Assembly (NCBI GenBank): GCA_002238415.1
Contig: MPMI01000011.1
Location: 1-64,000 of the forward strand
Length of the DNA stretch: 64,000 nt
DNA from: Desulfurellaceae bacterium bin18
Lineage (GTDB): Bacteria; Desulfobacterota; Binatia; Bin18
Reading direction: 5' to 3'
Shown: in pieces, positions 1 to 64,000 of the stretch
Layout: each line of letters opens with the position of its first letter
Position numbering within the stretch: position 1 is the stretch's first letter
The notes under the pieces: model-generated
What the model was told of the DNA's origin: nothing
The model's database searches: none
What the model saw: the letters and a program-made list of their open reading frames with translations, nothing else
Program-made: the position numbers and the translations under genes

Positions 1-2
1 AA

Positions 3-86
3 GCACTCGCCAAAGTGGGCTCAGTTGCACAAAGACTGGATTATCGGGTCTGCCTCGAACCTTATCTGAAATACCACTGCTTCTAG
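3..86 (+). CDS. 3' end of a gene entering from the left (possible HTH antitoxin tail)
   Basis: One frame is open from the window edge to a TAG at 84-86 and reads LAKVGSVAQRLDYRVCLEPY before a short tail. This resembles the last helices of XRE-type helix-turn-helix antitoxins, but only about 27 residues are visible, so the assignment is a guess. Confidence 0.25.
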   Translation, partial: ALAKVGSVAQRLDYRVCLEPYLKYHCF

Positions 87-157
87 TGGCATCCTCACCT
101 CTCCCGCCGCTCGTAAAGCTGCTCGTAACCAGCAGCAGGAAACTTTCAGTCAGGATT

Positions 158-868
158 ATGAAAAATCAGTACTTCGGAGACCGCCGCGACTACCTAAAAT
201 ACAGTTTGATACGAATGCTCATATCGGACTATGGCCTCTCTGCCGCAGTGTGTTGGCTCCTGACCAAATCCTGTGGAGGGTCTGACGGCCAGAAGATTGA
301 GTATCTGTCCGATCCCCAGAGCTGGCGCGAGTATGACCCGTTGATATACGACTTTCTGCGCTCGCAAGTCGTTGAGAAATGTGTTCGGGACGTGAAGGCG
401 CTGGAGGAAGGCAGTCTTCTTCGCAACTGTAAGTACTTCTCCGACATTGTGCCTGACGACAAAATTTCAAGAGGGAAATATCTTGATGACTTCCTTAATC
501 TTGCAAAAGACTCCCAACTGGTTTTCTTCGATCCCGATATGGGGATGGAAGTTGAGTCAGTTAAGTTTGGTACGAAGGATTCCAGTAAATACATATACTT
601 GAAGGAATTGGAAGAATCTTTTTCCCTCGGTCATTCTTTGCTGATCTACCAACACTTTCCGCGAGAGAAGCGACCGCCATTTATCAAAAAACAGATCAGG
701 CGGCTGAGCAACCAAACGGGCGCCGAGTCAGTCTTTGTGTTCCATGACAACGAAGTTGCTTTCTTCCTGGCAGCCCAACCGGATCACAGGATATACTTTG
801 ATCAAGCCTGCTCAAAGATCAAATCTGCCTGGCGCGGCCTACACGTATCGACCACTACCTGCGATTGA
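158..868 (+). CDS. conserved protein of unknown function (NQYFGD-type)
   Basis: The reading frame is open from 86, but the conserved part begins at the ATG at 158 (MKNQYFGDRRDYLKYSLIR), which I take as the start. The product is about 236 residues, soluble, with no signal peptide. Two stretches look characteristic: the N-terminal NQYFGD..DYLKY block, and a central VFFDPDMGMEV block followed by SSKYIYLKEL and LLIYQHFPR. I recall this layout from a widespread family of uncharacterised bacterial proteins whose central motif is usually FFDPDNGLE. The acidic DPD-G-E pattern could be metal- or nucleotide-binding, but I cannot name a reaction. The next gene begins about 50 bases downstream. The ribosome-binding site is weak. 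Confidence 0.6.
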   Translation: MKNQYFGDRRDYLKYSLIRMLISDYGLSAAVCWLLTKSCGGSDGQKIEYLSDPQSWREYDPLIYDFLRSQVVEKCVRDVKALEEGSLLRNCKYFSDIVPDDKISRGKYLDDFLNLAKDSQLVFFDPDMGMEVESVKFGTKDSSKYIYLKELEESFSLGHSLLIYQHFPREKRPPFIKKQIRRLSNQTGAESVFVFHDNEVAFFLAAQPDHRIYFDQACSKIKSAWRGLHVSTTTCD

Positions 869-918
869 CAAATCTTCACTGGCGGCCTACATCCGCATGC
901 ATGAGCGCGAGCACATAC

Positions 919-3906
919 ATGCAGCCAGGACGGAAGCTCGCCGGAGCCGTAGCAACCGCATTACTCCTCACCTTCGCCGCCGTACCGGCCAGCGCAGCCG
1001 ACGCCGATCAGGCGGCAACTGAACAGCCGCAAGCCGGCGAAAAGCCGGAGTCTGAAGCCCGCCAGGATCCGCAGAAACTGGAGGCCCTGGAAGAGATGAT
1101 CGTGACCACCGGTTCGCGTCTCCAGCAGGCGGCCGACCAGGTCGAGCTCGGCCCGATCGTCAGCGTTGACGCCGAAGAACTGTTGCACCAGGGGACGGTC
1201 CGGGTGGAAGAGCTGGTGCGCTCCCTGCCCTCGGTATTCACCGGTGGTCAGGATGCCTCCAACGCCAACGGCGCCAGCGGGATCGCCACCCTGAATCTGC
1301 GTCACTTGGGCTCATCGCGCACCCTGGGGCTGATTAACGGCCGCCGCATGCCGGCCGGCTCGCCCTGGGGAGGGACCGGTAATGAGGATATCAACCAGAT
1401 TCCGGGCGCCCTGCTCAAGCGCGTCGATGTCCTGACCGGCGGCTCCTCGGTGACCTATGGTTCGGATGCGGTCGCCGGCGTGATTAACTTCATCCTGATC
1501 GACAATTTCGAGGGCATCAAGCTCGACTATCAGTTCAGCCAGCATCAGCACGATAATGACAATCGCGCGGTAAAAAAACTGATCTCCGGTCAGGGCTATA
1601 GCGTTGCCGACGACTCCACCGCGGACGGCGAGTTGTCCAACGTCTCGCTCATCCTGGGCAAAAACCTGGGTAACCGCGGCAATATCACCGCCTACGCGAC
1701 CTGGCGTGACGGCGGAGAGGTTTTCCTGGGCGACCGGGATCACTCCAGTTGCGATTTGACACCCGGTCTTGACCAGTGCGTCGGCTCGGGCACGATCCCC
1801 AAGGGCCTGTTTGCCGACTTCGGCACCCGCAAGGTCAAGCCCGGATATGACCCGGGGCCACCGTTCTTCTATCAGGTCGAGGGGGATAAGTTCACGAACT
1901 GGGACGGGCGCCTCTACAACTACGCGCCTCCAAATCACTTTCAACGGCCTGATGTCCGCTGGACCGCGGGCGCCTTTGCTCACTACGACCTGAACGAACA
2001 TGTCGAGGCTTACACCGAATTGATGTTCATGGACGACCGCACCACCGCCCAGATCGCTCCCTCGGGTTCGTTCTTCAGACAACGCCATCTGCACTGCGGC
2101 AATGCATTTCTGTCCGATCAGCAGTTTCAGGCCCTGTGTGGCCAGTACGGCTTGACGCGGGAAGACATCCAGAATGTGTATATCGGCCGGCGCAGCGTCG
2201 AGAGCGGTAATCGCAAGGATTACCTGCACCATACCTCGTATCGCGGCGTGTTCGGGCTGCGGGGCGAGATTGCCGATGTCTGGCGTTACAATCTGTATTA
2301 CCAATACGCCGAGGTGCGCGCCCTGAGCAAATTCGTGAACGGCCTGTCGGCCAACCGGATCAACCGCGCCCTGGATGCGGTGTACGATCCCGTGAGCGGG
2401 GATATCGTGTGCCGGTCCGCGCTGAGCGGTGCCGACCCGAACTGTGTGGCTTGGAACATCTTTCAGGAGGGCGCGGTTACCAAAGACATGACCGACTATA
2501 TCGGAGGAACGTATACGACCCGTGGCAGCACGAATCAGCATGTGATGTCCGGCCATATCGCCGCCAATCTCGGCCGCTACGGCCTGGTGTCTCCGTTCGC
2601 CACCACCGGCGTCAACATCGCGCTGGGCGCCGAATGGCGCGAGGAAAATCTGAAATACAAGCCCGACCTCGGGAGCCAGAGCGGTGACGGGGCCGGCTTT
2701 GGCGGCGCACGGCAGCCCCTCAAGGGCGGCTTCGACGTGCCGGCTGTTTTCTTTGAAGCCGGTATTCCGCTCATCGAAGACGTTCCGTTTATCCGGCAAC
2801 TGATTGTGAATGGCGGCTATCGCTCTTCCTGGTACGGCGTCCAGACCGATACCTACGGCGTCCGGGCCGGCTGGGCCATCAACCACGACATCAGCCTGCG
2901 CGGCAGCTATCAGCGGGCGGTGCGCGCCCCGAGCATCCGGGAACAATTCCTGCCGCAGCGATTGGGCTTGATCTATATGACATCCGACCCGTGTGCCGGC
3001 GAGGTGGTTGACGGGAAAACCGCGGCCGGGCGCACCTTTGGGGAGTGCGCCCGCAGCGGGGTGACCGCCGCGCAGTTCGGCAATATCCCCGACTCACCGG
3101 CCGGTCAGTACAATTTCCTGATCGGGGGCAATCCTGACCTGCTTCCCGAAGATGCGGATACCTACTCGTTCGGCCTGACCTTTACGCCCCGATTTCTTGA
3201 GGGCCTCACCATTGCCATGGATTACTACGACATCGAGCTCAAGGGCGGCGTCGGCGCGCTGTCACCCGAGCTTGTCCTGAACCGCTGCCTGGACGGCAAA
3301 ACCTCTCAGTGCGACAAGGTCAAGCGTGGGCCGGGCGGCGACCTGTGGCTGTCTTCCAACACGATCGAGACCACCGGCCATGTTGAGGCCGTGCTGGAAA
3401 ACCTGGCCATCGCCGAGGTCCGCGGCTACGACTTCAGCGTGGACTATATGCTCAGTCTGGGTCGCTACGGCTCCGTCAGCTTTACGGACCGGCTTTCCTT
3501 TCTCGATACGTATACGCTCAAGGCAACGGATGACATTCCGAAGATCGCCTGCGCGGGCAGTTGGGGCTATTCATGCGGCACCCCGACCCCGAAAATCCGC
3601 AATATCATGCGGACCACCTGGCTGAGCCCCTGGGGGGTGCAACCCAGCCTGATGTGGCGCTACATCAGCACCAGCACGGAGACCGACCCGGACCGTCCCA
3701 TCCCGGTGAATGCCCGGCACTATTTCGACCTGTCAGTGATCTGGGAAGTCAACCAGTACGCCAGCCTGCGTCTCGGCATCCGCAACCTGTTTGACAAGGA
3801 ACCGCCGCTCGTCGGCGAGGCCGGCAGAGGCGGCAACACCTTCCCCGGCCTGTACGATGCCCTGGGCCGCTACTGGTTCGTCGGGATGCGTGTCGGCATC
3901 TCCTGA
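919..3906 (+). CDS. TonB-dependent outer-membrane receptor (first of a tandem pair)
   Basis: Outer-membrane beta-barrel receptor that uses TonB energy to import a ligand I cannot identify. The frame is open from a TTG at 865; ATGs lie at 901 and 919. I prefer 919 because the protein then starts directly with a signal peptide (MQPGRKLAGAVATALLL, cut after PASA). A TonB box (EEMIVTTGSRL) and a plug domain follow (ELLHQGTVRVEELVRSLP, GRRMPAGSPWGG, YGSDAVAGVINF), then a barrel ending in an aromatic strand, RYWFVGMRVGIS. An internal RALDAVYDP...CRSALSG...C stretch resembles sphingomonad-type receptors. It is close in sequence and length to the gene 32 bases downstream, so the two arose by duplication. 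No good ribosome-binding site is seen. Confidence 0.9.
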   Translation: MQPGRKLAGAVATALLLTFAAVPASAADADQAATEQPQAGEKPESEARQDPQKLEALEEMIVTTGSRLQQAADQVELGPIVSVDAEELLHQGTVRVEELVRSLPSVFTGGQDASNANGASGIATLNLRHLGSSRTLGLINGRRMPAGSPWGGTGNEDINQIPGALLKRVDVLTGGSSVTYGSDAVAGVINFILIDNFEGIKLDYQFSQHQHDNDNRAVKKLISGQGYSVADDSTADGELSNVSLILGKNLGNRGNITAYATWRDGGEVFLGDRDHSSCDLTPGLDQCVGSGTIPKGLFADFGTRKVKPGYDPGPPFFYQVEGDKFTNWDGRLYNYAPPNHFQRPDVRWTAGAFAHYDLNEHVEAYTELMFMDDRTTAQIAPSGSFFRQRHLHCGNAFLSDQQFQALCGQYGLTREDIQNVYIGRRSVESGNRKDYLHHTSYRGVFGLRGEIADVWRYNLYYQYAEVRALSKFVNGLSANRINRALDAVYDPVSGDIVCRSALSGADPNCVAWNIFQEGAVTKDMTDYIGGTYTTRGSTNQHVMSGHIAANLGRYGLVSPFATTGVNIALGAEWREENLKYKPDLGSQSGDGAGFGGARQPLKGGFDVPAVFFEAGIPLIEDVPFIRQLIVNGGYRSSWYGVQTDTYGVRAGWAINHDISLRGSYQRAVRAPSIREQFLPQRLGLIYMTSDPCAGEVVDGKTAAGRTFGECARSGVTAAQFGNIPDSPAGQYNFLIGGNPDLLPEDADTYSFGLTFTPRFLEGLTIAMDYYDIELKGGVGALSPELVLNRCLDGKTSQCDKVKRGPGGDLWLSSNTIETTGHVEAVLENLAIAEVRGYDFSVDYMLSLGRYGSVSFTDRLSFLDTYTLKATDDIPKIACAGSWGYSCGTPTPKIRNIMRTTWLSPWGVQPSLMWRYISTSTETDPDRPIPVNARHYFDLSVIWEVNQYASLRLGIRNLFDKEPPLVGEAGRGGNTFPGLYDALGRYWFVGMRVGIS

Positions 3907-3938
3907 CCCTGGGCTCCGGGCGACAATGGAGGATTCTC

Positions 3939-6901
<2,963 letters not shown>

Positions 6902-6905
<4 letters not shown>

Positions 6906-7100
6906 AGCGTTTCACGATACGTTGTAGCCGTGCCAGTCCACGCTCGTCGGGAAAGACAATGGCTGGCACCAAGCGGCCAGGGAGGGGATGGGGAGGCTCC
7001 CCGCCTGGGAGGGCGACCATCCTGGCCGCCATGCGGGCTGGAAGCCCGCACTCCTCAAGGAGGAGAGAGACACTCTACACAACATCGTGATTTGCTCTAG
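6902..7100. repeat. MITE-like element, copy 1 (imperfect terminal inverted repeats)
   Basis: The left end CTAGAGCGTTTCACGATACG and the reverse complement of the right end (CTAGAGCAAATCACGATGTTG) match imperfectly over about 25 bases, giving a roughly 198-bp element with TA at each boundary, as for IS630/mariner-derived MITEs. It encodes nothing. Its right half (7017-7099) contains the perfect hairpin GCGGGCTGGAAGCCCGC and recurs at 15277-15360. The rest of the 6906-7284 gap shows no other feature. Confidence 0.6.
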
Positions 7101-7284
7101 TCGTCACGCTCGAATGGCGCGTGTGAGACGTGCGACGGTCATATTCACAGGCGGTTCTTGAGGGGGATTGTCGATCCGTGGGTGCTACCATGAGCGGGGG
7201 CCAGCTCAGACTTGTCAACGGGGCTTGGGATTCGCAGGCACGGGTATCTCGGCTACAGTAGGCGTGCAGCGAGGAGGCAAGCCG

Positions 7285-10074
7285 ATGCGTCTGTCCTGGA
7301 ATGAAATCCGTGCTCGTGCCGCTACGTTTGCCGAAGAGTGGCGGGACGCAGCCTATGAGAAAGGCGAGACGCAAAGCTTCTATAACGACTTCTTCAATAT
7401 CTTCGGGGTCAAGCGGCGCACCGTTGCGCGCTATGAGGAACATGTCAAGAAGCTGGATAATCGTTCAGGCTTCATCGACCTGTTCTGGCCCGGTGTCCTC
7501 CTGGTCGAACAAAAGAGTGCCGGCCGCGACCTGACCAAAGCCTACGGACAAGCCGGCGACTACTTCGACGCCCTGCCCGAGCAAGAACGTCCACGCTACA
7601 TCCTGGTCAGCGACTTTCGGACCTTTGAGTTGCACGACTTGGACGAGCGGGAAACCTCGTTTTTCTCTCTGGCCGACCTGCCCCACAATGTCGAGAAGTT
7701 CGGCTTTATCCTGGGCGTACAAAAGCGCACCTTCAAGGATCAGGACCCAGTCAACATTCAGGCGTCCGAACTCATGGGCCACCTGCACGACGCGCTCCAA
7801 CAGTCCGGCTACACCAACCACGACCTCGAACGCTTTCTCGTCCGTACCGTGTTCTGCCTGTTTGCCGACGATACCGGCATCTTCGAGCCGCGCGACATCT
7901 TTCTCGATTTCCTGGAAACGCGCACCCGTGAGGACGGCTCGGACCTGGGCTTATGGCTCTCGCGGCTCTTTCAAGTGCTCAATACACCAGAAGACGAACG
8001 CCAAAGGAAGTTAGACGAAGACCTGGCACGTTTTCCCTATGTGAACGGTGACCTCTTCCGCGGCTCGCTCCGTATTCCCGACTTTGATGCCCCCATGCGG
8101 CAGGCATTGCTCGACGCCTGCCGGTTCGACTGGACCGCTATCTCTCCGGCCATTTTCGGTGCGCTGTTCCAATCGGTCATGGAACCTATGGAACGCCGAT
8201 CCCAGGGCGCGCACTACACCACCGAGAAGAACATCTTGAAGGTGATCGAGCCGCTGTTTCTGGATGACCTGCGGGCGGAGTTCGCCCGGCTGAAAGCCCG
8301 CAAGGACACGCATCGCCGGCTGGAACTGCATCGCTTTCAGCAGCGTTTGGGGACGTTGCATTTTCTTGACCCTGCTTGCGGCTGCGGCAATTTTCTTATC
8401 ATTGCCTACCGTGAGTTGCGCGCTGTGGAGATTGAGGTCTTGAAGGAACTGCGCGCCTATCGTGAGGACGCGGAAACGGGCGAGCTGGACGTGACGACCT
8501 TGTCGGTCGTCAACGTAGACCAATTCTACGGCATTGAAATCGGAGAGTTCCCGACCCATATCGCCGAGACTGCGCTGTGGATGATGGACCACATCATGAA
8601 CAACCGGCTCAGCCTGGAGTTCGGGCAAACCTTCGTGCGTATCCCACTAACACAATCGCCCCATATTCTGAACGCCGACGCCCTGGAAACCGACTGGGCA
8701 GCCCTCCTGTCACCGGAGGAATGCTCGTATGTGCTCGGTAACCCTCCGTTCGGTGGACAGAGCTATCAGTCGAAGGAACAGCGAGAGCAGATGCGAAGGC
8801 TGACCAATCCGCATGGCAAGACTGCCTCTCCGCTTGACTATGTGGGGGCATGGTTCCTGAAGGCCGGGGCATACGTGACCGGGAAGACGCGTATTGGGTT
8901 TGTGTCTACGAATTCAATCACGCAAGGAGAACAGGTGGCCCTGCTATGGCCGTACCTCTTCGATGAGGACAAGCTGGAAATCGCCTTCGCTCACCGCACC
9001 TTCGCCTGGGGCTCGGATGCACGCGGCAAGGCGCATGTGCATGTCGTCATTCTCGGATTGGACCGACGGGAGAATGTACGGATAGAGAAACGGTTATTCA
9101 GCTACCCTGACTTGAACGGCGACCCGGAGGAGACCCGGCACGCTGCGCTCTCGCCGTATCTCTTTGACGTAAGCGGGCTGAGCAATCCGCATACGATTGT
9201 TCGGGACACAATTACTCCCATCTTAGAGCGTCCAAGAATGATGCGTGGGGTACAGCCTACTGATGGAGGGCATTACATCTTCTCGGATCAGGAGCGAAAC
9301 GACTTTATCGACCGAGAGCCAAACGCCGAAAAGTTCTTTCGTCCTTTCATCGGGTCTCGCGAGCATATTAACGGGCTCTCACGCTGGATACTTTTTCTCG
9401 AAGAGGCCAAGCCGGAGGAGCTTCGAGCGATGCCGCTGGTCGTTGAGCGCATTCGGCGGGTGCGCGCCATGCGTCTGGCGAGCAAAAAAGCCGCGACAGT
9501 TAAACTGGCCAACAGACCAACCCAACTGGAAGGGAGGTCAATCCCGACCACGCCGTTTCTGGTTGTCCCCGAGGTGAGTTCTGAACGGCGGGAGTATGTC
9601 CCTATCGGCTGGCTAGAGCCACCCACGATTCCGAGCAACCTTGTTCGCGTCCTGGAAAACGCCAGTCTGAACGATTTCGCGTTGCTCACTTCCGCCATGC
9701 ACATGGCTTGGTTACGCCATGTCGGCGGTCGGCTAAAAAGCGATTACCGTTATTCCATCGGCCTAGTCTACAACACCTTCCCCACACCGCCCGAAGGCGC
9801 AGACCTGGCAAAGCTGGAACCGCTGGCCCAAGCCGTACTCGACGCCCGCGCCACCCATCCCGGCGCAACCCTGGCCGACCTGTACGACCCCGACCTGATG
9901 CCGCCCAACCTGCGCAAGGCCCACTCTGCACTCGACCGGGCAGTGGACCGCCTCTACCGGCCCGGCGGCTTTGCCTCCGAGCGCGAGCGCGTGGAACATT
10001 TGCTCGGCTTGTATGAGAAGATGACCGCGCCGCTAACGACGAAGCCGAAAAAGAAACGGCGAAGGCGGGTATAA
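7285..10074 (+). CDS. MmeI-like fused restriction endonuclease/adenine methyltransferase (type IIL/IIG)
   Basis: Single-chain restriction-modification enzyme of about 929 residues, close to the usual MmeI-family length. The frame is open from a TTG at 7168, but the ATG at 7285 has AGGAGG 8-9 bases upstream. The N-terminal nuclease motif D65-x9-E75-x-K77 (FIDLFWPGVLLVEQK) is intact and spaced as in MmeI. A helical spacer follows, then the gamma-class N6-adenine methyltransferase motifs LDPACGCGNF (about 360-369) and NPPF (about 486-489). A target-recognition region and a conserved C-terminal cap (DPDLMPP.LRKAH, GGFASERERVEHL) end in a basic tail, KKKRRRRV. It probably cuts at a distance from its site and protects host DNA by modifying one strand. 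All key residues are present, so it is probably active. Confidence 0.9.
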   Translation: MRLSWNEIRARAATFAEEWRDAAYEKGETQSFYNDFFNIFGVKRRTVARYEEHVKKLDNRSGFIDLFWPGVLLVEQKSAGRDLTKAYGQAGDYFDALPEQERPRYILVSDFRTFELHDLDERETSFFSLADLPHNVEKFGFILGVQKRTFKDQDPVNIQASELMGHLHDALQQSGYTNHDLERFLVRTVFCLFADDTGIFEPRDIFLDFLETRTREDGSDLGLWLSRLFQVLNTPEDERQRKLDEDLARFPYVNGDLFRGSLRIPDFDAPMRQALLDACRFDWTAISPAIFGALFQSVMEPMERRSQGAHYTTEKNILKVIEPLFLDDLRAEFARLKARKDTHRRLELHRFQQRLGTLHFLDPACGCGNFLIIAYRELRAVEIEVLKELRAYREDAETGELDVTTLSVVNVDQFYGIEIGEFPTHIAETALWMMDHIMNNRLSLEFGQTFVRIPLTQSPHILNADALETDWAALLSPEECSYVLGNPPFGGQSYQSKEQREQMRRLTNPHGKTASPLDYVGAWFLKAGAYVTGKTRIGFVSTNSITQGEQVALLWPYLFDEDKLEIAFAHRTFAWGSDARGKAHVHVVILGLDRRENVRIEKRLFSYPDLNGDPEETRHAALSPYLFDVSGLSNPHTIVRDTITPILERPRMMRGVQPTDGGHYIFSDQERNDFIDREPNAEKFFRPFIGSREHINGLSRWILFLEEAKPEELRAMPLVVERIRRVRAMRLASKKAATVKLANRPTQLEGRSIPTTPFLVVPEVSSERREYVPIGWLEPPTIPSNLVRVLENASLNDFALLTSAMHMAWLRHVGGRLKSDYRYSIGLVYNTFPTPPEGADLAKLEPLAQAVLDARATHPGATLADLYDPDLMPPNLRKAHSALDRAVDRLYRPGGFASERERVEHLLGLYEKMTAPLTTKPKKKRRRRV

Positions 10075-10138
10075 TGGGGGGCGCAGACAGCGTGAGCAAG
10101 ATGTATATTATTCAAGAAATGAGAGAAAGGATCAGATA

Positions 10139-11236
10139 ATGGCTGAACAACCCGACATCACTCCAGAGGAACCCGAGGGCCTTGGCGGTAATGATGACGT
10201 TTTATCGTCGGATGACAATTCGCTAGACACGCTGCTGATCCGCCACGAAAGTCGCACAATTTACGAGATTGTGCGAAGAATCGGACAAGACGCTTACATC
10301 ATGGACCCAGACTTTCAACGAGATTTCATTTGGCCTGAAAAAAAGCAGTCCAAGCTCATTGAATCTGTGCTGATGCGCATTCCTCTGCCGGTTTTCTATT
10401 TGGCAGAGGACGACCAAGGACGAATGGTAGTAGTGGATGGTTTGCAACGCCTGTCTACCTTCAAGCGATTTCTCGATAACGAGTTGCCCCTGTCGATTCC
10501 CGGCAATGACGAACTGAACAACAAGCGGTTCAAAGATCTACCGCCCAAGCTCCAAAACCGCGTCGAGGATTGTAATCTGATCCTCTACATCATGGACGCC
10601 AAGATACCGGAGCAGGCGCGCTTGGATATATTTGAGCGTGTGAATAGCGGTGTTCCTCTTACCCGGCAGCAGATGCGTAATAGCTTGTACATGGGCAAGG
10701 CGACTCGCTTTCTCAAAACTGAGGCGCACACAGAAATTTTCTTACGAGCTACAGGCCGCAGTCTGAACCAAGGAACGATGCGCGACCGCGAATTTGTTAA
10801 CCGATTTTGTGCGTTTCAACTCAGAGGATTATACACTGGCAATATGGACGAGTTTCTCGCGCAAGCGCTCAAAAAAATGAACAGTCTGAAATCGGGAGAC
10901 TTGTCGCACCTGTCGGCGGAGTTCCAGATAGGTCTCGCAAACAATTATGAAGTCTTTGGCAGACAGGCGTTCAGGAAGCACCAAAGCCTACAAGATAAAC
11001 AGACCGTTCTTAACGCTTCGCTTTGGGATGTAATGTCAACCGGGCTGTCACGTTACCCGGAAGGGACAGTCAAGTCCCATACACAGGAGCTCAGGAAGGC
11101 ATTCTATGACCTGATGAAAAATAGCGGGTTCGAATCCGCCATAACCAAAAGCACGAACGCGACCAATGTGGTTAAGCGTCGGTTTTCCTTAGCCGAAAAG
11201 ATGTTCAAGGAGGTGTTAGGTGATCAGCCAGCTTGA
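10139..11236 (+). CDS. DUF262 domain protein (GmrSD/ParB-like fold), first gene of a three-gene unit
   Basis: 365-residue protein with an acidic N terminus followed by a DUF262 domain: D56-P-D-F-Q-R61 with F-x-W shortly after, and V-D100-G-L-Q-R104-L-S-T-F. These are the hallmark DPxxQR and DGxQR motifs of the family, which in GmrSD-type enzymes and ParB-like proteins bind or hydrolyse nucleotides. No C-terminal HNH (DUF1524) nuclease domain is present, so this is the stand-alone form. The gene follows the MmeI-like enzyme by 64 bases. Its 3' end overlaps the ATPase gene by 17 bases and carries that gene's ribosome-binding site (AAGGAGG), so the two are translationally coupled. A role in phage defence is inferred from context. 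Confidence 0.85.
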   Translation: MAEQPDITPEEPEGLGGNDDVLSSDDNSLDTLLIRHESRTIYEIVRRIGQDAYIMDPDFQRDFIWPEKKQSKLIESVLMRIPLPVFYLAEDDQGRMVVVDGLQRLSTFKRFLDNELPLSIPGNDELNNKRFKDLPPKLQNRVEDCNLILYIMDAKIPEQARLDIFERVNSGVPLTRQQMRNSLYMGKATRFLKTEAHTEIFLRATGRSLNQGTMRDREFVNRFCAFQLRGLYTGNMDEFLAQALKKMNSLKSGDLSHLSAEFQIGLANNYEVFGRQAFRKHQSLQDKQTVLNASLWDVMSTGLSRYPEGTVKSHTQELRKAFYDLMKNSGFESAITKSTNATNVVKRRFSLAEKMFKEVLGDQPA

Positions 11237-12350
11237 TTTGCGGCATTTCAAATGCTTCGAGCTGCTTCATCTTCCGTTGCGTCCGTTGACCTTGTTGTCA
11301 GGGACCAACGCCTCTGGAAAATCTTCGGTGCTTCAGGCTCTTGTCCTGCTGCATCAGACAATGCGCGAACACGAATGGTCGCTACGTCTGATACTGAACG
11401 GCGAGGCTATTCAGCTCGGTACCGTATCCGATGTCGTTGACAAAGTTCATGGCCGGCACAGTTGCGAGATCGGTTTAGTGGACGAGGAGACCCGTTATCA
11501 ATGGACGTTCGAGGGCGAGCGTTCAGAGATGTCCATGACCATCAAGCATATCGTCGCCGATAGTGATGAGATGGATGCTCCAACGCAGTTCCGTTACCTG
11601 CTTCCACCGGATACTGCGCCATCCCTCTCTGCTCGTTTGAGGGATCTTACGTATCTCACGGCGGAGAGGGTCGGTCCGCGGGAGATGTACAAAATGCACG
11701 ATTTGCAGGTAGCGCCGGTGGTGGGACCGTCAGGAGAATACGCCGTGAGCGTGTTGTATGCCAAACGTGACGAACACGTCCACGAGGCACTTGCCTTGCC
11801 GGATGCATCGAGCGCCAGTCTGCAGCAACAGGTAGAGGCGAGAATGCGAACCTTTTTCCCCGAATGTCGCTTGAAGGTGGCTCCCGTCCCTCATGCAAAT
11901 GCCGTAACGCTGGGGCTTCGCACCTCCGACGATACAGACTTCCATCGTCCCATTCATGCAGGATTTGGAATCACACAGGTTCTACCCATCGTCGTTGCGG
12001 CGCTCTCTGCGAGCCGCGAGAATCTTCTGCTGATTGAAAACCCGGAGGTCCACCTCCACCCTGCCGGACAGGCACGGATGGGACAGTTTTTGGCGGAGGT
12101 CGCCCAAGCAGGGGTTCAGGTCATTCTGGAAACCCACAGCGATCATATATTGAACGGCATTCGGCGCGCGGTCAGAGCAGGCCGGCTGCCAGCCGACCAG
12201 GTTTCGATTCACTTCTTTCAATCTCGGGGGGCTCATGAATCGCAAGTGATGAGCCCTGTTCTGGATGACACGGGCAACATCGATGCGTGGCCGGAGGGTT
12301 TCTTCGATCAGTTTGACAAGGATATGAACTACTTCGCGGGATGGGACTAA
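11220..12350 (+). CDS. ABC/OLD-like AAA ATPase, second gene of the three-gene unit
   Basis: 376-residue SMC/RecF/OLD-type ATPase. It begins at a GTG at 11220 behind AAGGAGG. The Walker A is G28-TNASG-K34-S; a VLPI signature-like segment lies near 253; the Walker B region LLLIENPEVHLHP spans 269-281; and an ETHSD switch lies near 304-308. This is the pattern of predicted ATPases annotated as DUF3696/AAA_15/AAA_21. No TOPRIM nuclease domain follows, unlike OLD or GajA. It overlaps both neighbours (17 bases upstream, 10 bases downstream), which argues for a complex made in fixed ratio. It probably acts as the sensing or clamping motor of a defence module. Confidence 0.85.
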   Translation: MISQLDLRHFKCFELLHLPLRPLTLLSGTNASGKSSVLQALVLLHQTMREHEWSLRLILNGEAIQLGTVSDVVDKVHGRHSCEIGLVDEETRYQWTFEGERSEMSMTIKHIVADSDEMDAPTQFRYLLPPDTAPSLSARLRDLTYLTAERVGPREMYKMHDLQVAPVVGPSGEYAVSVLYAKRDEHVHEALALPDASSASLQQQVEARMRTFFPECRLKVAPVPHANAVTLGLRTSDDTDFHRPIHAGFGITQVLPIVVAALSASRENLLLIENPEVHLHPAGQARMGQFLAEVAQAGVQVILETHSDHILNGIRRAVRAGRLPADQVSIHFFQSRGAHESQVMSPVLDDTGNIDAWPEGFFDQFDKDMNYFAGWD

Positions 12351-13312
12351 CAGTGGAACTCCTTGCAAACGAGTTATCGATCCACGGACAGTTTCATGAT
12401 CTTGGCGCATTCCGCTCGGCCCTCATGCGGGTTATGGGTATCCGCAGGGCAGCGCGCCGGTACGGGCGTGAACTCCACTGTCATAGAAAGATTTTGAACG
12501 CTCAGGTAACCCGATCAATGTCATTGCCGCAGGCGATCCAGGGCTTGGCCAGGGATGAACAACAATCCCTGATGCAGTGGTTGACCCGACATGGGCCGTT
12601 CTGGGACGAGGACGAGCTGAGACATAGTCCTGATGAATACCTCGAATGTAACGGAGCCGTTGTCACCGACACCGCCGTCGGAGAGGCGGCGTACCGCTGC
12701 CTGGATAGGATCGAAACCAGTCTCGTAAGCCTGATTCCGTCTTCGTGGAACTTCTCGCCCGCGGTAGTCAAGTGGCAAAAGAGCGATGAAGAAGCGGAGA
12801 CGGTTGAGATGGTCAATTATCGAGACGCTGATACGTTGGAAGGCATCTTACGCACGGCACCCGTTCAAATCGTATCGTGGAAGATGTTGGCAAATATGTC
12901 GAAGGCTCGCTGGCCGCAGTTAACGTTTTCCTCGGATTGCTTTGATCCACTCGAAGGCTACCCTTTAGTCCCCAAAGCCGCCCAAGACATACTCAGCCGC
13001 CTTGAGACGCTGAATCAACTCAAGACATGCTTCGACGCAGAAGGAAAGCGCACCGCCGAGGGACACAGGCTCTATAGGGAATACTTCACCGGAGAAAGAG
13101 CGTGGTTTTCTGATTCATCGGACGGTGAGAAGAATGATTTTCGAACCGAGATGACGTTTCCGCATCCGGCTCTTCCGAAAAATTCCCTGTTCTGTTCTTG
13201 GCACGGGAAGGTGAATTACACCCCCCCACTTCGTATTCATTTCTCGTGGCCCGTCACAGCGATTGATCCGCTGTACGTGATGTACGTTGGTCCTAAAATC
13301 ACGCGACGCTAG
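12341..13312 (+). CDS. unrecognised protein, third gene of the DUF262-ATPase unit
   Basis: 323-residue soluble protein whose ATG at 12341 overlaps the ATPase stop by 10 bases, so it belongs to the same translational unit. I do not recognise the family. Visible features are a basic N-terminal third (GIRRAARRYGRELHCHRK), an acidic middle, and a well-organised C-terminal end (FPHPALPKNSLFCSWHGKV, then LRIHFSWP and YVMYVGPKITRR). That end looks like a compact beta-rich domain with conserved His, Cys and Trp; it could be a nuclease or effector domain, which is inference. No signal peptide or membrane segment. The stop codon is the TAG of a CTAGAGCAG sequence resembling the ends of the small repeats that flank this island. 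Confidence 0.7.
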   Translation: MGLTVELLANELSIHGQFHDLGAFRSALMRVMGIRRAARRYGRELHCHRKILNAQVTRSMSLPQAIQGLARDEQQSLMQWLTRHGPFWDEDELRHSPDEYLECNGAVVTDTAVGEAAYRCLDRIETSLVSLIPSSWNFSPAVVKWQKSDEEAETVEMVNYRDADTLEGILRTAPVQIVSWKMLANMSKARWPQLTFSSDCFDPLEGYPLVPKAAQDILSRLETLNQLKTCFDAEGKRTAEGHRLYREYFTGERAWFSDSSDGEKNDFRTEMTFPHPALPKNSLFCSWHGKVNYTPPLRIHFSWPVTAIDPLYVMYVGPKITRR

Positions 13313-13375
13313 AGCAGTTTTCATTCAGGTGTATCGAGGCGATAGCTGGCGTGGCGGCCATAGTTTGCACACTCG

Positions 13376-13663
13376 GTGGGAGAGCAGGCGGCGAGGGCCG
13401 ACCCCATCGCGGCCCACAAGGCGGCCACGGTGCATGGCGTCAGCCGCTTAGTCCCCGACCTGAACGACCCCGATCTGATGCCGCCCAAGCTGCGCAAGGC
13501 CCATACCGCCCTCGACCGGGCGGTGGACCGGCTGTACCGGCCCGGCGGCTTCGCCTCCGAACGCGAACGTGTGGAGCATCTGTTCGGATTGTATGAAAAA
13601 ATGACTGCGCCGCTGGCAGTGAAGCCGAAGCCGAAAAGGAAACGCCGCCGCAATTCGCCCTAG
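13376..13663 (+). pseudogene. 3' remnant of a second MmeI-like restriction-modification gene
   Basis: The frame ending at 13663 matches the C-terminal cap of the enzyme at 7285-10074: DPDLMPPKLRKAHTALDRAV, then RLYRPGGFASERERVEHL and KMTAP, ending in a basic tail. The DNA is also clearly similar over about 200 bases but differs at many third positions, and the sequence before DPDLMPP differs. It is therefore the remains of a related gene rather than a fresh duplicate. No methyltransferase or nuclease motif is left and there is no convincing start. Together with the intact gene it brackets the three-gene unit. Confidence 0.75.
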
Positions 13664-13735
13664 CTGTTGAGCAAAAATTTTTGGCACCATAAAAGTCGCT
13701 ACCCAACAGGAGGGCTACAATTAACGGAGGCAACC

Positions 13736-14911
13736 ATGAGCAAGCGGAAGAGGGACAGTAAGAAACGGCGAGAGAACCTTCTCAGCAGTCTTGAATCATC
13801 TGGACGAGGGTTCGCCACCTTAGACGGAGCCAAGAAGCTTATTGTAGAGCCAGCAGAGAAGCATTTCGGCGGTAAACCCGCAACATGTACGATCACCGGA
13901 CACTGCCGGACATTTGTATTCAGATTCCCCGGTTCCTATCTGGTGGCGGAAGAACCCGTCAATCATCAGGTCATCTACTCGCGCGATAGTTGCAAGGCGT
14001 CAATCATATCAGACCTCCTGGCTTACTTTGAGGAGAGCCCAGCCGAGTCGCCCCACTACTCCATCGCCGTGTCTTTGCGTGCCGGTGTCCGCAGCATATA
14101 CGAGAGGGCCGTTGAACAGGCCAACCAGAAACCCCACCCAGAAGTGCCGCTCTTTGTCGTGATAGAGGAATACGCGAAAGTCCCGCCAACAGAGTTGAAC
14201 AGTGGCGAGTGCTTCACACTAGACGAATGCCGTAACGGCAAGGCCATAATAGAGGGGGGAAGAGAAGGCGAAAGGGCTTTGTTCGCCGTGCGTGCGGACG
14301 ATGGGTCGTGGCCCGACTTCCACGCTGATATGTCCGTCGTAAACATGGTGCTAACAGCCGTCAAGGTAGAGCAAAACGTCGATAGGCATATGGAGATGCT
14401 TTGCAACCACTCCTGTTTCGTCAGCAACGAAAGACAAGCGGTCTATTCCATAGAAGCATCCTTCGGGGACCTATCGTTAGAGGTGATATCTCGCCTTGAA
14501 CCGTCAACCCTCAGGGAAAAGGCGGACAAGATAGGGGCTATGCTTCAGGGGATGATGTCGGATTCGGAGCCGGTGGCGGCGGAACTGTTCGACTCGATCC
14601 TGTTGGACAAGACCAAGGACGACGGCTACTTGCGACTCTGGTATCTGCGGCTCTGGCAGGCAGTTGAAGATGCGAAGAGACACCTCGGGTATCCCCAACT
14701 CGACAATATCGACACGGTGGTCGCAGGCAAGAGGTCGCCGAAAGAACTCACAGAGTACCGGAACAACATAGCCCATTGGCATACGGGCAAGATAGACTAT
14801 GCGTACCTAAGGGACCTCCAGTACACGGCGATGGAACTGCTGCGCAGGAAGTACCGCCCGACCAAAGAGGGCGAATCGGATTCATCCGAACGACACCTCC
14901 GTCGGCAATGA
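13736..14911 (+). CDS. protein with C-terminal HEPN-type motif, possible RNase effector
   Basis: The frame is open from a TTG at 13667, but the ATG at 13736 has GGAGG 6-7 bases upstream and begins with a lysine/arginine-rich segment (MSKRKRDSKKRRENLL). The product is 391 residues. The N-terminal two thirds are unrecognised (mixed alpha/beta). The C-terminal third is helical and contains YRNNIAHWHTGKIDYAYL, with R342-x4-H347 fitting the R-x4-6-H signature of HEPN ribonucleases, which is often found in abortive-infection proteins such as ApeA and in toxins. It sits in a restriction/defence island downstream of an RM remnant, with its own ribosome-binding site and no overlap with neighbours. RNase activity is inference from a short motif. 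Confidence 0.65.
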   Translation: MSKRKRDSKKRRENLLSSLESSGRGFATLDGAKKLIVEPAEKHFGGKPATCTITGHCRTFVFRFPGSYLVAEEPVNHQVIYSRDSCKASIISDLLAYFEESPAESPHYSIAVSLRAGVRSIYERAVEQANQKPHPEVPLFVVIEEYAKVPPTELNSGECFTLDECRNGKAIIEGGREGERALFAVRADDGSWPDFHADMSVVNMVLTAVKVEQNVDRHMEMLCNHSCFVSNERQAVYSIEASFGDLSLEVISRLEPSTLREKADKIGAMLQGMMSDSEPVAAELFDSILLDKTKDDGYLRLWYLRLWQAVEDAKRHLGYPQLDNIDTVVAGKRSPKELTEYRNNIAHWHTGKIDYAYLRDLQYTAMELLRRKYRPTKEGESDSSERHLRRQ

Positions 14912-15010
14912 GGCCGGGTAGCCAAGTATATCCAGCAAACATTGCCTGAGATCACGGGCATCAAGCCACCCCAAGGGGACAAAAACCCCTAAAAATAGGG
15001 AATTATATAC

Positions 15011-15202
15011 CTAAGTCACAATGTCGCCCCCTCGTTCCTCGGCATAGTGATGGATCAACCGGATGATCTGTCGGGCTGTACAACGGGCCGTGACATTTTC
15101 CTCGCGCCCGACACGTTTCGCAAAATAGGCCAAGATGAGCGGAATAAGGTCCTCTTCACTCTCCACGGTGAGCGGAAAGGTGAAATGAATCTTCTGGCCC
15201 AT
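15011..15202 (-). CDS. small unknown protein
   Basis: 63-residue reading frame with a GGGAG seven bases before its ATG. The composition is protein-like: an N-terminal beta-like stretch (KIHFTFPLTVESEEDLIPL), a helix, and a C-terminal helix (ARQIIRLIHHYAEERGG). I do not recognise it. It is the only coding candidate in 14912-15357 and runs opposite to the HEPN-type gene. Confidence 0.45.
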   Translation of the reverse strand: MGQKIHFTFPLTVESEEDLIPLILAYFAKRVGREENVTARCTARQIIRLIHHYAEERGGDIVT

Positions 15203-15276
15203 AACTTATCTCCCATCTCTGGCTGCGTGGTAGCGGTCTACAATCTTGATGACGGCCCTGAGACCCCGCATGGCGG

Positions 15277-15360
15277 CCATCCTGGCCGCCATGCGGGCTG
15301 GAAGCCCGCACTCCTATAAGGAGAAGAGAGACGCGCTACACAGCACCGTGATCTGCTCTA
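15277..15360. repeat. MITE-like palindromic repeat, copy 2
   Basis: This 84-bp stretch matches 7017-7099 in the same orientation with about ten differences. It includes ATGGCGGCCA-TCC-TGGCCGCCAT (starting at 15270) and the hairpin GCGGGCTGGAAGCCCGC, and ends ...GATCTGCTCTA. Its right end coincides with the TAG stop of the zinc-ribbon gene. With copy 1 it brackets the 8-kb restriction/defence island. Confidence 0.7.
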
Positions 15361-15705
15361 ACTTTTGGGGCCGGTCAGGATATGGCCCATACCGTCAAAG
15401 AACTGCTTGACCCAGTGCGTGCCCTTCTGCGCGGACACAGCTTCCAGCTCGCCCTTGTCCAGCCACATGCCCTGACACTGCCCGCACTCGTCAATCTCGA
15501 CTTCTTCAATGAGCCGGGTGGTCAGCCGCACCCCGCACTTGGGACAGCGGTTCAGGGCCAGCTCGCGTATCTCATCCTCGTGCTCGGCCTCACGCTGCTC
15601 TTTCATCTTGTCGATCAGCTCACGGTCGCGTTGTGCAAAATAGCGGCTTTCCTCGGCCTTCTCTTTTTGTTGCAGCTTGGTTCCCAGACGGTCTTTGTCT
15701 TCCAT
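15358..15705 (-). CDS. zf-TFIIB-type zinc-ribbon protein
   Basis: 115-residue cytosolic protein. A charged, helical N-terminal half (residues 1-50, rich in E, K, R and Q, likely coiled coil) precedes a single zinc ribbon, C-P-K-C-G near residue 54 and C-G-Q-C-Q-G-M-W-L-D-K-G-E-L near residue 74. This is the bacterial zf-TFIIB form with its characteristic W-D-G-E-L ending. Members are common and mostly uncharacterised. It is transcribed away from the CoA-transferase and follows the CBS gene by about 57 bases, so the two may form a small operon. Its stop codon lies in the repeat at 15277-15360. Confidence 0.8.
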   Translation of the reverse strand: MEDKDRLGTKLQQKEKAEESRYFAQRDRELIDKMKEQREAEHEDEIRELALNRCPKCGVRLTTRLIEEVEIDECGQCQGMWLDKGELEAVSAQKGTHWVKQFFDGMGHILTGPKS

Positions 15706-15762
15706 AGGGTCTCCTCCTTCCGATGGTGTCGGGCTGTCGTGCCCGGTGCAACCCGACAGCCC

Positions 15763-16170
15763 TCAGGCCATATCCACCACGACTTGCAGCATATCGGTCT
15801 CGGTCACAATGCCAACCAGCCGGTCGTTCTCCAACACAGGCAGGCAGCCAATTTTGTGCTCTATCATCAGCCGGGCGGCGTCCCCGACCGTTGCGTCCGG
15901 TCTGATGGAAATCGGATCGGCCATGATCTCTTTGACTACGACGCTTTCCAAAAAGGCGCGCTGAGCCTTTTCTCCGTATTGCATGACCGTGCCGAGCGAG
16001 GCCCGGTACAGGTCGCGTTGACTGACGACCCCGACCAATTCATCGTCCTCAACGACCGGGAAATGCCGGATGCGGCCCAGGTTCATGATGTCTTTTGCCA
16101 GTAGTAGCGTGTCGTTCCGCCCCAGCGTGGTCACCTCGGCGCTCATAATGTCCCGTACAGTCTTTGCCAT
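15763..16170 (-). CDS. tandem CBS-domain protein
   Basis: 135 residues made entirely of two CBS domains (a Bateman module): VRDIMSAEVTTLGRND...RHFPVVEDDELVGVVSQRDL, then VKEIMADPISIRPDATVGDA...CLPVLENDRLVGIVTETDML. Such stand-alone pairs usually bind adenine nucleotides and act as energy or stress sensors. The start has a purine-rich GGAGGGAGAG upstream. It probably shares a transcript with the zinc-ribbon gene downstream. Confidence 0.88.
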   Translation of the reverse strand: MAKTVRDIMSAEVTTLGRNDTLLLAKDIMNLGRIRHFPVVEDDELVGVVSQRDLYRASLGTVMQYGEKAQRAFLESVVVKEIMADPISIRPDATVGDAARLMIEHKIGCLPVLENDRLVGIVTETDMLQVVVDMA

Positions 16171-16298
16171 AGTCTCTCCCTCCTGTTCGCCCGCCTCCTA
16201 CGAACGGTCTGTCCTGTATCACTCAGTGTAACCCACCCAGGTCCGTCCGTAAATCGCAACCCTTGCCAACAGAGGGCACAGAGGCATATATCAGGCAC

Positions 16299-16326
16299 CA
16301 GGCCTGTCCTGAGCCTGGTCGAAGGG
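16299..16326. repeat. short dispersed-type repeat ahead of the CoA-transferase gene
   Basis: CCTGTCCTGAGCCTGGTCG with its flanks has the form of a short dispersed repeat that I recall from many uncultured-bacterial genomes. When translated it gives the tell-tale ACPEPGRREG, which lies in the spurious N-terminal extension of the next frame. It is therefore taken as non-coding and supports the later GTG start at 16338. Confidence 0.45.
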
Positions 16327-16337
16327 AAGGAACACTC

Positions 16338-17213
16338 GTGGAATCACGTAGCTCTCACGTTATTGATGAAGTTGAAGCCGCTATCCGAATCGAAGACGGC
16401 ATGACGGTTGCCATCGGCTCCCCAACGCCGATGGCCCTTGTGCATCAGATCATCCGGCGCGGCCTGAAAGACCTGACGGTTGTCGATGTCGGCCTGTCGC
16501 TGGATATGCTCATTGCCGCCGGTTGCGTCAGAAAAGTCGTCAGTTATTATGCGGGCGGCGGTTTTGGAGTGCCGGTCGCCCCAGCCTTTCGCCGGGCCGC
16601 ACAGCGCGGTGAAATCGAGGTCTGGGAATGTGAAGAAGGTATTCTGACCTCGGGCCTCCAGGCGGCGGCCCAGGGCCTGCCCTTCCTGCCGTGGCGCGGT
16701 GGCGTCGGGACTTCCCTGCCCGAAGTCAACCCGGACCTCAAGGTCTTCAGCGACCCGATTCGGGACGAAACCCTGCTGGCCGTCCCACCGATCAAGCCCG
16801 ACGTGACCCTCTTGCACGCGGCCGTTTCCGATGCGTATGGCAATGTCCAACACGTTGGCGGACCGGGCTGGATAGACCTGTTCATGCAGCGCGCCGCGGA
16901 CCAGACCATTGTCCAGGTGGAAAAAGTCGTGGCTAACGAGGACATCCGCAAGGACCCGTGGGCGACAACGATTGCCGGCGCCGATGCCATCGTGCGGGTT
17001 CCCTACGGTGCCCATCCGTTCTACAGCCGGGGCTATTACATCCAGGACAACGCCCATCTCAAAGGCTATCTGGACGCCTCGACCGCTGCGGCCAAGGGCG
17101 ACACCCAAGCCCTGCACGCGTATTTCACCCGCTATTGCCGAGAACCGGCAACCCATGCCGACTATCTGGAACAGATCGGCATCCGACGGCTGCTGGAACT
17201 GCACGAGTACTAA
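16338..17213 (+). CDS. CoA-transferase family I, alpha subunit (GctA/IpdA-like)
   Basis: 291-residue alpha subunit of a two-subunit CoA-transferase family enzyme. The frame is open from 16263, but the N-terminal extension is repeat-derived; the GTG at 16338 (MESRSSHVIDEVEAAIRIEDG) has GAAGGAA upstream. Typical stretches are DGMTVAIGSPTPMALVHQII, the YYAGGGFGVPVAP loop, LLHAAVSDAYGNVQ and GPGWIDLFMQRAAD. The partner beta subunit is at 21435-22241, 4.2 kb away, although the two genes are normally adjacent; an inserted element separates them. The pair resembles the glutaconate-CoA transferase/IpdAB group. Since the beta subunit has no obvious S-E-N-G catalytic glutamate, a hydrolase role like IpdAB (ring opening in steroid breakdown) is possible but not shown. 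Confidence 0.85.
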   Translation: MESRSSHVIDEVEAAIRIEDGMTVAIGSPTPMALVHQIIRRGLKDLTVVDVGLSLDMLIAAGCVRKVVSYYAGGGFGVPVAPAFRRAAQRGEIEVWECEEGILTSGLQAAAQGLPFLPWRGGVGTSLPEVNPDLKVFSDPIRDETLLAVPPIKPDVTLLHAAVSDAYGNVQHVGGPGWIDLFMQRAADQTIVQVEKVVANEDIRKDPWATTIAGADAIVRVPYGAHPFYSRGYYIQDNAHLKGYLDASTAAAKGDTQALHAYFTRYCREPATHADYLEQIGIRRLLELHEY

Positions 17214-17386
17214 TCCCGCCTCCCCTGATAAGAGAAAGGAAAGGGAATTACATACTCTAGTTGATAACAGCGTTTTATTCCAAAAATTCACGCACCCAGC
17301 GTCGCTATTTTTTTTTGATGTGGCGTGCATGCCCTACTTGAATTTGTGAATATCACTCACAGTGAGTTATGGTAGAGGAGAAGAAA

Positions 17387-17560
17387 ATGAAACTAGAGCT
17401 AGCGTGTGGTGGGTTATTGATTACGCCTGAATCTTCCGAAGAATGGCAATGGGTCAAAGGATTCCGAAAGGTGTTAGAGATGCCGAAGACGGGCATTGAG
17501 ACCAGCACCGTGGTGAGTAGTGTCTCCGATGCGGAAGGGGGTGATGAAAAGCTCGACTAA
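17387..17560 (+). CDS. small unknown protein inside the 4.2-kb element
   Basis: The ATG at 17387 is preceded by GAGGAG at 7 bases (an alternative in-frame ATG is at 17369). The product is 57 residues (MKLELACGGLLITPESSEEW...). No family is recognised. Its 3' end overlaps the 3' end of the opposite-strand gene by 87 bases, so one of the two may end earlier or be spurious; the good ribosome-binding site favours this one being translated. Confidence 0.45.
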   Translation: MKLELACGGLLITPESSEEWQWVKGFRKVLEMPKTGIETSTVVSSVSDAEGGDEKLD

Positions 17561-17839
17561 TGTTCTATCACGGCTCGATACGACACCGATGATTTCATCA
17601 CGCAGCTTGACGATCGGTGTCGTGCTTTTCACTGCCCGTTGAGATTTCAAAACCCTCTTCGCTTTGATGTCATCCAGTTTTTTCTGGATTTTCTTGTGGA
17701 TCCTGTCATAGGCATCTTCATCTTCGGCTTTAATGTCATAGCTTATGAGGTACAGCGTGCTAGGCACTCCCACTTCTTTTGACATTATTTCTTCCAACGT
17801 TTCTGAGACTTCCTGTGCTGTTATGATGGGTTTTGCCAT
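17474..17839 (-). CDS. SinR/Cas2-like small protein (ferredoxin-like fold suspected)
   Basis: 121 residues. The core STLYLISYDIKAEDEDAYDR, followed by a helix (IHKKIQKKLDDIKAKRVLKSQ) and a strand (RTLVELFITPF), has the beta-alpha-beta layout of Cas2-fold and SinR-family proteins, in which a strand of the form YLISYDL opens the domain. No CRISPR array or cas gene is present, so a stand-alone SinR-like role is more likely. The last 20 residues (IGDTTHHGAGLN...) lie over the opposite-strand gene. Recognition is by pattern only. Confidence 0.5.
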   Translation of the reverse strand: MAKPIITAQEVSETLEEIMSKEVGVPSTLYLISYDIKAEDEDAYDRIHKKIQKKLDDIKAKRVLKSQRAVKSTTPIVKLRDEIIGVVSSRDRTLVELFITPFRIGDTTHHGAGLNARLRHL

Positions 17840-17953
17840 TCCACAGCTATTGTGCCAGGGAGCTAGGAAAAGTCAAGAATAATGGTGATATGAGGAGTCA
17901 AAATCTATATACTTGACTTGATTTTTCAGCTAATTTCGTGTACCTTGCTGGGT

Positions 17954-19042
17954 ATGAAAAAGAAGATAACCCAGCAAGAACTAATGGAAAAAATCCTGGG
18001 AGACTACACGATTACCGGCAAGAAGAAAAAGTTGACGAAACGAACAGTCACGGCAAAGAAGCGCACCGTTACCGCCAAAACACCATTGAAAAAGCGCCAT
18101 GTGACGCACCCGTCCGGCCCTGGGAAATCGTACCGAAAAGGCGTGTCGCTCTTAGAACTCCTTGACGACCTGTTCCCGGATGAACAGTCGGCCCGTGAAT
18201 GGTTCGAGGGAATACGCTGGGCCGATGGTCGATATTGCGGGTATTGTGACTCGGAGAATACGAAGCGCGTTCCGAACGACAAGCCAATGCCCTACTGGTG
18301 CTCAGATTGCAAAAAGTATTTCAGCATCAAAACCGGGACACCGATGCACGGTAGCCCGATCCCACTGCGGAAATGGGTGATTGCATTCTACTTGATGACG
18401 ACGAGCCTGAAAGGCGTGTCAAGCATGAAGATTCACCGGGACTTGAACCTCACGCAAAAAACAGCGTGGTATATGATCCATCGGATTCGAGAAGCGTTAG
18501 CCGTGCATACCGTCATGATGGCGAATGGTCCTGTCGAAGTGGACGAAACGTATGTGGGAGGCAAGAACAGGAACAAGCACGCCAGTAAGAAGCTCAAATC
18601 TGGTCGCGGCCCTGTTGGGAAAACCGCCGTGGTGGGAATGAAAGACCGGCAAACGAACCGCGTGCGGGCTGCGGCGATTGAACATGCCGATCAAGTCACG
18701 CTCCACGCCTTTGTCAACGAGAACATAGAACCAGGAACGACAATCTACACGGACGATCATCGCGGTTATCTCGGCTTGGAGAACCACGAGTCTGTGAAAC
18801 ACAGCGTGGGGCAGTACGCGGAAGGAAAAGCCCATACGAACGGAATTGAAAGTTTTTGGGCGACGTTGAAACGTGGCTACTACGGTACATACCACAAGAT
18901 GAGCGTGAAGCATCTCCATCGGTATGTGGCAGAGTTTGCAGGACGCCATAATATCCGTTCTCTGGACACGATTGAGCAAATGGTGGCGTTGGCGGTGGGA
19001 ATGGTCGGGAAGCGACTGCGGTACAAGGATTTGATTCGGTAA
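17954..19042 (+). CDS. IS1595-family (ISXO2-like) transposase
   Basis: 362-residue transposase starting at ATG 17954 after an A/T-rich leader. A very basic N-terminal 50 residues precede a zinc ribbon (C-G-Y-C ... W-C-S-D-C-K-K-Y-F-S), a helical DNA-binding section (PLRKWVIAFYLMTTSLKGVSS) and the DDE/N catalytic core: V-E-V-D-E-T-Y-V-G-G-K, I-Y-T-D-D-H-R-G-Y, and H-T-N-G-I-E-S-F-W-A-T-L-K-R-G. All three catalytic positions are present and the frame is uninterrupted, so it may be functional. I found no terminal inverted repeats close to the gene; the nearest inverted repeats are those of the whole 4.2-kb unit. IS1595 relatives are known to carry passenger genes. Confidence 0.92.
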   Translation: MKKKITQQELMEKILGDYTITGKKKKLTKRTVTAKKRTVTAKTPLKKRHVTHPSGPGKSYRKGVSLLELLDDLFPDEQSAREWFEGIRWADGRYCGYCDSENTKRVPNDKPMPYWCSDCKKYFSIKTGTPMHGSPIPLRKWVIAFYLMTTSLKGVSSMKIHRDLNLTQKTAWYMIHRIREALAVHTVMMANGPVEVDETYVGGKNRNKHASKKLKSGRGPVGKTAVVGMKDRQTNRVRAAAIEHADQVTLHAFVNENIEPGTTIYTDDHRGYLGLENHESVKHSVGQYAEGKAHTNGIESFWATLKRGYYGTYHKMSVKHLHRYVAEFAGRHNIRSLDTIEQMVALAVGMVGKRLRYKDLIR

Positions 19043-19060
19043 ACGTCATGAAAACCGGAG

Positions 19061-19396
19061 TTATGGGGATAAATACCGCAATACTCCAACAATCATGGTT
19101 ATCAGCATCCCGACCAGACTGATAACCATGATGATTTTACTGAGCGCCCAGCTTTCCAAAGCCTTTACTTCTTTTTCCACGTCCTTGATTTGCCCCTTGA
19201 GTTCGCCTCCCAGCGTCGAAATTTCTGTCCGTATAATTTGGACGTTTTCGTTGGTGGCCACATGTTTGAGGTTCGTCTTTATCTCACGAACATCTTGTTC
19301 CAAGGCGCGCAAGCGGGAATCAAAAGTACCGCCGTCCCCTCCTGAGCTAGTAGGCTGAGGATCATCATCCACGACATTCAAAAGACCATTACTCAT
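19061..19396 (-). CDS. coiled-coil protein with C-terminal membrane anchor
   Basis: 111 residues from the ATG at 19396, which overlaps the last codons of the preceding gene (ATGAGTAA). A low-complexity linker (PQPTSSGGDGG) leads into a long helix with heptad character (RLRALEQDVREIKTNLKHV, then IRTEISTLGGELKGQI and VEKEVKALESW). One transmembrane helix (KIIMVISLVGMLITMIVGVL) ends the protein. Similar small tail-anchored coiled-coil proteins occur in phages and mobile elements. Function unknown. Confidence 0.6.
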   Translation of the reverse strand: MSNGLLNVVDDDPQPTSSGGDGGTFDSRLRALEQDVREIKTNLKHVATNENVQIIRTEISTLGGELKGQIKDVEKEVKALESWALSKIIMVISLVGMLITMIVGVLRYLSP

Positions 19397-19658
19397 CACG
19401 CGCCTTTTTGAGCCATTCAACAAGGGTTTTGTCTACATACCCTTGGTGGGAGGAAGTGACTTCGACCACAAGGCCGATTTCTTTTTCCTCGGAATTCATA
19501 CCAAGCATATCGGCCACTCCAAATGATGTTGATATACCAGGTGGGGAAATAAAAGCAGCAATATCATTCAGGACATAATTACGGTTTGGCCACATATCCT
19601 TTATTTTCTTCCACATATCCTGCTGCGGCTTTTGTAGAATGATGGCATACACGCTCAC
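19389..19658 (-). CDS. small unknown protein
   Basis: 89 residues starting at a GTG (19658) with AAGGAGG 9 bases upstream, the best ribosome-binding site in this element. Soluble, with the pattern MSVYAIILQKPQQDMWKKI...NYVLNDIAAFIS...GLVVEVTSSHQGYVDKTLVEWL. Two strands (YAIIL and IGLVVEV) and helices suggest a compact alpha/beta domain. It is co-transcribed with the coiled-coil membrane protein, whose start it overlaps. No family recognised. Confidence 0.6.
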   Translation of the reverse strand: MSVYAIILQKPQQDMWKKIKDMWPNRNYVLNDIAAFISPPGISTSFGVADMLGMNSEEKEIGLVVEVTSSHQGYVDKTLVEWLKKARDE

Positions 19659-19835
19659 TGATTCAGCCCTCCTTTCGTCATGCCATTACTTATTCGGACG
19701 TAGTAACCCCCACAGAAACCGGGTTGCGTCCGACTGGGCTGTGGTACAGATCATACGACATGGCCCCATCGTGGTCTATGGGGCGTCGAGATTGTTGCTC
19801 GCCTCCTTATTGACGCGCATTACGCTCCTCTACCG

Positions 19836-19979
19836 CACCCCTACCCTCAGGTAAGAAGTACCATAAAAGAAGGTTCGAGGTAGGGGTGAAGCTCAAACGG
19901 ATTGAGCGGCGTTTTGCCGAAGCGCTGGTTACGGGTTCGAATCCCGTCACCCCTACCTCAGGTACGAAGTACCATAAAA
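19836..19979 (+). repeat. duplicated tRNA 3'-end plus spacer
   Basis: CACCCCTACCCTCAGGTAAG with the bases up to 19868, and CACCCCTACCTCAGGTACG with the bases up to 19979, are 32-33-bp direct repeats differing at about two positions. The second copy is the 3' acceptor strand of the tRNA at 19882-19955 plus the following spacer (GAAGTACCATAAAA). The first copy has no tRNA body in front of it and also pairs as an inverted repeat with the tRNA 5' acceptor strand. Either a lost tRNA copy or an integration scar would explain it. Confidence 0.6.
19882..19955 (+). tRNA. tRNA with anticodon GCC (glycine by anticodon)
   Basis: A full cloverleaf can be drawn by hand: acceptor AGGGGTG/CACCCCT (7 of 7 pairs), D stem GCTC/GAGC, anticodon stem GCGTT/AGCGC with loop TTGCCGA, five-base variable loop, T stem ACGGG/CCCGT with loop TTCGAAT, and discriminator A. 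No CCA is encoded (the next bases are CCT). A divergent acceptor stem and its position inside a mobile element suggest a mobile or phage-type tRNA rather than the host's main tRNA-Gly. Confidence 0.72.
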
Positions 19980-19988
19980 CGCATTGAA

Positions 19989-20061
19989 ATGGGCGTAGTT
20001 CAATGGATAGAACAATGCCTTGACTGAGCATAAAATGCGGGTTCGATTCCCGCCGCCCCCA
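19989..20061 (+). tRNA. imperfect tRNA, anticodon GAC by position (valine-like) or pseudo-tRNA
   Basis: D stem GTTC/GAAC and T stem GCGGG/CCCGC with loop TTCGATT are perfect. The acceptor stem ATGGGCG/CGCCCCC has two mismatches at its open end, and the anticodon stem ATGCC/AGCAT has a C-A mismatch next to loop TTGACTG. Position 37 would be a pyrimidine, which is unusual. It follows the first tRNA after a 33-base spacer. It may be decayed or need editing. Confidence 0.5.
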
Positions 20062-20144
20062 CTTCTACCGTTCTATAGCAACACGCACCATAAAGAAGGT
20101 ATTCTACCGTATTAGTCTTCTGTGTAGATGACTAGGAGCGTAGG

Positions 20145-20327
20145 CTAACAGCTTTCCATGAGCATACCTATGGCTCCCATAACGATGAACGCGGCGAACA
20201 TGAAAATAACAGTTGCGATGCTAATTCCAAGGCAGCCTACGCCTTCTCCAGCGGTTCTCCATAACTGCCGTTTCACGTCAGCGATAGCTTCGTCTGTTTT
20301 CTTATCTCGTTCAGGATCATCACTCAT
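20145..20327 (-). CDS. small membrane protein
   Basis: 60 residues with AGGAGGAG five to six bases before the ATG. A charged N-terminal helix (MSDDPERDKKTDEAIADVKR) leads into one or two transmembrane stretches (VGCLGISIATVIFMFAAFIVMG). The gene follows the 140-residue gene by 11 bases and is presumably in the same transcript. Function unknown. Confidence 0.6.
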   Translation of the reverse strand: MSDDPERDKKTDEAIADVKRQLWRTAGEGVGCLGISIATVIFMFAAFIVMGAIGMLMESC

Positions 20328-20338
20328 GACTACTCCTC

Positions 20339-20761
20339 CTATTCATCAGGAAGCGCTTCCACGCCTTTGACAACGCGGTCCCAATGCGGATAGTGGAGCG
20401 CTTTAGTTTGGTCACATTTTACGCGAGCACGGCGATCTTTTTTGTTGAGAGCCAGGTATCTTTTCTCTGTGAGAGGCGGATCGAGGTGCTTCGCGATTCC
20501 GTACCCCGGAGCACGGGTATCTTTCCGAATAACGATGGATTGAATAAGCGGAATTTTGAGGCGCCGGTCGCGCTCTTGAAATGCTTGAAGGAGATCACTC
20601 AAACATTTTAAGTCTGGAGTGATAAAATAGGGTGTCCCTCCAAGAAACTCAGCAACTTCCGTATAGGTAACTAAGCTGCATTGCTTAGCGTGGCCGTATT
20701 GTTTGACATGCTTGACGAGCCAGCGAAGAAGATACTGAGCCCGTTCTCGACGGGTAGCCAT
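20339..20761 (-). CDS. unknown protein, possible winged-helix domain
   Basis: 140 residues. The N-terminal helices (RRERAQYLLRWLVKHVKQ) are followed by a VTYTEVAEFLGG stretch that looks like a winged-helix or ATL-type segment, then IPLIQSIVIRKDTRAPGYGI. The latter recalls a motif seen in several uncharacterised phage and restriction-linked proteins. The C-terminal part is basic. The start codon lies inside a hairpin (20758-20790), which may limit its translation. No firm family. Confidence 0.55.
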   Translation of the reverse strand: MATRRERAQYLLRWLVKHVKQYGHAKQCSLVTYTEVAEFLGGTPYFITPDLKCLSDLLQAFQERDRRLKIPLIQSIVIRKDTRAPGYGIAKHLDPPLTEKRYLALNKKDRRARVKCDQTKALHYPHWDRVVKGVEALPDE

Positions 20762-20790
20762 TGGGCGGTTTCCCTTTCCGCGCCCAATGG
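20758..20790 (-). promoter_or_regulatory. hairpin covering a start codon
   Basis: CCATTGGGCG and CGCCCAATGG form a perfect 10-bp stem around a 13-base loop. The ATG of the downstream 140-residue gene is within the stem, so the hairpin could hold back translation. Confidence 0.4.
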
Positions 20791-20846
20791 ATAAATTAGC
20801 TGGGTCCCATGCCAGCAGTGCTCACTTCCACTGAGCGGCTGTTGGG

Positions 20847-20879
20847 CTCCTGGGCCGGAATTGCAGTCCAGCCCAGGAG
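20847..20879. other. perfect 9-bp hairpin in a gene-free stretch
   Basis: CTCCTGGGC and GCCCAGGAG are separated by 15 bases. The surrounding 20790-21199 contains no coding region I would support, and a second weaker hairpin (GAGTGACCCG...CGGGTACTCG) follows near 21017. Purpose unknown; no T-run is present, so it is not an obvious terminator. Confidence 0.35.
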
Positions 20880-21199
20880 CATACGTCACAATTCTCTTCC
20901 CGACACAGGTATGCCGGGCCGTGCAACCATTCATCTCATCGAGTGCAGAAGGGTCTCGTCTATTCACCGCAGCTCGGGTCATGACTCCCTTGCTACACGC
21001 GGCTATTATATTGAACGAGTGACCCGACTTAGCGGGTACTCGACGAAATAAACGGTTGCAAAGCTAGAGTAGACCTAAGCCAGCGGACGGGTCAAGGGCG
21101 GAAAGAGCGTTTCCTTGTTGCTTCCATGGATTTGCACGTTGACACTCTCTTGATTCTCACTTCCCCTTCTGTATAGCAAGGAGAAGGAGAGACAGACGT

Positions 21200-21355
21200 A
21201 TGCCCACAAAACACACGAAAACAAAAAGACCCAAGAAACAGAAACGCGAGCATCCTCCGATGCCGAAAGACCCGGAAACTCTGGTCAAAATGATGTTTGA
21301 CGTGGCCGATGCTAAAGCGTTTGGGCCGGGGAAGAGGAAACCAAGAATTCAGTAA
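21200..21355 (+). CDS. small basic protein (51 residues)
   Basis: ATG at 21200 with AGGAGA nine bases upstream. The N-terminal third is almost entirely K, R, T, H and P (MPTKHTKTKRPKKQKREHPP); the rest (DPETLVKMMFDVADAKAFGPGKRKP) resembles the helical tail of small basic proteins found in mobile DNA. It may bind nucleic acid. A hairpin (CTGAGC...GCTCAG) lies just after the stop and before the right inverted repeat of the element. Confidence 0.5.
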   Translation: MPTKHTKTKRPKKQKREHPPMPKDPETLVKMMFDVADAKAFGPGKRKPRIQ

Positions 21356-21434
21356 ACTCATTTTCTCTGAGCGATGATTTTGCTCAGAAAATGGATGTAT
21401 CAACTAGAGTATGTAAGTCCCAAAGGAAAAGACT

Positions 21435-22241
21435 ATGTCGAGCGATGTTTCTGCCCAGGACCTTTCTCCGCAAGAAATCATGGCCGTCTTCCTTGCTCGC
21501 GACCTGAAAGACACGGAGCATTTGATGGTCGGGGTGGCCATGCCCATTGTTGAAGCCGCGGTGCGACTGGCTCATCTGCTGCACGGCCCCAATATGGAGC
21601 TGATCTTCTTTGGCACCCGCATGAATGTGGCCGACCGGTATACCCTCCCTCTGCCGGCCTTTGCCTGGGATAGCCGGGTGGTGCGCTGGGCCGAGTCGTT
21701 CAGCGACACGGGTCATCGTTTCGAGGATGTCAAGCACTGGCATAAGCGCGTGTTTTTTATTGGCGGGATCCAGGTTGACCCACATGGCAATACCAATTTG
21801 ATCGGCGTTGGGCCGAACTATGCCACACTCCGCTTTCGTGGCCCCGGTTCGGTTGGGACACCAACGCTCAGCACCCACGTGGGCCGCTATTATATTGTCC
21901 TCAACTCCCACTCACCCCGGATTCTGGTCGAGCGCTGCGATTATATGAGCACCTATGGCTGGGGCGACGGCGGAGCGGACGCCCGCAAAAAACTGGGGCT
22001 GCCCGGCGGAGGCCCCAAGTATTGTGTCACCCCGCTGTGCGTCATGGACTTTGACGAAGAGGACAAGCATATGCGCCTGCACTCCGTCCACCCAGGCGTG
22101 ACACCAGAAGAAGTGCAGGCCCAGACCGGCTTTGCCCTCACAATGCCAGCCCAGGTTCCCACTACACCCACGCCCACCCCGGAAGAACTGCACGTGCTGC
22201 GCACCAGGGTCGATCCTGAGGGCCGTTTGAGAAGGATGTAA
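21435..22241 (+). CDS. CoA-transferase family I, beta subunit
   Basis: 268-residue beta subunit matching the alpha subunit at 16338-17213. Recognisable segments are VGVAMPIVEAAVRLAHLLHG, FFIGGIQVDPHGNTN, IGVGPNYATLRFRGPGSVG, an acid-tolerant GGGPKYCVTPLCVMDFD stretch and HPGVTPEEVQAQTGF. The last 40 residues are proline/threonine-rich and variable. The region where CoA-transferases carry the catalytic S-E-N-G glutamate reads ELIFFGTRMNVAD here, so transferase chemistry is doubtful. An AAAGGA ribosome-binding site lies just inside the right flank of the inserted element, so beta-subunit expression now probably depends on a promoter within or at the edge of the element. Confidence 0.82.
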   Translation: MSSDVSAQDLSPQEIMAVFLARDLKDTEHLMVGVAMPIVEAAVRLAHLLHGPNMELIFFGTRMNVADRYTLPLPAFAWDSRVVRWAESFSDTGHRFEDVKHWHKRVFFIGGIQVDPHGNTNLIGVGPNYATLRFRGPGSVGTPTLSTHVGRYYIVLNSHSPRILVERCDYMSTYGWGDGGADARKKLGLPGGGPKYCVTPLCVMDFDEEDKHMRLHSVHPGVTPEEVQAQTGFALTMPAQVPTTPTPTPEELHVLRTRVDPEGRLRRM

Positions 22242-22294
22242 CCGAAGAGGAAAGGGCAACCAAAAGAGAAAAGGGCAACCACAGGGGGTTGCCC

Positions 22295-22606
22295 CTACCC
22301 TTTTACATCACGGGTTTCAAACAGGCCGGGCATCTCTTCTTCGGCAACGACGAGCGCCGATGTTGGCCGCAGCGGGATACCGTTGGCCTGTCCGCCGGTT
22401 GTGCTGCCGTCCGTATTGATATGCTCCAGGCGAGCCGTGCAGGTGCCGTCGCCCTGGGTGTCGTATCCGACGACCCGAAAGGGCAGCAGGACCAAGCTGC
22501 CGGCCGGTTCCGGCTCGACCGGTTCACGCACCGTCTCGGTCATCCCCGGCCCGATTACCTGGACGCGGTAATTCTCTTCTTTTGACACATCCCGTACTGG
22601 TCGCAT
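22295..22606 (-). CDS. small unknown protein
   Basis: 103 residues from the ATG at 22606, which has AAGGAG nine bases upstream; the longer open frame to 22693 is ignored. Beta-rich and acidic: ENYRVQVIGPGMTETVREPVEPEPAGSLVLLPFRVVGYD, then GTCTARLEHINTDG. It looks like a small beta-barrel or OB-like domain. It converges on the CoA-transferase beta gene. No family recognised. Confidence 0.55.
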   Translation of the reverse strand: MRPVRDVSKEENYRVQVIGPGMTETVREPVEPEPAGSLVLLPFRVVGYDTQGDGTCTARLEHINTDGSTTGGQANGIPLRPTSALVVAEEEMPGLFETRDVKG

Positions 22607-22640
22607 CTCTGTCTCTCCTTCACGTTGTCCGAGGGTACGG

Positions 22641-23204
22641 GAGTTATATACCCGGATTGACGGTGAGGAACCCACCCCGCCGCTACGCGGCACCCCTCCC
22701 GAGCGGGGAGGCGGAGGGAGCGGCCCGGTTTTCTCGTGTCTGCGGGGGACTCTTGGTAGGATATTATCAAACGTTGTTCTTCTCTAGCAAACACTCTAAA
22801 AAAATATAGGGGGGGTCTCCGACCTGAATGCAATAAAATCAATAACTTATTGAACCGTAAAAGGTCTTTTTGTGCACAATTCGATGACATATTGAACCGT
22901 AAAAGGTCTTTTTGTACGACATTTGATGACATATACGACCGACAGGAGCGACGTATGCGGCGCCCCTGCGCAATTGTGGCCCAATCACCCATTCAAAATC
23001 AGCCATCTGTTAAACAGCGTTCTATGGTCGGTGGGCGCCGCCCGCGTTTCGCTCAGAGCATCTTCGGCTTCCAAGCCGGAATATAGGCGCGCATTGGCCT
23101 GTATTCAATCCCTTCCCCTCACTCCCCGCTCTCTGGCGGGCCGCCGGCCAGATGGCAGAGCGGAACGGGTGGGCAGAGCGGGGGGCGCTACGGCGATCCT
23201 CGAC
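22641..23204. other. gene-free, repeat-rich interval
   Basis: No reading frame with a ribosome-binding site stands out. The left part (about 22668-22725) holds stacked short palindromes of REP type (CCGCCGCTACGCGGC, then CCCCTCCCGAGCGGGGAGG). The middle has a 42-bp tandem duplication (listed separately). The right part (23040-23200) is G+C-rich and may be the leader or terminator region of an unseen transcript. Confidence 0.4.
22849..22932. repeat. 42-bp tandem duplication
   Basis: Two head-to-tail 42-bp units, each beginning ATTGAACCGTAAAAGGTC and ending GATGACAT, with differences confined to about eight bases in the middle. 42 is a multiple of three; read on the minus strand each unit gives MSSN-x-x-QKDLLRFN, so it may be a relic of a coding sequence. 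Confidence 0.7.
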
Positions 23205-23228
23205 AGCCTCCCCTGGGGGAGGCTTTTC
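23205..23228 (+). terminator. strong terminator-like hairpin
   Basis: AGCCTCCCC/GGGGAGGCT forms a 9-bp stem with a 2-base loop followed by TTTT. It sits about 160 bases before the pyrophosphatase gene with no + strand gene directly in front of it. It may end an upstream non-coding transcript or act within the leader. Confidence 0.5.
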
Positions 23229-23386
23229 GGTCCCGATGTCACACGCTTTTCACACCTGTGGCCCTTTACTCTTTTGGCAGAAGCGTTTATCTTCCCCGCG
23301 TACCGCTTCGGGTGTGGCCCCGCGTGCCGACACCCGGCGGAGGGCAGTCATTCAGTATTCCCAGAGACGAGGAGGGTAATAGAAAT

Positions 23387-25432
23387 ATGGACATCACCTC
23401 TGATGCGGTGTCTCTCTACGCAATGATTCTCGGCGCGGTCGGGCTGATCGTGGCGTTTGCTATTTTCAAGTCCGTTTCCGGTCAGCCTGACGGCAATGAA
23501 CGCATGCAGGAGATTGCCAGCTCTATCCATGAAGGGGCCATGGCTTTTCTGAGGCGTGAATATCGAATCCTGATCATTTTCGTGCTGGTTGTCTTCGGCC
23601 TGCTCGCCTGGAAGGTCGCGCCTGAGACCGGTATCGCCTTTCTCGCCGGTGCGATCTGTTCTGCGCTGGCCGGCTATCTCGGCATGCAGTCGGCTACCAA
23701 GGCGAATGTCCGCACCTCTGAGGCCGCCAGGGCAGAGGGCGAGGGCGCCGCGCTGCTGGTGGCTTTTAATGGCGGGGCGGTCATGGGCCTGTCGGTCGCC
23801 AGCCTGGGTCTACTCGGGGTCGGCGCTTTTCTCGGCCTGTACTCTGACCCGGAAACCTCAAAATACATCAGTGGCTTTGCCATGGGCGCGAGTTCCATCG
23901 CCCTGTTCGCTCGGGTCGGGGGCGGCATTTATACCAAAGCTGCGGACGTCGGCAGCGATCTGGTCGGCAAGATTGAGGCCGGCATCCCCGAAGATGATCC
24001 CCGCAATCCCGGTGTGATTGCCGATAACGTGGGGGATAATGTCGGTGATGTGGCCGGTATGGGCGCGGACATTTTCGAATCCTATGTGGGTTCCATCATT
24101 GCGACCATCGCCATCGGCGCCACCGTGTACGGCGATGCCTTTACGAATCTGGGAGGCGAGCGCAACGCGCTCATGGCCCTGCCGCTCAGCATGGCCGTGG
24201 TCGGTCTGCTGGCCTCGTTTCTGGGCATCTTCTCCATGAAAGCCCTCAAGAACGCGGGTCCGCAGAACGCGCTACGCTATTCGGGCTTTATTGCCGCCGG
24301 CGCCTTCATTGTCGCGGCTCTGATTCTGGTCTCCATCTTCCCGGTCACAACCGGGATTTTCTGGGCCGTTACCGCCGGCTGCGTCGTCGGGGTCGGGATT
24401 GGGCTCATCACCGAATATTACACCTCAGCCGCCCCGGTCACACGCGTGGCGGAAGCCAGCAAGACGGGCCATGCCACCAACATCATTCACGGCCTGGCGG
24501 TCGGCCTGGAGAGCTGCGCGCTGCCCGTGCTGGCCATTTGCGCCGCTATTTTTATTGCCAACCACTTTGCCGGCCTGTACGGCATCGGCATCGCCGGGGT
24601 CGGCATGCTGGCCACGGTTGGGGTGACCATGACCGTGGACGCCTACGGCCCGGTTGCCGATAATGCCGGCGGTATTTCCGAGATGGCCGAACTTGGCCCG
24701 GACGTGCGTAAGATCACCGACGGACTGGACGCCTTGGGCAATACCACGGCGGCAATGGGAAAGGGCTTTGCCATTGGTTCTGCCGCCCTGACCGCCCTGG
24801 CCCTGTTTTCCGCGTTCACCCAAGCTGTTGACCAGAATCGACTGGCGGCGGGAATGGAACCGCTGCTCATCGTGGTGACTGATCCGATCGTGGTCATTGG
24901 CCTGCTTCTGGGCGGGATTTTGCCGTTCTTTATCGGAGCCTTGACCATGACCGCGGTGGGCCGGGCCGCCGGGCAGATGGTGGATGAAATCCGGCGTCAG
25001 TTCCGCGAAATCCCCGGCCTGCTCGAAGGCAAGGAAGGCGCGAAGCCGGATGCGGCCCGCTGCGTGGACATTTCAACCGCAGCCGCCCTCAAGGAGATGG
25101 TCCTGCCCGGCCTGACTGCGGTGGTCGCGCCGGTCGTGGTCGGTCTGGTCCTTGGCGCGGCAGCCCTGGGTGGCATGCTGGCCGGGGCAACCGTCACCGG
25201 CGTGTTGCTGGCCCTGTTTATGGCCAACGCCGGCGGCGTCTGGGACAATGCAAAGAAAGCGATTGAAAAGGGTGAGATCGAGGGCGAGGCCAAAGGCTCG
25301 GAAGCCCACAAGGCCACCGTCGTGGGCGACACGGTCGGCGATCCGCTGAAAGACACCTCGGGCCCCTCGCTCAACATCCTGATCAAGCTGATGGCGGTCG
25401 TAGCCCTGGTGATCGCACCGCTGCTGGTCTAG
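23387..25432 (+). CDS. hppA: membrane-bound ion-pumping pyrophosphatase
   Basis: 681-residue integral membrane pyrophosphatase that couples PPi hydrolysis to proton (or sodium) pumping across the inner membrane. The ATG at 23387 follows GAGGAGGG; the frame's upstream extension is not protein-like. Around 16 membrane helices are visible. Signature residues are present: [20 protein letters not shown], then [19 protein letters not shown] and DIFESY, and the C-terminal [19 protein letters not shown]. At the potassium-specificity site the sequence is [18 protein letters not shown] (Ala, not Lys, after GNTTA), which is the potassium-dependent type. The gene stands alone with its own terminator. Which ion is pumped cannot be settled by eye. 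Confidence 0.95.
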
Positions 25433-25458
25433 CCGGCGTTTTCACTGTGACGCATAAA

Positions 25459-25487
25459 GGGCGGGTCTTGGTACCCGCCCTTTTTTG
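25459..25487 (+). terminator. intrinsic terminator of the pyrophosphatase gene
   Basis: GGGCGGGT-CTTGGT-ACCCGCCC followed by TTTTTT, 26 bases after the hppA stop codon. Confidence 0.9.
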
Positions 25488-25572
25488 TTTATGGTGACAT
25501 GGCCCTGTGACATATCGCTTGAAGCTCGAAAAGCAATTGAGTTTGCGGAACGCTCCTAGCGGGGCGGCCCCC

Positions 25573-25632
25573 TCACATCGCGTCTTTACGAATCAGCCTC
25601 TTCAGATCGTCTTCCCAGGGTGGCAGTTCGCG
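25573..25632 (-). pseudogene. fragment matching the C-terminus of the ArnT-like glycosyltransferase
   Basis: On the minus strand this stretch encodes ELPPWEDDLKRLIRKDAM followed by a stop. It differs at one position from the last residues of the glycosyltransferase at 43859-45652 (ELPPWEDDLKGLIRKDAM) and shows matching DNA. Homology ends at about 25632. It is a relic of a duplication or recombination. The rest of 25488-25766 shows no gene. Confidence 0.65.
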
Positions 25633-25766
25633 GATTGGTCCGAACGAATGATGCCACGGCGAGTCCTGCCGAATGGACCGTTGGCGGGAGTCCGGCAGAG
25701 GAGGAGTATAATTCTACGAGCATCCCAGTAGCGAAAATAAAGCGAAAGTGATAGGCTTCTCGTCGG

Positions 25767-26858
25767 ATGGACAGCCCCATGCAACACCCCACCACCCGGC
25801 TCAAGGGACGCGGTACGCCCCGCAATCCGACGAATCGCTTTGAGACCATAGCCTATCAACCTGACCCTACCGATTCTGATATACAGAATGCCGGTCCGAA
25901 AACCCGCCTGCTGCGTGACCCCTCGCGGACCATTCTCAGCTATAACACCAGCCCGGATGTCGGCTTTCGGGTCAGCCTCAACCCCTACCGCGGGTGTGAG
26001 CACGGCTGCATCTATTGTTACGCCCGTCCGACCCATGAGTGGCTCGGGTTCTCAGCCGGCCTGGACTTTGAGACGAAGCTTATGGTCAAACAGGACGCGC
26101 CTCAACTGCTGGACAAAGCGCTGGCTGCACCGTCCTGGCAGCCCCAGCCGATCTTTTTCAGCGGTATCACCGACGCCTACCAGCCGGTTGAGCGCCAGCT
26201 TGAGCTGACCCGTGGCTGTCTCAAGGTGCTGGCCGCCTATCACAACCCGGTCTGCATTGTGACCAAGAGTGCTTTGGTGACTCGCGACCGTGACCTGCTG
26301 GCTCAACTGGCCGAAGATCGAGCCGCCTGGGTGGGTGTGTCCCTGACCACGCTTAGCGCCGAGCTGGCCCGTCGTCTCGAACCGCGGACCTCGACCCCGG
26401 CGCGCCGTCTGGCCGCTATTGCCGCTCTGGCCGAGGCGGGCATTCCGGTTGGTGTGATGGTCGCCCCCATCATCCCCGGACTCACCGACCACGAGATTCC
26501 GGCCCTGCTCAAGGCTGCCGCCCAGGCGGGTGCGCAGTGTGCCGGGCATACCATTGTGCGGCTGCCGTATGGCGTGTCCGAACTTTTCAGCCGGTGGCTG
26601 GAAGATCACTATCCCGAACGAAAAAACAAGGTCTTGAACCGGATTCGCTCAATGCGACAGGGAAAACTGAACGACGCGCGATGGAAGACGCGGATGCGGG
26701 GGGAGGGAGTGTGGGCCGAGTCGATTCATGGTTTGTTTGCCACGATGAGCCGCAAAGCCGGGCTGGATAGGCCCTTCCCCCAACTGTCAACCGCAGCCTT
26801 CCGGCGACCCGGCCAGACACGTCAGCTGGCTCTGTTCACGCCTCCATACAGAACCTGA
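25767..26858 (+). CDS. PA0069-type radical SAM protein
   Basis: About 363 residues (start at 25767, or at the ATG at 25779). The N terminus LKGRGTPRNPTNRFE is typical of the PA0069 family. The [4Fe-4S] cluster motif C-E-H-G-C-I-Y-C follows SLNPYRGC at about residue 76, and SGITDAYQPVER and VGVSLTTLSAELARRLEPR complete the TIM-barrel core. The family is related to spore photoproduct lyase-like enzymes; its substrate is unknown. Single gene, followed by an iron-regulated operon. Confidence 0.85.
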   Translation: MDSPMQHPTTRLKGRGTPRNPTNRFETIAYQPDPTDSDIQNAGPKTRLLRDPSRTILSYNTSPDVGFRVSLNPYRGCEHGCIYCYARPTHEWLGFSAGLDFETKLMVKQDAPQLLDKALAAPSWQPQPIFFSGITDAYQPVERQLELTRGCLKVLAAYHNPVCIVTKSALVTRDRDLLAQLAEDRAAWVGVSLTTLSAELARRLEPRTSTPARRLAAIAALAEAGIPVGVMVAPIIPGLTDHEIPALLKAAAQAGAQCAGHTIVRLPYGVSELFSRWLEDHYPERKNKVLNRIRSMRQGKLNDARWKTRMRGEGVWAESIHGLFATMSRKAGLDRPFPQLSTAAFRRPGQTRQLALFTPPYRT

Positions 26859-26954
26859 GCCTCGCAGTCCACCGCGGATTGACGTCCACCTCATTGGCAC
26901 AGCGGACCAACTCCCACAGGGCGCCGTGCGCCTCGCGGTCATTGCCGATCATGG
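26836..26954 (-). pseudogene. possible relic of a coding sequence
   Basis: On the minus strand the stretch reads PLTMIGNDREAHGALWELV and continues through VRCANEVDVNPRW to a stop at 26836-26838. Codon use looks coding-like, yet there is no upstream start region and it runs into the Fur-controlled promoter. It may be the 3' end of a lost gene; the family is unrecognised. Confidence 0.25.
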
Positions 26955-27020
26955 TCAGGGGAAATGCAAAAACCCTACCCCTTGACAGAGTTGGTAAACC
27001 ATATAGAGTTGCCTCATACT

Positions 27021-27047
27021 AATTGAAAATGACATTCATTCTCAATT
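27021..27047 (+). promoter_or_regulatory. Fur-like operator of the exbB operon
   Basis: AATTGAAAATGACATTCATT plus CTCAATT is a near-palindrome of the GATAATGATAATCATTATC type. A promoter-like TTGACA (26982-26987) and TATAGA (27002-27007) precede it. It lies upstream of exbB-exbD-tonB, consistent with iron repression. Confidence 0.75.
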
Positions 27048-27124
27048 AAGAAAGATAGCGACAAAAATATCGACTAGGAGAGTCGATAGCCAATGCGCTG
27101 AGGCCCGAGGTTCCCACACCCAGA

Positions 27125-27158
27125 GCCCGTAAGGACGAAAATCCTTACGGGCTTTTTT
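27125..27158 (+). terminator. leader terminator ahead of exbB
   Basis: GCCCGTAAGGA-CGAAAA-TCCTTACGGGC followed by TTTTTT. It stands between the Fur-like box and the exbB start, so it would stop most transcripts before the genes (attenuator), or it ends a short RNA. Nearly the same stem occurs at 37754-37787 and 43679-43713. Confidence 0.85.
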
Positions 27159-27190
27159 CATGTCTCGGCTTCATCCGCCCGGTACGAGGT

Positions 27191-27883
27191 ATGGGCCCTA
27201 TGTATGCTGAATTGACAAGATTTTTAAGTGCCGGTGGACCGGTCATCGGCCTGCTGGCCTGCCTGTCGTTGGGTGCTCTGACCGTCATTCTGCTTAAGCT
27301 GTGGCAATGGCGGCGGCAGCGACCCTGGCCGCGTAACATAGCGGAACAGGCCCTTGCGAATCTGGAATATGGAGAACGGGCGCTGGCCATCAACCTGTTG
27401 CAGGGCCAGCGAAACTATCAGGCCCGACTCATCAGCCACGCCCTTCAACTGCTCGAAACCGGTGCACTCTCTATTGAGGAGGTCAAGGATGAATCCAGGC
27501 GGCTGGCACGTTCATTTGTCACCAAGCTGGACAGTTACGTGCGCATCCTGGAAGTGGTCGCGTCATTAGCCCCCCTGCTGGGGTTATTCGGCACCGTCCT
27601 CGGCATGATCGATGCCTTTCAGGCCATGGAGGCCGCGGGCACACAGGTCAATCCGAGCGTGCTGTCGGGTGGCATCTGGAAGGCATTGCTGACGACCGCG
27701 GCCGGACTGGCCATCGCCATTCCGGTCTCAATGGCAAACAGTTGGTTTGAACGCAGGGTCGAGGTTGAGTCAGCCGCCATGCTGGATGGGCTGGAGCGTA
27801 TCTTCACCCTTGAGGCGAAAAAACGGGCCGAACATAAGGTCGAACGTCTGCACGCGCAGCCCGGCTCCCGGAAGGCGGGATGA
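27191..27883 (+). CDS. exbB: ExbB-type proton-channel protein
   Basis: About 230 residues, MotA/TolQ/ExbB family, inner membrane. Three membrane helices: one near the N terminus (GGPVIGLLACLSLGALTVILL), then EVVASLAPLLGLFGTVLGMI and LLTTAAGLAIAIPVSMANSWF. The GLFGTVLGMIDAF and AAGLAIAIP motifs are diagnostic. With ExbD it harvests the proton gradient for TonB. The start may be 27191 or the ATG at 27200. It is the first gene of a five- or six-gene run; exbD overlaps its stop (ATGA). The promoter upstream has a Fur-like box and a leader terminator. Confidence 0.92.
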   Translation: MGPMYAELTRFLSAGGPVIGLLACLSLGALTVILLKLWQWRRQRPWPRNIAEQALANLEYGERALAINLLQGQRNYQARLISHALQLLETGALSIEEVKDESRRLARSFVTKLDSYVRILEVVASLAPLLGLFGTVLGMIDAFQAMEAAGTQVNPSVLSGGIWKALLTTAAGLAIAIPVSMANSWFERRVEVESAAMLDGLERIFTLEAKKRAEHKVERLHAQPGSRKAG

Positions 27884-28293
27884 ACGATACGTCGCTATAT
27901 CACCCGCGCCGCCGACCCATCAGCCTTACCCCGCTGATCGACGTGGTGTTCATTTTGCTGATGTTTTTCATGCTGACGTCTACCTTTACACGCTGGAAAG
28001 CGGTTGACCTGCGACTGCCCACCGCTAGTGCCGATGCCAGCCCGAAGAAACCCCAAGCATTACTCCTGCATACGGGCGGCTCGCTTTCGCTCCGCGGACG
28101 CCTGTTTCAGCTTTCGGACCCCAATACGGAAGCTGCGCTCTCCGCAGCCATTGACCCAACTCGACCGGTCGTCGTTTTTCCCGAATTCGACACTCGCATA
28201 CAAACCATTATCTCCACCTTTGAGCGGCTTACCGCGGCCGGCGTTTCGGAGGCCGTTTTGGGAGCGGCCCTGGAACGGGAGGCGGAAGAGTGA
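27880..28293 (+). CDS. exbD: ExbD-type protein with intact membrane aspartate
   Basis: 137 residues. A short cytoplasmic N terminus (RRRPISLTPLI) is followed by one transmembrane helix starting at the conserved D21 (LTPLIDVVFILLMFF) and a periplasmic domain with a VVVFPEFDTRIQTIISTFERL segment. D21 corresponds to the aspartate (D25 in E. coli ExbD) needed for proton-driven work. It overlaps exbB by four bases and the second exbD by four bases. Confidence 0.92.
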   Translation: MNDTSLYHPRRRPISLTPLIDVVFILLMFFMLTSTFTRWKAVDLRLPTASADASPKKPQALLLHTGGSLSLRGRLFQLSDPNTEAALSAAIDPTRPVVVFPEFDTRIQTIISTFERLTAAGVSEAVLGAALEREAEE

Positions 28294-28727
28294 GTCAGCA
28301 CCGAGCCGACAGACTCATTGCGCGGGTCAATCCACGTCGCGTCCGGAGCAACGACATTGGCGTGATCCCGTTGATAAACATCGTCCTGCTGCTGTTGATT
28401 TTTTTCCTGATCGCCGGGCAAATGGCCGACCGGCAGGAGTTCCGCCCGCCGACTTCCGTCAGTAACAAACCCATCCGCTACCAGCCCATTACGCTGTCAC
28501 TGAATACGCATCAGCAACTCGCCCTCAACGGGGAGGAGCTTTCGTTCGAGGCACTTGGTCCAGCCCTGCAAGCCGTGCTGGCCGACGACATCCAACGGGT
28601 GGCACTGAAAGTGGACCGGGACGTGACGGCAGGCACCCTCGACAAGCTCTTGGATGTCGTTCGCTCCCACAATATTGCGACGGTGATGCTGTACAGCGTG
28701 AATGCGGAGGGCCTGGGCCGGCCATGA
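28290..28727 (+). CDS. second ExbD-like protein with Asp-to-Asn change in the membrane helix
   Basis: 145 residues, GTG start overlapping the previous stop. The topology is as in ExbD, but the helix reads VIPLINIVLLLLIFFLIAG: N30 stands where all working ExbD/TolR proteins carry aspartate. The periplasmic domain keeps the usual form (VALKVDRDVTAGTLDKLLDVV, NIATVMLYSV). ExbB complexes hold an ExbD dimer, so a heterodimer with one proton-carrying and one inert subunit is possible. Co-expression with exbD and the full-length frame argue against decay. Confidence 0.88.
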   Translation: MSQHRADRLIARVNPRRVRSNDIGVIPLINIVLLLLIFFLIAGQMADRQEFRPPTSVSNKPIRYQPITLSLNTHQQLALNGEELSFEALGPALQAVLADDIQRVALKVDRDVTAGTLDKLLDVVRSHNIATVMLYSVNAEGLGRP

Positions 28728-29605
28728 AACACCTGCACTGGGGTTTCGCGTTCGGCGTCGCGCTCGGGATTCATCTCGTGAGTGCGTATGCCTATCTCAG
28801 TTGGGCACCCCAGCAGCCCCAACCGCGCGGCGCGATTGACTTGGGTGAAGGTGGTGTCGAGATCGGCCTGGGCCGGATTGGCTCATATACGGACCTGACC
28901 GAGCGACCCATAGCCCCGTCCGTACCCGACCAACCCGAAACCAACGCCACGCAGCAAGCAACGGAACCAGAGTCGCAAAACGTCGAGGTCAAATCAACTC
29001 CACCCGTGCAACCCCTGCCGGATATGCAACCGGTAGAAGTTCCCGCTCCCGAGCAACCAGTCGTCCCGGTCGAAAAACAGGCCGTGGTGGATAAACAACC
29101 CCCGGTCGAGCCGTCGGAAGCCCTCCCCCGCCCTCCCGAACCTGAGCAACCGACGCAGACAGAGCCGAATCCCCAAGAGGAGGCAACACCAAATCTGCTT
29201 GCTAAAGCTGACGTGTCAACCCGTGCCGAACCCAGCCCCAACCCGCGCTCCGCCGCCGCGGAGCGCGCGACCGGAAAGCGGCAGCGTCGAGTCTTGGGTG
29301 GCCGGATCGGTAACCCAAAGGACTATTTCAGCCTGCTCATCGCCTGGTTGAACCAACACAAAGACTATCCGCCGGCAGTAAAGAAGAAAAAACAGCAGGG
29401 CACCGTAGTCTTGGCGTTTTCCATCAACCGCAGCGGCACCGTGCTCGCCTCCCGCGTTCAAAAAAGTTCCGGCTACCCACTATTGGACCAGGCCGCGCTT
29501 GACATGCTGGCCCGCGCCAACCCCCTGCCGGCCATGCCCGACTCCATGCCGCGCCAACGCCTGCGTCTGGCCGTGCCCATCGAATACTCGCTGATAACGG
29601 AATAG
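28724..29605 (+). CDS. tonB: TonB energy-transducing protein
   Basis: 293 residues. An N-terminal membrane anchor (FAFGVALGIHLVSAYAYLSW, with the S/H-type residues that contact ExbB) is followed by a long periplasmic linker (about residues 60-180) rich in P, E, Q and V. The C-terminal TonB domain runs from about residue 205 (DYFSLLIAWLNQHKDYPPAV, then GTVVLAFSINRSGTVLASRV and SSGYPLLDQAALDML). The last strand ends LRLAVPIEYSLITE. It overlaps the second exbD. It supplies energy to the five TonB-dependent receptors in this window or a subset of them. Confidence 0.92.
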   Translation: MKHLHWGFAFGVALGIHLVSAYAYLSWAPQQPQPRGAIDLGEGGVEIGLGRIGSYTDLTERPIAPSVPDQPETNATQQATEPESQNVEVKSTPPVQPLPDMQPVEVPAPEQPVVPVEKQAVVDKQPPVEPSEALPRPPEPEQPTQTEPNPQEEATPNLLAKADVSTRAEPSPNPRSAAAERATGKRQRRVLGGRIGNPKDYFSLLIAWLNQHKDYPPAVKKKKQQGTVVLAFSINRSGTVLASRVQKSSGYPLLDQAALDMLARANPLPAMPDSMPRQRLRLAVPIEYSLITE

Positions 29606-29619
29606 CGCCGGAGTAAGGA

Positions 29620-30228
29620 ATGCGGCACAGGAACACGGACGCACTCAAGTTCAACCCACCCCCGGCATACAGACACCCGCTTGTCACCTGTCTCATTGAT
29701 GTTGCGTTAGCGCTGCCTATTACCCTTGTGGTGTTAGCTCCTCTGACCTCAGCCCAAGAAACTCAGCCCCCCGTCTTCCTGGGTGTGCTGCATATTCAGG
29801 GGCGCGTCGTTGGCACGTCCGACTGTGTCACGTTCCGACACAGCCGGGCTCGCGACAGCTTCTGTGTCAGCCTGCACACCCCCGACTCCAGACTGAGGAA
29901 ACGGTCCGGTCAACGACCTGAAGCGGAGCCTGCCCGTCCGAGCGACTACCCAAACCAGCTTCTGGCACGACTGAGCCAGTACAAAAGCTATCCGCCGGCA
30001 CTCCGCAAAAAGCGACAACAGGGCACCGTGGTGCTGGCGTTTTCCGTTGACCGGAGCGGCGCAGTACTCGCCTCCGACGTTCAAAAAAGTTCGGGCTATC
30101 CTCTGCTGGACCAAGCCGCGCTTGACCTGTTGGTCAAAGCCAGTCCGCTGCCAGCCATGCCGGATTCTATGGCCCGCGAGCGCCTGTATCTCGTGCTGCC
30201 GGTCGAATTCTCCCTGACCACACAATAA
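29620..30228 (+). CDS. second TonB C-terminal-domain protein with short, non-proline linker
   Basis: 202 residues. A hydrophobic N-terminal segment (LVTCLIDVALALPITLVVLAPLT, ending in TSAQ) could be a cleaved signal or an anchor. The middle (VFLGVLHIQGRVVGTSDC) contains two cysteines about 17 residues apart, and there is no proline-rich stretch. The C-terminal domain (YPPALRKKRQQGTVVLAFSV, then SSGYPLLDQAALDLL) is a clear duplicate of the TonB domain of the preceding gene. Without a typical linker or membrane histidine it may be an accessory or receptor-dedicated TonB. It lies between tonB and the siderophore receptor. Confidence 0.75.
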   Translation: MRHRNTDALKFNPPPAYRHPLVTCLIDVALALPITLVVLAPLTSAQETQPPVFLGVLHIQGRVVGTSDCVTFRHSRARDSFCVSLHTPDSRLRKRSGQRPEAEPARPSDYPNQLLARLSQYKSYPPALRKKRQQGTVVLAFSVDRSGAVLASDVQKSSGYPLLDQAALDLLVKASPLPAMPDSMARERLYLVLPVEFSLTTQ

Positions 30229-30257
30229 CAAATGTCCACAAACGAGAGGAGCAAAGG

Positions 30258-32627
30258 ATGAAGCACAGGAAAAAAAGAGCAGACAAGGTGAAAAAGCCAC
30301 CGGAACTGCGCCAATCGTCCTCTTCGACTATTACCAACAATGCGGTCGCCCTGAGCATTTCCGCGGTGATGTTGGGTGGCACAGCCCTGGCCCAGGAGGC
30401 CCAGGACGAGGAAGAGGCCGTCTTGCTGGACAAGGTCCAGATTCAGGATCGTACGATCGATACCAACCCCTATGCCGAGTCCGGCGTGCCGTATAAGGCC
30501 CGCGTCTCGGGTGACCTGCGCCGCCTGGAGGAACTGGCCGACACGCCCCAGACCATGACCGTACTGACCCAGACTCAGATCGAAGATTCGGGTAAATCCG
30601 ACTTGCGTGAGATATTATCCGCTCAGCCCGGTATCACCTTGGGAACGGGTGAAGGCGGCAACGCCTTTGGCGACCGTTATATCATTCGCGGTCACGAAGC
30701 CCGTAGCGACGTGTTCGTAGACGGCATGCGCGACCCCGGCATGACTATCCGCGAGAGCTTCGCCCTGGAACAGGTCGAAATCACCAAAGGTCCCAGCTCG
30801 ACCTTTGCCGGTCGCGGCTCGACGGGTGGGGCCATCAACGGCATCACCAAACAGGCCAGCAGCGAATACGATTTCGTCAAGTTTCAAGGCGGTCTGGGCA
30901 CCGATGAGTATTACCGGGTGCATCTGGACGCCAATAAGCGTTTCACCGATGAACTGGCCGTACGAGCCAACCTGCTGTACGCCAACGAGGAAGTGCCGGA
31001 CCGGGCACCCGCAGAACGCCTGCGCCGCGGCGCGGCGGTGTCCGGCCGATACGACCCCACGGATAATAAGTTCTACCTGTCCTTTGATTATTATTTTCTT
31101 GATGCGGAGGACGACCCTGACCTCGGGACCCAGATTGAACAGTTCGGCGACCCCTTTGATGATATTCCGGTCTACCTGCAAAAGGACCGCGACTTTATCA
31201 AGTCGGAGGTGCATACCTTCACGTTTCGGGGCGGCTATGAGTTCAACGAAAATTTCCGGCTGGAAAGCGCCACCCGCTATGGATTCACGGACAACGGCTA
31301 TGTGCTGACCGGAACCAGCGCCTTCTGGAAGCTGACCGGCACGGATCAGGTGGCGTGGCAGTTGAGCCAGAAAGACGGCTGGCAGGAGGTGGACTATGTT
31401 GCCACCCAACTCAATGCCTTTCTGGACACTGGCCTGAGTTTTACCCAGCACGGTCTGCTCTTGGGTGTGGAGTACTCGGAACATAATGTGCTCAACGGAC
31501 GCTATAATGTCGATCCCAGAGGCACCCCTAACTGCGATGTCGAGGGCGTCTGGCGCGGCACGCTGTACAGCCGCCCCGACAGTTATTGCATGTACGATAA
31601 CAGCGGCAACCTGACCGCCAACCTGAACAGCTTCATGGACCTCGCCATCAGCCGGGGCGATTTCGATTCGGACTACGGCATAGACACGGTGTCGGCCTAT
31701 CTGATGGACACCGTTCACTTTGGCTGGGGCGTGACCGGCTTCTTGGGGGTCCGCATGGACTATTTTGATTACAAAAACACAGTTGTGAGACGCGGCGTCA
31801 GCACCGACTACACTTACTCCGATCACTTCTGGAACGGCCACGCCGGGCTGGTGTATCAGTTCACCGACTGGGGCAATGTGTATTTCACCTATGCCACCTC
31901 CAGCAATATCAACGGTGGGGAGTCGGACCTGGGCGGCAACTGTGGCTACGGCGGGATTTGCGGCACCCCGGCACAGGTTCGCGACAGTAAACCCGAGATG
32001 ACTGAGAATCTGGAGTTGGGCTCGAAATGGAACCTGTTTGATAATAAGTTCCTGGTGACCGCAGCCGCCTTTCAGATCACCAAAGACGATGTGATGGAAA
32101 ACGTGGGCGACGATTACGAGTCCATCGGAACGCTCAACACCGGCAAAAACCGCGTGCGCGGGTTTGAATTCTCGATAGTCGGCAACCTGACTGAGGATCT
32201 GAGCATGGTCGTCAGCGCGGCGATCATGGATTCGGAAGTCCGCGATTCCTACAACAGGGCCAATAAGGGCTTACGCCTGAGCAATTTCGCCAACGAGGGC
32301 GTCTTTGCCCAACTGCGCTACCGCGTCCCTTATCTGCCGGCGCTCTCGGTCGGCGCGGTCGTGACGTATAAGAGCAAGATGTTCACCGGCCAGCCCGATT
32401 CCGCGGCCGGCTATGATACGGAGGCCGGTAAGTATTCGTATAAAGTCCCCAGCTATACGACGCTGGACCTGTTCGCCAACTATAAAATCACCGACCAGAT
32501 CGGGTTGCGCCTGAACGTACTCAACGTCACGGATGAGGACTACTATCTGGCCGGCTATCGCAGTGGCTCGTTCGTCTACATCGGCGACGCACTCAACGCC
32601 CGGCTGGCGCTCACGGCCAGCTTTTAG
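30258..32627 (+). CDS. catecholate-type siderophore receptor (Fiu/PiuA-like)
   Basis: 789-residue TonB-dependent receptor. AGAGGAG precedes the ATG. It has a long basic N terminus, a signal region (ALSISAVMLGGTALAQ), a plug with LADTPQTMTVLTQTQIED, RYIIRGHEARSDVFVDGMRD, ITKGPSSTFAGRGSTGGAIN, and a barrel ending LNARLALTASF. The RDPGMTIRESFALEQVEI pattern is that of Fiu/PiuA receptors for catechol siderophores. The neighbouring PKHD hydroxylase gene is the classical partner (piuA-piuC, fiu-ybiX), which strengthens the call. It is the last receptor of the Fur-controlled exb-ton run. The exact ligand is unknown. Confidence 0.88.
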   Translation: MKHRKKRADKVKKPPELRQSSSSTITNNAVALSISAVMLGGTALAQEAQDEEEAVLLDKVQIQDRTIDTNPYAESGVPYKARVSGDLRRLEELADTPQTMTVLTQTQIEDSGKSDLREILSAQPGITLGTGEGGNAFGDRYIIRGHEARSDVFVDGMRDPGMTIRESFALEQVEITKGPSSTFAGRGSTGGAINGITKQASSEYDFVKFQGGLGTDEYYRVHLDANKRFTDELAVRANLLYANEEVPDRAPAERLRRGAAVSGRYDPTDNKFYLSFDYYFLDAEDDPDLGTQIEQFGDPFDDIPVYLQKDRDFIKSEVHTFTFRGGYEFNENFRLESATRYGFTDNGYVLTGTSAFWKLTGTDQVAWQLSQKDGWQEVDYVATQLNAFLDTGLSFTQHGLLLGVEYSEHNVLNGRYNVDPRGTPNCDVEGVWRGTLYSRPDSYCMYDNSGNLTANLNSFMDLAISRGDFDSDYGIDTVSAYLMDTVHFGWGVTGFLGVRMDYFDYKNTVVRRGVSTDYTYSDHFWNGHAGLVYQFTDWGNVYFTYATSSNINGGESDLGGNCGYGGICGTPAQVRDSKPEMTENLELGSKWNLFDNKFLVTAAAFQITKDDVMENVGDDYESIGTLNTGKNRVRGFEFSIVGNLTEDLSMVVSAAIMDSEVRDSYNRANKGLRLSNFANEGVFAQLRYRVPYLPALSVGAVVTYKSKMFTGQPDSAAGYDTEAGKYSYKVPSYTTLDLFANYKITDQIGLRLNVLNVTDEDYYLAGYRSGSFVYIGDALNARLALTASF

Positions 32628-32635
32628 CGTACACC

Positions 32636-32665
32636 GGAGCGACACCCCGACGGGGGTGTCGCTCC
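32636..32665 (+). terminator. long perfect hairpin after the receptor gene
   Basis: GGAGCGACACCCC and GGGGTGTCGCTCC pair perfectly (13 bp) around a 4-base loop, 8 bases after the receptor stop. No T-run follows. It may reduce read-through into the next two genes or protect the upstream mRNA end. Confidence 0.6.
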
Positions 32666-32704
32666 GCAACTATGACTCCGATTCGCGCCAGTAAGGAGAG
32701 GCGC

Positions 32705-33850
32705 ATGAAGCCCGAAAACAGACCCAAGCTGGACCGCATCCCGCCCGAGTTAGCTGCGGTCTCGGACTACGAGCGGCTGGCGAAGAATTTTGTCCCGCAC
32801 GCCATCTACGAATATATCGCCGGAGGCGTGGCCGATGACCTCAGCCTGAACAAAAACCGCCAGGCGTTTGATCAGATAGAGCTATCCGGGCGGGTGCTGA
32901 CCGATTGCACCCAGGGGACTACGGCGCTGGCGCTGCTCGGTGAGCCCTTCCGTCATCCTGTGCTCTTGGCGCCCGTGGCCTACCATAAACTGGTCCACCC
33001 CAAGGGTGAGGTTGCTACGGCCCAGGCCGCCGATGCCCTGGAAGCCGGGTTTATCGCCAGCACGATGTCCTCGGTATCACTGGAAGATATTGCCGCGGAA
33101 TTGGGCAAGAACAAATGGTTTCAACTGTATTTCCAGACGTCCCGAGACTTGACGCTTTCACTGGTACGACGTGCCGAAAACGCGGGGTATACGGCCCTGG
33201 TCGTCACCGTTGATGCCCCGATCAACGGGTTGCGCAATCGTACCCAACGCGCGGGATTCATCCTTCCCAAGCATGTCCAGGCCGTGAATGTGGCGGATAT
33301 ACCAGTTCCTGACCCGGCACGCCTGACAGCGGATCAGAGTGTGGTGTTCCAGGGGCTCATGGCACATGCGCCAACCTGGGCCGATCTTGAATGGCTGTGT
33401 CGAGCAACCCCGCTACCCATTATCGTCAAAGGCATCCTTCACCCGGACGACGCAGCGCGCGTTACCGCGACGGGACTGGCTGGAGTGGTGGTGTCGAATC
33501 ATGGGGGACGGACGTTGGATGGGCTACCGGCCAGCCTCACAGCCCTGCCGCGTGTCCGGGCAGCGGTCGGCCCTGACTTTTTGGTGTTGCTGGACGGTGG
33601 AATACGCCGCGGAACAGATGTCTTTAAGGCACTTGCTCTGGGAGCCAACGCCGTATTGGTCGGAAGACCACAGGTCTATGCGCTTGCCGTTGCGGGAGCC
33701 TTAGGCGTGGCTCATATGCTGCGCCTCTTGCGAGAGGAACTGGAGGTCACAATGGCATTGACCGGTTGTCCAACGCTTGCAAGTATCGACGCGAACGCCA
33801 TTCGACCAAGTAGCCAAATAGAGAGGAGAGCCAGTATTGATCAGGGGTAG
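32705..33850 (+). CDS. FMN-dependent alpha-hydroxy-acid oxidase/dehydrogenase
   Basis: 381 residues from the ATG at 32705 (AAGGAGAGG upstream; the open frame to 32672 is ignored). TIM-barrel flavoenzyme of the glycolate oxidase/lactate dehydrogenase (LldD) group: YEYIAGGVADDLSLNKNR, APVAYHKLVHPKGEVATA, FQLYFQ, VTVDAPINGLRNR, IIVKGILHPDDA, and the active-site S-N-H-G-G-R followed by LDGGIRRGTDVFKALALGA. It oxidises an L-2-hydroxy acid to a 2-oxo acid. Its place between a siderophore receptor and a 2-oxoglutarate-type hydroxylase is unusual; it might act on a hydroxy-acid carrier or supply a 2-oxo acid, which is inference. Confidence 0.85.
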   Translation: MKPENRPKLDRIPPELAAVSDYERLAKNFVPHAIYEYIAGGVADDLSLNKNRQAFDQIELSGRVLTDCTQGTTALALLGEPFRHPVLLAPVAYHKLVHPKGEVATAQAADALEAGFIASTMSSVSLEDIAAELGKNKWFQLYFQTSRDLTLSLVRRAENAGYTALVVTVDAPINGLRNRTQRAGFILPKHVQAVNVADIPVPDPARLTADQSVVFQGLMAHAPTWADLEWLCRATPLPIIVKGILHPDDAARVTATGLAGVVVSNHGGRTLDGLPASLTALPRVRAAVGPDFLVLLDGGIRRGTDVFKALALGANAVLVGRPQVYALAVAGALGVAHMLRLLREELEVTMALTGCPTLASIDANAIRPSSQIERRASIDQG

Positions 33851-33859
33851 GCATACGCC

Positions 33860-34543
33860 ATGCTCATTTCCATAGACAGTGTCCTGAGCAAAGACTTGGT
33901 CGGCCAATTTCGGGAAACCCTGCGTCAGGCCCGGTGGCTCAACGGCAAACGCACGGCCGGCACGCAGGCGAGCAGCGTCAAAGTGAACCAGCAGCTTGAC
34001 GATCAGTCCAAACCGGCAGCCGGACTCCGCCAGCAGCTATTGACACCCCTGGGACAACACCAGCTTTTTCTCTCCGCGGCCCTCCCCCACAAGATACTCC
34101 CCCCGACATTCAGCCGCTACTGTGCGGGGCATCGCTATGGGGCGCATAGAGACAATCCGATCATGCCGACGGGCGGCGCCGACCGGATGCTGCGGACCGA
34201 CTTGTCGGCTACGATATTTCTGAGTGAACCTGACGAGTACGACGGTGGGGCGCTCACCATTGAGACCACCTACGGCACCCGGGAGATCAAGCTCGGTGCC
34301 GGCGACCTGATTCTCTATCCCTCCGGCAGCCAGCACCGTGTCACTCCGGTGACACACGGAACCAGGCTCTGTGCGCTTCTCTGGATACAGAGCATGGTCC
34401 GTGACAACCACCAGCGGCTGTTGTTGTTTGATCTGGACCAGAGCATCCAGGCGCTGACGCGGAAACAGGGCGGTGAAGATACGGAAGTGCAACGGTTGAC
34501 CGGCGTGTATCACAACCTGGTCAGACTGTGGGCCGAAGTGTAA
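33860..34543 (+). CDS. piuC: PKHD-type Fe(II)/2-oxoglutarate hydroxylase (PiuC/YbiX family)
   Basis: 227 residues, the family's usual length. The N-terminal part is KVNQQLDDQSKPA...LPHKILPPTFSRY. The iron ligands are in YGAHRDNPIM (H-x-D) and YPSGSQHRVTPVTHGTR (distal H, with R for 2-oxoglutarate). The C terminus SMVRDNHQRLLLFDLDQSIQAL is typical. In other bacteria it is paired with Fiu/PiuA receptors and probably alters catechol siderophores or related ligands. It starts 9 bases after the oxidase gene and is probably in the same transcript. Confidence 0.92.
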   Translation: MLISIDSVLSKDLVGQFRETLRQARWLNGKRTAGTQASSVKVNQQLDDQSKPAAGLRQQLLTPLGQHQLFLSAALPHKILPPTFSRYCAGHRYGAHRDNPIMPTGGADRMLRTDLSATIFLSEPDEYDGGALTIETTYGTREIKLGAGDLILYPSGSQHRVTPVTHGTRLCALLWIQSMVRDNHQRLLLFDLDQSIQALTRKQGGEDTEVQRLTGVYHNLVRLWAEV

Positions 34544-34563
34544 CCGGACCGTATCGTCCACAC

Positions 34564-35388
34564 TTACTTTTCAGGCTTTTTCACGACCAGAAAGATTGCG
34601 CTGATGTGGTCCTGGTATTGTCCAAAGACCCGGCGCATGGCCAGCACGCGCCGCCGGGCCGGGGCCTGAAGACAGATGTTCTTGACCAGCCTCAGAGCAC
34701 CCCAGATGCCCTCATCCTGGATCAGGCGTCGGGGCCCCAGCAAACGCATCGGTGCATAGCCGCTATACTCGACCTGGAAGCCTACCGTCTCCAGCAGTTC
34801 CCGCCATTCTGCGCTGGGCAGCGGCCGGGCTCCAACGTGCAAAACCGAGGACAGGCTGGAGTAAACCTCGTCGCGCTTGGCCGAGGAGATATCATCGGGG
34901 ACGAGGCATAACTCGTGGATACCGTAGCGACCGCCGGGCCGCAGTAAGCGGAATGCCTCGGCAATAATGCGTCGCTTGTGCTCCTGGGTATTCATGGTCA
35001 GCATGGCTTCGCCGAGCACGACCGAGGCGGAGGCATCCGGCAGTTCGGTCCGGTCGGCCGCACCGACCACAACTGAGACACCGGGCTGAGGCGGCAGGTG
35101 GCGGCGGGTCCATTGGGCGGCCTGTGCGTCGCGTTCAACCCCGGTATAGCTGTGCGGGGTGTTCTCCAGGATCATGCGCGCCGTACCGCCGAGGCCGGGG
35201 GCGAATTCGACCACATCATCGGCCGGACCGATGGCCAGACTGTCGAGCAGCGCCCGGGTAGCCCACAGCCCGCCCGGACGCAGCACCCGTTTACCCAGCC
35301 GGGCCAGCAGCCAGTGGGCCGGCATTTTCGAGACATCCAGGTCCGTACCCGGCAGCACGTTGGGTTCCTGAGATTCACGAGAAGACAT
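34564..35388 (-). CDS. class I SAM-dependent methyltransferase linked to an iron receptor
   Basis: 274 residues. The SAM-binding motif VVEFAPGLGGTARMIL (about residues 60-75) is followed by YTGVERDAQAAQW (acidic loop), VVVGAADRTELPDASASVVL and LRPGGRYGIHELCLVPDDI. The C-terminal cap is helical and basic. It follows the receptor gene by 24 bases on the same strand, so it is co-transcribed from the Fur-type promoter at 37823. Similar methyltransferases occur beside siderophore or metallophore receptors; the substrate cannot be read from sequence. Confidence 0.82.
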   Translation of the reverse strand: MSSRESQEPNVLPGTDLDVSKMPAHWLLARLGKRVLRPGGLWATRALLDSLAIGPADDVVEFAPGLGGTARMILENTPHSYTGVERDAQAAQWTRRHLPPQPGVSVVVGAADRTELPDASASVVLGEAMLTMNTQEHKRRIIAEAFRLLRPGGRYGIHELCLVPDDISSAKRDEVYSSLSSVLHVGARPLPSAEWRELLETVGFQVEYSGYAPMRLLGPRRLIQDEGIWGALRLVKNICLQAPARRRVLAMRRVFGQYQDHISAIFLVVKKPEK

Positions 35389-35412
35389 ATAGATTCCTCC
35401 TCAGATACTGTG

Positions 35413-37731
35413 TCAAAACTGTACTTTCAGGCCAGCGTAGAAAGTCCGCCCGTCACCCGGCAGAAAGGCTGCCTGATCGGGCCGAGCTCGGTCGACGATA
35501 AGGGTCGAAGAGGCATACGTCTCATCGACTATGTTCTGTATTTCACCGTAAATGCTGAGATATTCATTAAGATCGTAGTTGGCCCGCACGGCCAAGGTCA
35601 CAAACGATTCGGAGACCAAAGTGTTCAGATTGTCCACCGGGGTGCTGTCGGGACGCGAGTAAACCTCTGTCTGTACAAACAAGTTAGGCAGGAAGTCATA
35701 CTGTAGGACGGCATTAAGGCTATGCGGTGGAGCACCGGCCAAGTCGTTATTGCTACGGGCCGGGTCTCCGTCAAAGCGAAAATCCTGAAAGGTGTAGGCA
35801 AGCCGGCCGCTGAGTTTGTCGGTCAGCTGTACTCCGAGTCCAAACTCAACACCTAAATGGGTTGTTTTGTTGGCATTCACAGCACCGAGTGGTGCACCAG
35901 TCACGTCACGCAGACTCAGCAGCTCATTCCTCACCCAGGAATAGTAGGCCAGTGCGTCCCAAGTCATTCTTCCGTATCTACCGCGCCAGCCGGCTTCGAC
36001 TGTTGTCGCCCGCTGGGCTTTGAGACGAGAGGTATGGAAGGCGGCTGCGGGGAGAGCTGGATTGCCGGGGTTCGGTCGGCCAGGGCTACTATGGGGCGTA
36101 CCGTTCACGGTGGCGATCAGGTCATCATAAGTCGGGGGCTCAAAGCTACGGCTGACCGCGGCAAAGAAGGTGTGGTTTTCGGTCGGTTGAATTGTCAGAC
36201 CTAGGCTCGGACTCCAACCAGAATAGGTCTGCGCATAGCTGGTATTACCGGCTTGCACCGCACCGTTTGGCAATGGCTGATTCGAATTGGCTGGATGAAA
36301 CGCAATGGTTGGACGCATTCCCGCCTCAAAGGTATCATCATTGTCGCGTTCCGCTCGTGCAAAGGCAATGGAGGGCGAAACCGTGAAAACAGCGCCAACC
36401 GGAATATTCAGTCCGGCATACAGAGAGAGCGTGTTGGCATCGAGTTCGCTTCGGCCAAACAGTAGCCCCTTCCTGCCGGCGTTGTTGGTAAAATTTCTTC
36501 GGTCGGCCCAACCAACGACATATTTTGCGGTGGCATCGAACAGGGGTAACGGTTGGGAGGCATTAGGATTGTAGGCGTAGCGTAGGACGGAGCTGAAGTC
36601 TCCCCCTACCGTCTCACGAATACCGGCGGGGATTGGAAACCGAAAAGCGTCATCCGTATACGCGTAACCAAAAGCTCCATCAACAAGGTGATTCCCGAAA
36701 GAGATCGTTGTCCGGTTACCGAGACGAAATTGATCGAGTTCGCGTTGGGGTTGGTCGCGCTTAACGTTCGGCCCAGGGTTGGACACCAGAAACGGGGGTG
36801 GAGGGTTCGGATTAGGGCGGACTGTGGGGCCGGTGGAGACACGTTTTGGATGCCGCTTAAGCTGTCGCTTGGTCAGCGGACCTACAACATCAAAACCCAG
36901 GTCAGTATAACCGATAAAGAGGCGGCTGGAGATAGCGTCGGTCAACTCAGCACCGATATTAGCGTCTACTCTCAGCCGGTCGGACTCATTGTAATCACGA
37001 AATCCGTCCCGGCGACTGAAGCTAATCTGAGCGAGACCGTCGAAGTCGCCTCGTCGTGCACCAGCTTGAGCGGAGGTTGATACCTGTCCAAAGCTTCCAC
37101 CTTCTACTCTGCCAGTAATGCCAGGTGCCGACGAACCGGTTGGCGAGACGAAATTGAGCGCACCACCGAGAACGGTGGCTCCGAGTCGGTTCGCCGTGTA
37201 GCCACGGTACACCTCAATAAACTGGGCCTGTCTCGGATCAGCCAAGCCCACAATGTATGAGCCGTCAGCCCGATTGATCGGCAGCCCGTTTTGCAGCACC
37301 AGGACACCACGCTCAACCGGATTTTGCTGTAAGCCAGACCCACGAATCTGGATACGAGGTTGGTCGTTGCCGCCAAAGAAGTTTTGTACAATCACTCCTG
37401 GCACTGAGACGAGGGCATCAGAGAGTGTCACGTTTGTCTTACCCGTTAGGTCACTATCGGCAACGAGTCCGGTCCCGCCGGGAATCGATTCAAGCTTATC
37501 GCGGGCAAGTGCTTCTGCATTCGCTCCAGGTCGGCCTGTCACGACGAGTGTATCGAGGACGACAATCGAACCTGGCGTCGCCGATTGAGCGAATGCGGCA
37601 TTGGGCAGGAGAATAACGATCAGAGCCACCATAATACCAGTCAGTATCCCATTGAGTGAAACAATTCGGCGTACCATAAAACCTTTTACGGCCTCACCTG
37701 CCCTATTCATCATGCTCGGAATCCTCCTCAC
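35413..37731 (-). CDS. TonB-dependent receptor of the second iron operon (FecA/YncD-like)
   Basis: 772 residues (a later start at MVRRIVSLNG is possible). The signal peptide ends AAFAQS. A plug carries DTLVVTGRPGANAEALARDK as TonB box, then TNVTLSDALVSVPGVIVQ, QPRIQIRGSGLQQNPVERGV and LGATVLGGALNFVSPTG. The barrel ends RTFYAGLKVQF. An extracellular loop holds a proline-rich PNPNPPPPF stretch. The plug resembles FecA/YncD-type receptors for ferric citrate or metal chelates. It is preceded by two Fur-like boxes, a leader and an intrinsic terminator, and is followed by a methyltransferase gene. Confidence 0.9.
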   Translation of the reverse strand: MRRIPSMMNRAGEAVKGFMVRRIVSLNGILTGIMVALIVILLPNAAFAQSATPGSIVVLDTLVVTGRPGANAEALARDKLESIPGGTGLVADSDLTGKTNVTLSDALVSVPGVIVQNFFGGNDQPRIQIRGSGLQQNPVERGVLVLQNGLPINRADGSYIVGLADPRQAQFIEVYRGYTANRLGATVLGGALNFVSPTGSSAPGITGRVEGGSFGQVSTSAQAGARRGDFDGLAQISFSRRDGFRDYNESDRLRVDANIGAELTDAISSRLFIGYTDLGFDVVGPLTKRQLKRHPKRVSTGPTVRPNPNPPPPFLVSNPGPNVKRDQPQRELDQFRLGNRTTISFGNHLVDGAFGYAYTDDAFRFPIPAGIRETVGGDFSSVLRYAYNPNASQPLPLFDATAKYVVGWADRRNFTNNAGRKGLLFGRSELDANTLSLYAGLNIPVGAVFTVSPSIAFARAERDNDDTFEAGMRPTIAFHPANSNQPLPNGAVQAGNTSYAQTYSGWSPSLGLTIQPTENHTFFAAVSRSFEPPTYDDLIATVNGTPHSSPGRPNPGNPALPAAAFHTSRLKAQRATTVEAGWRGRYGRMTWDALAYYSWVRNELLSLRDVTGAPLGAVNANKTTHLGVEFGLGVQLTDKLSGRLAYTFQDFRFDGDPARSNNDLAGAPPHSLNAVLQYDFLPNLFVQTEVYSRPDSTPVDNLNTLVSESFVTLAVRANYDLNEYLSIYGEIQNIVDETYASSTLIVDRARPDQAAFLPGDGRTFYAGLKVQF

Positions 37732-37753
37732 TTCATTCGTCCATCAACGAATA

Positions 37754-37787
37754 TAAAAAAACCCGTAAGGAGTTTGCTCCTTACGGG
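37754..37787 (-). terminator. leader terminator ahead of the second iron operon
   Basis: Read on the minus strand: GCCCGTAAGGAG-CAAA-CTCCTTACGGGT then TTTTTTT. It stands between the Fur-like box and the receptor start codon (37731). Confidence 0.85.
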
Positions 37788-37822
37788 CTCTGAGCTTGGT
37801 AGCGGCTGGCCTCTTTACTGAC

Positions 37823-37849
37823 AAATGAAATTGAATATCAATTTCAATT
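37823..37849 (-). promoter_or_regulatory. Fur-like operator of the receptor-methyltransferase operon
   Basis: TGAAATTGAATATCAATTTC with its flanks is an almost perfect palindrome. On the minus strand TTGACC and TATATA lie just upstream, so the box covers the start of transcription. Confidence 0.78.
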
Positions 37850-37896
37850 AAAGTCCTATATAATTCCGGTGAACGGGTCAAGCAGGAAAAAAGGAC

Positions 37897-37958
37897 TTGA
37901 CAAATGTCGTCCTGGGAGCTACAAAATACATAATTGAAATTGATATTCAATTTCAATA
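37897..37958 (+). promoter_or_regulatory. rightward Fur-type promoter without a gene
   Basis: TTGACA (37897-37902), 17 bases, TACAAA (37920-37925), then a second Fur-like palindrome (TTGAAATTGATATTCAATTT and flanks, 37932-37958). It points rightward into 37960-38166, which holds no credible gene and only the convergent end of hmuV. The gap contains GCAAGG...CCTTGC and GGGCC...GGCCC hairpins. A small iron-regulated RNA is a possible product. Confidence 0.55.
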
Positions 37959-38166
37959 GAACCTACACCGGGCTTACGGCTCTTGCCTCGTGCTCGCAGA
38001 AATCGCCGTTGCTGCGGGCAGTATGCGTGCAGGGCCGAACACAGGCCGCAGGTTCGTCTTCCCTCTGCAAGGTTTTTGGTGTTGGGCCTTGCATCGGCCC
38101 CGGGGTTCCCTCCGATTGCCCCGGGGCTTCTCCCCTCTTACCACGATCTATGCGCTCCGTTGTTCA

Positions 38167-38979
38167 CTACGACACCGTTGGCGCACCACCCGGCATTGTG
38201 TCGCCAAACACTGCCTGTGCGGGCACCTCGAATACGGTGGCGATATTGCGGGGTGTCAGCACCTCGCGAATCATGCCTGACGCAACCACCCTGCCGTCTT
38301 GCATGAGTACGCCCCGGTCGGCGTACTGCATGGCTAGGTTCAGGTCGTGCAGGATGAGGCAGACCGCCATACTCCGTTCTTGTGCTATCCGACGCGTCAG
38401 CCGCAGTATCTGATGCTGATGTTTCAAGTCCAAGGCTGTGGTCGGTTCATCAAGGAAAAGATAGGCGTGCTGCCGGTCCCACATCTGAGCCAGCACGCGC
38501 GCCAGGTGGACGCGCTGCTGCTCCCCGCCCGATAGGGTCGGGAAGATGCGCTGTTGCAGATGCCAGGCGTCTACGTTTTCCAGCACCTCCCGTATCACGA
38601 CAGCGTCGCTGCCGGTCGCCTGACTGCCAATATAGGGGCTGCGCCCCATCATTACGATTTCCAGTACCGAAAAGGGAAAGTTGACAAAGCTGGCTTGGGA
38701 CAAGACCGCCCGTTTTCTGGAAAGCGTAGCAAGTGAATAGGCATCCAGCGGCGTGCCGTCCAGCACGATGCGGCCGGCCTCCGGTTGCAGCGCTCCGGTC
38801 AGACATTTGAGCAGGGTGGATTTTCCCGCTCCGTTCGGCCCCAGAATGGCCGTGACGGTTCCCGGTGTGATGCTCAGCCGCACGTCGTCCAGAATGACCG
38901 TGGCCCCGACCCGGTAGCAGACGTTTGTCGCCTCGATCACAGGCCGAACCTCCCGGCGTATTGCTTGACGAGCAGCCAC
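38167..38979 (-). CDS. hmuV: heme ABC transporter ATPase
   Basis: 270 residues. Walker A GPNGAGKSTLLKCLTG, signature LSGGEQQRVHLARVLAQMW, Walker B YLFLDEPTTALD, and switch His in CLILHDLNLAMQYADR. The length and the GRSPYIG...VLENVDAWHLQQR segment fit HmuV. It energises the permease encoded just upstream, whose 3' end it overlaps by 43 bases. It is the last gene of the heme operon. Confidence 0.92.
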   Translation of the reverse strand: MAARQAIRREVRPVIEATNVCYRVGATVILDDVRLSITPGTVTAILGPNGAGKSTLLKCLTGALQPEAGRIVLDGTPLDAYSLATLSRKRAVLSQASFVNFPFSVLEIVMMGRSPYIGSQATGSDAVVIREVLENVDAWHLQQRIFPTLSGGEQQRVHLARVLAQMWDRQHAYLFLDEPTTALDLKHQHQILRLTRRIAQERSMAVCLILHDLNLAMQYADRGVLMQDGRVVASGMIREVLTPRNIATVFEVPAQAVFGDTMPGGAPTVS

Positions 38980-39974
38980 AAAAAGAAGGGCCCGCCGATC
39001 AGACTGGTCAGGATGCCCACCGGCATTTCGGCCGGGGCGACAATGGTGCGGGCCAGGGTGTCGGCCACCAGCAGCAGGGTCGCACCCAGCAGGGCGGAGG
39101 CCGGAATCAACAGGCGGTGGTCCGGCCCGATGGTGAGGCGGATCATATGCGGCACGACCAAGCCCACGAAGCCGATGATCCCGCTCGTTGCCACGGCAGC
39201 GCCGACCGCAAGGGCGACACAGATGGTCACGCTGCGTTTCAGGTGTTCGCTATTGATGCCGAGATAGCGCGCTTCGTCCTCGCCGAGCAGCAGGATATTC
39301 AGTTTTTGGGCATTCCGAATCAGCAGCAGCGTCGCCGGCAGGACGAGCGTGGCGGCTACGCTGAGCGTAGGCCAGAGCGCCGCGCCGAGGCTGCCCATGG
39401 TCCAGAATGTCAGGGCACGCAACTGGGTATCGTCGCTCAGATAGGTCAGGAAGCCGGTTCCGGCCCCGCTCAGCGCGTTGATGGCAATCCCGGCCAGTAA
39501 CATATAGGTGACGGAAAAGGTTTCCATTTGTCGGGCAAGACGAAAAATCAACAGGCAGGCCAGCAGCCCGCCGATAAAGGCGGCGACACTCAACCCGTAT
39601 AAGCCCAGCGTGCCCGTCAGCGGGCCGGCCCAGACGATCATGATCGCAACGGCCAGCGCCGCACCGCTGGCAATGCCGATCAGGCCGGGGTCGGCCAGCG
39701 GATTGCGGAACAAGCCCTGCAGGGCCGCGCCGGAAACGGCCAGGGCCGCGCCGACAACGCTGGCCAGCAGCACGCGCGGCAGCCGGATGGAGAAGAGGAC
39801 GGCTTCCTGCTGGGTATTCAGACTGCCGTCGAACAGCGAAACGACCGGCACGGACACCGCGCCTATGCATGCGGCCGTGAAGGCAGTCAGGATGAATACC
39901 CCGCCCAGTAGCGCCAGCACGGTCACCCGCAGCCGCAGGAAGGGCAATACCACTGGTTTCGCCGCCCTGTTCAC
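38937..39974 (-). CDS. hmuU: heme ABC transporter permease (FecCD family)
   Basis: 345 residues with about ten membrane helices. FecCD hallmarks: SIRLPRVLLASVVGAALAVS, GAALQGLFRNPLADPGLIGI, LLAGIAINALSGAG, WTMGSLG, LGINSEHLKRS and GFVGLVVPHMIRLTIGPDHR. It forms the inner-membrane channel for heme with HmuV and receives it from HmuT. It overlaps hmuT by four bases. Confidence 0.93.
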   Translation of the reverse strand: MNRAAKPVVLPFLRLRVTVLALLGGVFILTAFTAACIGAVSVPVVSLFDGSLNTQQEAVLFSIRLPRVLLASVVGAALAVSGAALQGLFRNPLADPGLIGIASGAALAVAIMIVWAGPLTGTLGLYGLSVAAFIGGLLACLLIFRLARQMETFSVTYMLLAGIAINALSGAGTGFLTYLSDDTQLRALTFWTMGSLGAALWPTLSVAATLVLPATLLLIRNAQKLNILLLGEDEARYLGINSEHLKRSVTICVALAVGAAVATSGIIGFVGLVVPHMIRLTIGPDHRLLIPASALLGATLLLVADTLARTIVAPAEMPVGILTSLIGGPFFLWLLVKQYAGRFGL

Positions 39975-40822
39975 AAGCCCTGATACGCCTCGTGCAGCGT
40001 GGCCGCGGCTTGTGTGGTACGCGGGCCAAACCCCAGCAACAGCAGGGCATCCATCACGATCAGGCTACCGGTCCTGGCGGCCGGCGTGAGGGACAGCCCC
40101 GGAGCGGTCAGCAGGGCGTCCTTGCCGCCGGCCTGTGCAAGCCCTCGGGCCGTGGTGAGAATCACGTCCGGCTGCAAAGCGGCCGCAGCCTCCGGAGTGA
40201 GGGGTTTATAGCCGGCATATCCGGTGACGGCGTTTCGCGCACCCGAGAGTCTGATGATGCTGTCCACAGCGGTCTCTCGGCCGGCCGCCATCGGCGCCCC
40301 GCCGCCATGCTGAAGAATGAAAAGCACCCGTTTATCAGTCGGTTGTCGGGCCGTTACTTTTGCCAGTTCGGCAGTCTGGCGGTCAATGGCATCAATCAGG
40401 GCGCTGCCCGCTCGGTCCTTTTTCAGGGCTCTGGCAATCACCCGGATGGCGTCCCGTACATCCGCCAGCGAACGGCCGGCTCTCAGTTGCAGGATCGGAA
40501 TATTGGCCGCTTGCAGCTGTGCCAACACGGCCGGCGGTCCGGCCTCTTCGGTCAGAATCACGAGGTCGGGATACAGCGAGACAATCCCCTCCGCGGACAG
40601 GGCGCGTTGATAGCCGACCTTGGGCAAATGTTCGGCTTCCGGCGGATAATAACTGGTGGTATCGTTGCCAACCAGTATCTCCTGCGCTTCCAGCGCGTAG
40701 ACGATTTCCGTCAGGGCTCCGCCAATGGTGACAATGCGGCGCGGCGCCTCGGCAGCGGCCGGCAATGCAAAAAAGACCAGCCCCCAGGCCAGAATGAGAC
40801 GCCGACCGATGTCCGCTACCAT
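39971..40822 (-). CDS. hmuT: periplasmic heme-binding protein
   Basis: 283 residues. The signal peptide ends FFALPAAAEA. Cluster A-2 type binding-protein fold: RRIVTIGGALTEIVYALEA, EILVGNDTTSYYPPEAEHLP, KVGYQRALSAEGIVSLYPDL, LQHGGGAPMAAGRETAVDSI, and AGYKPLTPEAAAALQPDVIL. A tyrosine in GYQRALSAEG is in the position of the usual heme ligand of HmuT/PhuT proteins. It overlaps the receptor stop by seven bases, so receptor and transporter are translated as one unit. Confidence 0.9.
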   Translation of the reverse strand: MVADIGRRLILAWGLVFFALPAAAEAPRRIVTIGGALTEIVYALEAQEILVGNDTTSYYPPEAEHLPKVGYQRALSAEGIVSLYPDLVILTEEAGPPAVLAQLQAANIPILQLRAGRSLADVRDAIRVIARALKKDRAGSALIDAIDRQTAELAKVTARQPTDKRVLFILQHGGGAPMAAGRETAVDSIIRLSGARNAVTGYAGYKPLTPEAAAALQPDVILTTARGLAQAGGKDALLTAPGLSLTPAARTGSLIVMDALLLLGFGPRTTQAAATLHEAYQGL

Positions 40823-43032
40823 TGGTACGACACCCGAGTGACAAAGCTGCGACCTTCTTCCAGCAAGCTAGCGAAGCGTTTGGTGTATGCTTTATCCGCG
40901 ATATTCTCGATTCCGAAGTCCACGCTTATCGCTCCCAATCCTTGGCCGTCCGGCGTCCAGTGCTGATGCGGGGTCCAACGAAAATAGAGGTCGTGCACGC
41001 CATAACCGTCGGTCGGCACGTCGTTGTCACCCACACGGTCATTTCTCTCGGCAAACCGGCCACGCCAGCCGACCACGCCGTTGAGTGCGTCTATCCGAAA
41101 CTCGACCCCTGCAACAACCGTCAGCGGCACATTGTTGAGCAGGTATTCGCCAGTATCGTCGTTCTTGGCTTTGACGTAGGACAGCCCCAGTCGAGCGGTG
41201 AACAGGTCCAGTTCGTAGCGGCCCTCTGCTTCCCAGCCCATCAGGTCGGCGTCCGGGATGTTCAGGATTTTCGTCGTTCCGGCCCGGACATCGACTTCTG
41301 GGGTAATGAAGTCGTCTCCCTCGCTGGTGAACCATGACCCTTTCACGGTCACGCGGTCGTTCGCCGCCAGGATACTCTCGAAGTTCAGCCCCGCCCCCAC
41401 CTCAATCGTGGTGACGGTTTCCGGCTGCAAATCCGGATTCGGCACGAAGCGGTTGTCCGGGGCAAAAAAGGTGGGGGCGAGCACCGGGCTGCCATCGGGC
41501 CTGAGCACCGGCACCTGCACCGGGCGGCCATCAGGGCCGAGCACCGGGCGACCGTCCGGACCGATTTCCGGTCTGGTCAACGGCCCGAACTCAATAGGAA
41601 ACCCGCCCGGAAAATGCAGGCCGGCCGGATACAGCTCCGTCAGATTGGGAGCTCGGAACGCTTGAGCCCAGCTTCCGAACAGCATGAGGTTCTCAATCGG
41701 CTTGTAGCTCAGCGACACTTTTGGCGACACTTCGTGTTCGTTCTGCGAGTTCCCGATTTCGTCGTCGCTCTCGTAATGGTCGAAGCGCAGGGCCGGAATG
41801 AACAGCACCTCACCGATAGGGGTGTGGAGGGCGACTTCATCCTGCACATACAAGCCCAGCGTCAGGGCCTCAGCATCCGGTACGCCGCCCCGCTTTCCAT
41901 CAGGGGTGGCCGAACTCTTGCCGACTTGGTCGTCCGTGTAGATTTCAAATCCGTACGAGAACGTATGTCCGTGCATACCGCTCACCGCCCATCTGGTCTG
42001 GTTGTCGATGGTAAAGCCGAGCGTGTCCATCTCCCGCGTCTGTACCCGACCGACGAGCCGGCCGGTCACGTCTTCTTCCTCCACCTCGGTGTCGTTGTAA
42101 TACAGGTGGAGTTTCGGACTCAACCAGCGATTGGCCGGATTATCGAATACGTAGCGCAGGCTGAACTGGTTATCCTGCACTTCCTTATCCACAATAATGT
42201 TGGACAACGCCGAGCTGGCACTGGCGCCATTATTGGGTTCCTGCCCGTCATTATTGAACACCTGGGCCTGAAACTTGAGCATGTGGAAGTCCTTCAGGGT
42301 GTAGCCGGCTTTGAACAGGCCGGACAGCAGGCGGTCGTCCGTATCCAGCTCGTTGCCGTTGCCCTGCTCGATATCACCCGAATCGCGAAAGGAGAAATTG
42401 GCCAGGACATCCCAGCCACGGTAACGGCCAAACCCCGTCAGGCTCGGAGCGTATTCAGCGCTCGCGTTGCGATAGCCGAAAGAAGCCAGGGCACCCACGC
42501 TCTGGCCTGGGGCCAGCAGGTCCGCAGCATCCTTTGTTTCAAAGGCCACTACGCCACCAATGCCGCCCCCACCATATATGGCCGAGGACGCGCCTTTGAC
42601 CACTTCGATCGACTTCAGCAGCGAGGGGTCAACATAGAAACGGCCGTCATGCCCGGACTCGAAATTCTGGCGGCGACCATCCATGAGCGTGATGATCGCC
42701 TCATCGTCAAAACCGCGGATGGAGATCGTCTGTCCGTTCCGCCGCGGGCCGTTGTCCACTTCTACGCCCGGTGTGAATTCCAGCAGGTCCGCCACGTCAC
42801 CGGCCAGGGCGTTGCCTGGGGCATCCGTCTCTACCTGGGAGACGAGCGCCGGGACATCAAAAGTCGGTTGCGGGCTGCGGGTGGCGTAAGAGGATATCGT
42901 GATCTTATCCAGCAATGTGGGCGATTCCTCGTCTTGCGCCTGCGCGACGGGGCCGACGCTGGTCCATAGCAAACAGCCACAAAAGAGTGCTGCCGCTCCT
43001 TTGGCAATCAGTCTTGGGCGTTGAACTGCCAC
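40816..43032 (-). CDS. hmuR: TonB-dependent heme/hemoglobin receptor
   Basis: 738 residues. The signal peptide ends GPVAQAQDEE. The plug contains LDKITISSYATRSPQPTFDV, DLLEFTPGVEVDNGPRRNGQ, ISIRGFDDEAIITLMDGRR and VVKGASSAIYGGGGIGG. The barrel holds the FRAPNLTELYPAGLHFPGG box and NPDLQPETVTTIEVG, which mark heme/hemoglobin receptors, and ends RSFVTRVSYQW. Between these lies an insertion with the repeated unit GPDGRPV/RPDGSPV. It leads the four-gene heme operon behind the PepSY gene. Confidence 0.9.
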   Translation of the reverse strand: MAVQRPRLIAKGAAALFCGCLLWTSVGPVAQAQDEESPTLLDKITISSYATRSPQPTFDVPALVSQVETDAPGNALAGDVADLLEFTPGVEVDNGPRRNGQTISIRGFDDEAIITLMDGRRQNFESGHDGRFYVDPSLLKSIEVVKGASSAIYGGGGIGGVVAFETKDAADLLAPGQSVGALASFGYRNASAEYAPSLTGFGRYRGWDVLANFSFRDSGDIEQGNGNELDTDDRLLSGLFKAGYTLKDFHMLKFQAQVFNNDGQEPNNGASASSALSNIIVDKEVQDNQFSLRYVFDNPANRWLSPKLHLYYNDTEVEEEDVTGRLVGRVQTREMDTLGFTIDNQTRWAVSGMHGHTFSYGFEIYTDDQVGKSSATPDGKRGGVPDAEALTLGLYVQDEVALHTPIGEVLFIPALRFDHYESDDEIGNSQNEHEVSPKVSLSYKPIENLMLFGSWAQAFRAPNLTELYPAGLHFPGGFPIEFGPLTRPEIGPDGRPVLGPDGRPVQVPVLRPDGSPVLAPTFFAPDNRFVPNPDLQPETVTTIEVGAGLNFESILAANDRVTVKGSWFTSEGDDFITPEVDVRAGTTKILNIPDADLMGWEAEGRYELDLFTARLGLSYVKAKNDDTGEYLLNNVPLTVVAGVEFRIDALNGVVGWRGRFAERNDRVGDNDVPTDGYGVHDLYFRWTPHQHWTPDGQGLGAISVDFGIENIADKAYTKRFASLLEEGRSFVTRVSYQW

Positions 43033-43114
43033 GTATTCTCTCCTTACCCGGTTTCGCGCCTCAAATAGGTGCCACTCCCCAGTCCGTCACGAACCAGCCC
43101 AACCCCTGATCCGC

Positions 43115-43654
43115 CTATACGACAAAGCCCAGAATCAGGAAGGCGGTCAGACCAACGATACCGGTGGCAATGGTTCTGGCCCGCAACCCCGGACTAGACA
43201 GCCCAAGCCACAACCCACTGAAGACAATGAACAATACGCCACTCGCCAGAATCTTCTGGAAATCCTTGAACCACAACGGCCCGTGCCCCTTGTGGAGTTC
43301 GATCAGGCGTTTTTGCAGGTTCGGTACATTACGCTTTATTGCTACCGAGTCATCGGCGACCGAAATCTCATAGTGAAGACGCGAGGTCGGACGGGTATAC
43401 AGCGTATTCCCGCTCTTCTTCACGTATTCAAAGTCGTGCGTAATACCGATATCGCGCAGCAGAGCCCGTACGTCAGCCTCAAGAGAATCGGAGGCCGGAT
43501 GAACGACAACACCGGCGGGCACGGTCACCGGGGTGCTGGTCACTGTCCCTTTGATGCCAACTAGGTAGAGTCCACCGGAAATGGCTACGAACAACAGCGG
43601 CGGCGCTAAAAACGCCGCCGCGTACAGATGCAGGCTGATCCAGAAGTTGCGCAT
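43115..43654 (-). CDS. PepSY-type membrane protein of the heme operon
   Basis: 179 residues: an N-terminal helix (LHLYAAAFLAPPLLFVAISG), a periplasmic domain of about 90 residues (DVRALLRDIGITHDFEYVKK), an LIELHKGHGPLWFKDFQK segment and two further helices near the C terminus. Short PepSY proteins of this type often accompany heme or siderophore uptake and are thought to handle electrons or iron reduction, with the histidines (LHLY, ELHKGHG) as candidate heme ligands. First gene after the Fur-controlled promoter at 43748; the receptor gene follows after 82 bases. Confidence 0.8.
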   Translation of the reverse strand: MRNFWISLHLYAAAFLAPPLLFVAISGGLYLVGIKGTVTSTPVTVPAGVVVHPASDSLEADVRALLRDIGITHDFEYVKKSGNTLYTRPTSRLHYEISVADDSVAIKRNVPNLQKRLIELHKGHGPLWFKDFQKILASGVLFIVFSGLWLGLSSPGLRARTIATGIVGLTAFLILGFVV

Positions 43655-43678
43655 GATGACACGACGGACGGGAAAAAC

Positions 43679-43713
43679 AAAAAAAGCCCGTAAGGAGTAT
43701 TCTCCTTACGGGC
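43679..43713 (-). terminator. leader terminator ahead of the heme operon
   Basis: Minus strand: GCCCGTAAGGAG-AATA-CTCCTTACGGGC followed by TTTTTTT, 25 bases before the PepSY start codon. Confidence 0.85.
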
Positions 43714-43747
43714 TCTGAGCTTGGTAGCGGCTGGCCTCTTTACTGAC

Positions 43748-43774
43748 AAATGATTTTGAAATTCAATTTCAATA
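43748..43774 (-). promoter_or_regulatory. Fur-like operator of the heme operon
   Basis: AATGATTTTGAAATTCAATT plus TCAATAG, a near-palindrome. On the minus strand TTGACT and TATATC precede it. The leader that follows is almost identical to that of the second iron operon. Confidence 0.75.
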
Positions 43775-43858
43775 GGAAGATATACAACCTTTGTCGGTCA
43801 GTCAATCCGGTGCGGCGGAACAGATCTGCGTGAAACCCCCTCGCCCGACGAGAGCGTT

Positions 43859-45652
43859 TTACATCGCGTCCTTGCGAATCAACCCCTTCAGGTCGTCTTC
43901 CCAGGGCGGGAGTTCAAAGCCGGCCGGGACTTCAACCAGATGGAGCCGGTGATTGCCCTTTGGTCCGGTGCCTTCACTGATATCAATGATGCGGAGTTGG
44001 TCCGCAAAACCATCAGCCTGAAGGCGCTTCCACTCTTCTTCCCAGAGCAGGATGAAATAGCTGGTCTTCGGGGTTGTGGGCGGGAAATAAAAGGGGATGC
44101 GCCGGTCAGCATAATACAGGGCACCGCTGTCAAAGCTCCGGAAAAAGAAGAGGGGCTGTTCCCCCACCTGCTCGACAATGCGGCCCATAAAGGGCCGAAA
44201 GGTCCGCGCGGCGGCAAGAGTGGGCTGAATCACGTGGTTGATGAGTAGGAAGATGCTCGTCGTAAACACCACCAGTCCGCCAAACACACGGTCCCAGGCC
44301 TGGCGTCGCAGACCCCAGACTAACAAGACCATTGCGCTCCCAACGCCTAAAAACCAGCTGGCAAACGCGCCGGGATGGCCGGCAACAATACCCGTGAATA
44401 AGGGCAGATTGCTCTGGTCTTTCGGGTGCAGAAACGGCCGGATCAGACCGAGCGGATCAAACCCGCTGGCGTGAGCGATCACCCCGATCATAGCCAGACC
44501 GATCACCCCACAGCAGACAGCGCCGGCGGTCTTCAGCAACGCGAGAAAGCCGGGGGGCAGGTCGATCTCTCCTCGACGGAGTTCCTGCCACCAGGCTCCC
44601 AGCAGCAGGGCAATGGCCGGATAGATGGGCAGGATGTACACCGTGCGCTTACTGCTTGAAGCCGAATAGAACAGAAAAATCGTGACGATCCAGACAATCA
44701 GATAGGTAAAATTCTTCTCGGCCCAATCCTGCCGGCATCGGTATAAAAAATAGAGCAGCGGCAGAAAGAAAAAGCTCCATGGAGCCATGCCCAGAAACAG
44801 ATTAGGGATGAAATAATAGAAAGGGTGGACGTGCCCGGCGCCTGCCGACCCGCTCGACACAAAGCGCAGCACATTTTCTTTCATGATCTGCTTCTCAAAA
44901 AACGCCTCGCCGCCGTGCCACAGGGCCAGCGCGTACCACGATCCGGCGATGAGGAGAAACAGCAAACCGCCGGTGACGAGATGCAAGCGACGGACAAACA
45001 GCAGGTCACGTTTGACGCACAAGAAGACGCCGATGACCAGACCCGGCAGCACCGCGCCGATGGGTCCTTTGGCCAGGGTGGCCAGACCGAGCAGGCAGAA
45101 GAAACCGAGCGCCTCGCCCCAGCCCACGCGTTGCTCGCGATATATGGACCAAAAGGAGAAAAAAGCCGCGACCATAAAAAAGGTCAGCGTCATATCCACT
45201 CGGGCCGTTGTCGCAGCCCGGACCCACTCAAAGCTGGTGGCCAGGGTCAGACCGGCAATCAGCCCAGCCTCAACACCCCACAGGACGGCGCCGACCCGAT
45301 AGGTCAGGAGCACACCGATGAGGGCCAGTAGCGCGGAAGGCAAGCGAATCGAGAACTCGCTCAACTGACCCAAGACGAGCGCAGCCAGCGTTCCAAGCCA
45401 GTGAAAGAGCGGAGGTTTTGACGGAATAATGTGGCCGTTGCGCAAGGGCAGAATCCAGTCACCGTTGTGATAGATCTCCCAGATAACGGTCGCCTCGCGC
45501 GGTTGTCCCTTGGTGTAAAAAGGGATGTCACCCAGGCCCCAGATGAATATCAGGCCGCAGAAGAGGCTGAGAAACACGCCAAAGAAGAGAACGTGGGATT
45601 GCAACAGCTTCTCCTCGACAGTCCGAACGGCACGCACCAGGCGGCTGTTCAC
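43859..45652 (-). CDS. ArnT-like glycosyltransferase (GT39/GT83 superfamily), second of a pair
   Basis: 597 residues, inner-membrane polytopic enzyme with about 11-12 helices. The N-terminal periplasmic loop IPFYTKGQPREATVIWEI and RNGHIIPSKPPLFHWLG carries the catalytic acidic residue typical of lipid-linked sugar transferases. A C-terminal periplasmic domain follows (about residues 470-597). It probably moves a sugar from an undecaprenyl carrier to lipid A or another envelope lipid. It overlaps the paralogous gene upstream (ATGA). A fragment of its 3' end is also found at 25573-25632. Confidence 0.85.
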   Translation of the reverse strand: MNSRLVRAVRTVEEKLLQSHVLFFGVFLSLFCGLIFIWGLGDIPFYTKGQPREATVIWEIYHNGDWILPLRNGHIIPSKPPLFHWLGTLAALVLGQLSEFSIRLPSALLALIGVLLTYRVGAVLWGVEAGLIAGLTLATSFEWVRAATTARVDMTLTFFMVAAFFSFWSIYREQRVGWGEALGFFCLLGLATLAKGPIGAVLPGLVIGVFLCVKRDLLFVRRLHLVTGGLLFLLIAGSWYALALWHGGEAFFEKQIMKENVLRFVSSGSAGAGHVHPFYYFIPNLFLGMAPWSFFFLPLLYFLYRCRQDWAEKNFTYLIVWIVTIFLFYSASSSKRTVYILPIYPAIALLLGAWWQELRRGEIDLPPGFLALLKTAGAVCCGVIGLAMIGVIAHASGFDPLGLIRPFLHPKDQSNLPLFTGIVAGHPGAFASWFLGVGSAMVLLVWGLRRQAWDRVFGGLVVFTTSIFLLINHVIQPTLAAARTFRPFMGRIVEQVGEQPLFFFRSFDSGALYYADRRIPFYFPPTTPKTSYFILLWEEEWKRLQADGFADQLRIIDISEGTGPKGNHRLHLVEVPAGFELPPWEDDLKGLIRKDAM

Positions 45653-47523
45653 GATGCAGGGTTCTCGTCCATGGGTTCACCTGATGTTTCAGGCGCAGTG
45701 GGCTCTTCGGACTCGGACGGGGCAGGGAGGACCGCTGTCCCCGTTTCCTCGTTTTGCTCAGGCCGAGGGAGCAATGCGGCAAGCACCAGGCGATGTTTCT
45801 TGTCCGGTCCCTTGCTCTCACTCGTGACCAGACGCTCAAGAAGAGGTTGGCTCTCTGAGAGCTCCGGCCAGTCCGTCTCCCGGACGAGTACATACAGCAC
45901 GGCGTCAGTCTGCGGTGCGCCTCCCGGTCCGACGCCCGAATACCATGCGTCAACGTCCCCAACATCTGATGGCTGTTGGAGGGCGCCCTGACTCATTTCA
46001 GGGATACGACGGTCCGCGTAGAAAATGGCCCCATAGTCAGAGGCCGGATGGTAAAAATACAGCGGCGCGTCCTGCACCATGGAACGCACGCCCAGCATAA
46101 AGGATTTATACGTTCGCTCTCGGGCCAGAAGAGGATGAAACAGGGCATTCGCAAAGTATAGCGATGCGGAGATCGAAACCGTCAGCGCGGCAAAGACCGA
46201 GACCCATCGGTCCCGACGCAACCCCCAGATATACCAGCCGGTTGCTCCGGCGAGCAGCGTAATCCAAATGCAGACGAGCGGAAACTGACCTTGTAAACTC
46301 TGCGCGACAATAGGCAGATTCGCCCGATCCCGAGGGTGCAGGAAAGGGGCAATCAGATGATCCAGATTAAAACCGACGCCGTGGGTGACCAGCACAATGA
46401 GTATGAGCGCCCCAGCACCGCCCAGGGCAAGCGCGCAGCCGCGGACGACGCGTTTGATCGCAGGCGACGATAACGCTCGTGACCCTTCTATCAATTCTTG
46501 CCACCACCGCCCGAGCAATAAGGCCAGGGCCGGATAGAGCGGCAGAATATAATTACTGCGTTTCCCGGACGCCAGAGTAAAAAAGAGAAACTCAACCCCT
46601 ACCCAGAGCAGCAGGTAGAGCTGTTTCTTCTCCCGCCGGAGATCGCCTGCCCGATAGAGCGTAAATCCAAGTGCGGGAAAGAAAAGGCTCCAAGGCAGCA
46701 TCCCGACAAAGAGCGTTGGCACATAATACAGCAGGGTGTGCTCTCGACTCGGTCCGCCTTTCTCGCTGGCAAAAAATCGGAACACATTCTCATCCAGAAT
46801 CTGGCGTTGGAAAAACTCTCCGCCGCCTTGGAAGAGGGCCAGTACGTACCACGACGCGGCAATACAGCCCGCTATCAGCAGCCCCTGGCCGAGATGCAGG
46901 CGGCGAAGAAACGCGAGTTCTCTGGTCCACCACAAAAAGCTGCCCACAACCAGGATGGGCAGCAGCAGCCCCAACGGCCCTTTGGCCAGGACGGCAAAAC
47001 CGATGCTGGCGTAAAGGAGAATGAGCGTTCGCGGTTGTGTCGCCCGTTCCTGGAAGGCGCGAAAAAAGAAAAACTGCGCAGTCGTGAGGAAAAACAGCAG
47101 GACCATATCGCTACGCGCATTGATTGACCACCGTGCCCATTCCGGGCAGGTGGCCAGGATCAGAGCAGCCAGCAACCCTACCCGCCAGTTCCAGACCGCG
47201 CGCCCGAAGAAAAACGTACCCAGGACGGTTGCAGAGGCAAACAGGGCGGAGGGGAATCGGACCGCCCACTCACTTACCTGGCCGGTAATCAAGGAGACCA
47301 CGGCACCGATCCAGTGAAACAACGGCGGCTTGAGTGGCTGTTCGACCCCGTTCCGCAGAGGGAGAATCCACCCGCCGCCGTTCACCATTTCCCAGACGAT
47401 CAGGGCTTCTTTTGATTCTTCGTAATTGTAAAAGGGGATGCGTCCGAGATCGAAAAAATAGAGTAGAAAACAGAGAAAGAGGAGCCCGGCGACAATCTGG
47501 CGGGTGCGCTGCGGTTCGTTCAT
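45649..47523 (-). CDS. ArnT-like glycosyltransferase, first of a pair
   Basis: 624 residues, the same family and topology as the following gene: IPFYNYEESKEALIVWEMVN, then LRNGVEQPLKPPLFHWIG, then a ladder of helices and a periplasmic C-terminal domain ending with an acidic, proline-rich tail. The two genes diverge well beyond recent duplication. Their 4-base overlap shows one transcript. An inverted-repeat element lies just upstream of the start. Confidence 0.85.
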   Translation of the reverse strand: MNEPQRTRQIVAGLLFLCFLLYFFDLGRIPFYNYEESKEALIVWEMVNGGGWILPLRNGVEQPLKPPLFHWIGAVVSLITGQVSEWAVRFPSALFASATVLGTFFFGRAVWNWRVGLLAALILATCPEWARWSINARSDMVLLFFLTTAQFFFFRAFQERATQPRTLILLYASIGFAVLAKGPLGLLLPILVVGSFLWWTRELAFLRRLHLGQGLLIAGCIAASWYVLALFQGGGEFFQRQILDENVFRFFASEKGGPSREHTLLYYVPTLFVGMLPWSLFFPALGFTLYRAGDLRREKKQLYLLLWVGVEFLFFTLASGKRSNYILPLYPALALLLGRWWQELIEGSRALSSPAIKRVVRGCALALGGAGALILIVLVTHGVGFNLDHLIAPFLHPRDRANLPIVAQSLQGQFPLVCIWITLLAGATGWYIWGLRRDRWVSVFAALTVSISASLYFANALFHPLLARERTYKSFMLGVRSMVQDAPLYFYHPASDYGAIFYADRRIPEMSQGALQQPSDVGDVDAWYSGVGPGGAPQTDAVLYVLVRETDWPELSESQPLLERLVTSESKGPDKKHRLVLAALLPRPEQNEETGTAVLPAPSESEEPTAPETSGEPMDENPAS

Positions 47524-47533
47524 GCACTACCTC

Positions 47534-47591
47534 AAAGAGTGAACGTGTCCTCCACCAATAGATAGGCAGATGCTGGACACGTTTACTCTTT
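47534..47591. repeat. hairpin repeat, copy 1
   Basis: AAAGAGTGAACGTGTCC and GGACACGTTTACTCTTT form a 17-bp stem with one mismatch. It resembles the element at 48064-48119 in inverted orientation, including parts of the loop. The following 47592-47724 shows no gene. Confidence 0.6.
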
Positions 47592-47724
47592 AGATACCGA
47601 AGCCACTATCTGCCGGACGGTGGGCTGTCAAATCCCTCGGGACGCCTCTTTTGCCCAAACAGTAGAGCCAGGAACGACGTGAAACAGCCCGGCAGCCGGT
47701 GCAAGGGGCTGCGGGAAACCGGCG

Positions 47725-47994
47725 CTATGAAGAGGCTCCGCTCCGTCTCAGCACCCGGTAATGGGTGAGGAGCTGCCCGACGCGTTCCTGCTCAGATGTG
47801 TGTCGTCTCAACTCAAGGAAGAGTTTCACCAGTTCGTCTTCCCCCGCTTCGTCGGCAGGCTGTAAGACCTTGAGCAGTTCTTCTACTAAGTTGGGAAATT
47901 TTTCGCTGGGGATGTAGTAGTGCGCCCAGCCAAACTCACAGTGGCGGTGAAGGATCTTTGCAATCATTTTTTCTAAGTTTTCCTGGCCCGTCAT
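47725..47994 (-). CDS. small unknown helical protein
   Basis: 89 residues with GGAGGAGG about ten bases before the ATG. Probably all-helical: TGQENLEKMIAKILHRHCEF, a short WAHYYIPSEKFPNLVEELL, and two further helices. No family recognised. It lies between two inverted copies of a hairpin repeat. Confidence 0.6.
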   Translation of the reverse strand: MTGQENLEKMIAKILHRHCEFGWAHYYIPSEKFPNLVEELLKVLQPADEAGEDELVKLFLELRRHTSEQERVGQLLTHYRVLRRSGASS

Positions 47995-48063
47995 GACTGC
48001 CCTGCCTCCTCCATAAAGAGCGCCGTCACCTTAATGACTCTCCCTGTCAGAGTCAAGACGAAT

Positions 48064-48119
48064 AAAAGGGTAAACGTGCCAACATCGGCACGCTTATTGG
48101 AGGGCACGTTTACCCTTTT
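48064..48119. repeat. hairpin repeat, copy 2
   Basis: AAAAGGGTAAACGTGCC and GGCACGTTTACCCTTTT form a perfect 17-bp stem around a 22-base loop. Located just upstream of mutY; related to the hairpin at 47534-47591. Confidence 0.65.
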
Positions 48120-48162
48120 CCCCCTTTCCCCAGCGCCGGGTTTCTGTCACAAGAGGTCCACA

Positions 48163-48882
48163 GTGTTACGTACGCCAAAACCCCAGCCCGCCCGCGCACG
48201 GCGGAGGAAGGACCCGCTGATTGCTCACCCGGCAACTATCCGGGCATTTCAACGCCGTCTGATTGCCTGGTATCAGCAGCATGGACGGGATCTGCCTTGG
48301 CGACGGACGCGCGACCCCTATGAGATTTTGGTGTCTGAGGTCATGCTGCAACAAACCCAAGTCCAACGCGCCTTGCTGTATTACGAGAAATTTTTGCAGA
48401 AATACCCCACGACAGAGGCCCTGGCGAAGGCGCACGAACCCCAGGTCCGTGAGGCCTGGGACGGCCTGGGCTACTACGCGCGGGCCCGAAATCTGCAGAA
48501 GGCGACCCAACAGATTGTCACTCAACACCAGGGCAAATTTCCGCGCGACCCGGAAGAGCTGACGAAACTGCCCGGCATTGGCCCATATACCGCGGGGGCA
48601 GTTTCAAGCTTCGCCTTTCACAAAGACGCCGCCATTCTGGATACCAACGCGGCCCGGGTCCTGCGGCGGTTTTTTGGCCTTACCCTCCGGCAGCGTACGC
48701 CCCGCTTCCTCTGGACGGTTGCCCGGCAGGTTACCCCCAAGGGGCAGGCCCATATCTTTAATCAAGCCATTATGGATGTGGGCGCGACCATTTGTGTGGC
48801 ACGCGCGCCTCGCTGTCCACAGTGCCCGCTCCGTCCGGTGTGCCGGCAGGGAAAAACAACCGTCCCTGCGGGTTCGGTTTGA
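48163..48882 (+). CDS. mutY: A/G-specific adenine glycosylase (short form)
   Basis: Removes adenine mispaired with 8-oxoguanine. The frame extends to 48034, but that part overlaps the hairpin repeat; the GTG at 48163 with AGAGG upstream gives 239 residues. Catalytic S-E-V-M-L-Q-Q-T-Q, helix-hairpin-helix L-P-G-I-G-P-Y-T-A-G, catalytic Asp in ILDTNAARVLRR, and iron-sulfur cysteines C-x6-C-x2-C-x5-C (CVARAPRCPQCPLRPVC) are all present. The protein stops right after the cluster, so the C-terminal NUDIX-like 8-oxoG recognition domain is missing. Mispair recognition may be weaker, or the enzyme may be a MutY/MIG-like variant. Confidence 0.88.
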   Translation: MLRTPKPQPARARRRKDPLIAHPATIRAFQRRLIAWYQQHGRDLPWRRTRDPYEILVSEVMLQQTQVQRALLYYEKFLQKYPTTEALAKAHEPQVREAWDGLGYYARARNLQKATQQIVTQHQGKFPRDPEELTKLPGIGPYTAGAVSSFAFHKDAAILDTNAARVLRRFFGLTLRQRTPRFLWTVARQVTPKGQAHIFNQAIMDVGATICVARAPRCPQCPLRPVCRQGKTTVPAGSV

Positions 48883-48961
48883 CGCTCTTGCGGTTCTCCC
48901 GTATAGTGACCCCCCGACGGCCCAGCGGCCTTGCCGCCGCGGGTCCTGAGGTCTCCCAAGC

Positions 48962-52217
<3,256 letters not shown>

Positions 52218-52335
52218 CGACCGTCTTGGTCACGCCACCCCCATTCGTCGTTTCGCCTTTCAGCACATGGGTGCTGCTCTTGTTTGATTCGCATAGGAGA
52301 GATGATAGGCTGCCCACGGTTGCTGGAGTACGTTC

Positions 52336-52926
52336 ATGAGTCGTCATCAAATCCGCTTTATGCTGGGCATTACGGTACTTGGGCTCATCCTTGCCCTGGG
52401 CTATCTCAGCTCTCAGGTGGGAAAAGATCCGGCGACCGCGCGCCTCATCGACGAACTCTCGACCCCGGACGTGACCGAAGAGACAATGGTCCAGCGCATG
52501 ACGGAGTTCCGCCGGGTGAAGATGCAGGACGGCAAAAAAGTGTGGGAAATTGTGGCCCGGCAGGCGCGCTATTTTGCGGATACCAACGCCGTCGTCATTG
52601 ACACTCCAGAAGTTTCGCTCTATTTCAGCGATGGCGAAGCAGTCGCGTTACGCTGTCAGGAAGGCACAGTCCACCTGAATGGGGAGTCAGACTTACTCCA
52701 CATCGACCTCCGGGGTAACCTTGAGATACAGATGGGAGCAATCTCCCTAAAGACCGACCAAGCAACCTACGACCGCCAGAAGAATACCATATCCTCAGAC
52801 GGGGTCATTTACGTTGTCGGTCAAGGATTTACGCTTGAAGGCAAAGGCTATACTGTCGCTGTTGATACCAAGCAACTGACCCTGAAGGCAGAGGTCTATA
52901 CGACGGTGACACGGGAGTCCGGATGA
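52336..52926 (+). CDS. lptC: LPS export protein LptC
   Basis: 196 residues. One N-terminal membrane helix (FMLGITVLGLILALGYLSSQ) and a periplasmic beta-jellyroll (MTEFRRVKMQDGKKVWEIVA, ADTNAVVIDTPEVSLYF, TDQATYDRQKNTISSDGVIY). It links the inner-membrane transporter to the LptA bridge. GGAG lies eight bases before the ATG. Overlaps lptA. Confidence 0.88.
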   Translation: MSRHQIRFMLGITVLGLILALGYLSSQVGKDPATARLIDELSTPDVTEETMVQRMTEFRRVKMQDGKKVWEIVARQARYFADTNAVVIDTPEVSLYFSDGEAVALRCQEGTVHLNGESDLLHIDLRGNLEIQMGAISLKTDQATYDRQKNTISSDGVIYVVGQGFTLEGKGYTVAVDTKQLTLKAEVYTTVTRESG

Positions 52927-53519
52927 TGCGTTCAACAGCGGTGGGGACTGGGTGGGTGGTCTTTGTCACGATCCTTGTTATCCCCTTTTTCTTGTCTACG
53001 TTGACGCGAGCAGCCGAAGACGCCCAACCTAGCCCGACCGACCAAACAGTCCAAGATTCGGCCGCGACCTTTGCGGATTCCCTGTCCCTCACCTCTCGAA
53101 AAGACCCCATTCATATTCGCTCGCATGACCTCGAGTTCTTCTACGAAGAGAAGCGTATCCAGTATCGCGGGAATGTGGTGGTGACCCAGGGGGATATGAC
53201 CTTAAAGAGCGATAGGCTAACGGTGCTGTATGAAGACCCCGCATCAGCAGCCTCGGATACCGCAGCGCAGCAACGGCTCAAACATATTGTTGCCGAGGGG
53301 AGTGTCGAAATTACTTCTGGCGGACGGCGCGCCACGAGCCGCAAAGCGATTTTCAATCAGAAAAAACGCACGGTTACGCTCAGAGGGAACGCGGTTCTTC
53401 AGGAGGGTTCCAACCGAGTCAAGGGAGATATCGTGACCGTCTTTCTTGACGAGAATCGCAGTATTGTAAAAGGTGGGAAGGGAAAGCGGAGGGCCCAGAT
53501 GGTCCTTATTCCCGACTAA
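52923..53519 (+). CDS. lptA: LPS periplasmic bridge protein LptA
   Basis: 198 residues. Signal sequence (VVFVTILVIPFFLSTLTRAA), then an OstA-type domain: PIHIRSHDLEFFYEEKRIQY, RGNVVVTQGDMTLKSDRLTV, AEGSVEITSGGRRATSRKAI, LRGNAVLQEGSNRVKGDIVT. Carries LPS across the periplasm. Between lptC and lptB as usual. Confidence 0.9.
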   Translation: MMRSTAVGTGWVVFVTILVIPFFLSTLTRAAEDAQPSPTDQTVQDSAATFADSLSLTSRKDPIHIRSHDLEFFYEEKRIQYRGNVVVTQGDMTLKSDRLTVLYEDPASAASDTAAQQRLKHIVAEGSVEITSGGRRATSRKAIFNQKKRTVTLRGNAVLQEGSNRVKGDIVTVFLDENRSIVKGGKGKRRAQMVLIPD

Positions 53520-53581
53520 TACGCCAGGGGAGCCGTTGCGACGAAACCGAGCAGCGCGCCGCACAAGGAAAGAAGAGCGGA

Positions 53582-54313
53582 GTGAGTGATACGCCAGTCC
53601 TCCAAGCCGAAGGCTTGTGGAAAACCTACGGGAAACGCGTCGTGCTGCGTGATGTCAGCGTTCGCGTCACAGGCGGCGAAGTGGTGGGCTTACTCGGTCC
53701 CAACGGCGCCGGAAAGACGACGACCTTTTCGATCATCGTCGGCATTATTCGGCCCGATAAGGGTGAAGTCTACTATAATGATGACGAGATTACGACCTTG
53801 CCCATGCATAAGCGGGCCCGCCGGGGGGTGACCTATCTACCCCAGGAACCCTCAGTTTTCCGAAAGTTGACCGTAGCGGAAAATGTCATGGCTATTCTGG
53901 AGACTACCTCCCTGAACAAAGCGCAACGCGAAGAACGCCTGGCTGAGCTGCTGGCAGAGCTAGGGATTAGCCATCTGGCAGCCAATCGGGCGGATTCGCT
54001 CTCTGGAGGAGAACGACGCCGGGTCGAAATTTCGCGTGCGCTGGTGATGTCGCCGGCATTTATGCTCCTGGATGAACCCTTTGCCGGAATCGATCCGCTT
54101 TCGGTTGTTGATATCCAGGAGATTATTGTGCAATTACGCGAACGCGGGATCGGCATTCTTGTCACCGACCACAATGTTCGAGAGACGCTGAGCATTTGTG
54201 ACCGGGCCTATATTCTGAGCGATGGCAGTGTATTTGAGGAAGGAACGCCCCAGGAAATTACGGCGAGTAGTCGCGCCCGAGAGGTCTACTTGGGAGAGCG
54301 CTTCCGCCTCTAG
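53582..54313 (+). CDS. lptB: LPS export ABC ATPase
   Basis: 243 residues, GTG start. Walker A LLGPNGAGKTTTFSII, TYLPQEPSVFRKLTVAENV (Q-loop with the LptB-specific stretch), LSGGERRRVEISRALV, Walker B FMLLDEPFAGIDPLSV, and the H-loop VTDHNVRETL. Powers extraction of LPS by LptFGC; lptF and lptG are not in this window. Confidence 0.95.
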   Translation: MSDTPVLQAEGLWKTYGKRVVLRDVSVRVTGGEVVGLLGPNGAGKTTTFSIIVGIIRPDKGEVYYNDDEITTLPMHKRARRGVTYLPQEPSVFRKLTVAENVMAILETTSLNKAQREERLAELLAELGISHLAANRADSLSGGERRRVEISRALVMSPAFMLLDEPFAGIDPLSVVDIQEIIVQLRERGIGILVTDHNVRETLSICDRAYILSDGSVFEEGTPQEITASSRAREVYLGERFRL

Positions 54314-54338
54314 TGACTAGGGACAAGGGTAGAGTTGT

Positions 54339-55796
54339 ATGGGGTTAGACCTCAGACTGACTCAGAAATTAACCCAAAAACTGGTGATGACGCCCCAATT
54401 GCGTCAAGCCATCAAAATTCTGCAGCTGCCCCGTGGAGAGCTTGATACGCTCATTGATGAAGAGCTGGCGGAGAATCCGGTCATTGAGCGCGTCACCGAG
54501 GACGAGGCGATTTTTGACGACGGCCGCGGCAATGGCGAAGAGCCAACCCAGACCGCCACACCAGACGCGAACACAGAAAAGGACCAGATTGACTGGCAAA
54601 CTTATCTCAGCACCTATAATAACAATAACGACATGCCGGCCCTTCCTCCACCTGGAGACGAAGACGCGGATAGTGAGCGTCAAAATGCCCCAGAGGATCG
54701 TCTGCCCCGCACAGAGTCGCTGGCCGAACATCTCACCTGGCAGTTACGCTTCCGCAGCCTGACCGAAACAGAAGAACATCTCGCCTCTCTGATCGTCGGC
54801 AATCTGGACGTTGACGGCTATCTGGAGGCCAGCGTCGAGGAACTCGCAGAGAGTGCAGACGGCAGTCCCGAGGAGGTTGAACGAGTCTTACGTATTGTGC
54901 AGTCGTGCGACCCGATTGGAGTCGGCGCCCGAGACCTCCAGGAATGCCTACTGTTACAACTGTGTGCGGCTCAGCACGAGGACGAAGCGATTGACGAGTC
55001 CCTGCTCCATTTAACAAAAACGATTGTCCAGCAGCATCTCCAGAGCCTTGAGGGACGGCGCTATGATCGGTTGGCAAAAGCGCTCAAAGTTCCGACGGAA
55101 GGAATCCAGCGGGCGATCAAAATCATTACGGCTCTTGAACCCAAGCCCGGACGCAATTACGGTGACGGGGATATCCGCTATGTCACGCCGGATGTGGATG
55201 TCCATAAGATCGGAGACGAGTATCGGGTGACGCTCAACGAAGAGGGTCTGCCGCGTCTCAAGGTGAGCAATGCCTATCGCCATTTACTCACCCAAGACGG
55301 CGAGGCAAAAGAGTATGTCCAGGATAAACTGCGTGCAGCAGCCTGGCTGATTAAGAGTATTCACCAACGCCAGCGGACCCTACTCATGGTTGCTGAGAGT
55401 CTGGTCAAATTTCAGCAGGATTTTCTGAACCATGGCGTTTCCCATATGCGCCCACTGGTGTTACGCGATGTGGCAGATGACATCGGCGTGCATGAGTCAA
55501 CGGTCAGCCGGGCCATTGCGGGCAAGTATATCGCCACGCCACGCGGCTTGTATCCACTCAAAAAATTCTTCACAACAGGGCTGAAGAGCCACTATGGACA
55601 AGACGTTTCGGCGGAAAGCGTCAAGGCCCAAATTCGAGCCCTGATTGATCGGGAAGACCCGTACAGACCCCTGAGTGATGAAGAAATTGCAAAAACACTG
55701 TCCCGTAGTCATATCAAGATTGCCCGCCGGACCGTCGCCAAATACAGAGAGGGCCTCAATATTCTTTCCTCTGCAAAGCGGAAATACGCCCGCTAG
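54339..55796 (+). CDS. rpoN: RNA polymerase sigma-54 factor
   Basis: 485 residues. Region I (LTQKLTQKLVMTPQLRQAIK, then ILQLPRGELDTLIDEELAEN) binds activators; an acidic region II contains NNNND; a core-binding domain follows; a helix-turn-helix is at DVADDIGVHESTVSRAIAGK; and the RpoN box ARRTVAKYRE is near the C terminus. Directs transcription from -24/-12 promoters with enhancer-binding ATPases. Downstream of lptB by 25 bases, a conserved proteobacterial arrangement; the usual hpf gene between rpoN and ptsN is absent. Confidence 0.96.
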   Translation: MGLDLRLTQKLTQKLVMTPQLRQAIKILQLPRGELDTLIDEELAENPVIERVTEDEAIFDDGRGNGEEPTQTATPDANTEKDQIDWQTYLSTYNNNNDMPALPPPGDEDADSERQNAPEDRLPRTESLAEHLTWQLRFRSLTETEEHLASLIVGNLDVDGYLEASVEELAESADGSPEEVERVLRIVQSCDPIGVGARDLQECLLLQLCAAQHEDEAIDESLLHLTKTIVQQHLQSLEGRRYDRLAKALKVPTEGIQRAIKIITALEPKPGRNYGDGDIRYVTPDVDVHKIGDEYRVTLNEEGLPRLKVSNAYRHLLTQDGEAKEYVQDKLRAAAWLIKSIHQRQRTLLMVAESLVKFQQDFLNHGVSHMRPLVLRDVADDIGVHESTVSRAIAGKYIATPRGLYPLKKFFTTGLKSHYGQDVSAESVKAQIRALIDREDPYRPLSDEEIAKTLSRSHIKIARRTVAKYREGLNILSSAKRKYAR

Positions 55797-55830
55797 GCGG
55801 TAGTCCTATTCGGAATGAAGGAATACTCCC

Positions 55831-56292
55831 ATGCGTGTCGTTGATATCCTCAACCAAGAATCTATTCTCCCCCAGCTCCAGGGCCGCACAAAGACCGATG
55901 TCCTCCGTGAGCTCGCCCAACACCTCGCCCAGCACACACAAGGTGTCGACGCCGAGCAGTTGGTCGCCGTGCTCCTGGACCGTGAACGTCTCGGCACAAC
56001 GGCCATTGGTGAAGGCATTGCCATACCCCATGGGAAGTTGTCCGGACTCAGGAACGTAGTTGCCGTTTTTGGCCTGAGTCCACACGGGGTGGACTGTAGC
56101 TCCCTTGATGGCGGGCTGACGCGGCTCTTCTTTTTGCTGGTTGCGCCAGAGGATTCTGCCGGCGTCCACCTCAAGGCCCTGGCTCGGGTCTCTCGACTCT
56201 TGAAAGACAAGACGTTTCGAGAACGCTTGCTCCAAGGCGGTAGCCAAGCGGATTTACACCGGCTGATCTGCGAGGAAGATAACAACCTGTAG
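55831..56292 (+). CDS. ptsN: nitrogen-PTS EIIA protein
   Basis: 153 residues. The phosphorylatable histidine is in GIAIPHGKLSGL (about residue 68). ILPQLQGRTKTDVLRELAQH at the N terminus and LKALARVSRLLKDKTFRERL near the C terminus complete the EIIA-Ntr fold. Regulatory rather than sugar-transporting; partners here are the HPr-like protein encoded two genes downstream and probably a PtsP elsewhere. Confidence 0.93.
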   Translation: MRVVDILNQESILPQLQGRTKTDVLRELAQHLAQHTQGVDAEQLVAVLLDRERLGTTAIGEGIAIPHGKLSGLRNVVAVFGLSPHGVDCSSLDGGLTRLFFLLVAPEDSAGVHLKALARVSRLLKDKTFRERLLQGGSQADLHRLICEEDNNL

Positions 56293-56321
56293 CGGGGAGG
56301 CCACACCCGACACGTACCGCT

Positions 56322-57194
56322 ATGCAAGTCGTTGTCGTCACGGGCTTATCAGGCTCAGGGAAAAGTACCGCAATCCGCGTCCTGGAGGATCGTGGCTTCT
56401 ACTGTATCGATAATCTGCCAGTCACCCTCATCCCCCGATTTCTTGAGCTCAGCGAAAATAATCAGGAGCATATTGGCCGAGTGGCCTTGGGGATTGATCT
56501 GCGCGAGCGTATTTTTCTGCACGAATACCCGACGGTCCTTGAAGGGCTGCGCCAGAAGGGTCACCAGATCAAGATCCTGTATTTTGAAGCCAGCGCCGAT
56601 GTCCTCGTGCGACGCTTTAGCGAAACCCGCCGTCCCCACCCGGCTGCCGGAGACGGGGGCGTCCTCCAAGGGATTCGGACCGAAGAGGAACAGCTCGCCG
56701 AACTGCGCGCCTCAGCCGACCTGGTTATGGATACGTCTGCGTATAGCGTACACGAACTCCGGGAGGCCCTCCTTCAGCATATTGAGCGCTATCCCCACTC
56801 CCAACGGCCTTTACTCATTACCGTCGAGTCGTTTGGCTATAAATACGGAATCCCCATCGATGCCGATATTATGCTGGACGTCCGTTTTCTTCCCAATCCT
56901 TTTTTTGTCGATGCGCTCCGGCACAAGACCGGTACGGAACGCGCCGTCGTAGAATTCGTCCTCGGCCAGGAGGAAACCGCTCTCTTTTTGAGCCAGACGT
57001 CGGCCTTACTCGAATCGACGCTGCCCCTGTATGCCAGAGAAGGCAAAAGCTATCTCACTCTGGCCATTGGGTGTACCGGCGGCCAACACCGCTCGGTCGT
57101 CATCGCCGAAGAATTGGGCCGACAGCTCCAAGCCTGGGATTATACCGTTCGGATTCAGCACCGAGACAGGCAGCGGGAAAGAGTATCGGGATGA
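56322..57194 (+). CDS. rapZ: RapZ RNase adapter / nucleotide-binding protein
   Basis: 290 residues. Walker A VTGLSGSGKSTAIRVLEDRG, FYCIDNLPVTLIP, LYFEASADVLVRRFSETRRP HP motif, and the C-terminal domain with SFGYKYGIP, DVRFLPNPF and IGCTGGQHRSVVIAEEL. In enteric bacteria RapZ controls glucosamine-6-P synthase through small RNAs, linking to cell envelope precursor supply. Overlaps the HPr gene (ATGA). Confidence 0.93.
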   Translation: MQVVVVTGLSGSGKSTAIRVLEDRGFYCIDNLPVTLIPRFLELSENNQEHIGRVALGIDLRERIFLHEYPTVLEGLRQKGHQIKILYFEASADVLVRRFSETRRPHPAAGDGGVLQGIRTEEEQLAELRASADLVMDTSAYSVHELREALLQHIERYPHSQRPLLITVESFGYKYGIPIDADIMLDVRFLPNPFFVDALRHKTGTERAVVEFVLGQEETALFLSQTSALLESTLPLYAREGKSYLTLAIGCTGGQHRSVVIAEELGRQLQAWDYTVRIQHRDRQRERVSG

Positions 57195-57466
57195 CCCCCC
57201 CCCTCCACGCCCGGCTCACCCTCCTCAACGCAATGGGCTTACACGCCCGCGCGGCAGCGTCCTTCGTCAAAGCCATCAAAGACCTCAAGGTTGAGGTCAG
57301 CGTCAGTTGGGAGGGACAGACGGCGAACGGCCGCAGCGTCCTCGACCTGCTGATCCTCGGCGCGCCGCGCGGCAGCGTCCTTGAGCTACAGATTCAGGGC
57401 GACGATGCAGAGGAGGCTCTCTCGACACTCACCCGCCTCGTCGCCAATCGTTTCGACGAAGAATAG
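57191..57466 (+). CDS. ptsO: HPr-family phosphocarrier (NPr-like)
   Basis: 91 residues from the ATG at 57191; the longer open frame is a shadow of rapZ. The active-site His is in LLNAMGLHARAAASFV, and the regulatory serine is kept in NGRSVLDLLILGAPRGS. It passes phosphate to EIIA-Ntr. Last gene of the kdsB-to-HPr run; 101 bases to metK. Confidence 0.9.
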   Translation: MTPPLHARLTLLNAMGLHARAAASFVKAIKDLKVEVSVSWEGQTANGRSVLDLLILGAPRGSVLELQIQGDDAEEALSTLTRLVANRFDEE

Positions 57467-57489
57467 TTATCAGGTCAGTGAAAAGCCCC

Positions 57490-57516
57490 TTGACGCTCAG
57501 AAGGGGATTCTATTAT
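57490..57516 (+). promoter_or_regulatory. candidate promoter of metK
   Basis: TTGACG and TATTAT are separated by 15 bases, shorter than ideal; TTATAT at 17 bases is the alternative. No SAM riboswitch structure is seen in the 50-base leader. Confidence 0.35.
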
Positions 57517-57567
57517 ATGCGCCCAGCCGTCTAGGGTACGGGTAGCATCACACCAAGGAGAAAAAAC

Positions 57568-58755
57568 ATGACGGGGAAAGAGTATTTATTCACGTCCGAA
57601 TCAGTGTCAGAGGGTCACCCGGACAAAATGTGTGATCAGATCTCAGACGGCATCCTGGACGCCTTACTCGAACAAGACCCGGACAGCCGGGTGGCCTGCG
57701 AAACGCTGGTCAAGACCGGCATGATCGTCGTGGCAGGTGAAGTCACAACCAAAGCTCAGACCAGCTATCATTTTGTCATGGATGTCGCCCGCCAGATCGT
57801 GCGCGACATCGGCTTCATCGACTCTTCCCTGGGTTTTGACGCCGACACCTGTTCCGTGCTGACCGCGCTCAGCCAGCAGTCCGAGGATATTGATCAAGGT
57901 GTATCCGAGGGGAAAGGTCTCCACAAGGAACAGGGAGCGGGCGATCAAGGCATGATGTTCGGCTTTGCCTGCGATGAAACCAAAGACTATATGCCGTTTC
58001 CCATTTATACGGCCCACCGCCTGGTCCAGGAAATGGCCACCATACGAAAAAGAGGCGAGCTGCCTTTCCTGCGACCGGATAGCAAGTCGCAGGTAACGGT
58101 GGAATACCGGGACGGCAAACCGGTGCGCGCGGATACGGTCCTGATTTCGACCCAACACGATCCTGATGCGGCGTATGACACAATCAAAGAGGCCATTGTT
58201 GAAGAAGTCGTGAAACGCGTCATTCCACCGGAGTTTTTGGACCAGAAGACGACGTTTCTCGTGAATCCGACCGGGCGTTTCGTCAACGGCGGCCCGTACG
58301 CGGACTGCGGACTGACCGGGCGAAAAATTATCGTCGACACCTATGGCGGCTACGGCCGGCATGGTGGTGGTGCGTTTTCGGGCAAAGACCCCAGCAAGGT
58401 AGATCGCTCCGCCGCGTATATGGCGCGCTATATTGCCAAGAATCTTGTGGCCGCGGATTTAGCCAAACGCTGCGAGGTTCAGCTCGCCTATGCGATCGGC
58501 GTGGCAGAACCGGTCGGCGTCTATGTTGATACCTTCGGCACGGGTGTCTTACCGGAGGAACGCATATCCGCAATCGTCCGTCAGGAGTTCGACCTTCGAC
58601 CCGCTGCCATTATCCAGACGCTTGATTTGAAACGTCCCATTTATCGGGAGACCGCGGCCTACGGCCACTTCGGGAGACCGGCCGAGAACGGATATTTCCC
58701 CTGGGAGCGGATTGACCGTATAGAAGCCCTCAAGCGCGCGTCGACGACCGTGTAG
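57568..58755 (+). CDS. metK: S-adenosylmethionine synthetase
   Basis: 395 residues, full length. AAGGAG precedes the [59 protein letters not shown] and [19 protein letters not shown] hold the ATP, Mg and methionine sites. Makes SAM from ATP and methionine. Followed after 31 bases by ahcY, completing the methyl cycle. Confidence 0.97.
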
Positions 58756-58759
58756 ATAA

Positions 58760-60061
<1,302 letters not shown>

Positions 60062-60070
60062 GTTCTACCC

Positions 60071-61237
60071 ATGGTCGGTGGGGTGTTTCGGTGGATGCTG
60101 GGGGTGGTGCTTCTTGCGAGCGTAGCCCCCTTCGCCTTTGCCCTCTCCCCGCCCCGTCCCGCTCTCGAAGAAATACGGCATACCTCAGTCCCGGATTACA
60201 CCCGGGTCATTATCACCCTCTCGGACCGAGCAGATTATCGGCACTTCCGGGTTGCCGCTGACCGGGACCATGATCGGCCGCCCCGGATTGTCATCGATTT
60301 CTCCTCGGCCCGGATTGATCCGCAGTTGCGGGCGCCCATTCCCGTGGATGACGGCCTGCTCAAGCGCATCCGGACGGGCCAGTTCTCGCCAACCACGGCT
60401 CGGGTCGTGCTCGATTTGGAACAAATTGAGAGCTATACCGCCTTTCCACTCTACTCTCCGTATCGACTCATTATTGATGTCAAAGGCAAGAGTGAAAAAA
60501 CGCCGCCGCGCCAGCAGGCCAAACAATCACGAGCACCCCCACCTCCTCAATATCGAATTATGATTGACCCTGGGCACGGTGGGCGCGACCCGGGCGCGGT
60601 CGGCGTTGACGGGCTCAAGGAAAAAACCGTGGTCCTTGCCATCAGCAAAAGACTTGGCAAGAAGCTGGAATCCCGCCTTCCGGTTAAAGTGCTCTATACA
60701 CGGGAGAAGGATGTCTTTGTTCCGCTTCCGGAACGCACGGCCCAGGCCAATGCGACCAAGGCCGATCTTTTTATTTCGATTCATGCCAATGCGAGTGAAA
60801 ATCCTCGCCTCCAGGGAGTGGAGACCTATTATCTGAACAATACCAATGATCGGGCCACTATTCGGCTGGCGAACCTTGAAAATGGTCTGGCATCGCCAGG
60901 AAGCGAATTATCCTTTATTCTGAGCGATCTCTATCATACTGTGAACGAACCAGAGTCGATTGCTCTTGCCCACACCCTCCAGAACTCTATGATGACCCAG
61001 GTTTCCAAACGTCATGCGCAGGCACGTAACCTGGGCGTGAAAAAAGGGCCATTCTATGTGTTAGTTGGAGCGCATATGCCGTGTGTCTTGGCCGAAGTGT
61101 CATTTCTGACGCACCGCGTCCAGGGGCGGCTGTTACGTTCCTCGGCCTATCGGGAAGCCATAGCGGAAGGGCTTTTTCAAGGAATTGCCCGATTTATCAA
61201 AGAAGAGTTGCCACGGATCAAGAAAGACAGCGTATAA
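60071..61237 (+). CDS. amiC: N-acetylmuramoyl-L-alanine amidase, AmiC type
   Basis: 388 residues. Signal peptide (LGVVLLASVAPFAFAL), N-terminal AMIN domain (about 35-140, VIITLSDRADYRHFRV), a basic linker, and an Amidase_3 domain with zinc ligands in IMIDPGHGGRDPGAVG (His), LKEKTV (Glu), ISIHANAS (His) and the catalytic Glu in CVLAEVSFLT. Splits septal peptidoglycan during division. Its stop overlaps the glnD start (TAATG). Confidence 0.92.
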   Translation: MVGGVFRWMLGVVLLASVAPFAFALSPPRPALEEIRHTSVPDYTRVIITLSDRADYRHFRVAADRDHDRPPRIVIDFSSARIDPQLRAPIPVDDGLLKRIRTGQFSPTTARVVLDLEQIESYTAFPLYSPYRLIIDVKGKSEKTPPRQQAKQSRAPPPPQYRIMIDPGHGGRDPGAVGVDGLKEKTVVLAISKRLGKKLESRLPVKVLYTREKDVFVPLPERTAQANATKADLFISIHANASENPRLQGVETYYLNNTNDRATIRLANLENGLASPGSELSFILSDLYHTVNEPESIALAHTLQNSMMTQVSKRHAQARNLGVKKGPFYVLVGAHMPCVLAEVSFLTHRVQGRLLRSSAYREAIAEGLFQGIARFIKEELPRIKKDSV

Positions 61238-63963
61238 TGGATGCCGACCAGCAATACTCGCCTCCCAGTCTTATTGAGCTACCGCCCCTCCCTTCGTCAG
61301 ACCCGGACGTGGAACTTGATCCCGCTTGGGACCTCGGTCGGATTGCCGGCACCTATCGCACCCAGGTCCACGAGTTGCTGGTGCGACACCAAGCGAAGAG
61401 TCAGAGTGGACGCTCCGTAGTCGAGGTCCACACCGCGCTGATCGATCAACTCGTGCGGTATGTCTTTACCGCCGCGACCCGTCTCTACACGCGTCGCTAT
61501 ACCAGCCTCAGCCAACGCTGTAGTCTGTTTGCCCTGGGCGGCTATGGCCGTGGAGAGCTGAATCCGCATTCCGACATCGATTTGCTCTTCCTCTACCACT
61601 GGAAAATCACCCCCTATGCCGAGACGGTGTGGGAAACTCTGTATTACAGTCTGATGGACGCGGGCTGGACGGTCGGCCATGCGGTCCGTAATATTCGGGA
61701 GTGCCTCCGTCATGCGGGTCGGGATTTCGAGATTAAAACGTCCCTGCTGGATAGTCGCTACCTGTGTGGTGAAGAGTCCTTGGCGCAGGAGTTTCAGGCC
61801 ACCATTCAGCGCGACTTGGTAGAGAAACGAACCGAACAGTTTTTTCAGGCAAAAGCCGAAGAGAGTCGCGTCCGCCACCAGCGCCACGGCGATTCGCTCT
61901 ATCTACTCGAACCAAACCTGAAAGAGGGCTGTGGCGGGTTACGCGATCTGCACACCGCCTGGTGGTTGGCCAAAGTCAAATTCAAGCTCACCAACTGGCG
62001 CGAACTCATCGTCAAAGGCGTCGTCTCGGAACCGACCCTGGCCGAGGTAGAAGCGGCCCAGGATTTCTTGTGGCGAGTGCGGAATGGGCTCCATCTGCTT
62101 GAGCGGACCGAGCAGGACACGCTGACCTTTGAACACCAGGACCAACTCGCCCCGGCGTGTGGCTTTGCGGACGCTACCCAGTTCATGCGGACCTACTACC
62201 AACACGTCACGACTATTCATGATTTTACCCGATTCATGTTTGAGCGCTGCGCAGCACCGTCTCGACTCTTCAACTTCCTGGGCCGCCCGCGGGGTCGGGA
62301 TATCCGTGAAGGCATCCGTATTGTTGACCAGGCCCTGCACGTGACGAAACCTGAGATGCTCACGCAGGAGCCGCTCAATCTCGTGACCCTCTTCCATGAT
62401 ACCCAGCGTCACGGCGTCGTGTGTACCCGTGAAACCAAGCAGGCGATTCGTCAGGCACTGACCGATCTCCCACCAGATACGGCCAGCCGCCCCGCCGTGC
62501 GGGATGCCTTTCTCGCCATCCTCTCCTGGAAGCAGCGGGTTGCCCCAACCCTGCACGCGATGCACGAAGTCGGCCTGCTCGAATGGCTGTTACCCGAGTT
62601 TGGCCATTTACGCTGGCGAACGCAGCGCGACCTGTACCATATCTATGCCATCGACGAGCATACACTGCACGGCGTGGCAGAAATCGAACGCTTGCGCGAC
62701 GGCGAATATAAAGAAAGTCTGCCGCTCCTGACCCAGGTCATGCGTGAGATTGACCGGGTGGACCTCTTATTCCTGTCGATGCTCTTTCACGATGTGGGCA
62801 AGGGGTTTGGCGTCGAGCACTCCGCCCGGAGCGCCGAGATGGTGGACGCAGCCGCCAGTCGCTGGCAACTGCCACCAGACGAGGCGCACGAGTGGCAGGT
62901 CCTCGTCCGCCAGCATCTCTTTATGTCTCACATCGCCCAACGGCGCGATCTTTCAGACGACGCGCAAATTGCGGATTTCGCCCGGACGGTAGAGAATCCT
63001 GGGTGCTTGAAGCGGCTCTATCTGCTGACATTTGCCGATATGAAGGCTGTTGGTCCCAAGGTCTGGAATAGCTGGAAAGGGGGGCTCCTCAACGAACTCT
63101 ATCTGCGCACCCTGGAGCGCCTGGAAACGGGAGCGCTGATTGAGGATGATCAAGACGTACGCCTCCAGCGTCGGAAAGATCGCATTCAACGGCGTCTAGT
63201 CACAGAAGCAGCGGTCGATCAGCTCTCCCAGTTCCTGACCGCAATGCCGGACAGCTATTTCCTGACGACCCCGGAGGATGCGGTCCCAGAGCATTTCCAA
63301 CTCATGAGCCGCTTTGTCCGGGCAGAGTCTGACGCTCCCTACCGCGCCAGCCTGCACCACTTTCCAGAGCAGGAGTATAGTGAATTCACCCTGGTCACCC
63401 GTGATCGCCCAGGGCTCTTTTCCATGCTCGCCGGCGTTCTCACCGTCAGTAGCCTCAGCATTTCCGGAGCACGCGCCTTTACCAGCAGAGTCAGAGGCAC
63501 CAGCCAGCAAGGCATTGCTTTGGATGTCTTTCGGCTGTCACACCTGGACCGTCAGGACATGTTACTCTCGGAAGATACCTGGGCTCGATTTTATACACGG
63601 CTGAACTCAGTCTTACACGGAGAGCGAACGGTTGAGGACCTGCTGCAGGCGGCGCGACCACCGGCTTTTCTGCAACGCGCCCGCCCGCGCCTGCGGACTG
63701 AGATTACGATTGATAACACGACGTCGCCAACCTACACCCTGGTCGATGTCACGGCGCTTGACCGGATCGGGCTCTTATTCGAGGTGACCCACGCCCTGTT
63801 CCAACTCGGCCTGGTGATCCACCTGGCGAAAATCACCACCAATGTCGATCAGGTCCTTGACGTCTTCTACGTGACGGATGTGACCGGCGCGAAGGTTGGG
63901 AATCCCGACCAGGTGCTGGCAGAGCTGCAAGGCCGTCTGCGTAGCCATGAGGAAGCCGCATGA
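61237..63963 (+). CDS. glnD: bifunctional PII uridylyltransferase/uridylyl-removing enzyme
   Basis: 908 residues from the ATG at 61237; the frame is open from 61081 but that part lies inside amiC. Nucleotidyltransferase motif G101-GYGRGEL with D113 and D115 (SDIDLLFLY), a linker domain (KEGCGGLRDLHTAWWL), an HD domain (LSMLFHDVGKGFGVEHS) for UMP removal, and two C-terminal ACT domains (FTLVTRDRPGLFSMLAGVL and YTLVDVTALDRIGLLFEV) that sense glutamine. Controls PII proteins; with rpoN and ptsN nearby it completes a nitrogen-control set. Confidence 0.96.
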   Translation: MDADQQYSPPSLIELPPLPSSDPDVELDPAWDLGRIAGTYRTQVHELLVRHQAKSQSGRSVVEVHTALIDQLVRYVFTAATRLYTRRYTSLSQRCSLFALGGYGRGELNPHSDIDLLFLYHWKITPYAETVWETLYYSLMDAGWTVGHAVRNIRECLRHAGRDFEIKTSLLDSRYLCGEESLAQEFQATIQRDLVEKRTEQFFQAKAEESRVRHQRHGDSLYLLEPNLKEGCGGLRDLHTAWWLAKVKFKLTNWRELIVKGVVSEPTLAEVEAAQDFLWRVRNGLHLLERTEQDTLTFEHQDQLAPACGFADATQFMRTYYQHVTTIHDFTRFMFERCAAPSRLFNFLGRPRGRDIREGIRIVDQALHVTKPEMLTQEPLNLVTLFHDTQRHGVVCTRETKQAIRQALTDLPPDTASRPAVRDAFLAILSWKQRVAPTLHAMHEVGLLEWLLPEFGHLRWRTQRDLYHIYAIDEHTLHGVAEIERLRDGEYKESLPLLTQVMREIDRVDLLFLSMLFHDVGKGFGVEHSARSAEMVDAAASRWQLPPDEAHEWQVLVRQHLFMSHIAQRRDLSDDAQIADFARTVENPGCLKRLYLLTFADMKAVGPKVWNSWKGGLLNELYLRTLERLETGALIEDDQDVRLQRRKDRIQRRLVTEAAVDQLSQFLTAMPDSYFLTTPEDAVPEHFQLMSRFVRAESDAPYRASLHHFPEQEYSEFTLVTRDRPGLFSMLAGVLTVSSLSISGARAFTSRVRGTSQQGIALDVFRLSHLDRQDMLLSEDTWARFYTRLNSVLHGERTVEDLLQAARPPAFLQRARPRLRTEITIDNTTSPTYTLVDVTALDRIGLLFEVTHALFQLGLVIHLAKITTNVDQVLDVFYVTDVTGAKVGNPDQVLAELQGRLRSHEEAA

Positions 63964-64000
63964 CGCAGACTTCCCTCTCTCACCCAAACAGTGCCCAGAG
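63960..64000 (+). CDS. start of a gene cut by the window edge
   Basis: An ATG at 63960 overlaps the glnD stop (ATGA) and the frame stays open to the end (MTQTSLSHPNSAQ). Thirteen codons are too few to identify it; a site-specific recombinase of the XerD type is one guess because such genes often follow glnD. Confidence 0.4.
   Translation, partial: MTQTSLSHPNSAQ

Follow-up and report, generated by a model that had tools for sequence, protein, structure and literature searches.

We find that a 30-nt RNA hairpin in the leaders of iron-uptake operons, together with a cellular relative of the phage Mu protein Com, very probably forms a protein-operated RNA switch for iron uptake that was previously unrecognised, as judged from comparison of sequences. 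The element, its covariation, the strand that it shares with an intrinsic terminator, and its association with com-like genes and Fur boxes are observed directly. The element is a real, deeply conserved RNA element, is very likely the site of the Com-like RNA-binding protein, and travels with this iron-controlled Mu Com relative in about six bacterial phyla.

The window (the whole 64-kb stretch of DNA analysed) contains three Fur-box/leader/terminator units, all at the positions where the initial annotation had placed three units of the same design before iron-uptake genes. On the coding strand, each unit has a Fur-like palindrome followed by a 34-78-nt leader, a hairpin with 13-15 pairs and a T-run, after which come the ribosome site and the start codon; the stem and T-run are thus present as described, with a stem longer than the perfect 11-12 bp reported. 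The Fur-like palindromes stand: TGAAATTGATATTCAATTTCA is matched perfectly at 37826 and with 1-2 mismatches at 27024 and 43751, and a reversed-pattern control gives 1 match in the genome. The promoter ascribed to each unit is plausible, yet promoter-like hexamers are not above chance (6 found vs. 6.0 expected in shuffles). The likely start codons lie only ~24-41 nt past the hairpin region in all three units, so that there is little space for a second promoter.

The units were scored with two covariance models: R1, a model of element plus terminator, and R2, a model of the core made from Binatia sequences only to avoid circularity. Unit 1 (27024-27158, plus strand) comprises a Fur-like box at 27024-27044 with 1 mismatch to TGAAANTGANATTCANTTTCA, a Com-type RNA element (candidate antiterminator hairpin) at 27098-27128 (R2, 36.2 bits, E 1.1e-5; R1, 71 bits), and an intrinsic terminator at 27121-27155 with a 14-pair stem and a T-run, where AGAGCCC is common to element and terminator as alternative folds. 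Unit 1 precedes, on the same strand, exbB (ExbB/TolQ; 27191-27883, likely start 27200 by ribosome site; PF01618, 1.8e-28), two exbD genes (27880-28727; PF02472), two tonB genes (28724-30228, as 28724-29605 and 29620-30228; PF03544), and a TonB-dependent receptor gene (30258-32627; PF00593, PF07715). Unit 2 (37846-37754, minus strand) comprises a perfect Fur-like box at 37826-37846, an element at 37785-37815 (R2, 37.6 bits, E 5.7e-6; R1, 69.5 bits), and an overlapping terminator at 37758-37791 with a 15-pair stem, and precedes genes, also on the minus strand, for a TonB-dependent receptor (35413-37731, likely start 37713, ribosome site 6/6; PF00593, 1.4e-36) and a methyltransferase (34564-35388; PF13649/PF08241). 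Unit 3 (43771-43679, minus strand) comprises a Fur-like box with 2 mismatches at 43751-43771, an element at 43710-43740 (R2, 37.6 bits; R1, 74.3 bits), and an overlapping terminator at 43683-43716 with a 15-pair stem. It precedes minus-strand genes for a 179-aa protein without a Pfam match (43115-43654, an open reading frame with its start set by the ribosome site), a TonB-dependent receptor (40816-43032; PF00593, 2.4e-51), and a periplasmic binding protein, FecCD permease and ABC ATPase (38167-40822; PF01497, PF01032, PF00005). Two further observations concern unit 2 and its surroundings: a relative of the methyltransferase gene has its own element in another genome (G008, L081:887), and a second perfect Fur box (37898-37955, plus strand), with TTGACA-N17-TACAAA, points away from the receptor into a gene-free stretch on the strand opposite the end of the ABC operon.

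The three window hairpins are among the strongest terminator-like sites of positions 26500-44500, and the three leaders fold with z = -4.6 to -5.9. The window has exactly three copies of the terminator sequence CAGAGCCCGTAAGGA, and the 5.24 Mb genome has no other exact copy; if up to 3 mismatches are allowed, the window gives 8 matches vs. 1.6 expected. No exact copy was found in other genomes, which rules out the terminator sequence as the conserved part. Among relatives, the upper terminator stem varies freely and GAGCCC is kept. The conserved leader that had been proposed does recur before iron genes in relatives, but its conserved part is an overlapping GGCC...GAGCCC hairpin and not CAGAGCCCGTAAGGA.

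Alignment of the Fur-box hairpins defines, 5' of the terminator, a block consisting of GGCCAG, a 3-bp mini-stem, and then CAGAGCCC, within which AGAGCCC is the terminator foot. The conserved unit is a 30-nt hairpin, GAGGCCAG-GGY-loop-RCC-CAGAGCCC, that overlaps the 5' foot of the terminator and has two 3-bp stems around a 4x4 internal loop (GGC-CAGM-GGY-loop-RCC-CAGA-GCC). Across 60 core sequences and 6 pairs, 98.9% of cells are paired (8-63% in slid controls), both stems show compensatory change, and 4 of the 6 pairs are changed on both sides; some core columns of this alignment (the runs GGCC and GAGCC) are fixed by the search pattern itself and are to be read with care, whereas columns 13-14 with 22-23 and the 6/30 pair, which show the exchanges, are not jointly fixed by it. 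The outer stem has a G-C to A-U exchange in three loci (L238, L241, L276), the inner stem has a U-A/C-G exchange, and among the genomes of the family the terminator and the mini-stem each show compensatory change.

The initial annotation had suggested a covariance model and a search of related genomes, and had held that an absence of compensatory changes and of conservation in relatives would speak against a new element. R1 finds strong copies in most genomes of the family and in further families of the class, and both compensatory changes and leader copies before iron genes are present. Across the phylum, R1 matches at 22-39 bits resemble ordinary terminators, and R1 was dropped there for the specific R2, which has matches in 3 of the 297 phylum genomes: two within the class and 1 among the ~285 outside it. 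No Rfam 15 family matches the element above its gathering threshold, and a relaxed threshold gives chance matches only. A literature search on cellular Com-like regulators and Fur-linked attenuators, covering few subscription journals, found nothing relevant.

In further families of the class, the element lies directly 3' of a short gene that encodes CxCG..LLAR....GVELKCRRCKR. In the window's genome, this com-like gene is on a contig other than the window's (C4:44122-44325, minus strand), and a Fur box lies at the start of the gene. The product is a four-cysteine zinc ribbon in which the core L-L...E-[LI]-[KR]-C-x-R-C-K-R is found in the alignment and the first knuckle is CxCG, not CxxC; its AlphaFold model has a mean pLDDT of 66. 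Two PHROGs families, gpCom (phrog_13819) and 'translational regulator', each match 14 of 16 com-like members (phrog_13819 at E up to 1, best 2.5e-5), and profile alignment with Mu Com by hhalign gives a probability of 93.1%, E 3.2e-7, and 47% identity over 30 ribbon residues (CRC-PCGSLLARQH-ADGIELKCRRCKRVVII vs. IRCKNCNKLLFKADSFDHIEIRCPRCKRHIIM). The Pfam Com model PF10122 is not reached (1 of 16 members, weakly, E 0.028), and we therefore name the protein a Com-like relative and not a PF10122 member.

Mu Com is an activator whose binding site is a hairpin 5' of mom and which opens an inhibitory structure; SELEX with a Com zinc finger yielded GAG(N)2CC twice, flanking a variable stem of 3-4 nt, with CC(N)2-3GAG in the hairpin loop as bound motif (PMC6483171). 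In our set, CC(N)2-3GAG is present in 45 of 60 core sequences vs. 7.8 in shuffles; it is absent from the other 15, among them window units 2 and 3, where GAG(N)CC occurs twice in its place. The com-like frame continues through the element towards the next gene in five loci (L238, L241, L256, L276, L293), where com-like and target may be translationally coupled. The com and mom genes of Mu are translationally coupled. To our knowledge, the Com described so far is a phage protein whose one target is mom and which acts by activation of translation, not by antitermination.

A scan of named genomes with the com-like alignment gives 80 loci, which span Candidatus Binatia (the window's own group), Myxococcota, Rokubacteria, Nitrospirota, Chloroflexota, Elusimicrobia, and Acidobacteria. 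A loose element pattern is found 3' of com-like at 44 of 67 loci vs. 4.5 in shuffles. Applied to 58 loci chosen as non-Binatia (551 kb), R2 gives 50 matches at E<=1, of which 42, in 42 loci and including Myxococcus xanthus, are at most 300 nt downstream of com-like and on its strand; the nominal P is 1.5e-66, a value that overstates independence, since several loci are near relatives (e.g. Corallococcus near-copies). Some test loci labelled Deltaproteobacteria may still be Binatia; certain non-Binatia are Myxococcus, Corallococcus, Pyxidicoccus, Anaeromyxobacter, Rokubacteria, Dehalococcoidia, Elusimicrobia, and Thermodesulfovibrionia. Within the class (148 genomes), R2 detects the element in 39 genomes and com-like is found in 46, with com-like in 37 of the 39 element carriers (Fisher 6.6e-24); the element is not detected in 9 com-like genomes, and com-like is not detected in 2 element genomes (G413 and G401). 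Hairpins matched by R1 before greA-like genes in two genomes lacking a com-like gene (G407/G424) were not counted. Such similar hairpins, AGAGCCTC...GAGGTTTT, lie directly 5' of the greA-like genes (L188:3467-3530 and L189:2572-2636, both minus strand) in two genera without detected com-like.

A Fur-box-like 19-mer (score >=13/19) lies upstream of com-like at 33 of 67 loci vs. 0.8 expected, and Fur boxes of the same type are present in 16 of 16 genomes of the family, several of them followed by hairpins with other upper-stem sequences. The window's genome has element sites at exbBD-tonB, at two TonB receptor operons, at a small-ORF operon that adjoins genes for imelysin and di-haem peroxidase, and, beside feoB, in an intergenic region. 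In M. xanthus, a Fur-like box is followed by com-like, then the element, then a TonB-dependent receptor-like protein (recognised by sequence, not by Pfam scan), and at many other loci the gene 3' of the element encodes a coiled-coil, outer-membrane-type protein of ~450 aa, with no Pfam match in the one scanned.

Beside feoB, no start codon follows element and terminator (L044:5598-5900, corresponding to C4:35597, plus strand, of the window's genome; also L066, L068, L070, L073, L075); two conserved hairpins come next, one of which has ATCCCTCCTAC as its C-rich loop, and are possibly a small RNA made by Com-dependent read-through. A recurrent protein of ~70 aa (TARICPQGHVYLQVGHTCLSFRTEHFVDLAQV type) is encoded beside Com elements (L044:13337-13101, minus; L084:5294; L082:9724; L271:6390; L178:4606, minus; L184:703, minus). 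Weak, recurrent element-like matches are oriented away from a Fur box that precedes a conserved gene (L045:2888-2917, plus; G001:C110:4036, G002:C22:72686, G003:C100:2260, G004:C8:70477, G006:C1:3496337).

GAGCCC is both the 3' strand of the element and the terminator foot, and the element fold and the terminator are therefore mutually exclusive. In folding calculations, the nascent leaders of units 2 and 3 form the two-stem small hairpin (-5.6 kcal/mol), as do 5 of 6 isolated cores; in full leaders, with the 3' arm made, the terminator is preferred by 4.4-9.6 kcal/mol, which would be the cost that the Com-like protein has to pay to hold the element. Many relatives carry the element without any terminator, at a distance of 19-81 nt (median 37) from the start codon that follows. 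In some of these loci GAGCCC may pair with the start region, overall without significance (combined p 0.06), and a general start-sequestering hairpin in terminator-less copies is kept as a suggestion only.

According to the model that we consider probable, a Fur-controlled Com-like protein binds the leader hairpin, blocks the overlapping terminator, and lets iron operons be read. With iron sufficient, Fur would shut the iron promoters as well as the com-like gene, which has a Fur box of its own; when iron is short, the iron operons and com-like would both be transcribed. Without Com-like protein, GAGCCC would pair with GGGCUUU and transcription would end ahead of the first gene. With Com-like protein, GGC...GCC would close the small hairpin, the terminator foot beside the U-run could not form, and polymerase would enter the operon: only the upper terminator stem would be left, parted from the U-run by the opened foot, and this stem should not terminate, so that a protein holding the element would act as an antiterminator. 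We infer Com-like binding, antitermination as the direction of effect, and feed-forward logic, in which the whole would operate as an AND-type gate. In lineages without the terminator, where the element is ~37 nt 5' of the start codon, control would probably be translational, as in phage Mu com/mom. We regard as doubtful a bolder version in which the zinc ribbon is itself a metal sensor, zinc or iron loading deciding its hold on the antiterminator hairpin, and in which the switch, spread over ~six phyla, plugs into terminators or start-codon structures.

The sign of the effect could be the opposite: Com-like binding might favour termination or block translation, limiting the iron genes or autoregulating its own operon. 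Association and overlap would be equal for either sign, but the GAGCCC strand is common to both folds, so that holding the element should disrupt the terminator, and Mu Com is an activator (PMC6483171); we consider this sign unlikely. A reading in which DNA or other targets are what Com-like acts on, and conservation of the element is due to a different RNA-binding factor, is improbable. DNA binding is also a property of zinc ribbons in general, and Com-like binding to the element is deduced from sequence; however, the covariation of the element is that of an RNA, its copies downstream of com-like are on one strand, and it holds motifs close to the Com SELEX motif.

The initial annotation had offered two roles for the RNA, an attenuator or riboswitch deciding read-through, or a short regulatory RNA as the main product of each promoter. 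Recurrence, compensatory changes and differing terminators support a new element and an attenuator. A riboswitch for a small molecule or metal ion is very improbable: leader position and mutually exclusive folds would suit one, but the element is only 30 nt with two 3-bp stems, tracks the Com-like gene and not one metabolic pathway, and has no Rfam match. Short iron-controlled RNAs ending at the terminator, with read-through incidental, would be consistent with the strong terminators and with the copy at C4:35597, which has two conserved hairpins and no start codon right after it; most copies, however, lie a few tens of bases 5' of a start codon with a ribosome site, many lack the terminator, and the element is linked to a protein gene, and we give this reading little credence. 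The attenuator guess was right in kind, wrong on the conserved part, and silent on the regulator, the GGCC hairpin and the com-like gene outside the window both being absent from that annotation. We conclude that the units in this window most likely gate Fur-controlled iron operons by antitermination.

Three known systems come closest to the proposed switch. Mu Com/mom (PF10122, phrog_13819; PMC6483171) likewise has a small zinc-ribbon protein, the gene order com then target, and, as RNA site, a short hairpin with GAG and CC motifs 5' of the start codon and beside an inhibitory structure. It differs in that the system here is chromosomal and Fur-linked, has iron-uptake and outer-membrane genes as targets, has several sites per genome, most in trans, uses a 30-nt two-stem element with a 4x4 internal loop, and, in Binatia, has a transcription terminator as the inhibitory structure; nor is the Pfam Com model reached. 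The RAT sites of BglG, LicT and SacY are weak hairpins that overlap the 5' arm of an intrinsic terminator and are held by protein. The window leaders have the same antiterminator layout, with GAGCCC shared and alternative folds excluding each other, and with a protein proposed to hold the weak hairpin; membership in the BglG/LicT-RAT class is rejected, since a zinc ribbon takes the place of the CAT-RBD/PRD protein; there is also no sugar phosphotransferase link, and the element sequence is unrelated. Fur-regulated small RNAs (RyhB, PrrF, NrrF, IsaR1) are likewise short terminated transcripts whose promoter carries a Fur box, but the element here is directly 5' of iron-uptake genes, tied to a protein gene, and often without a terminator. 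A free-standing Fur-regulated small RNA has no coding gene directly downstream on the same strand, whereas the three window copies end 24-41 nt 5' of start codons.

If the switch operates as proposed, Com relatives would be widespread cellular regulators with a defined RNA site, under Fur, before genes for TonB receptors, porin-like proteins, and ExbB/TonB. An RNA layer would be added to iron control in several phyla, with a new RNA family supported by covariation, and the com-like/TonB-receptor operon of Myxococcus xanthus would provide a tractable genetic case for RNA recognition by Com.
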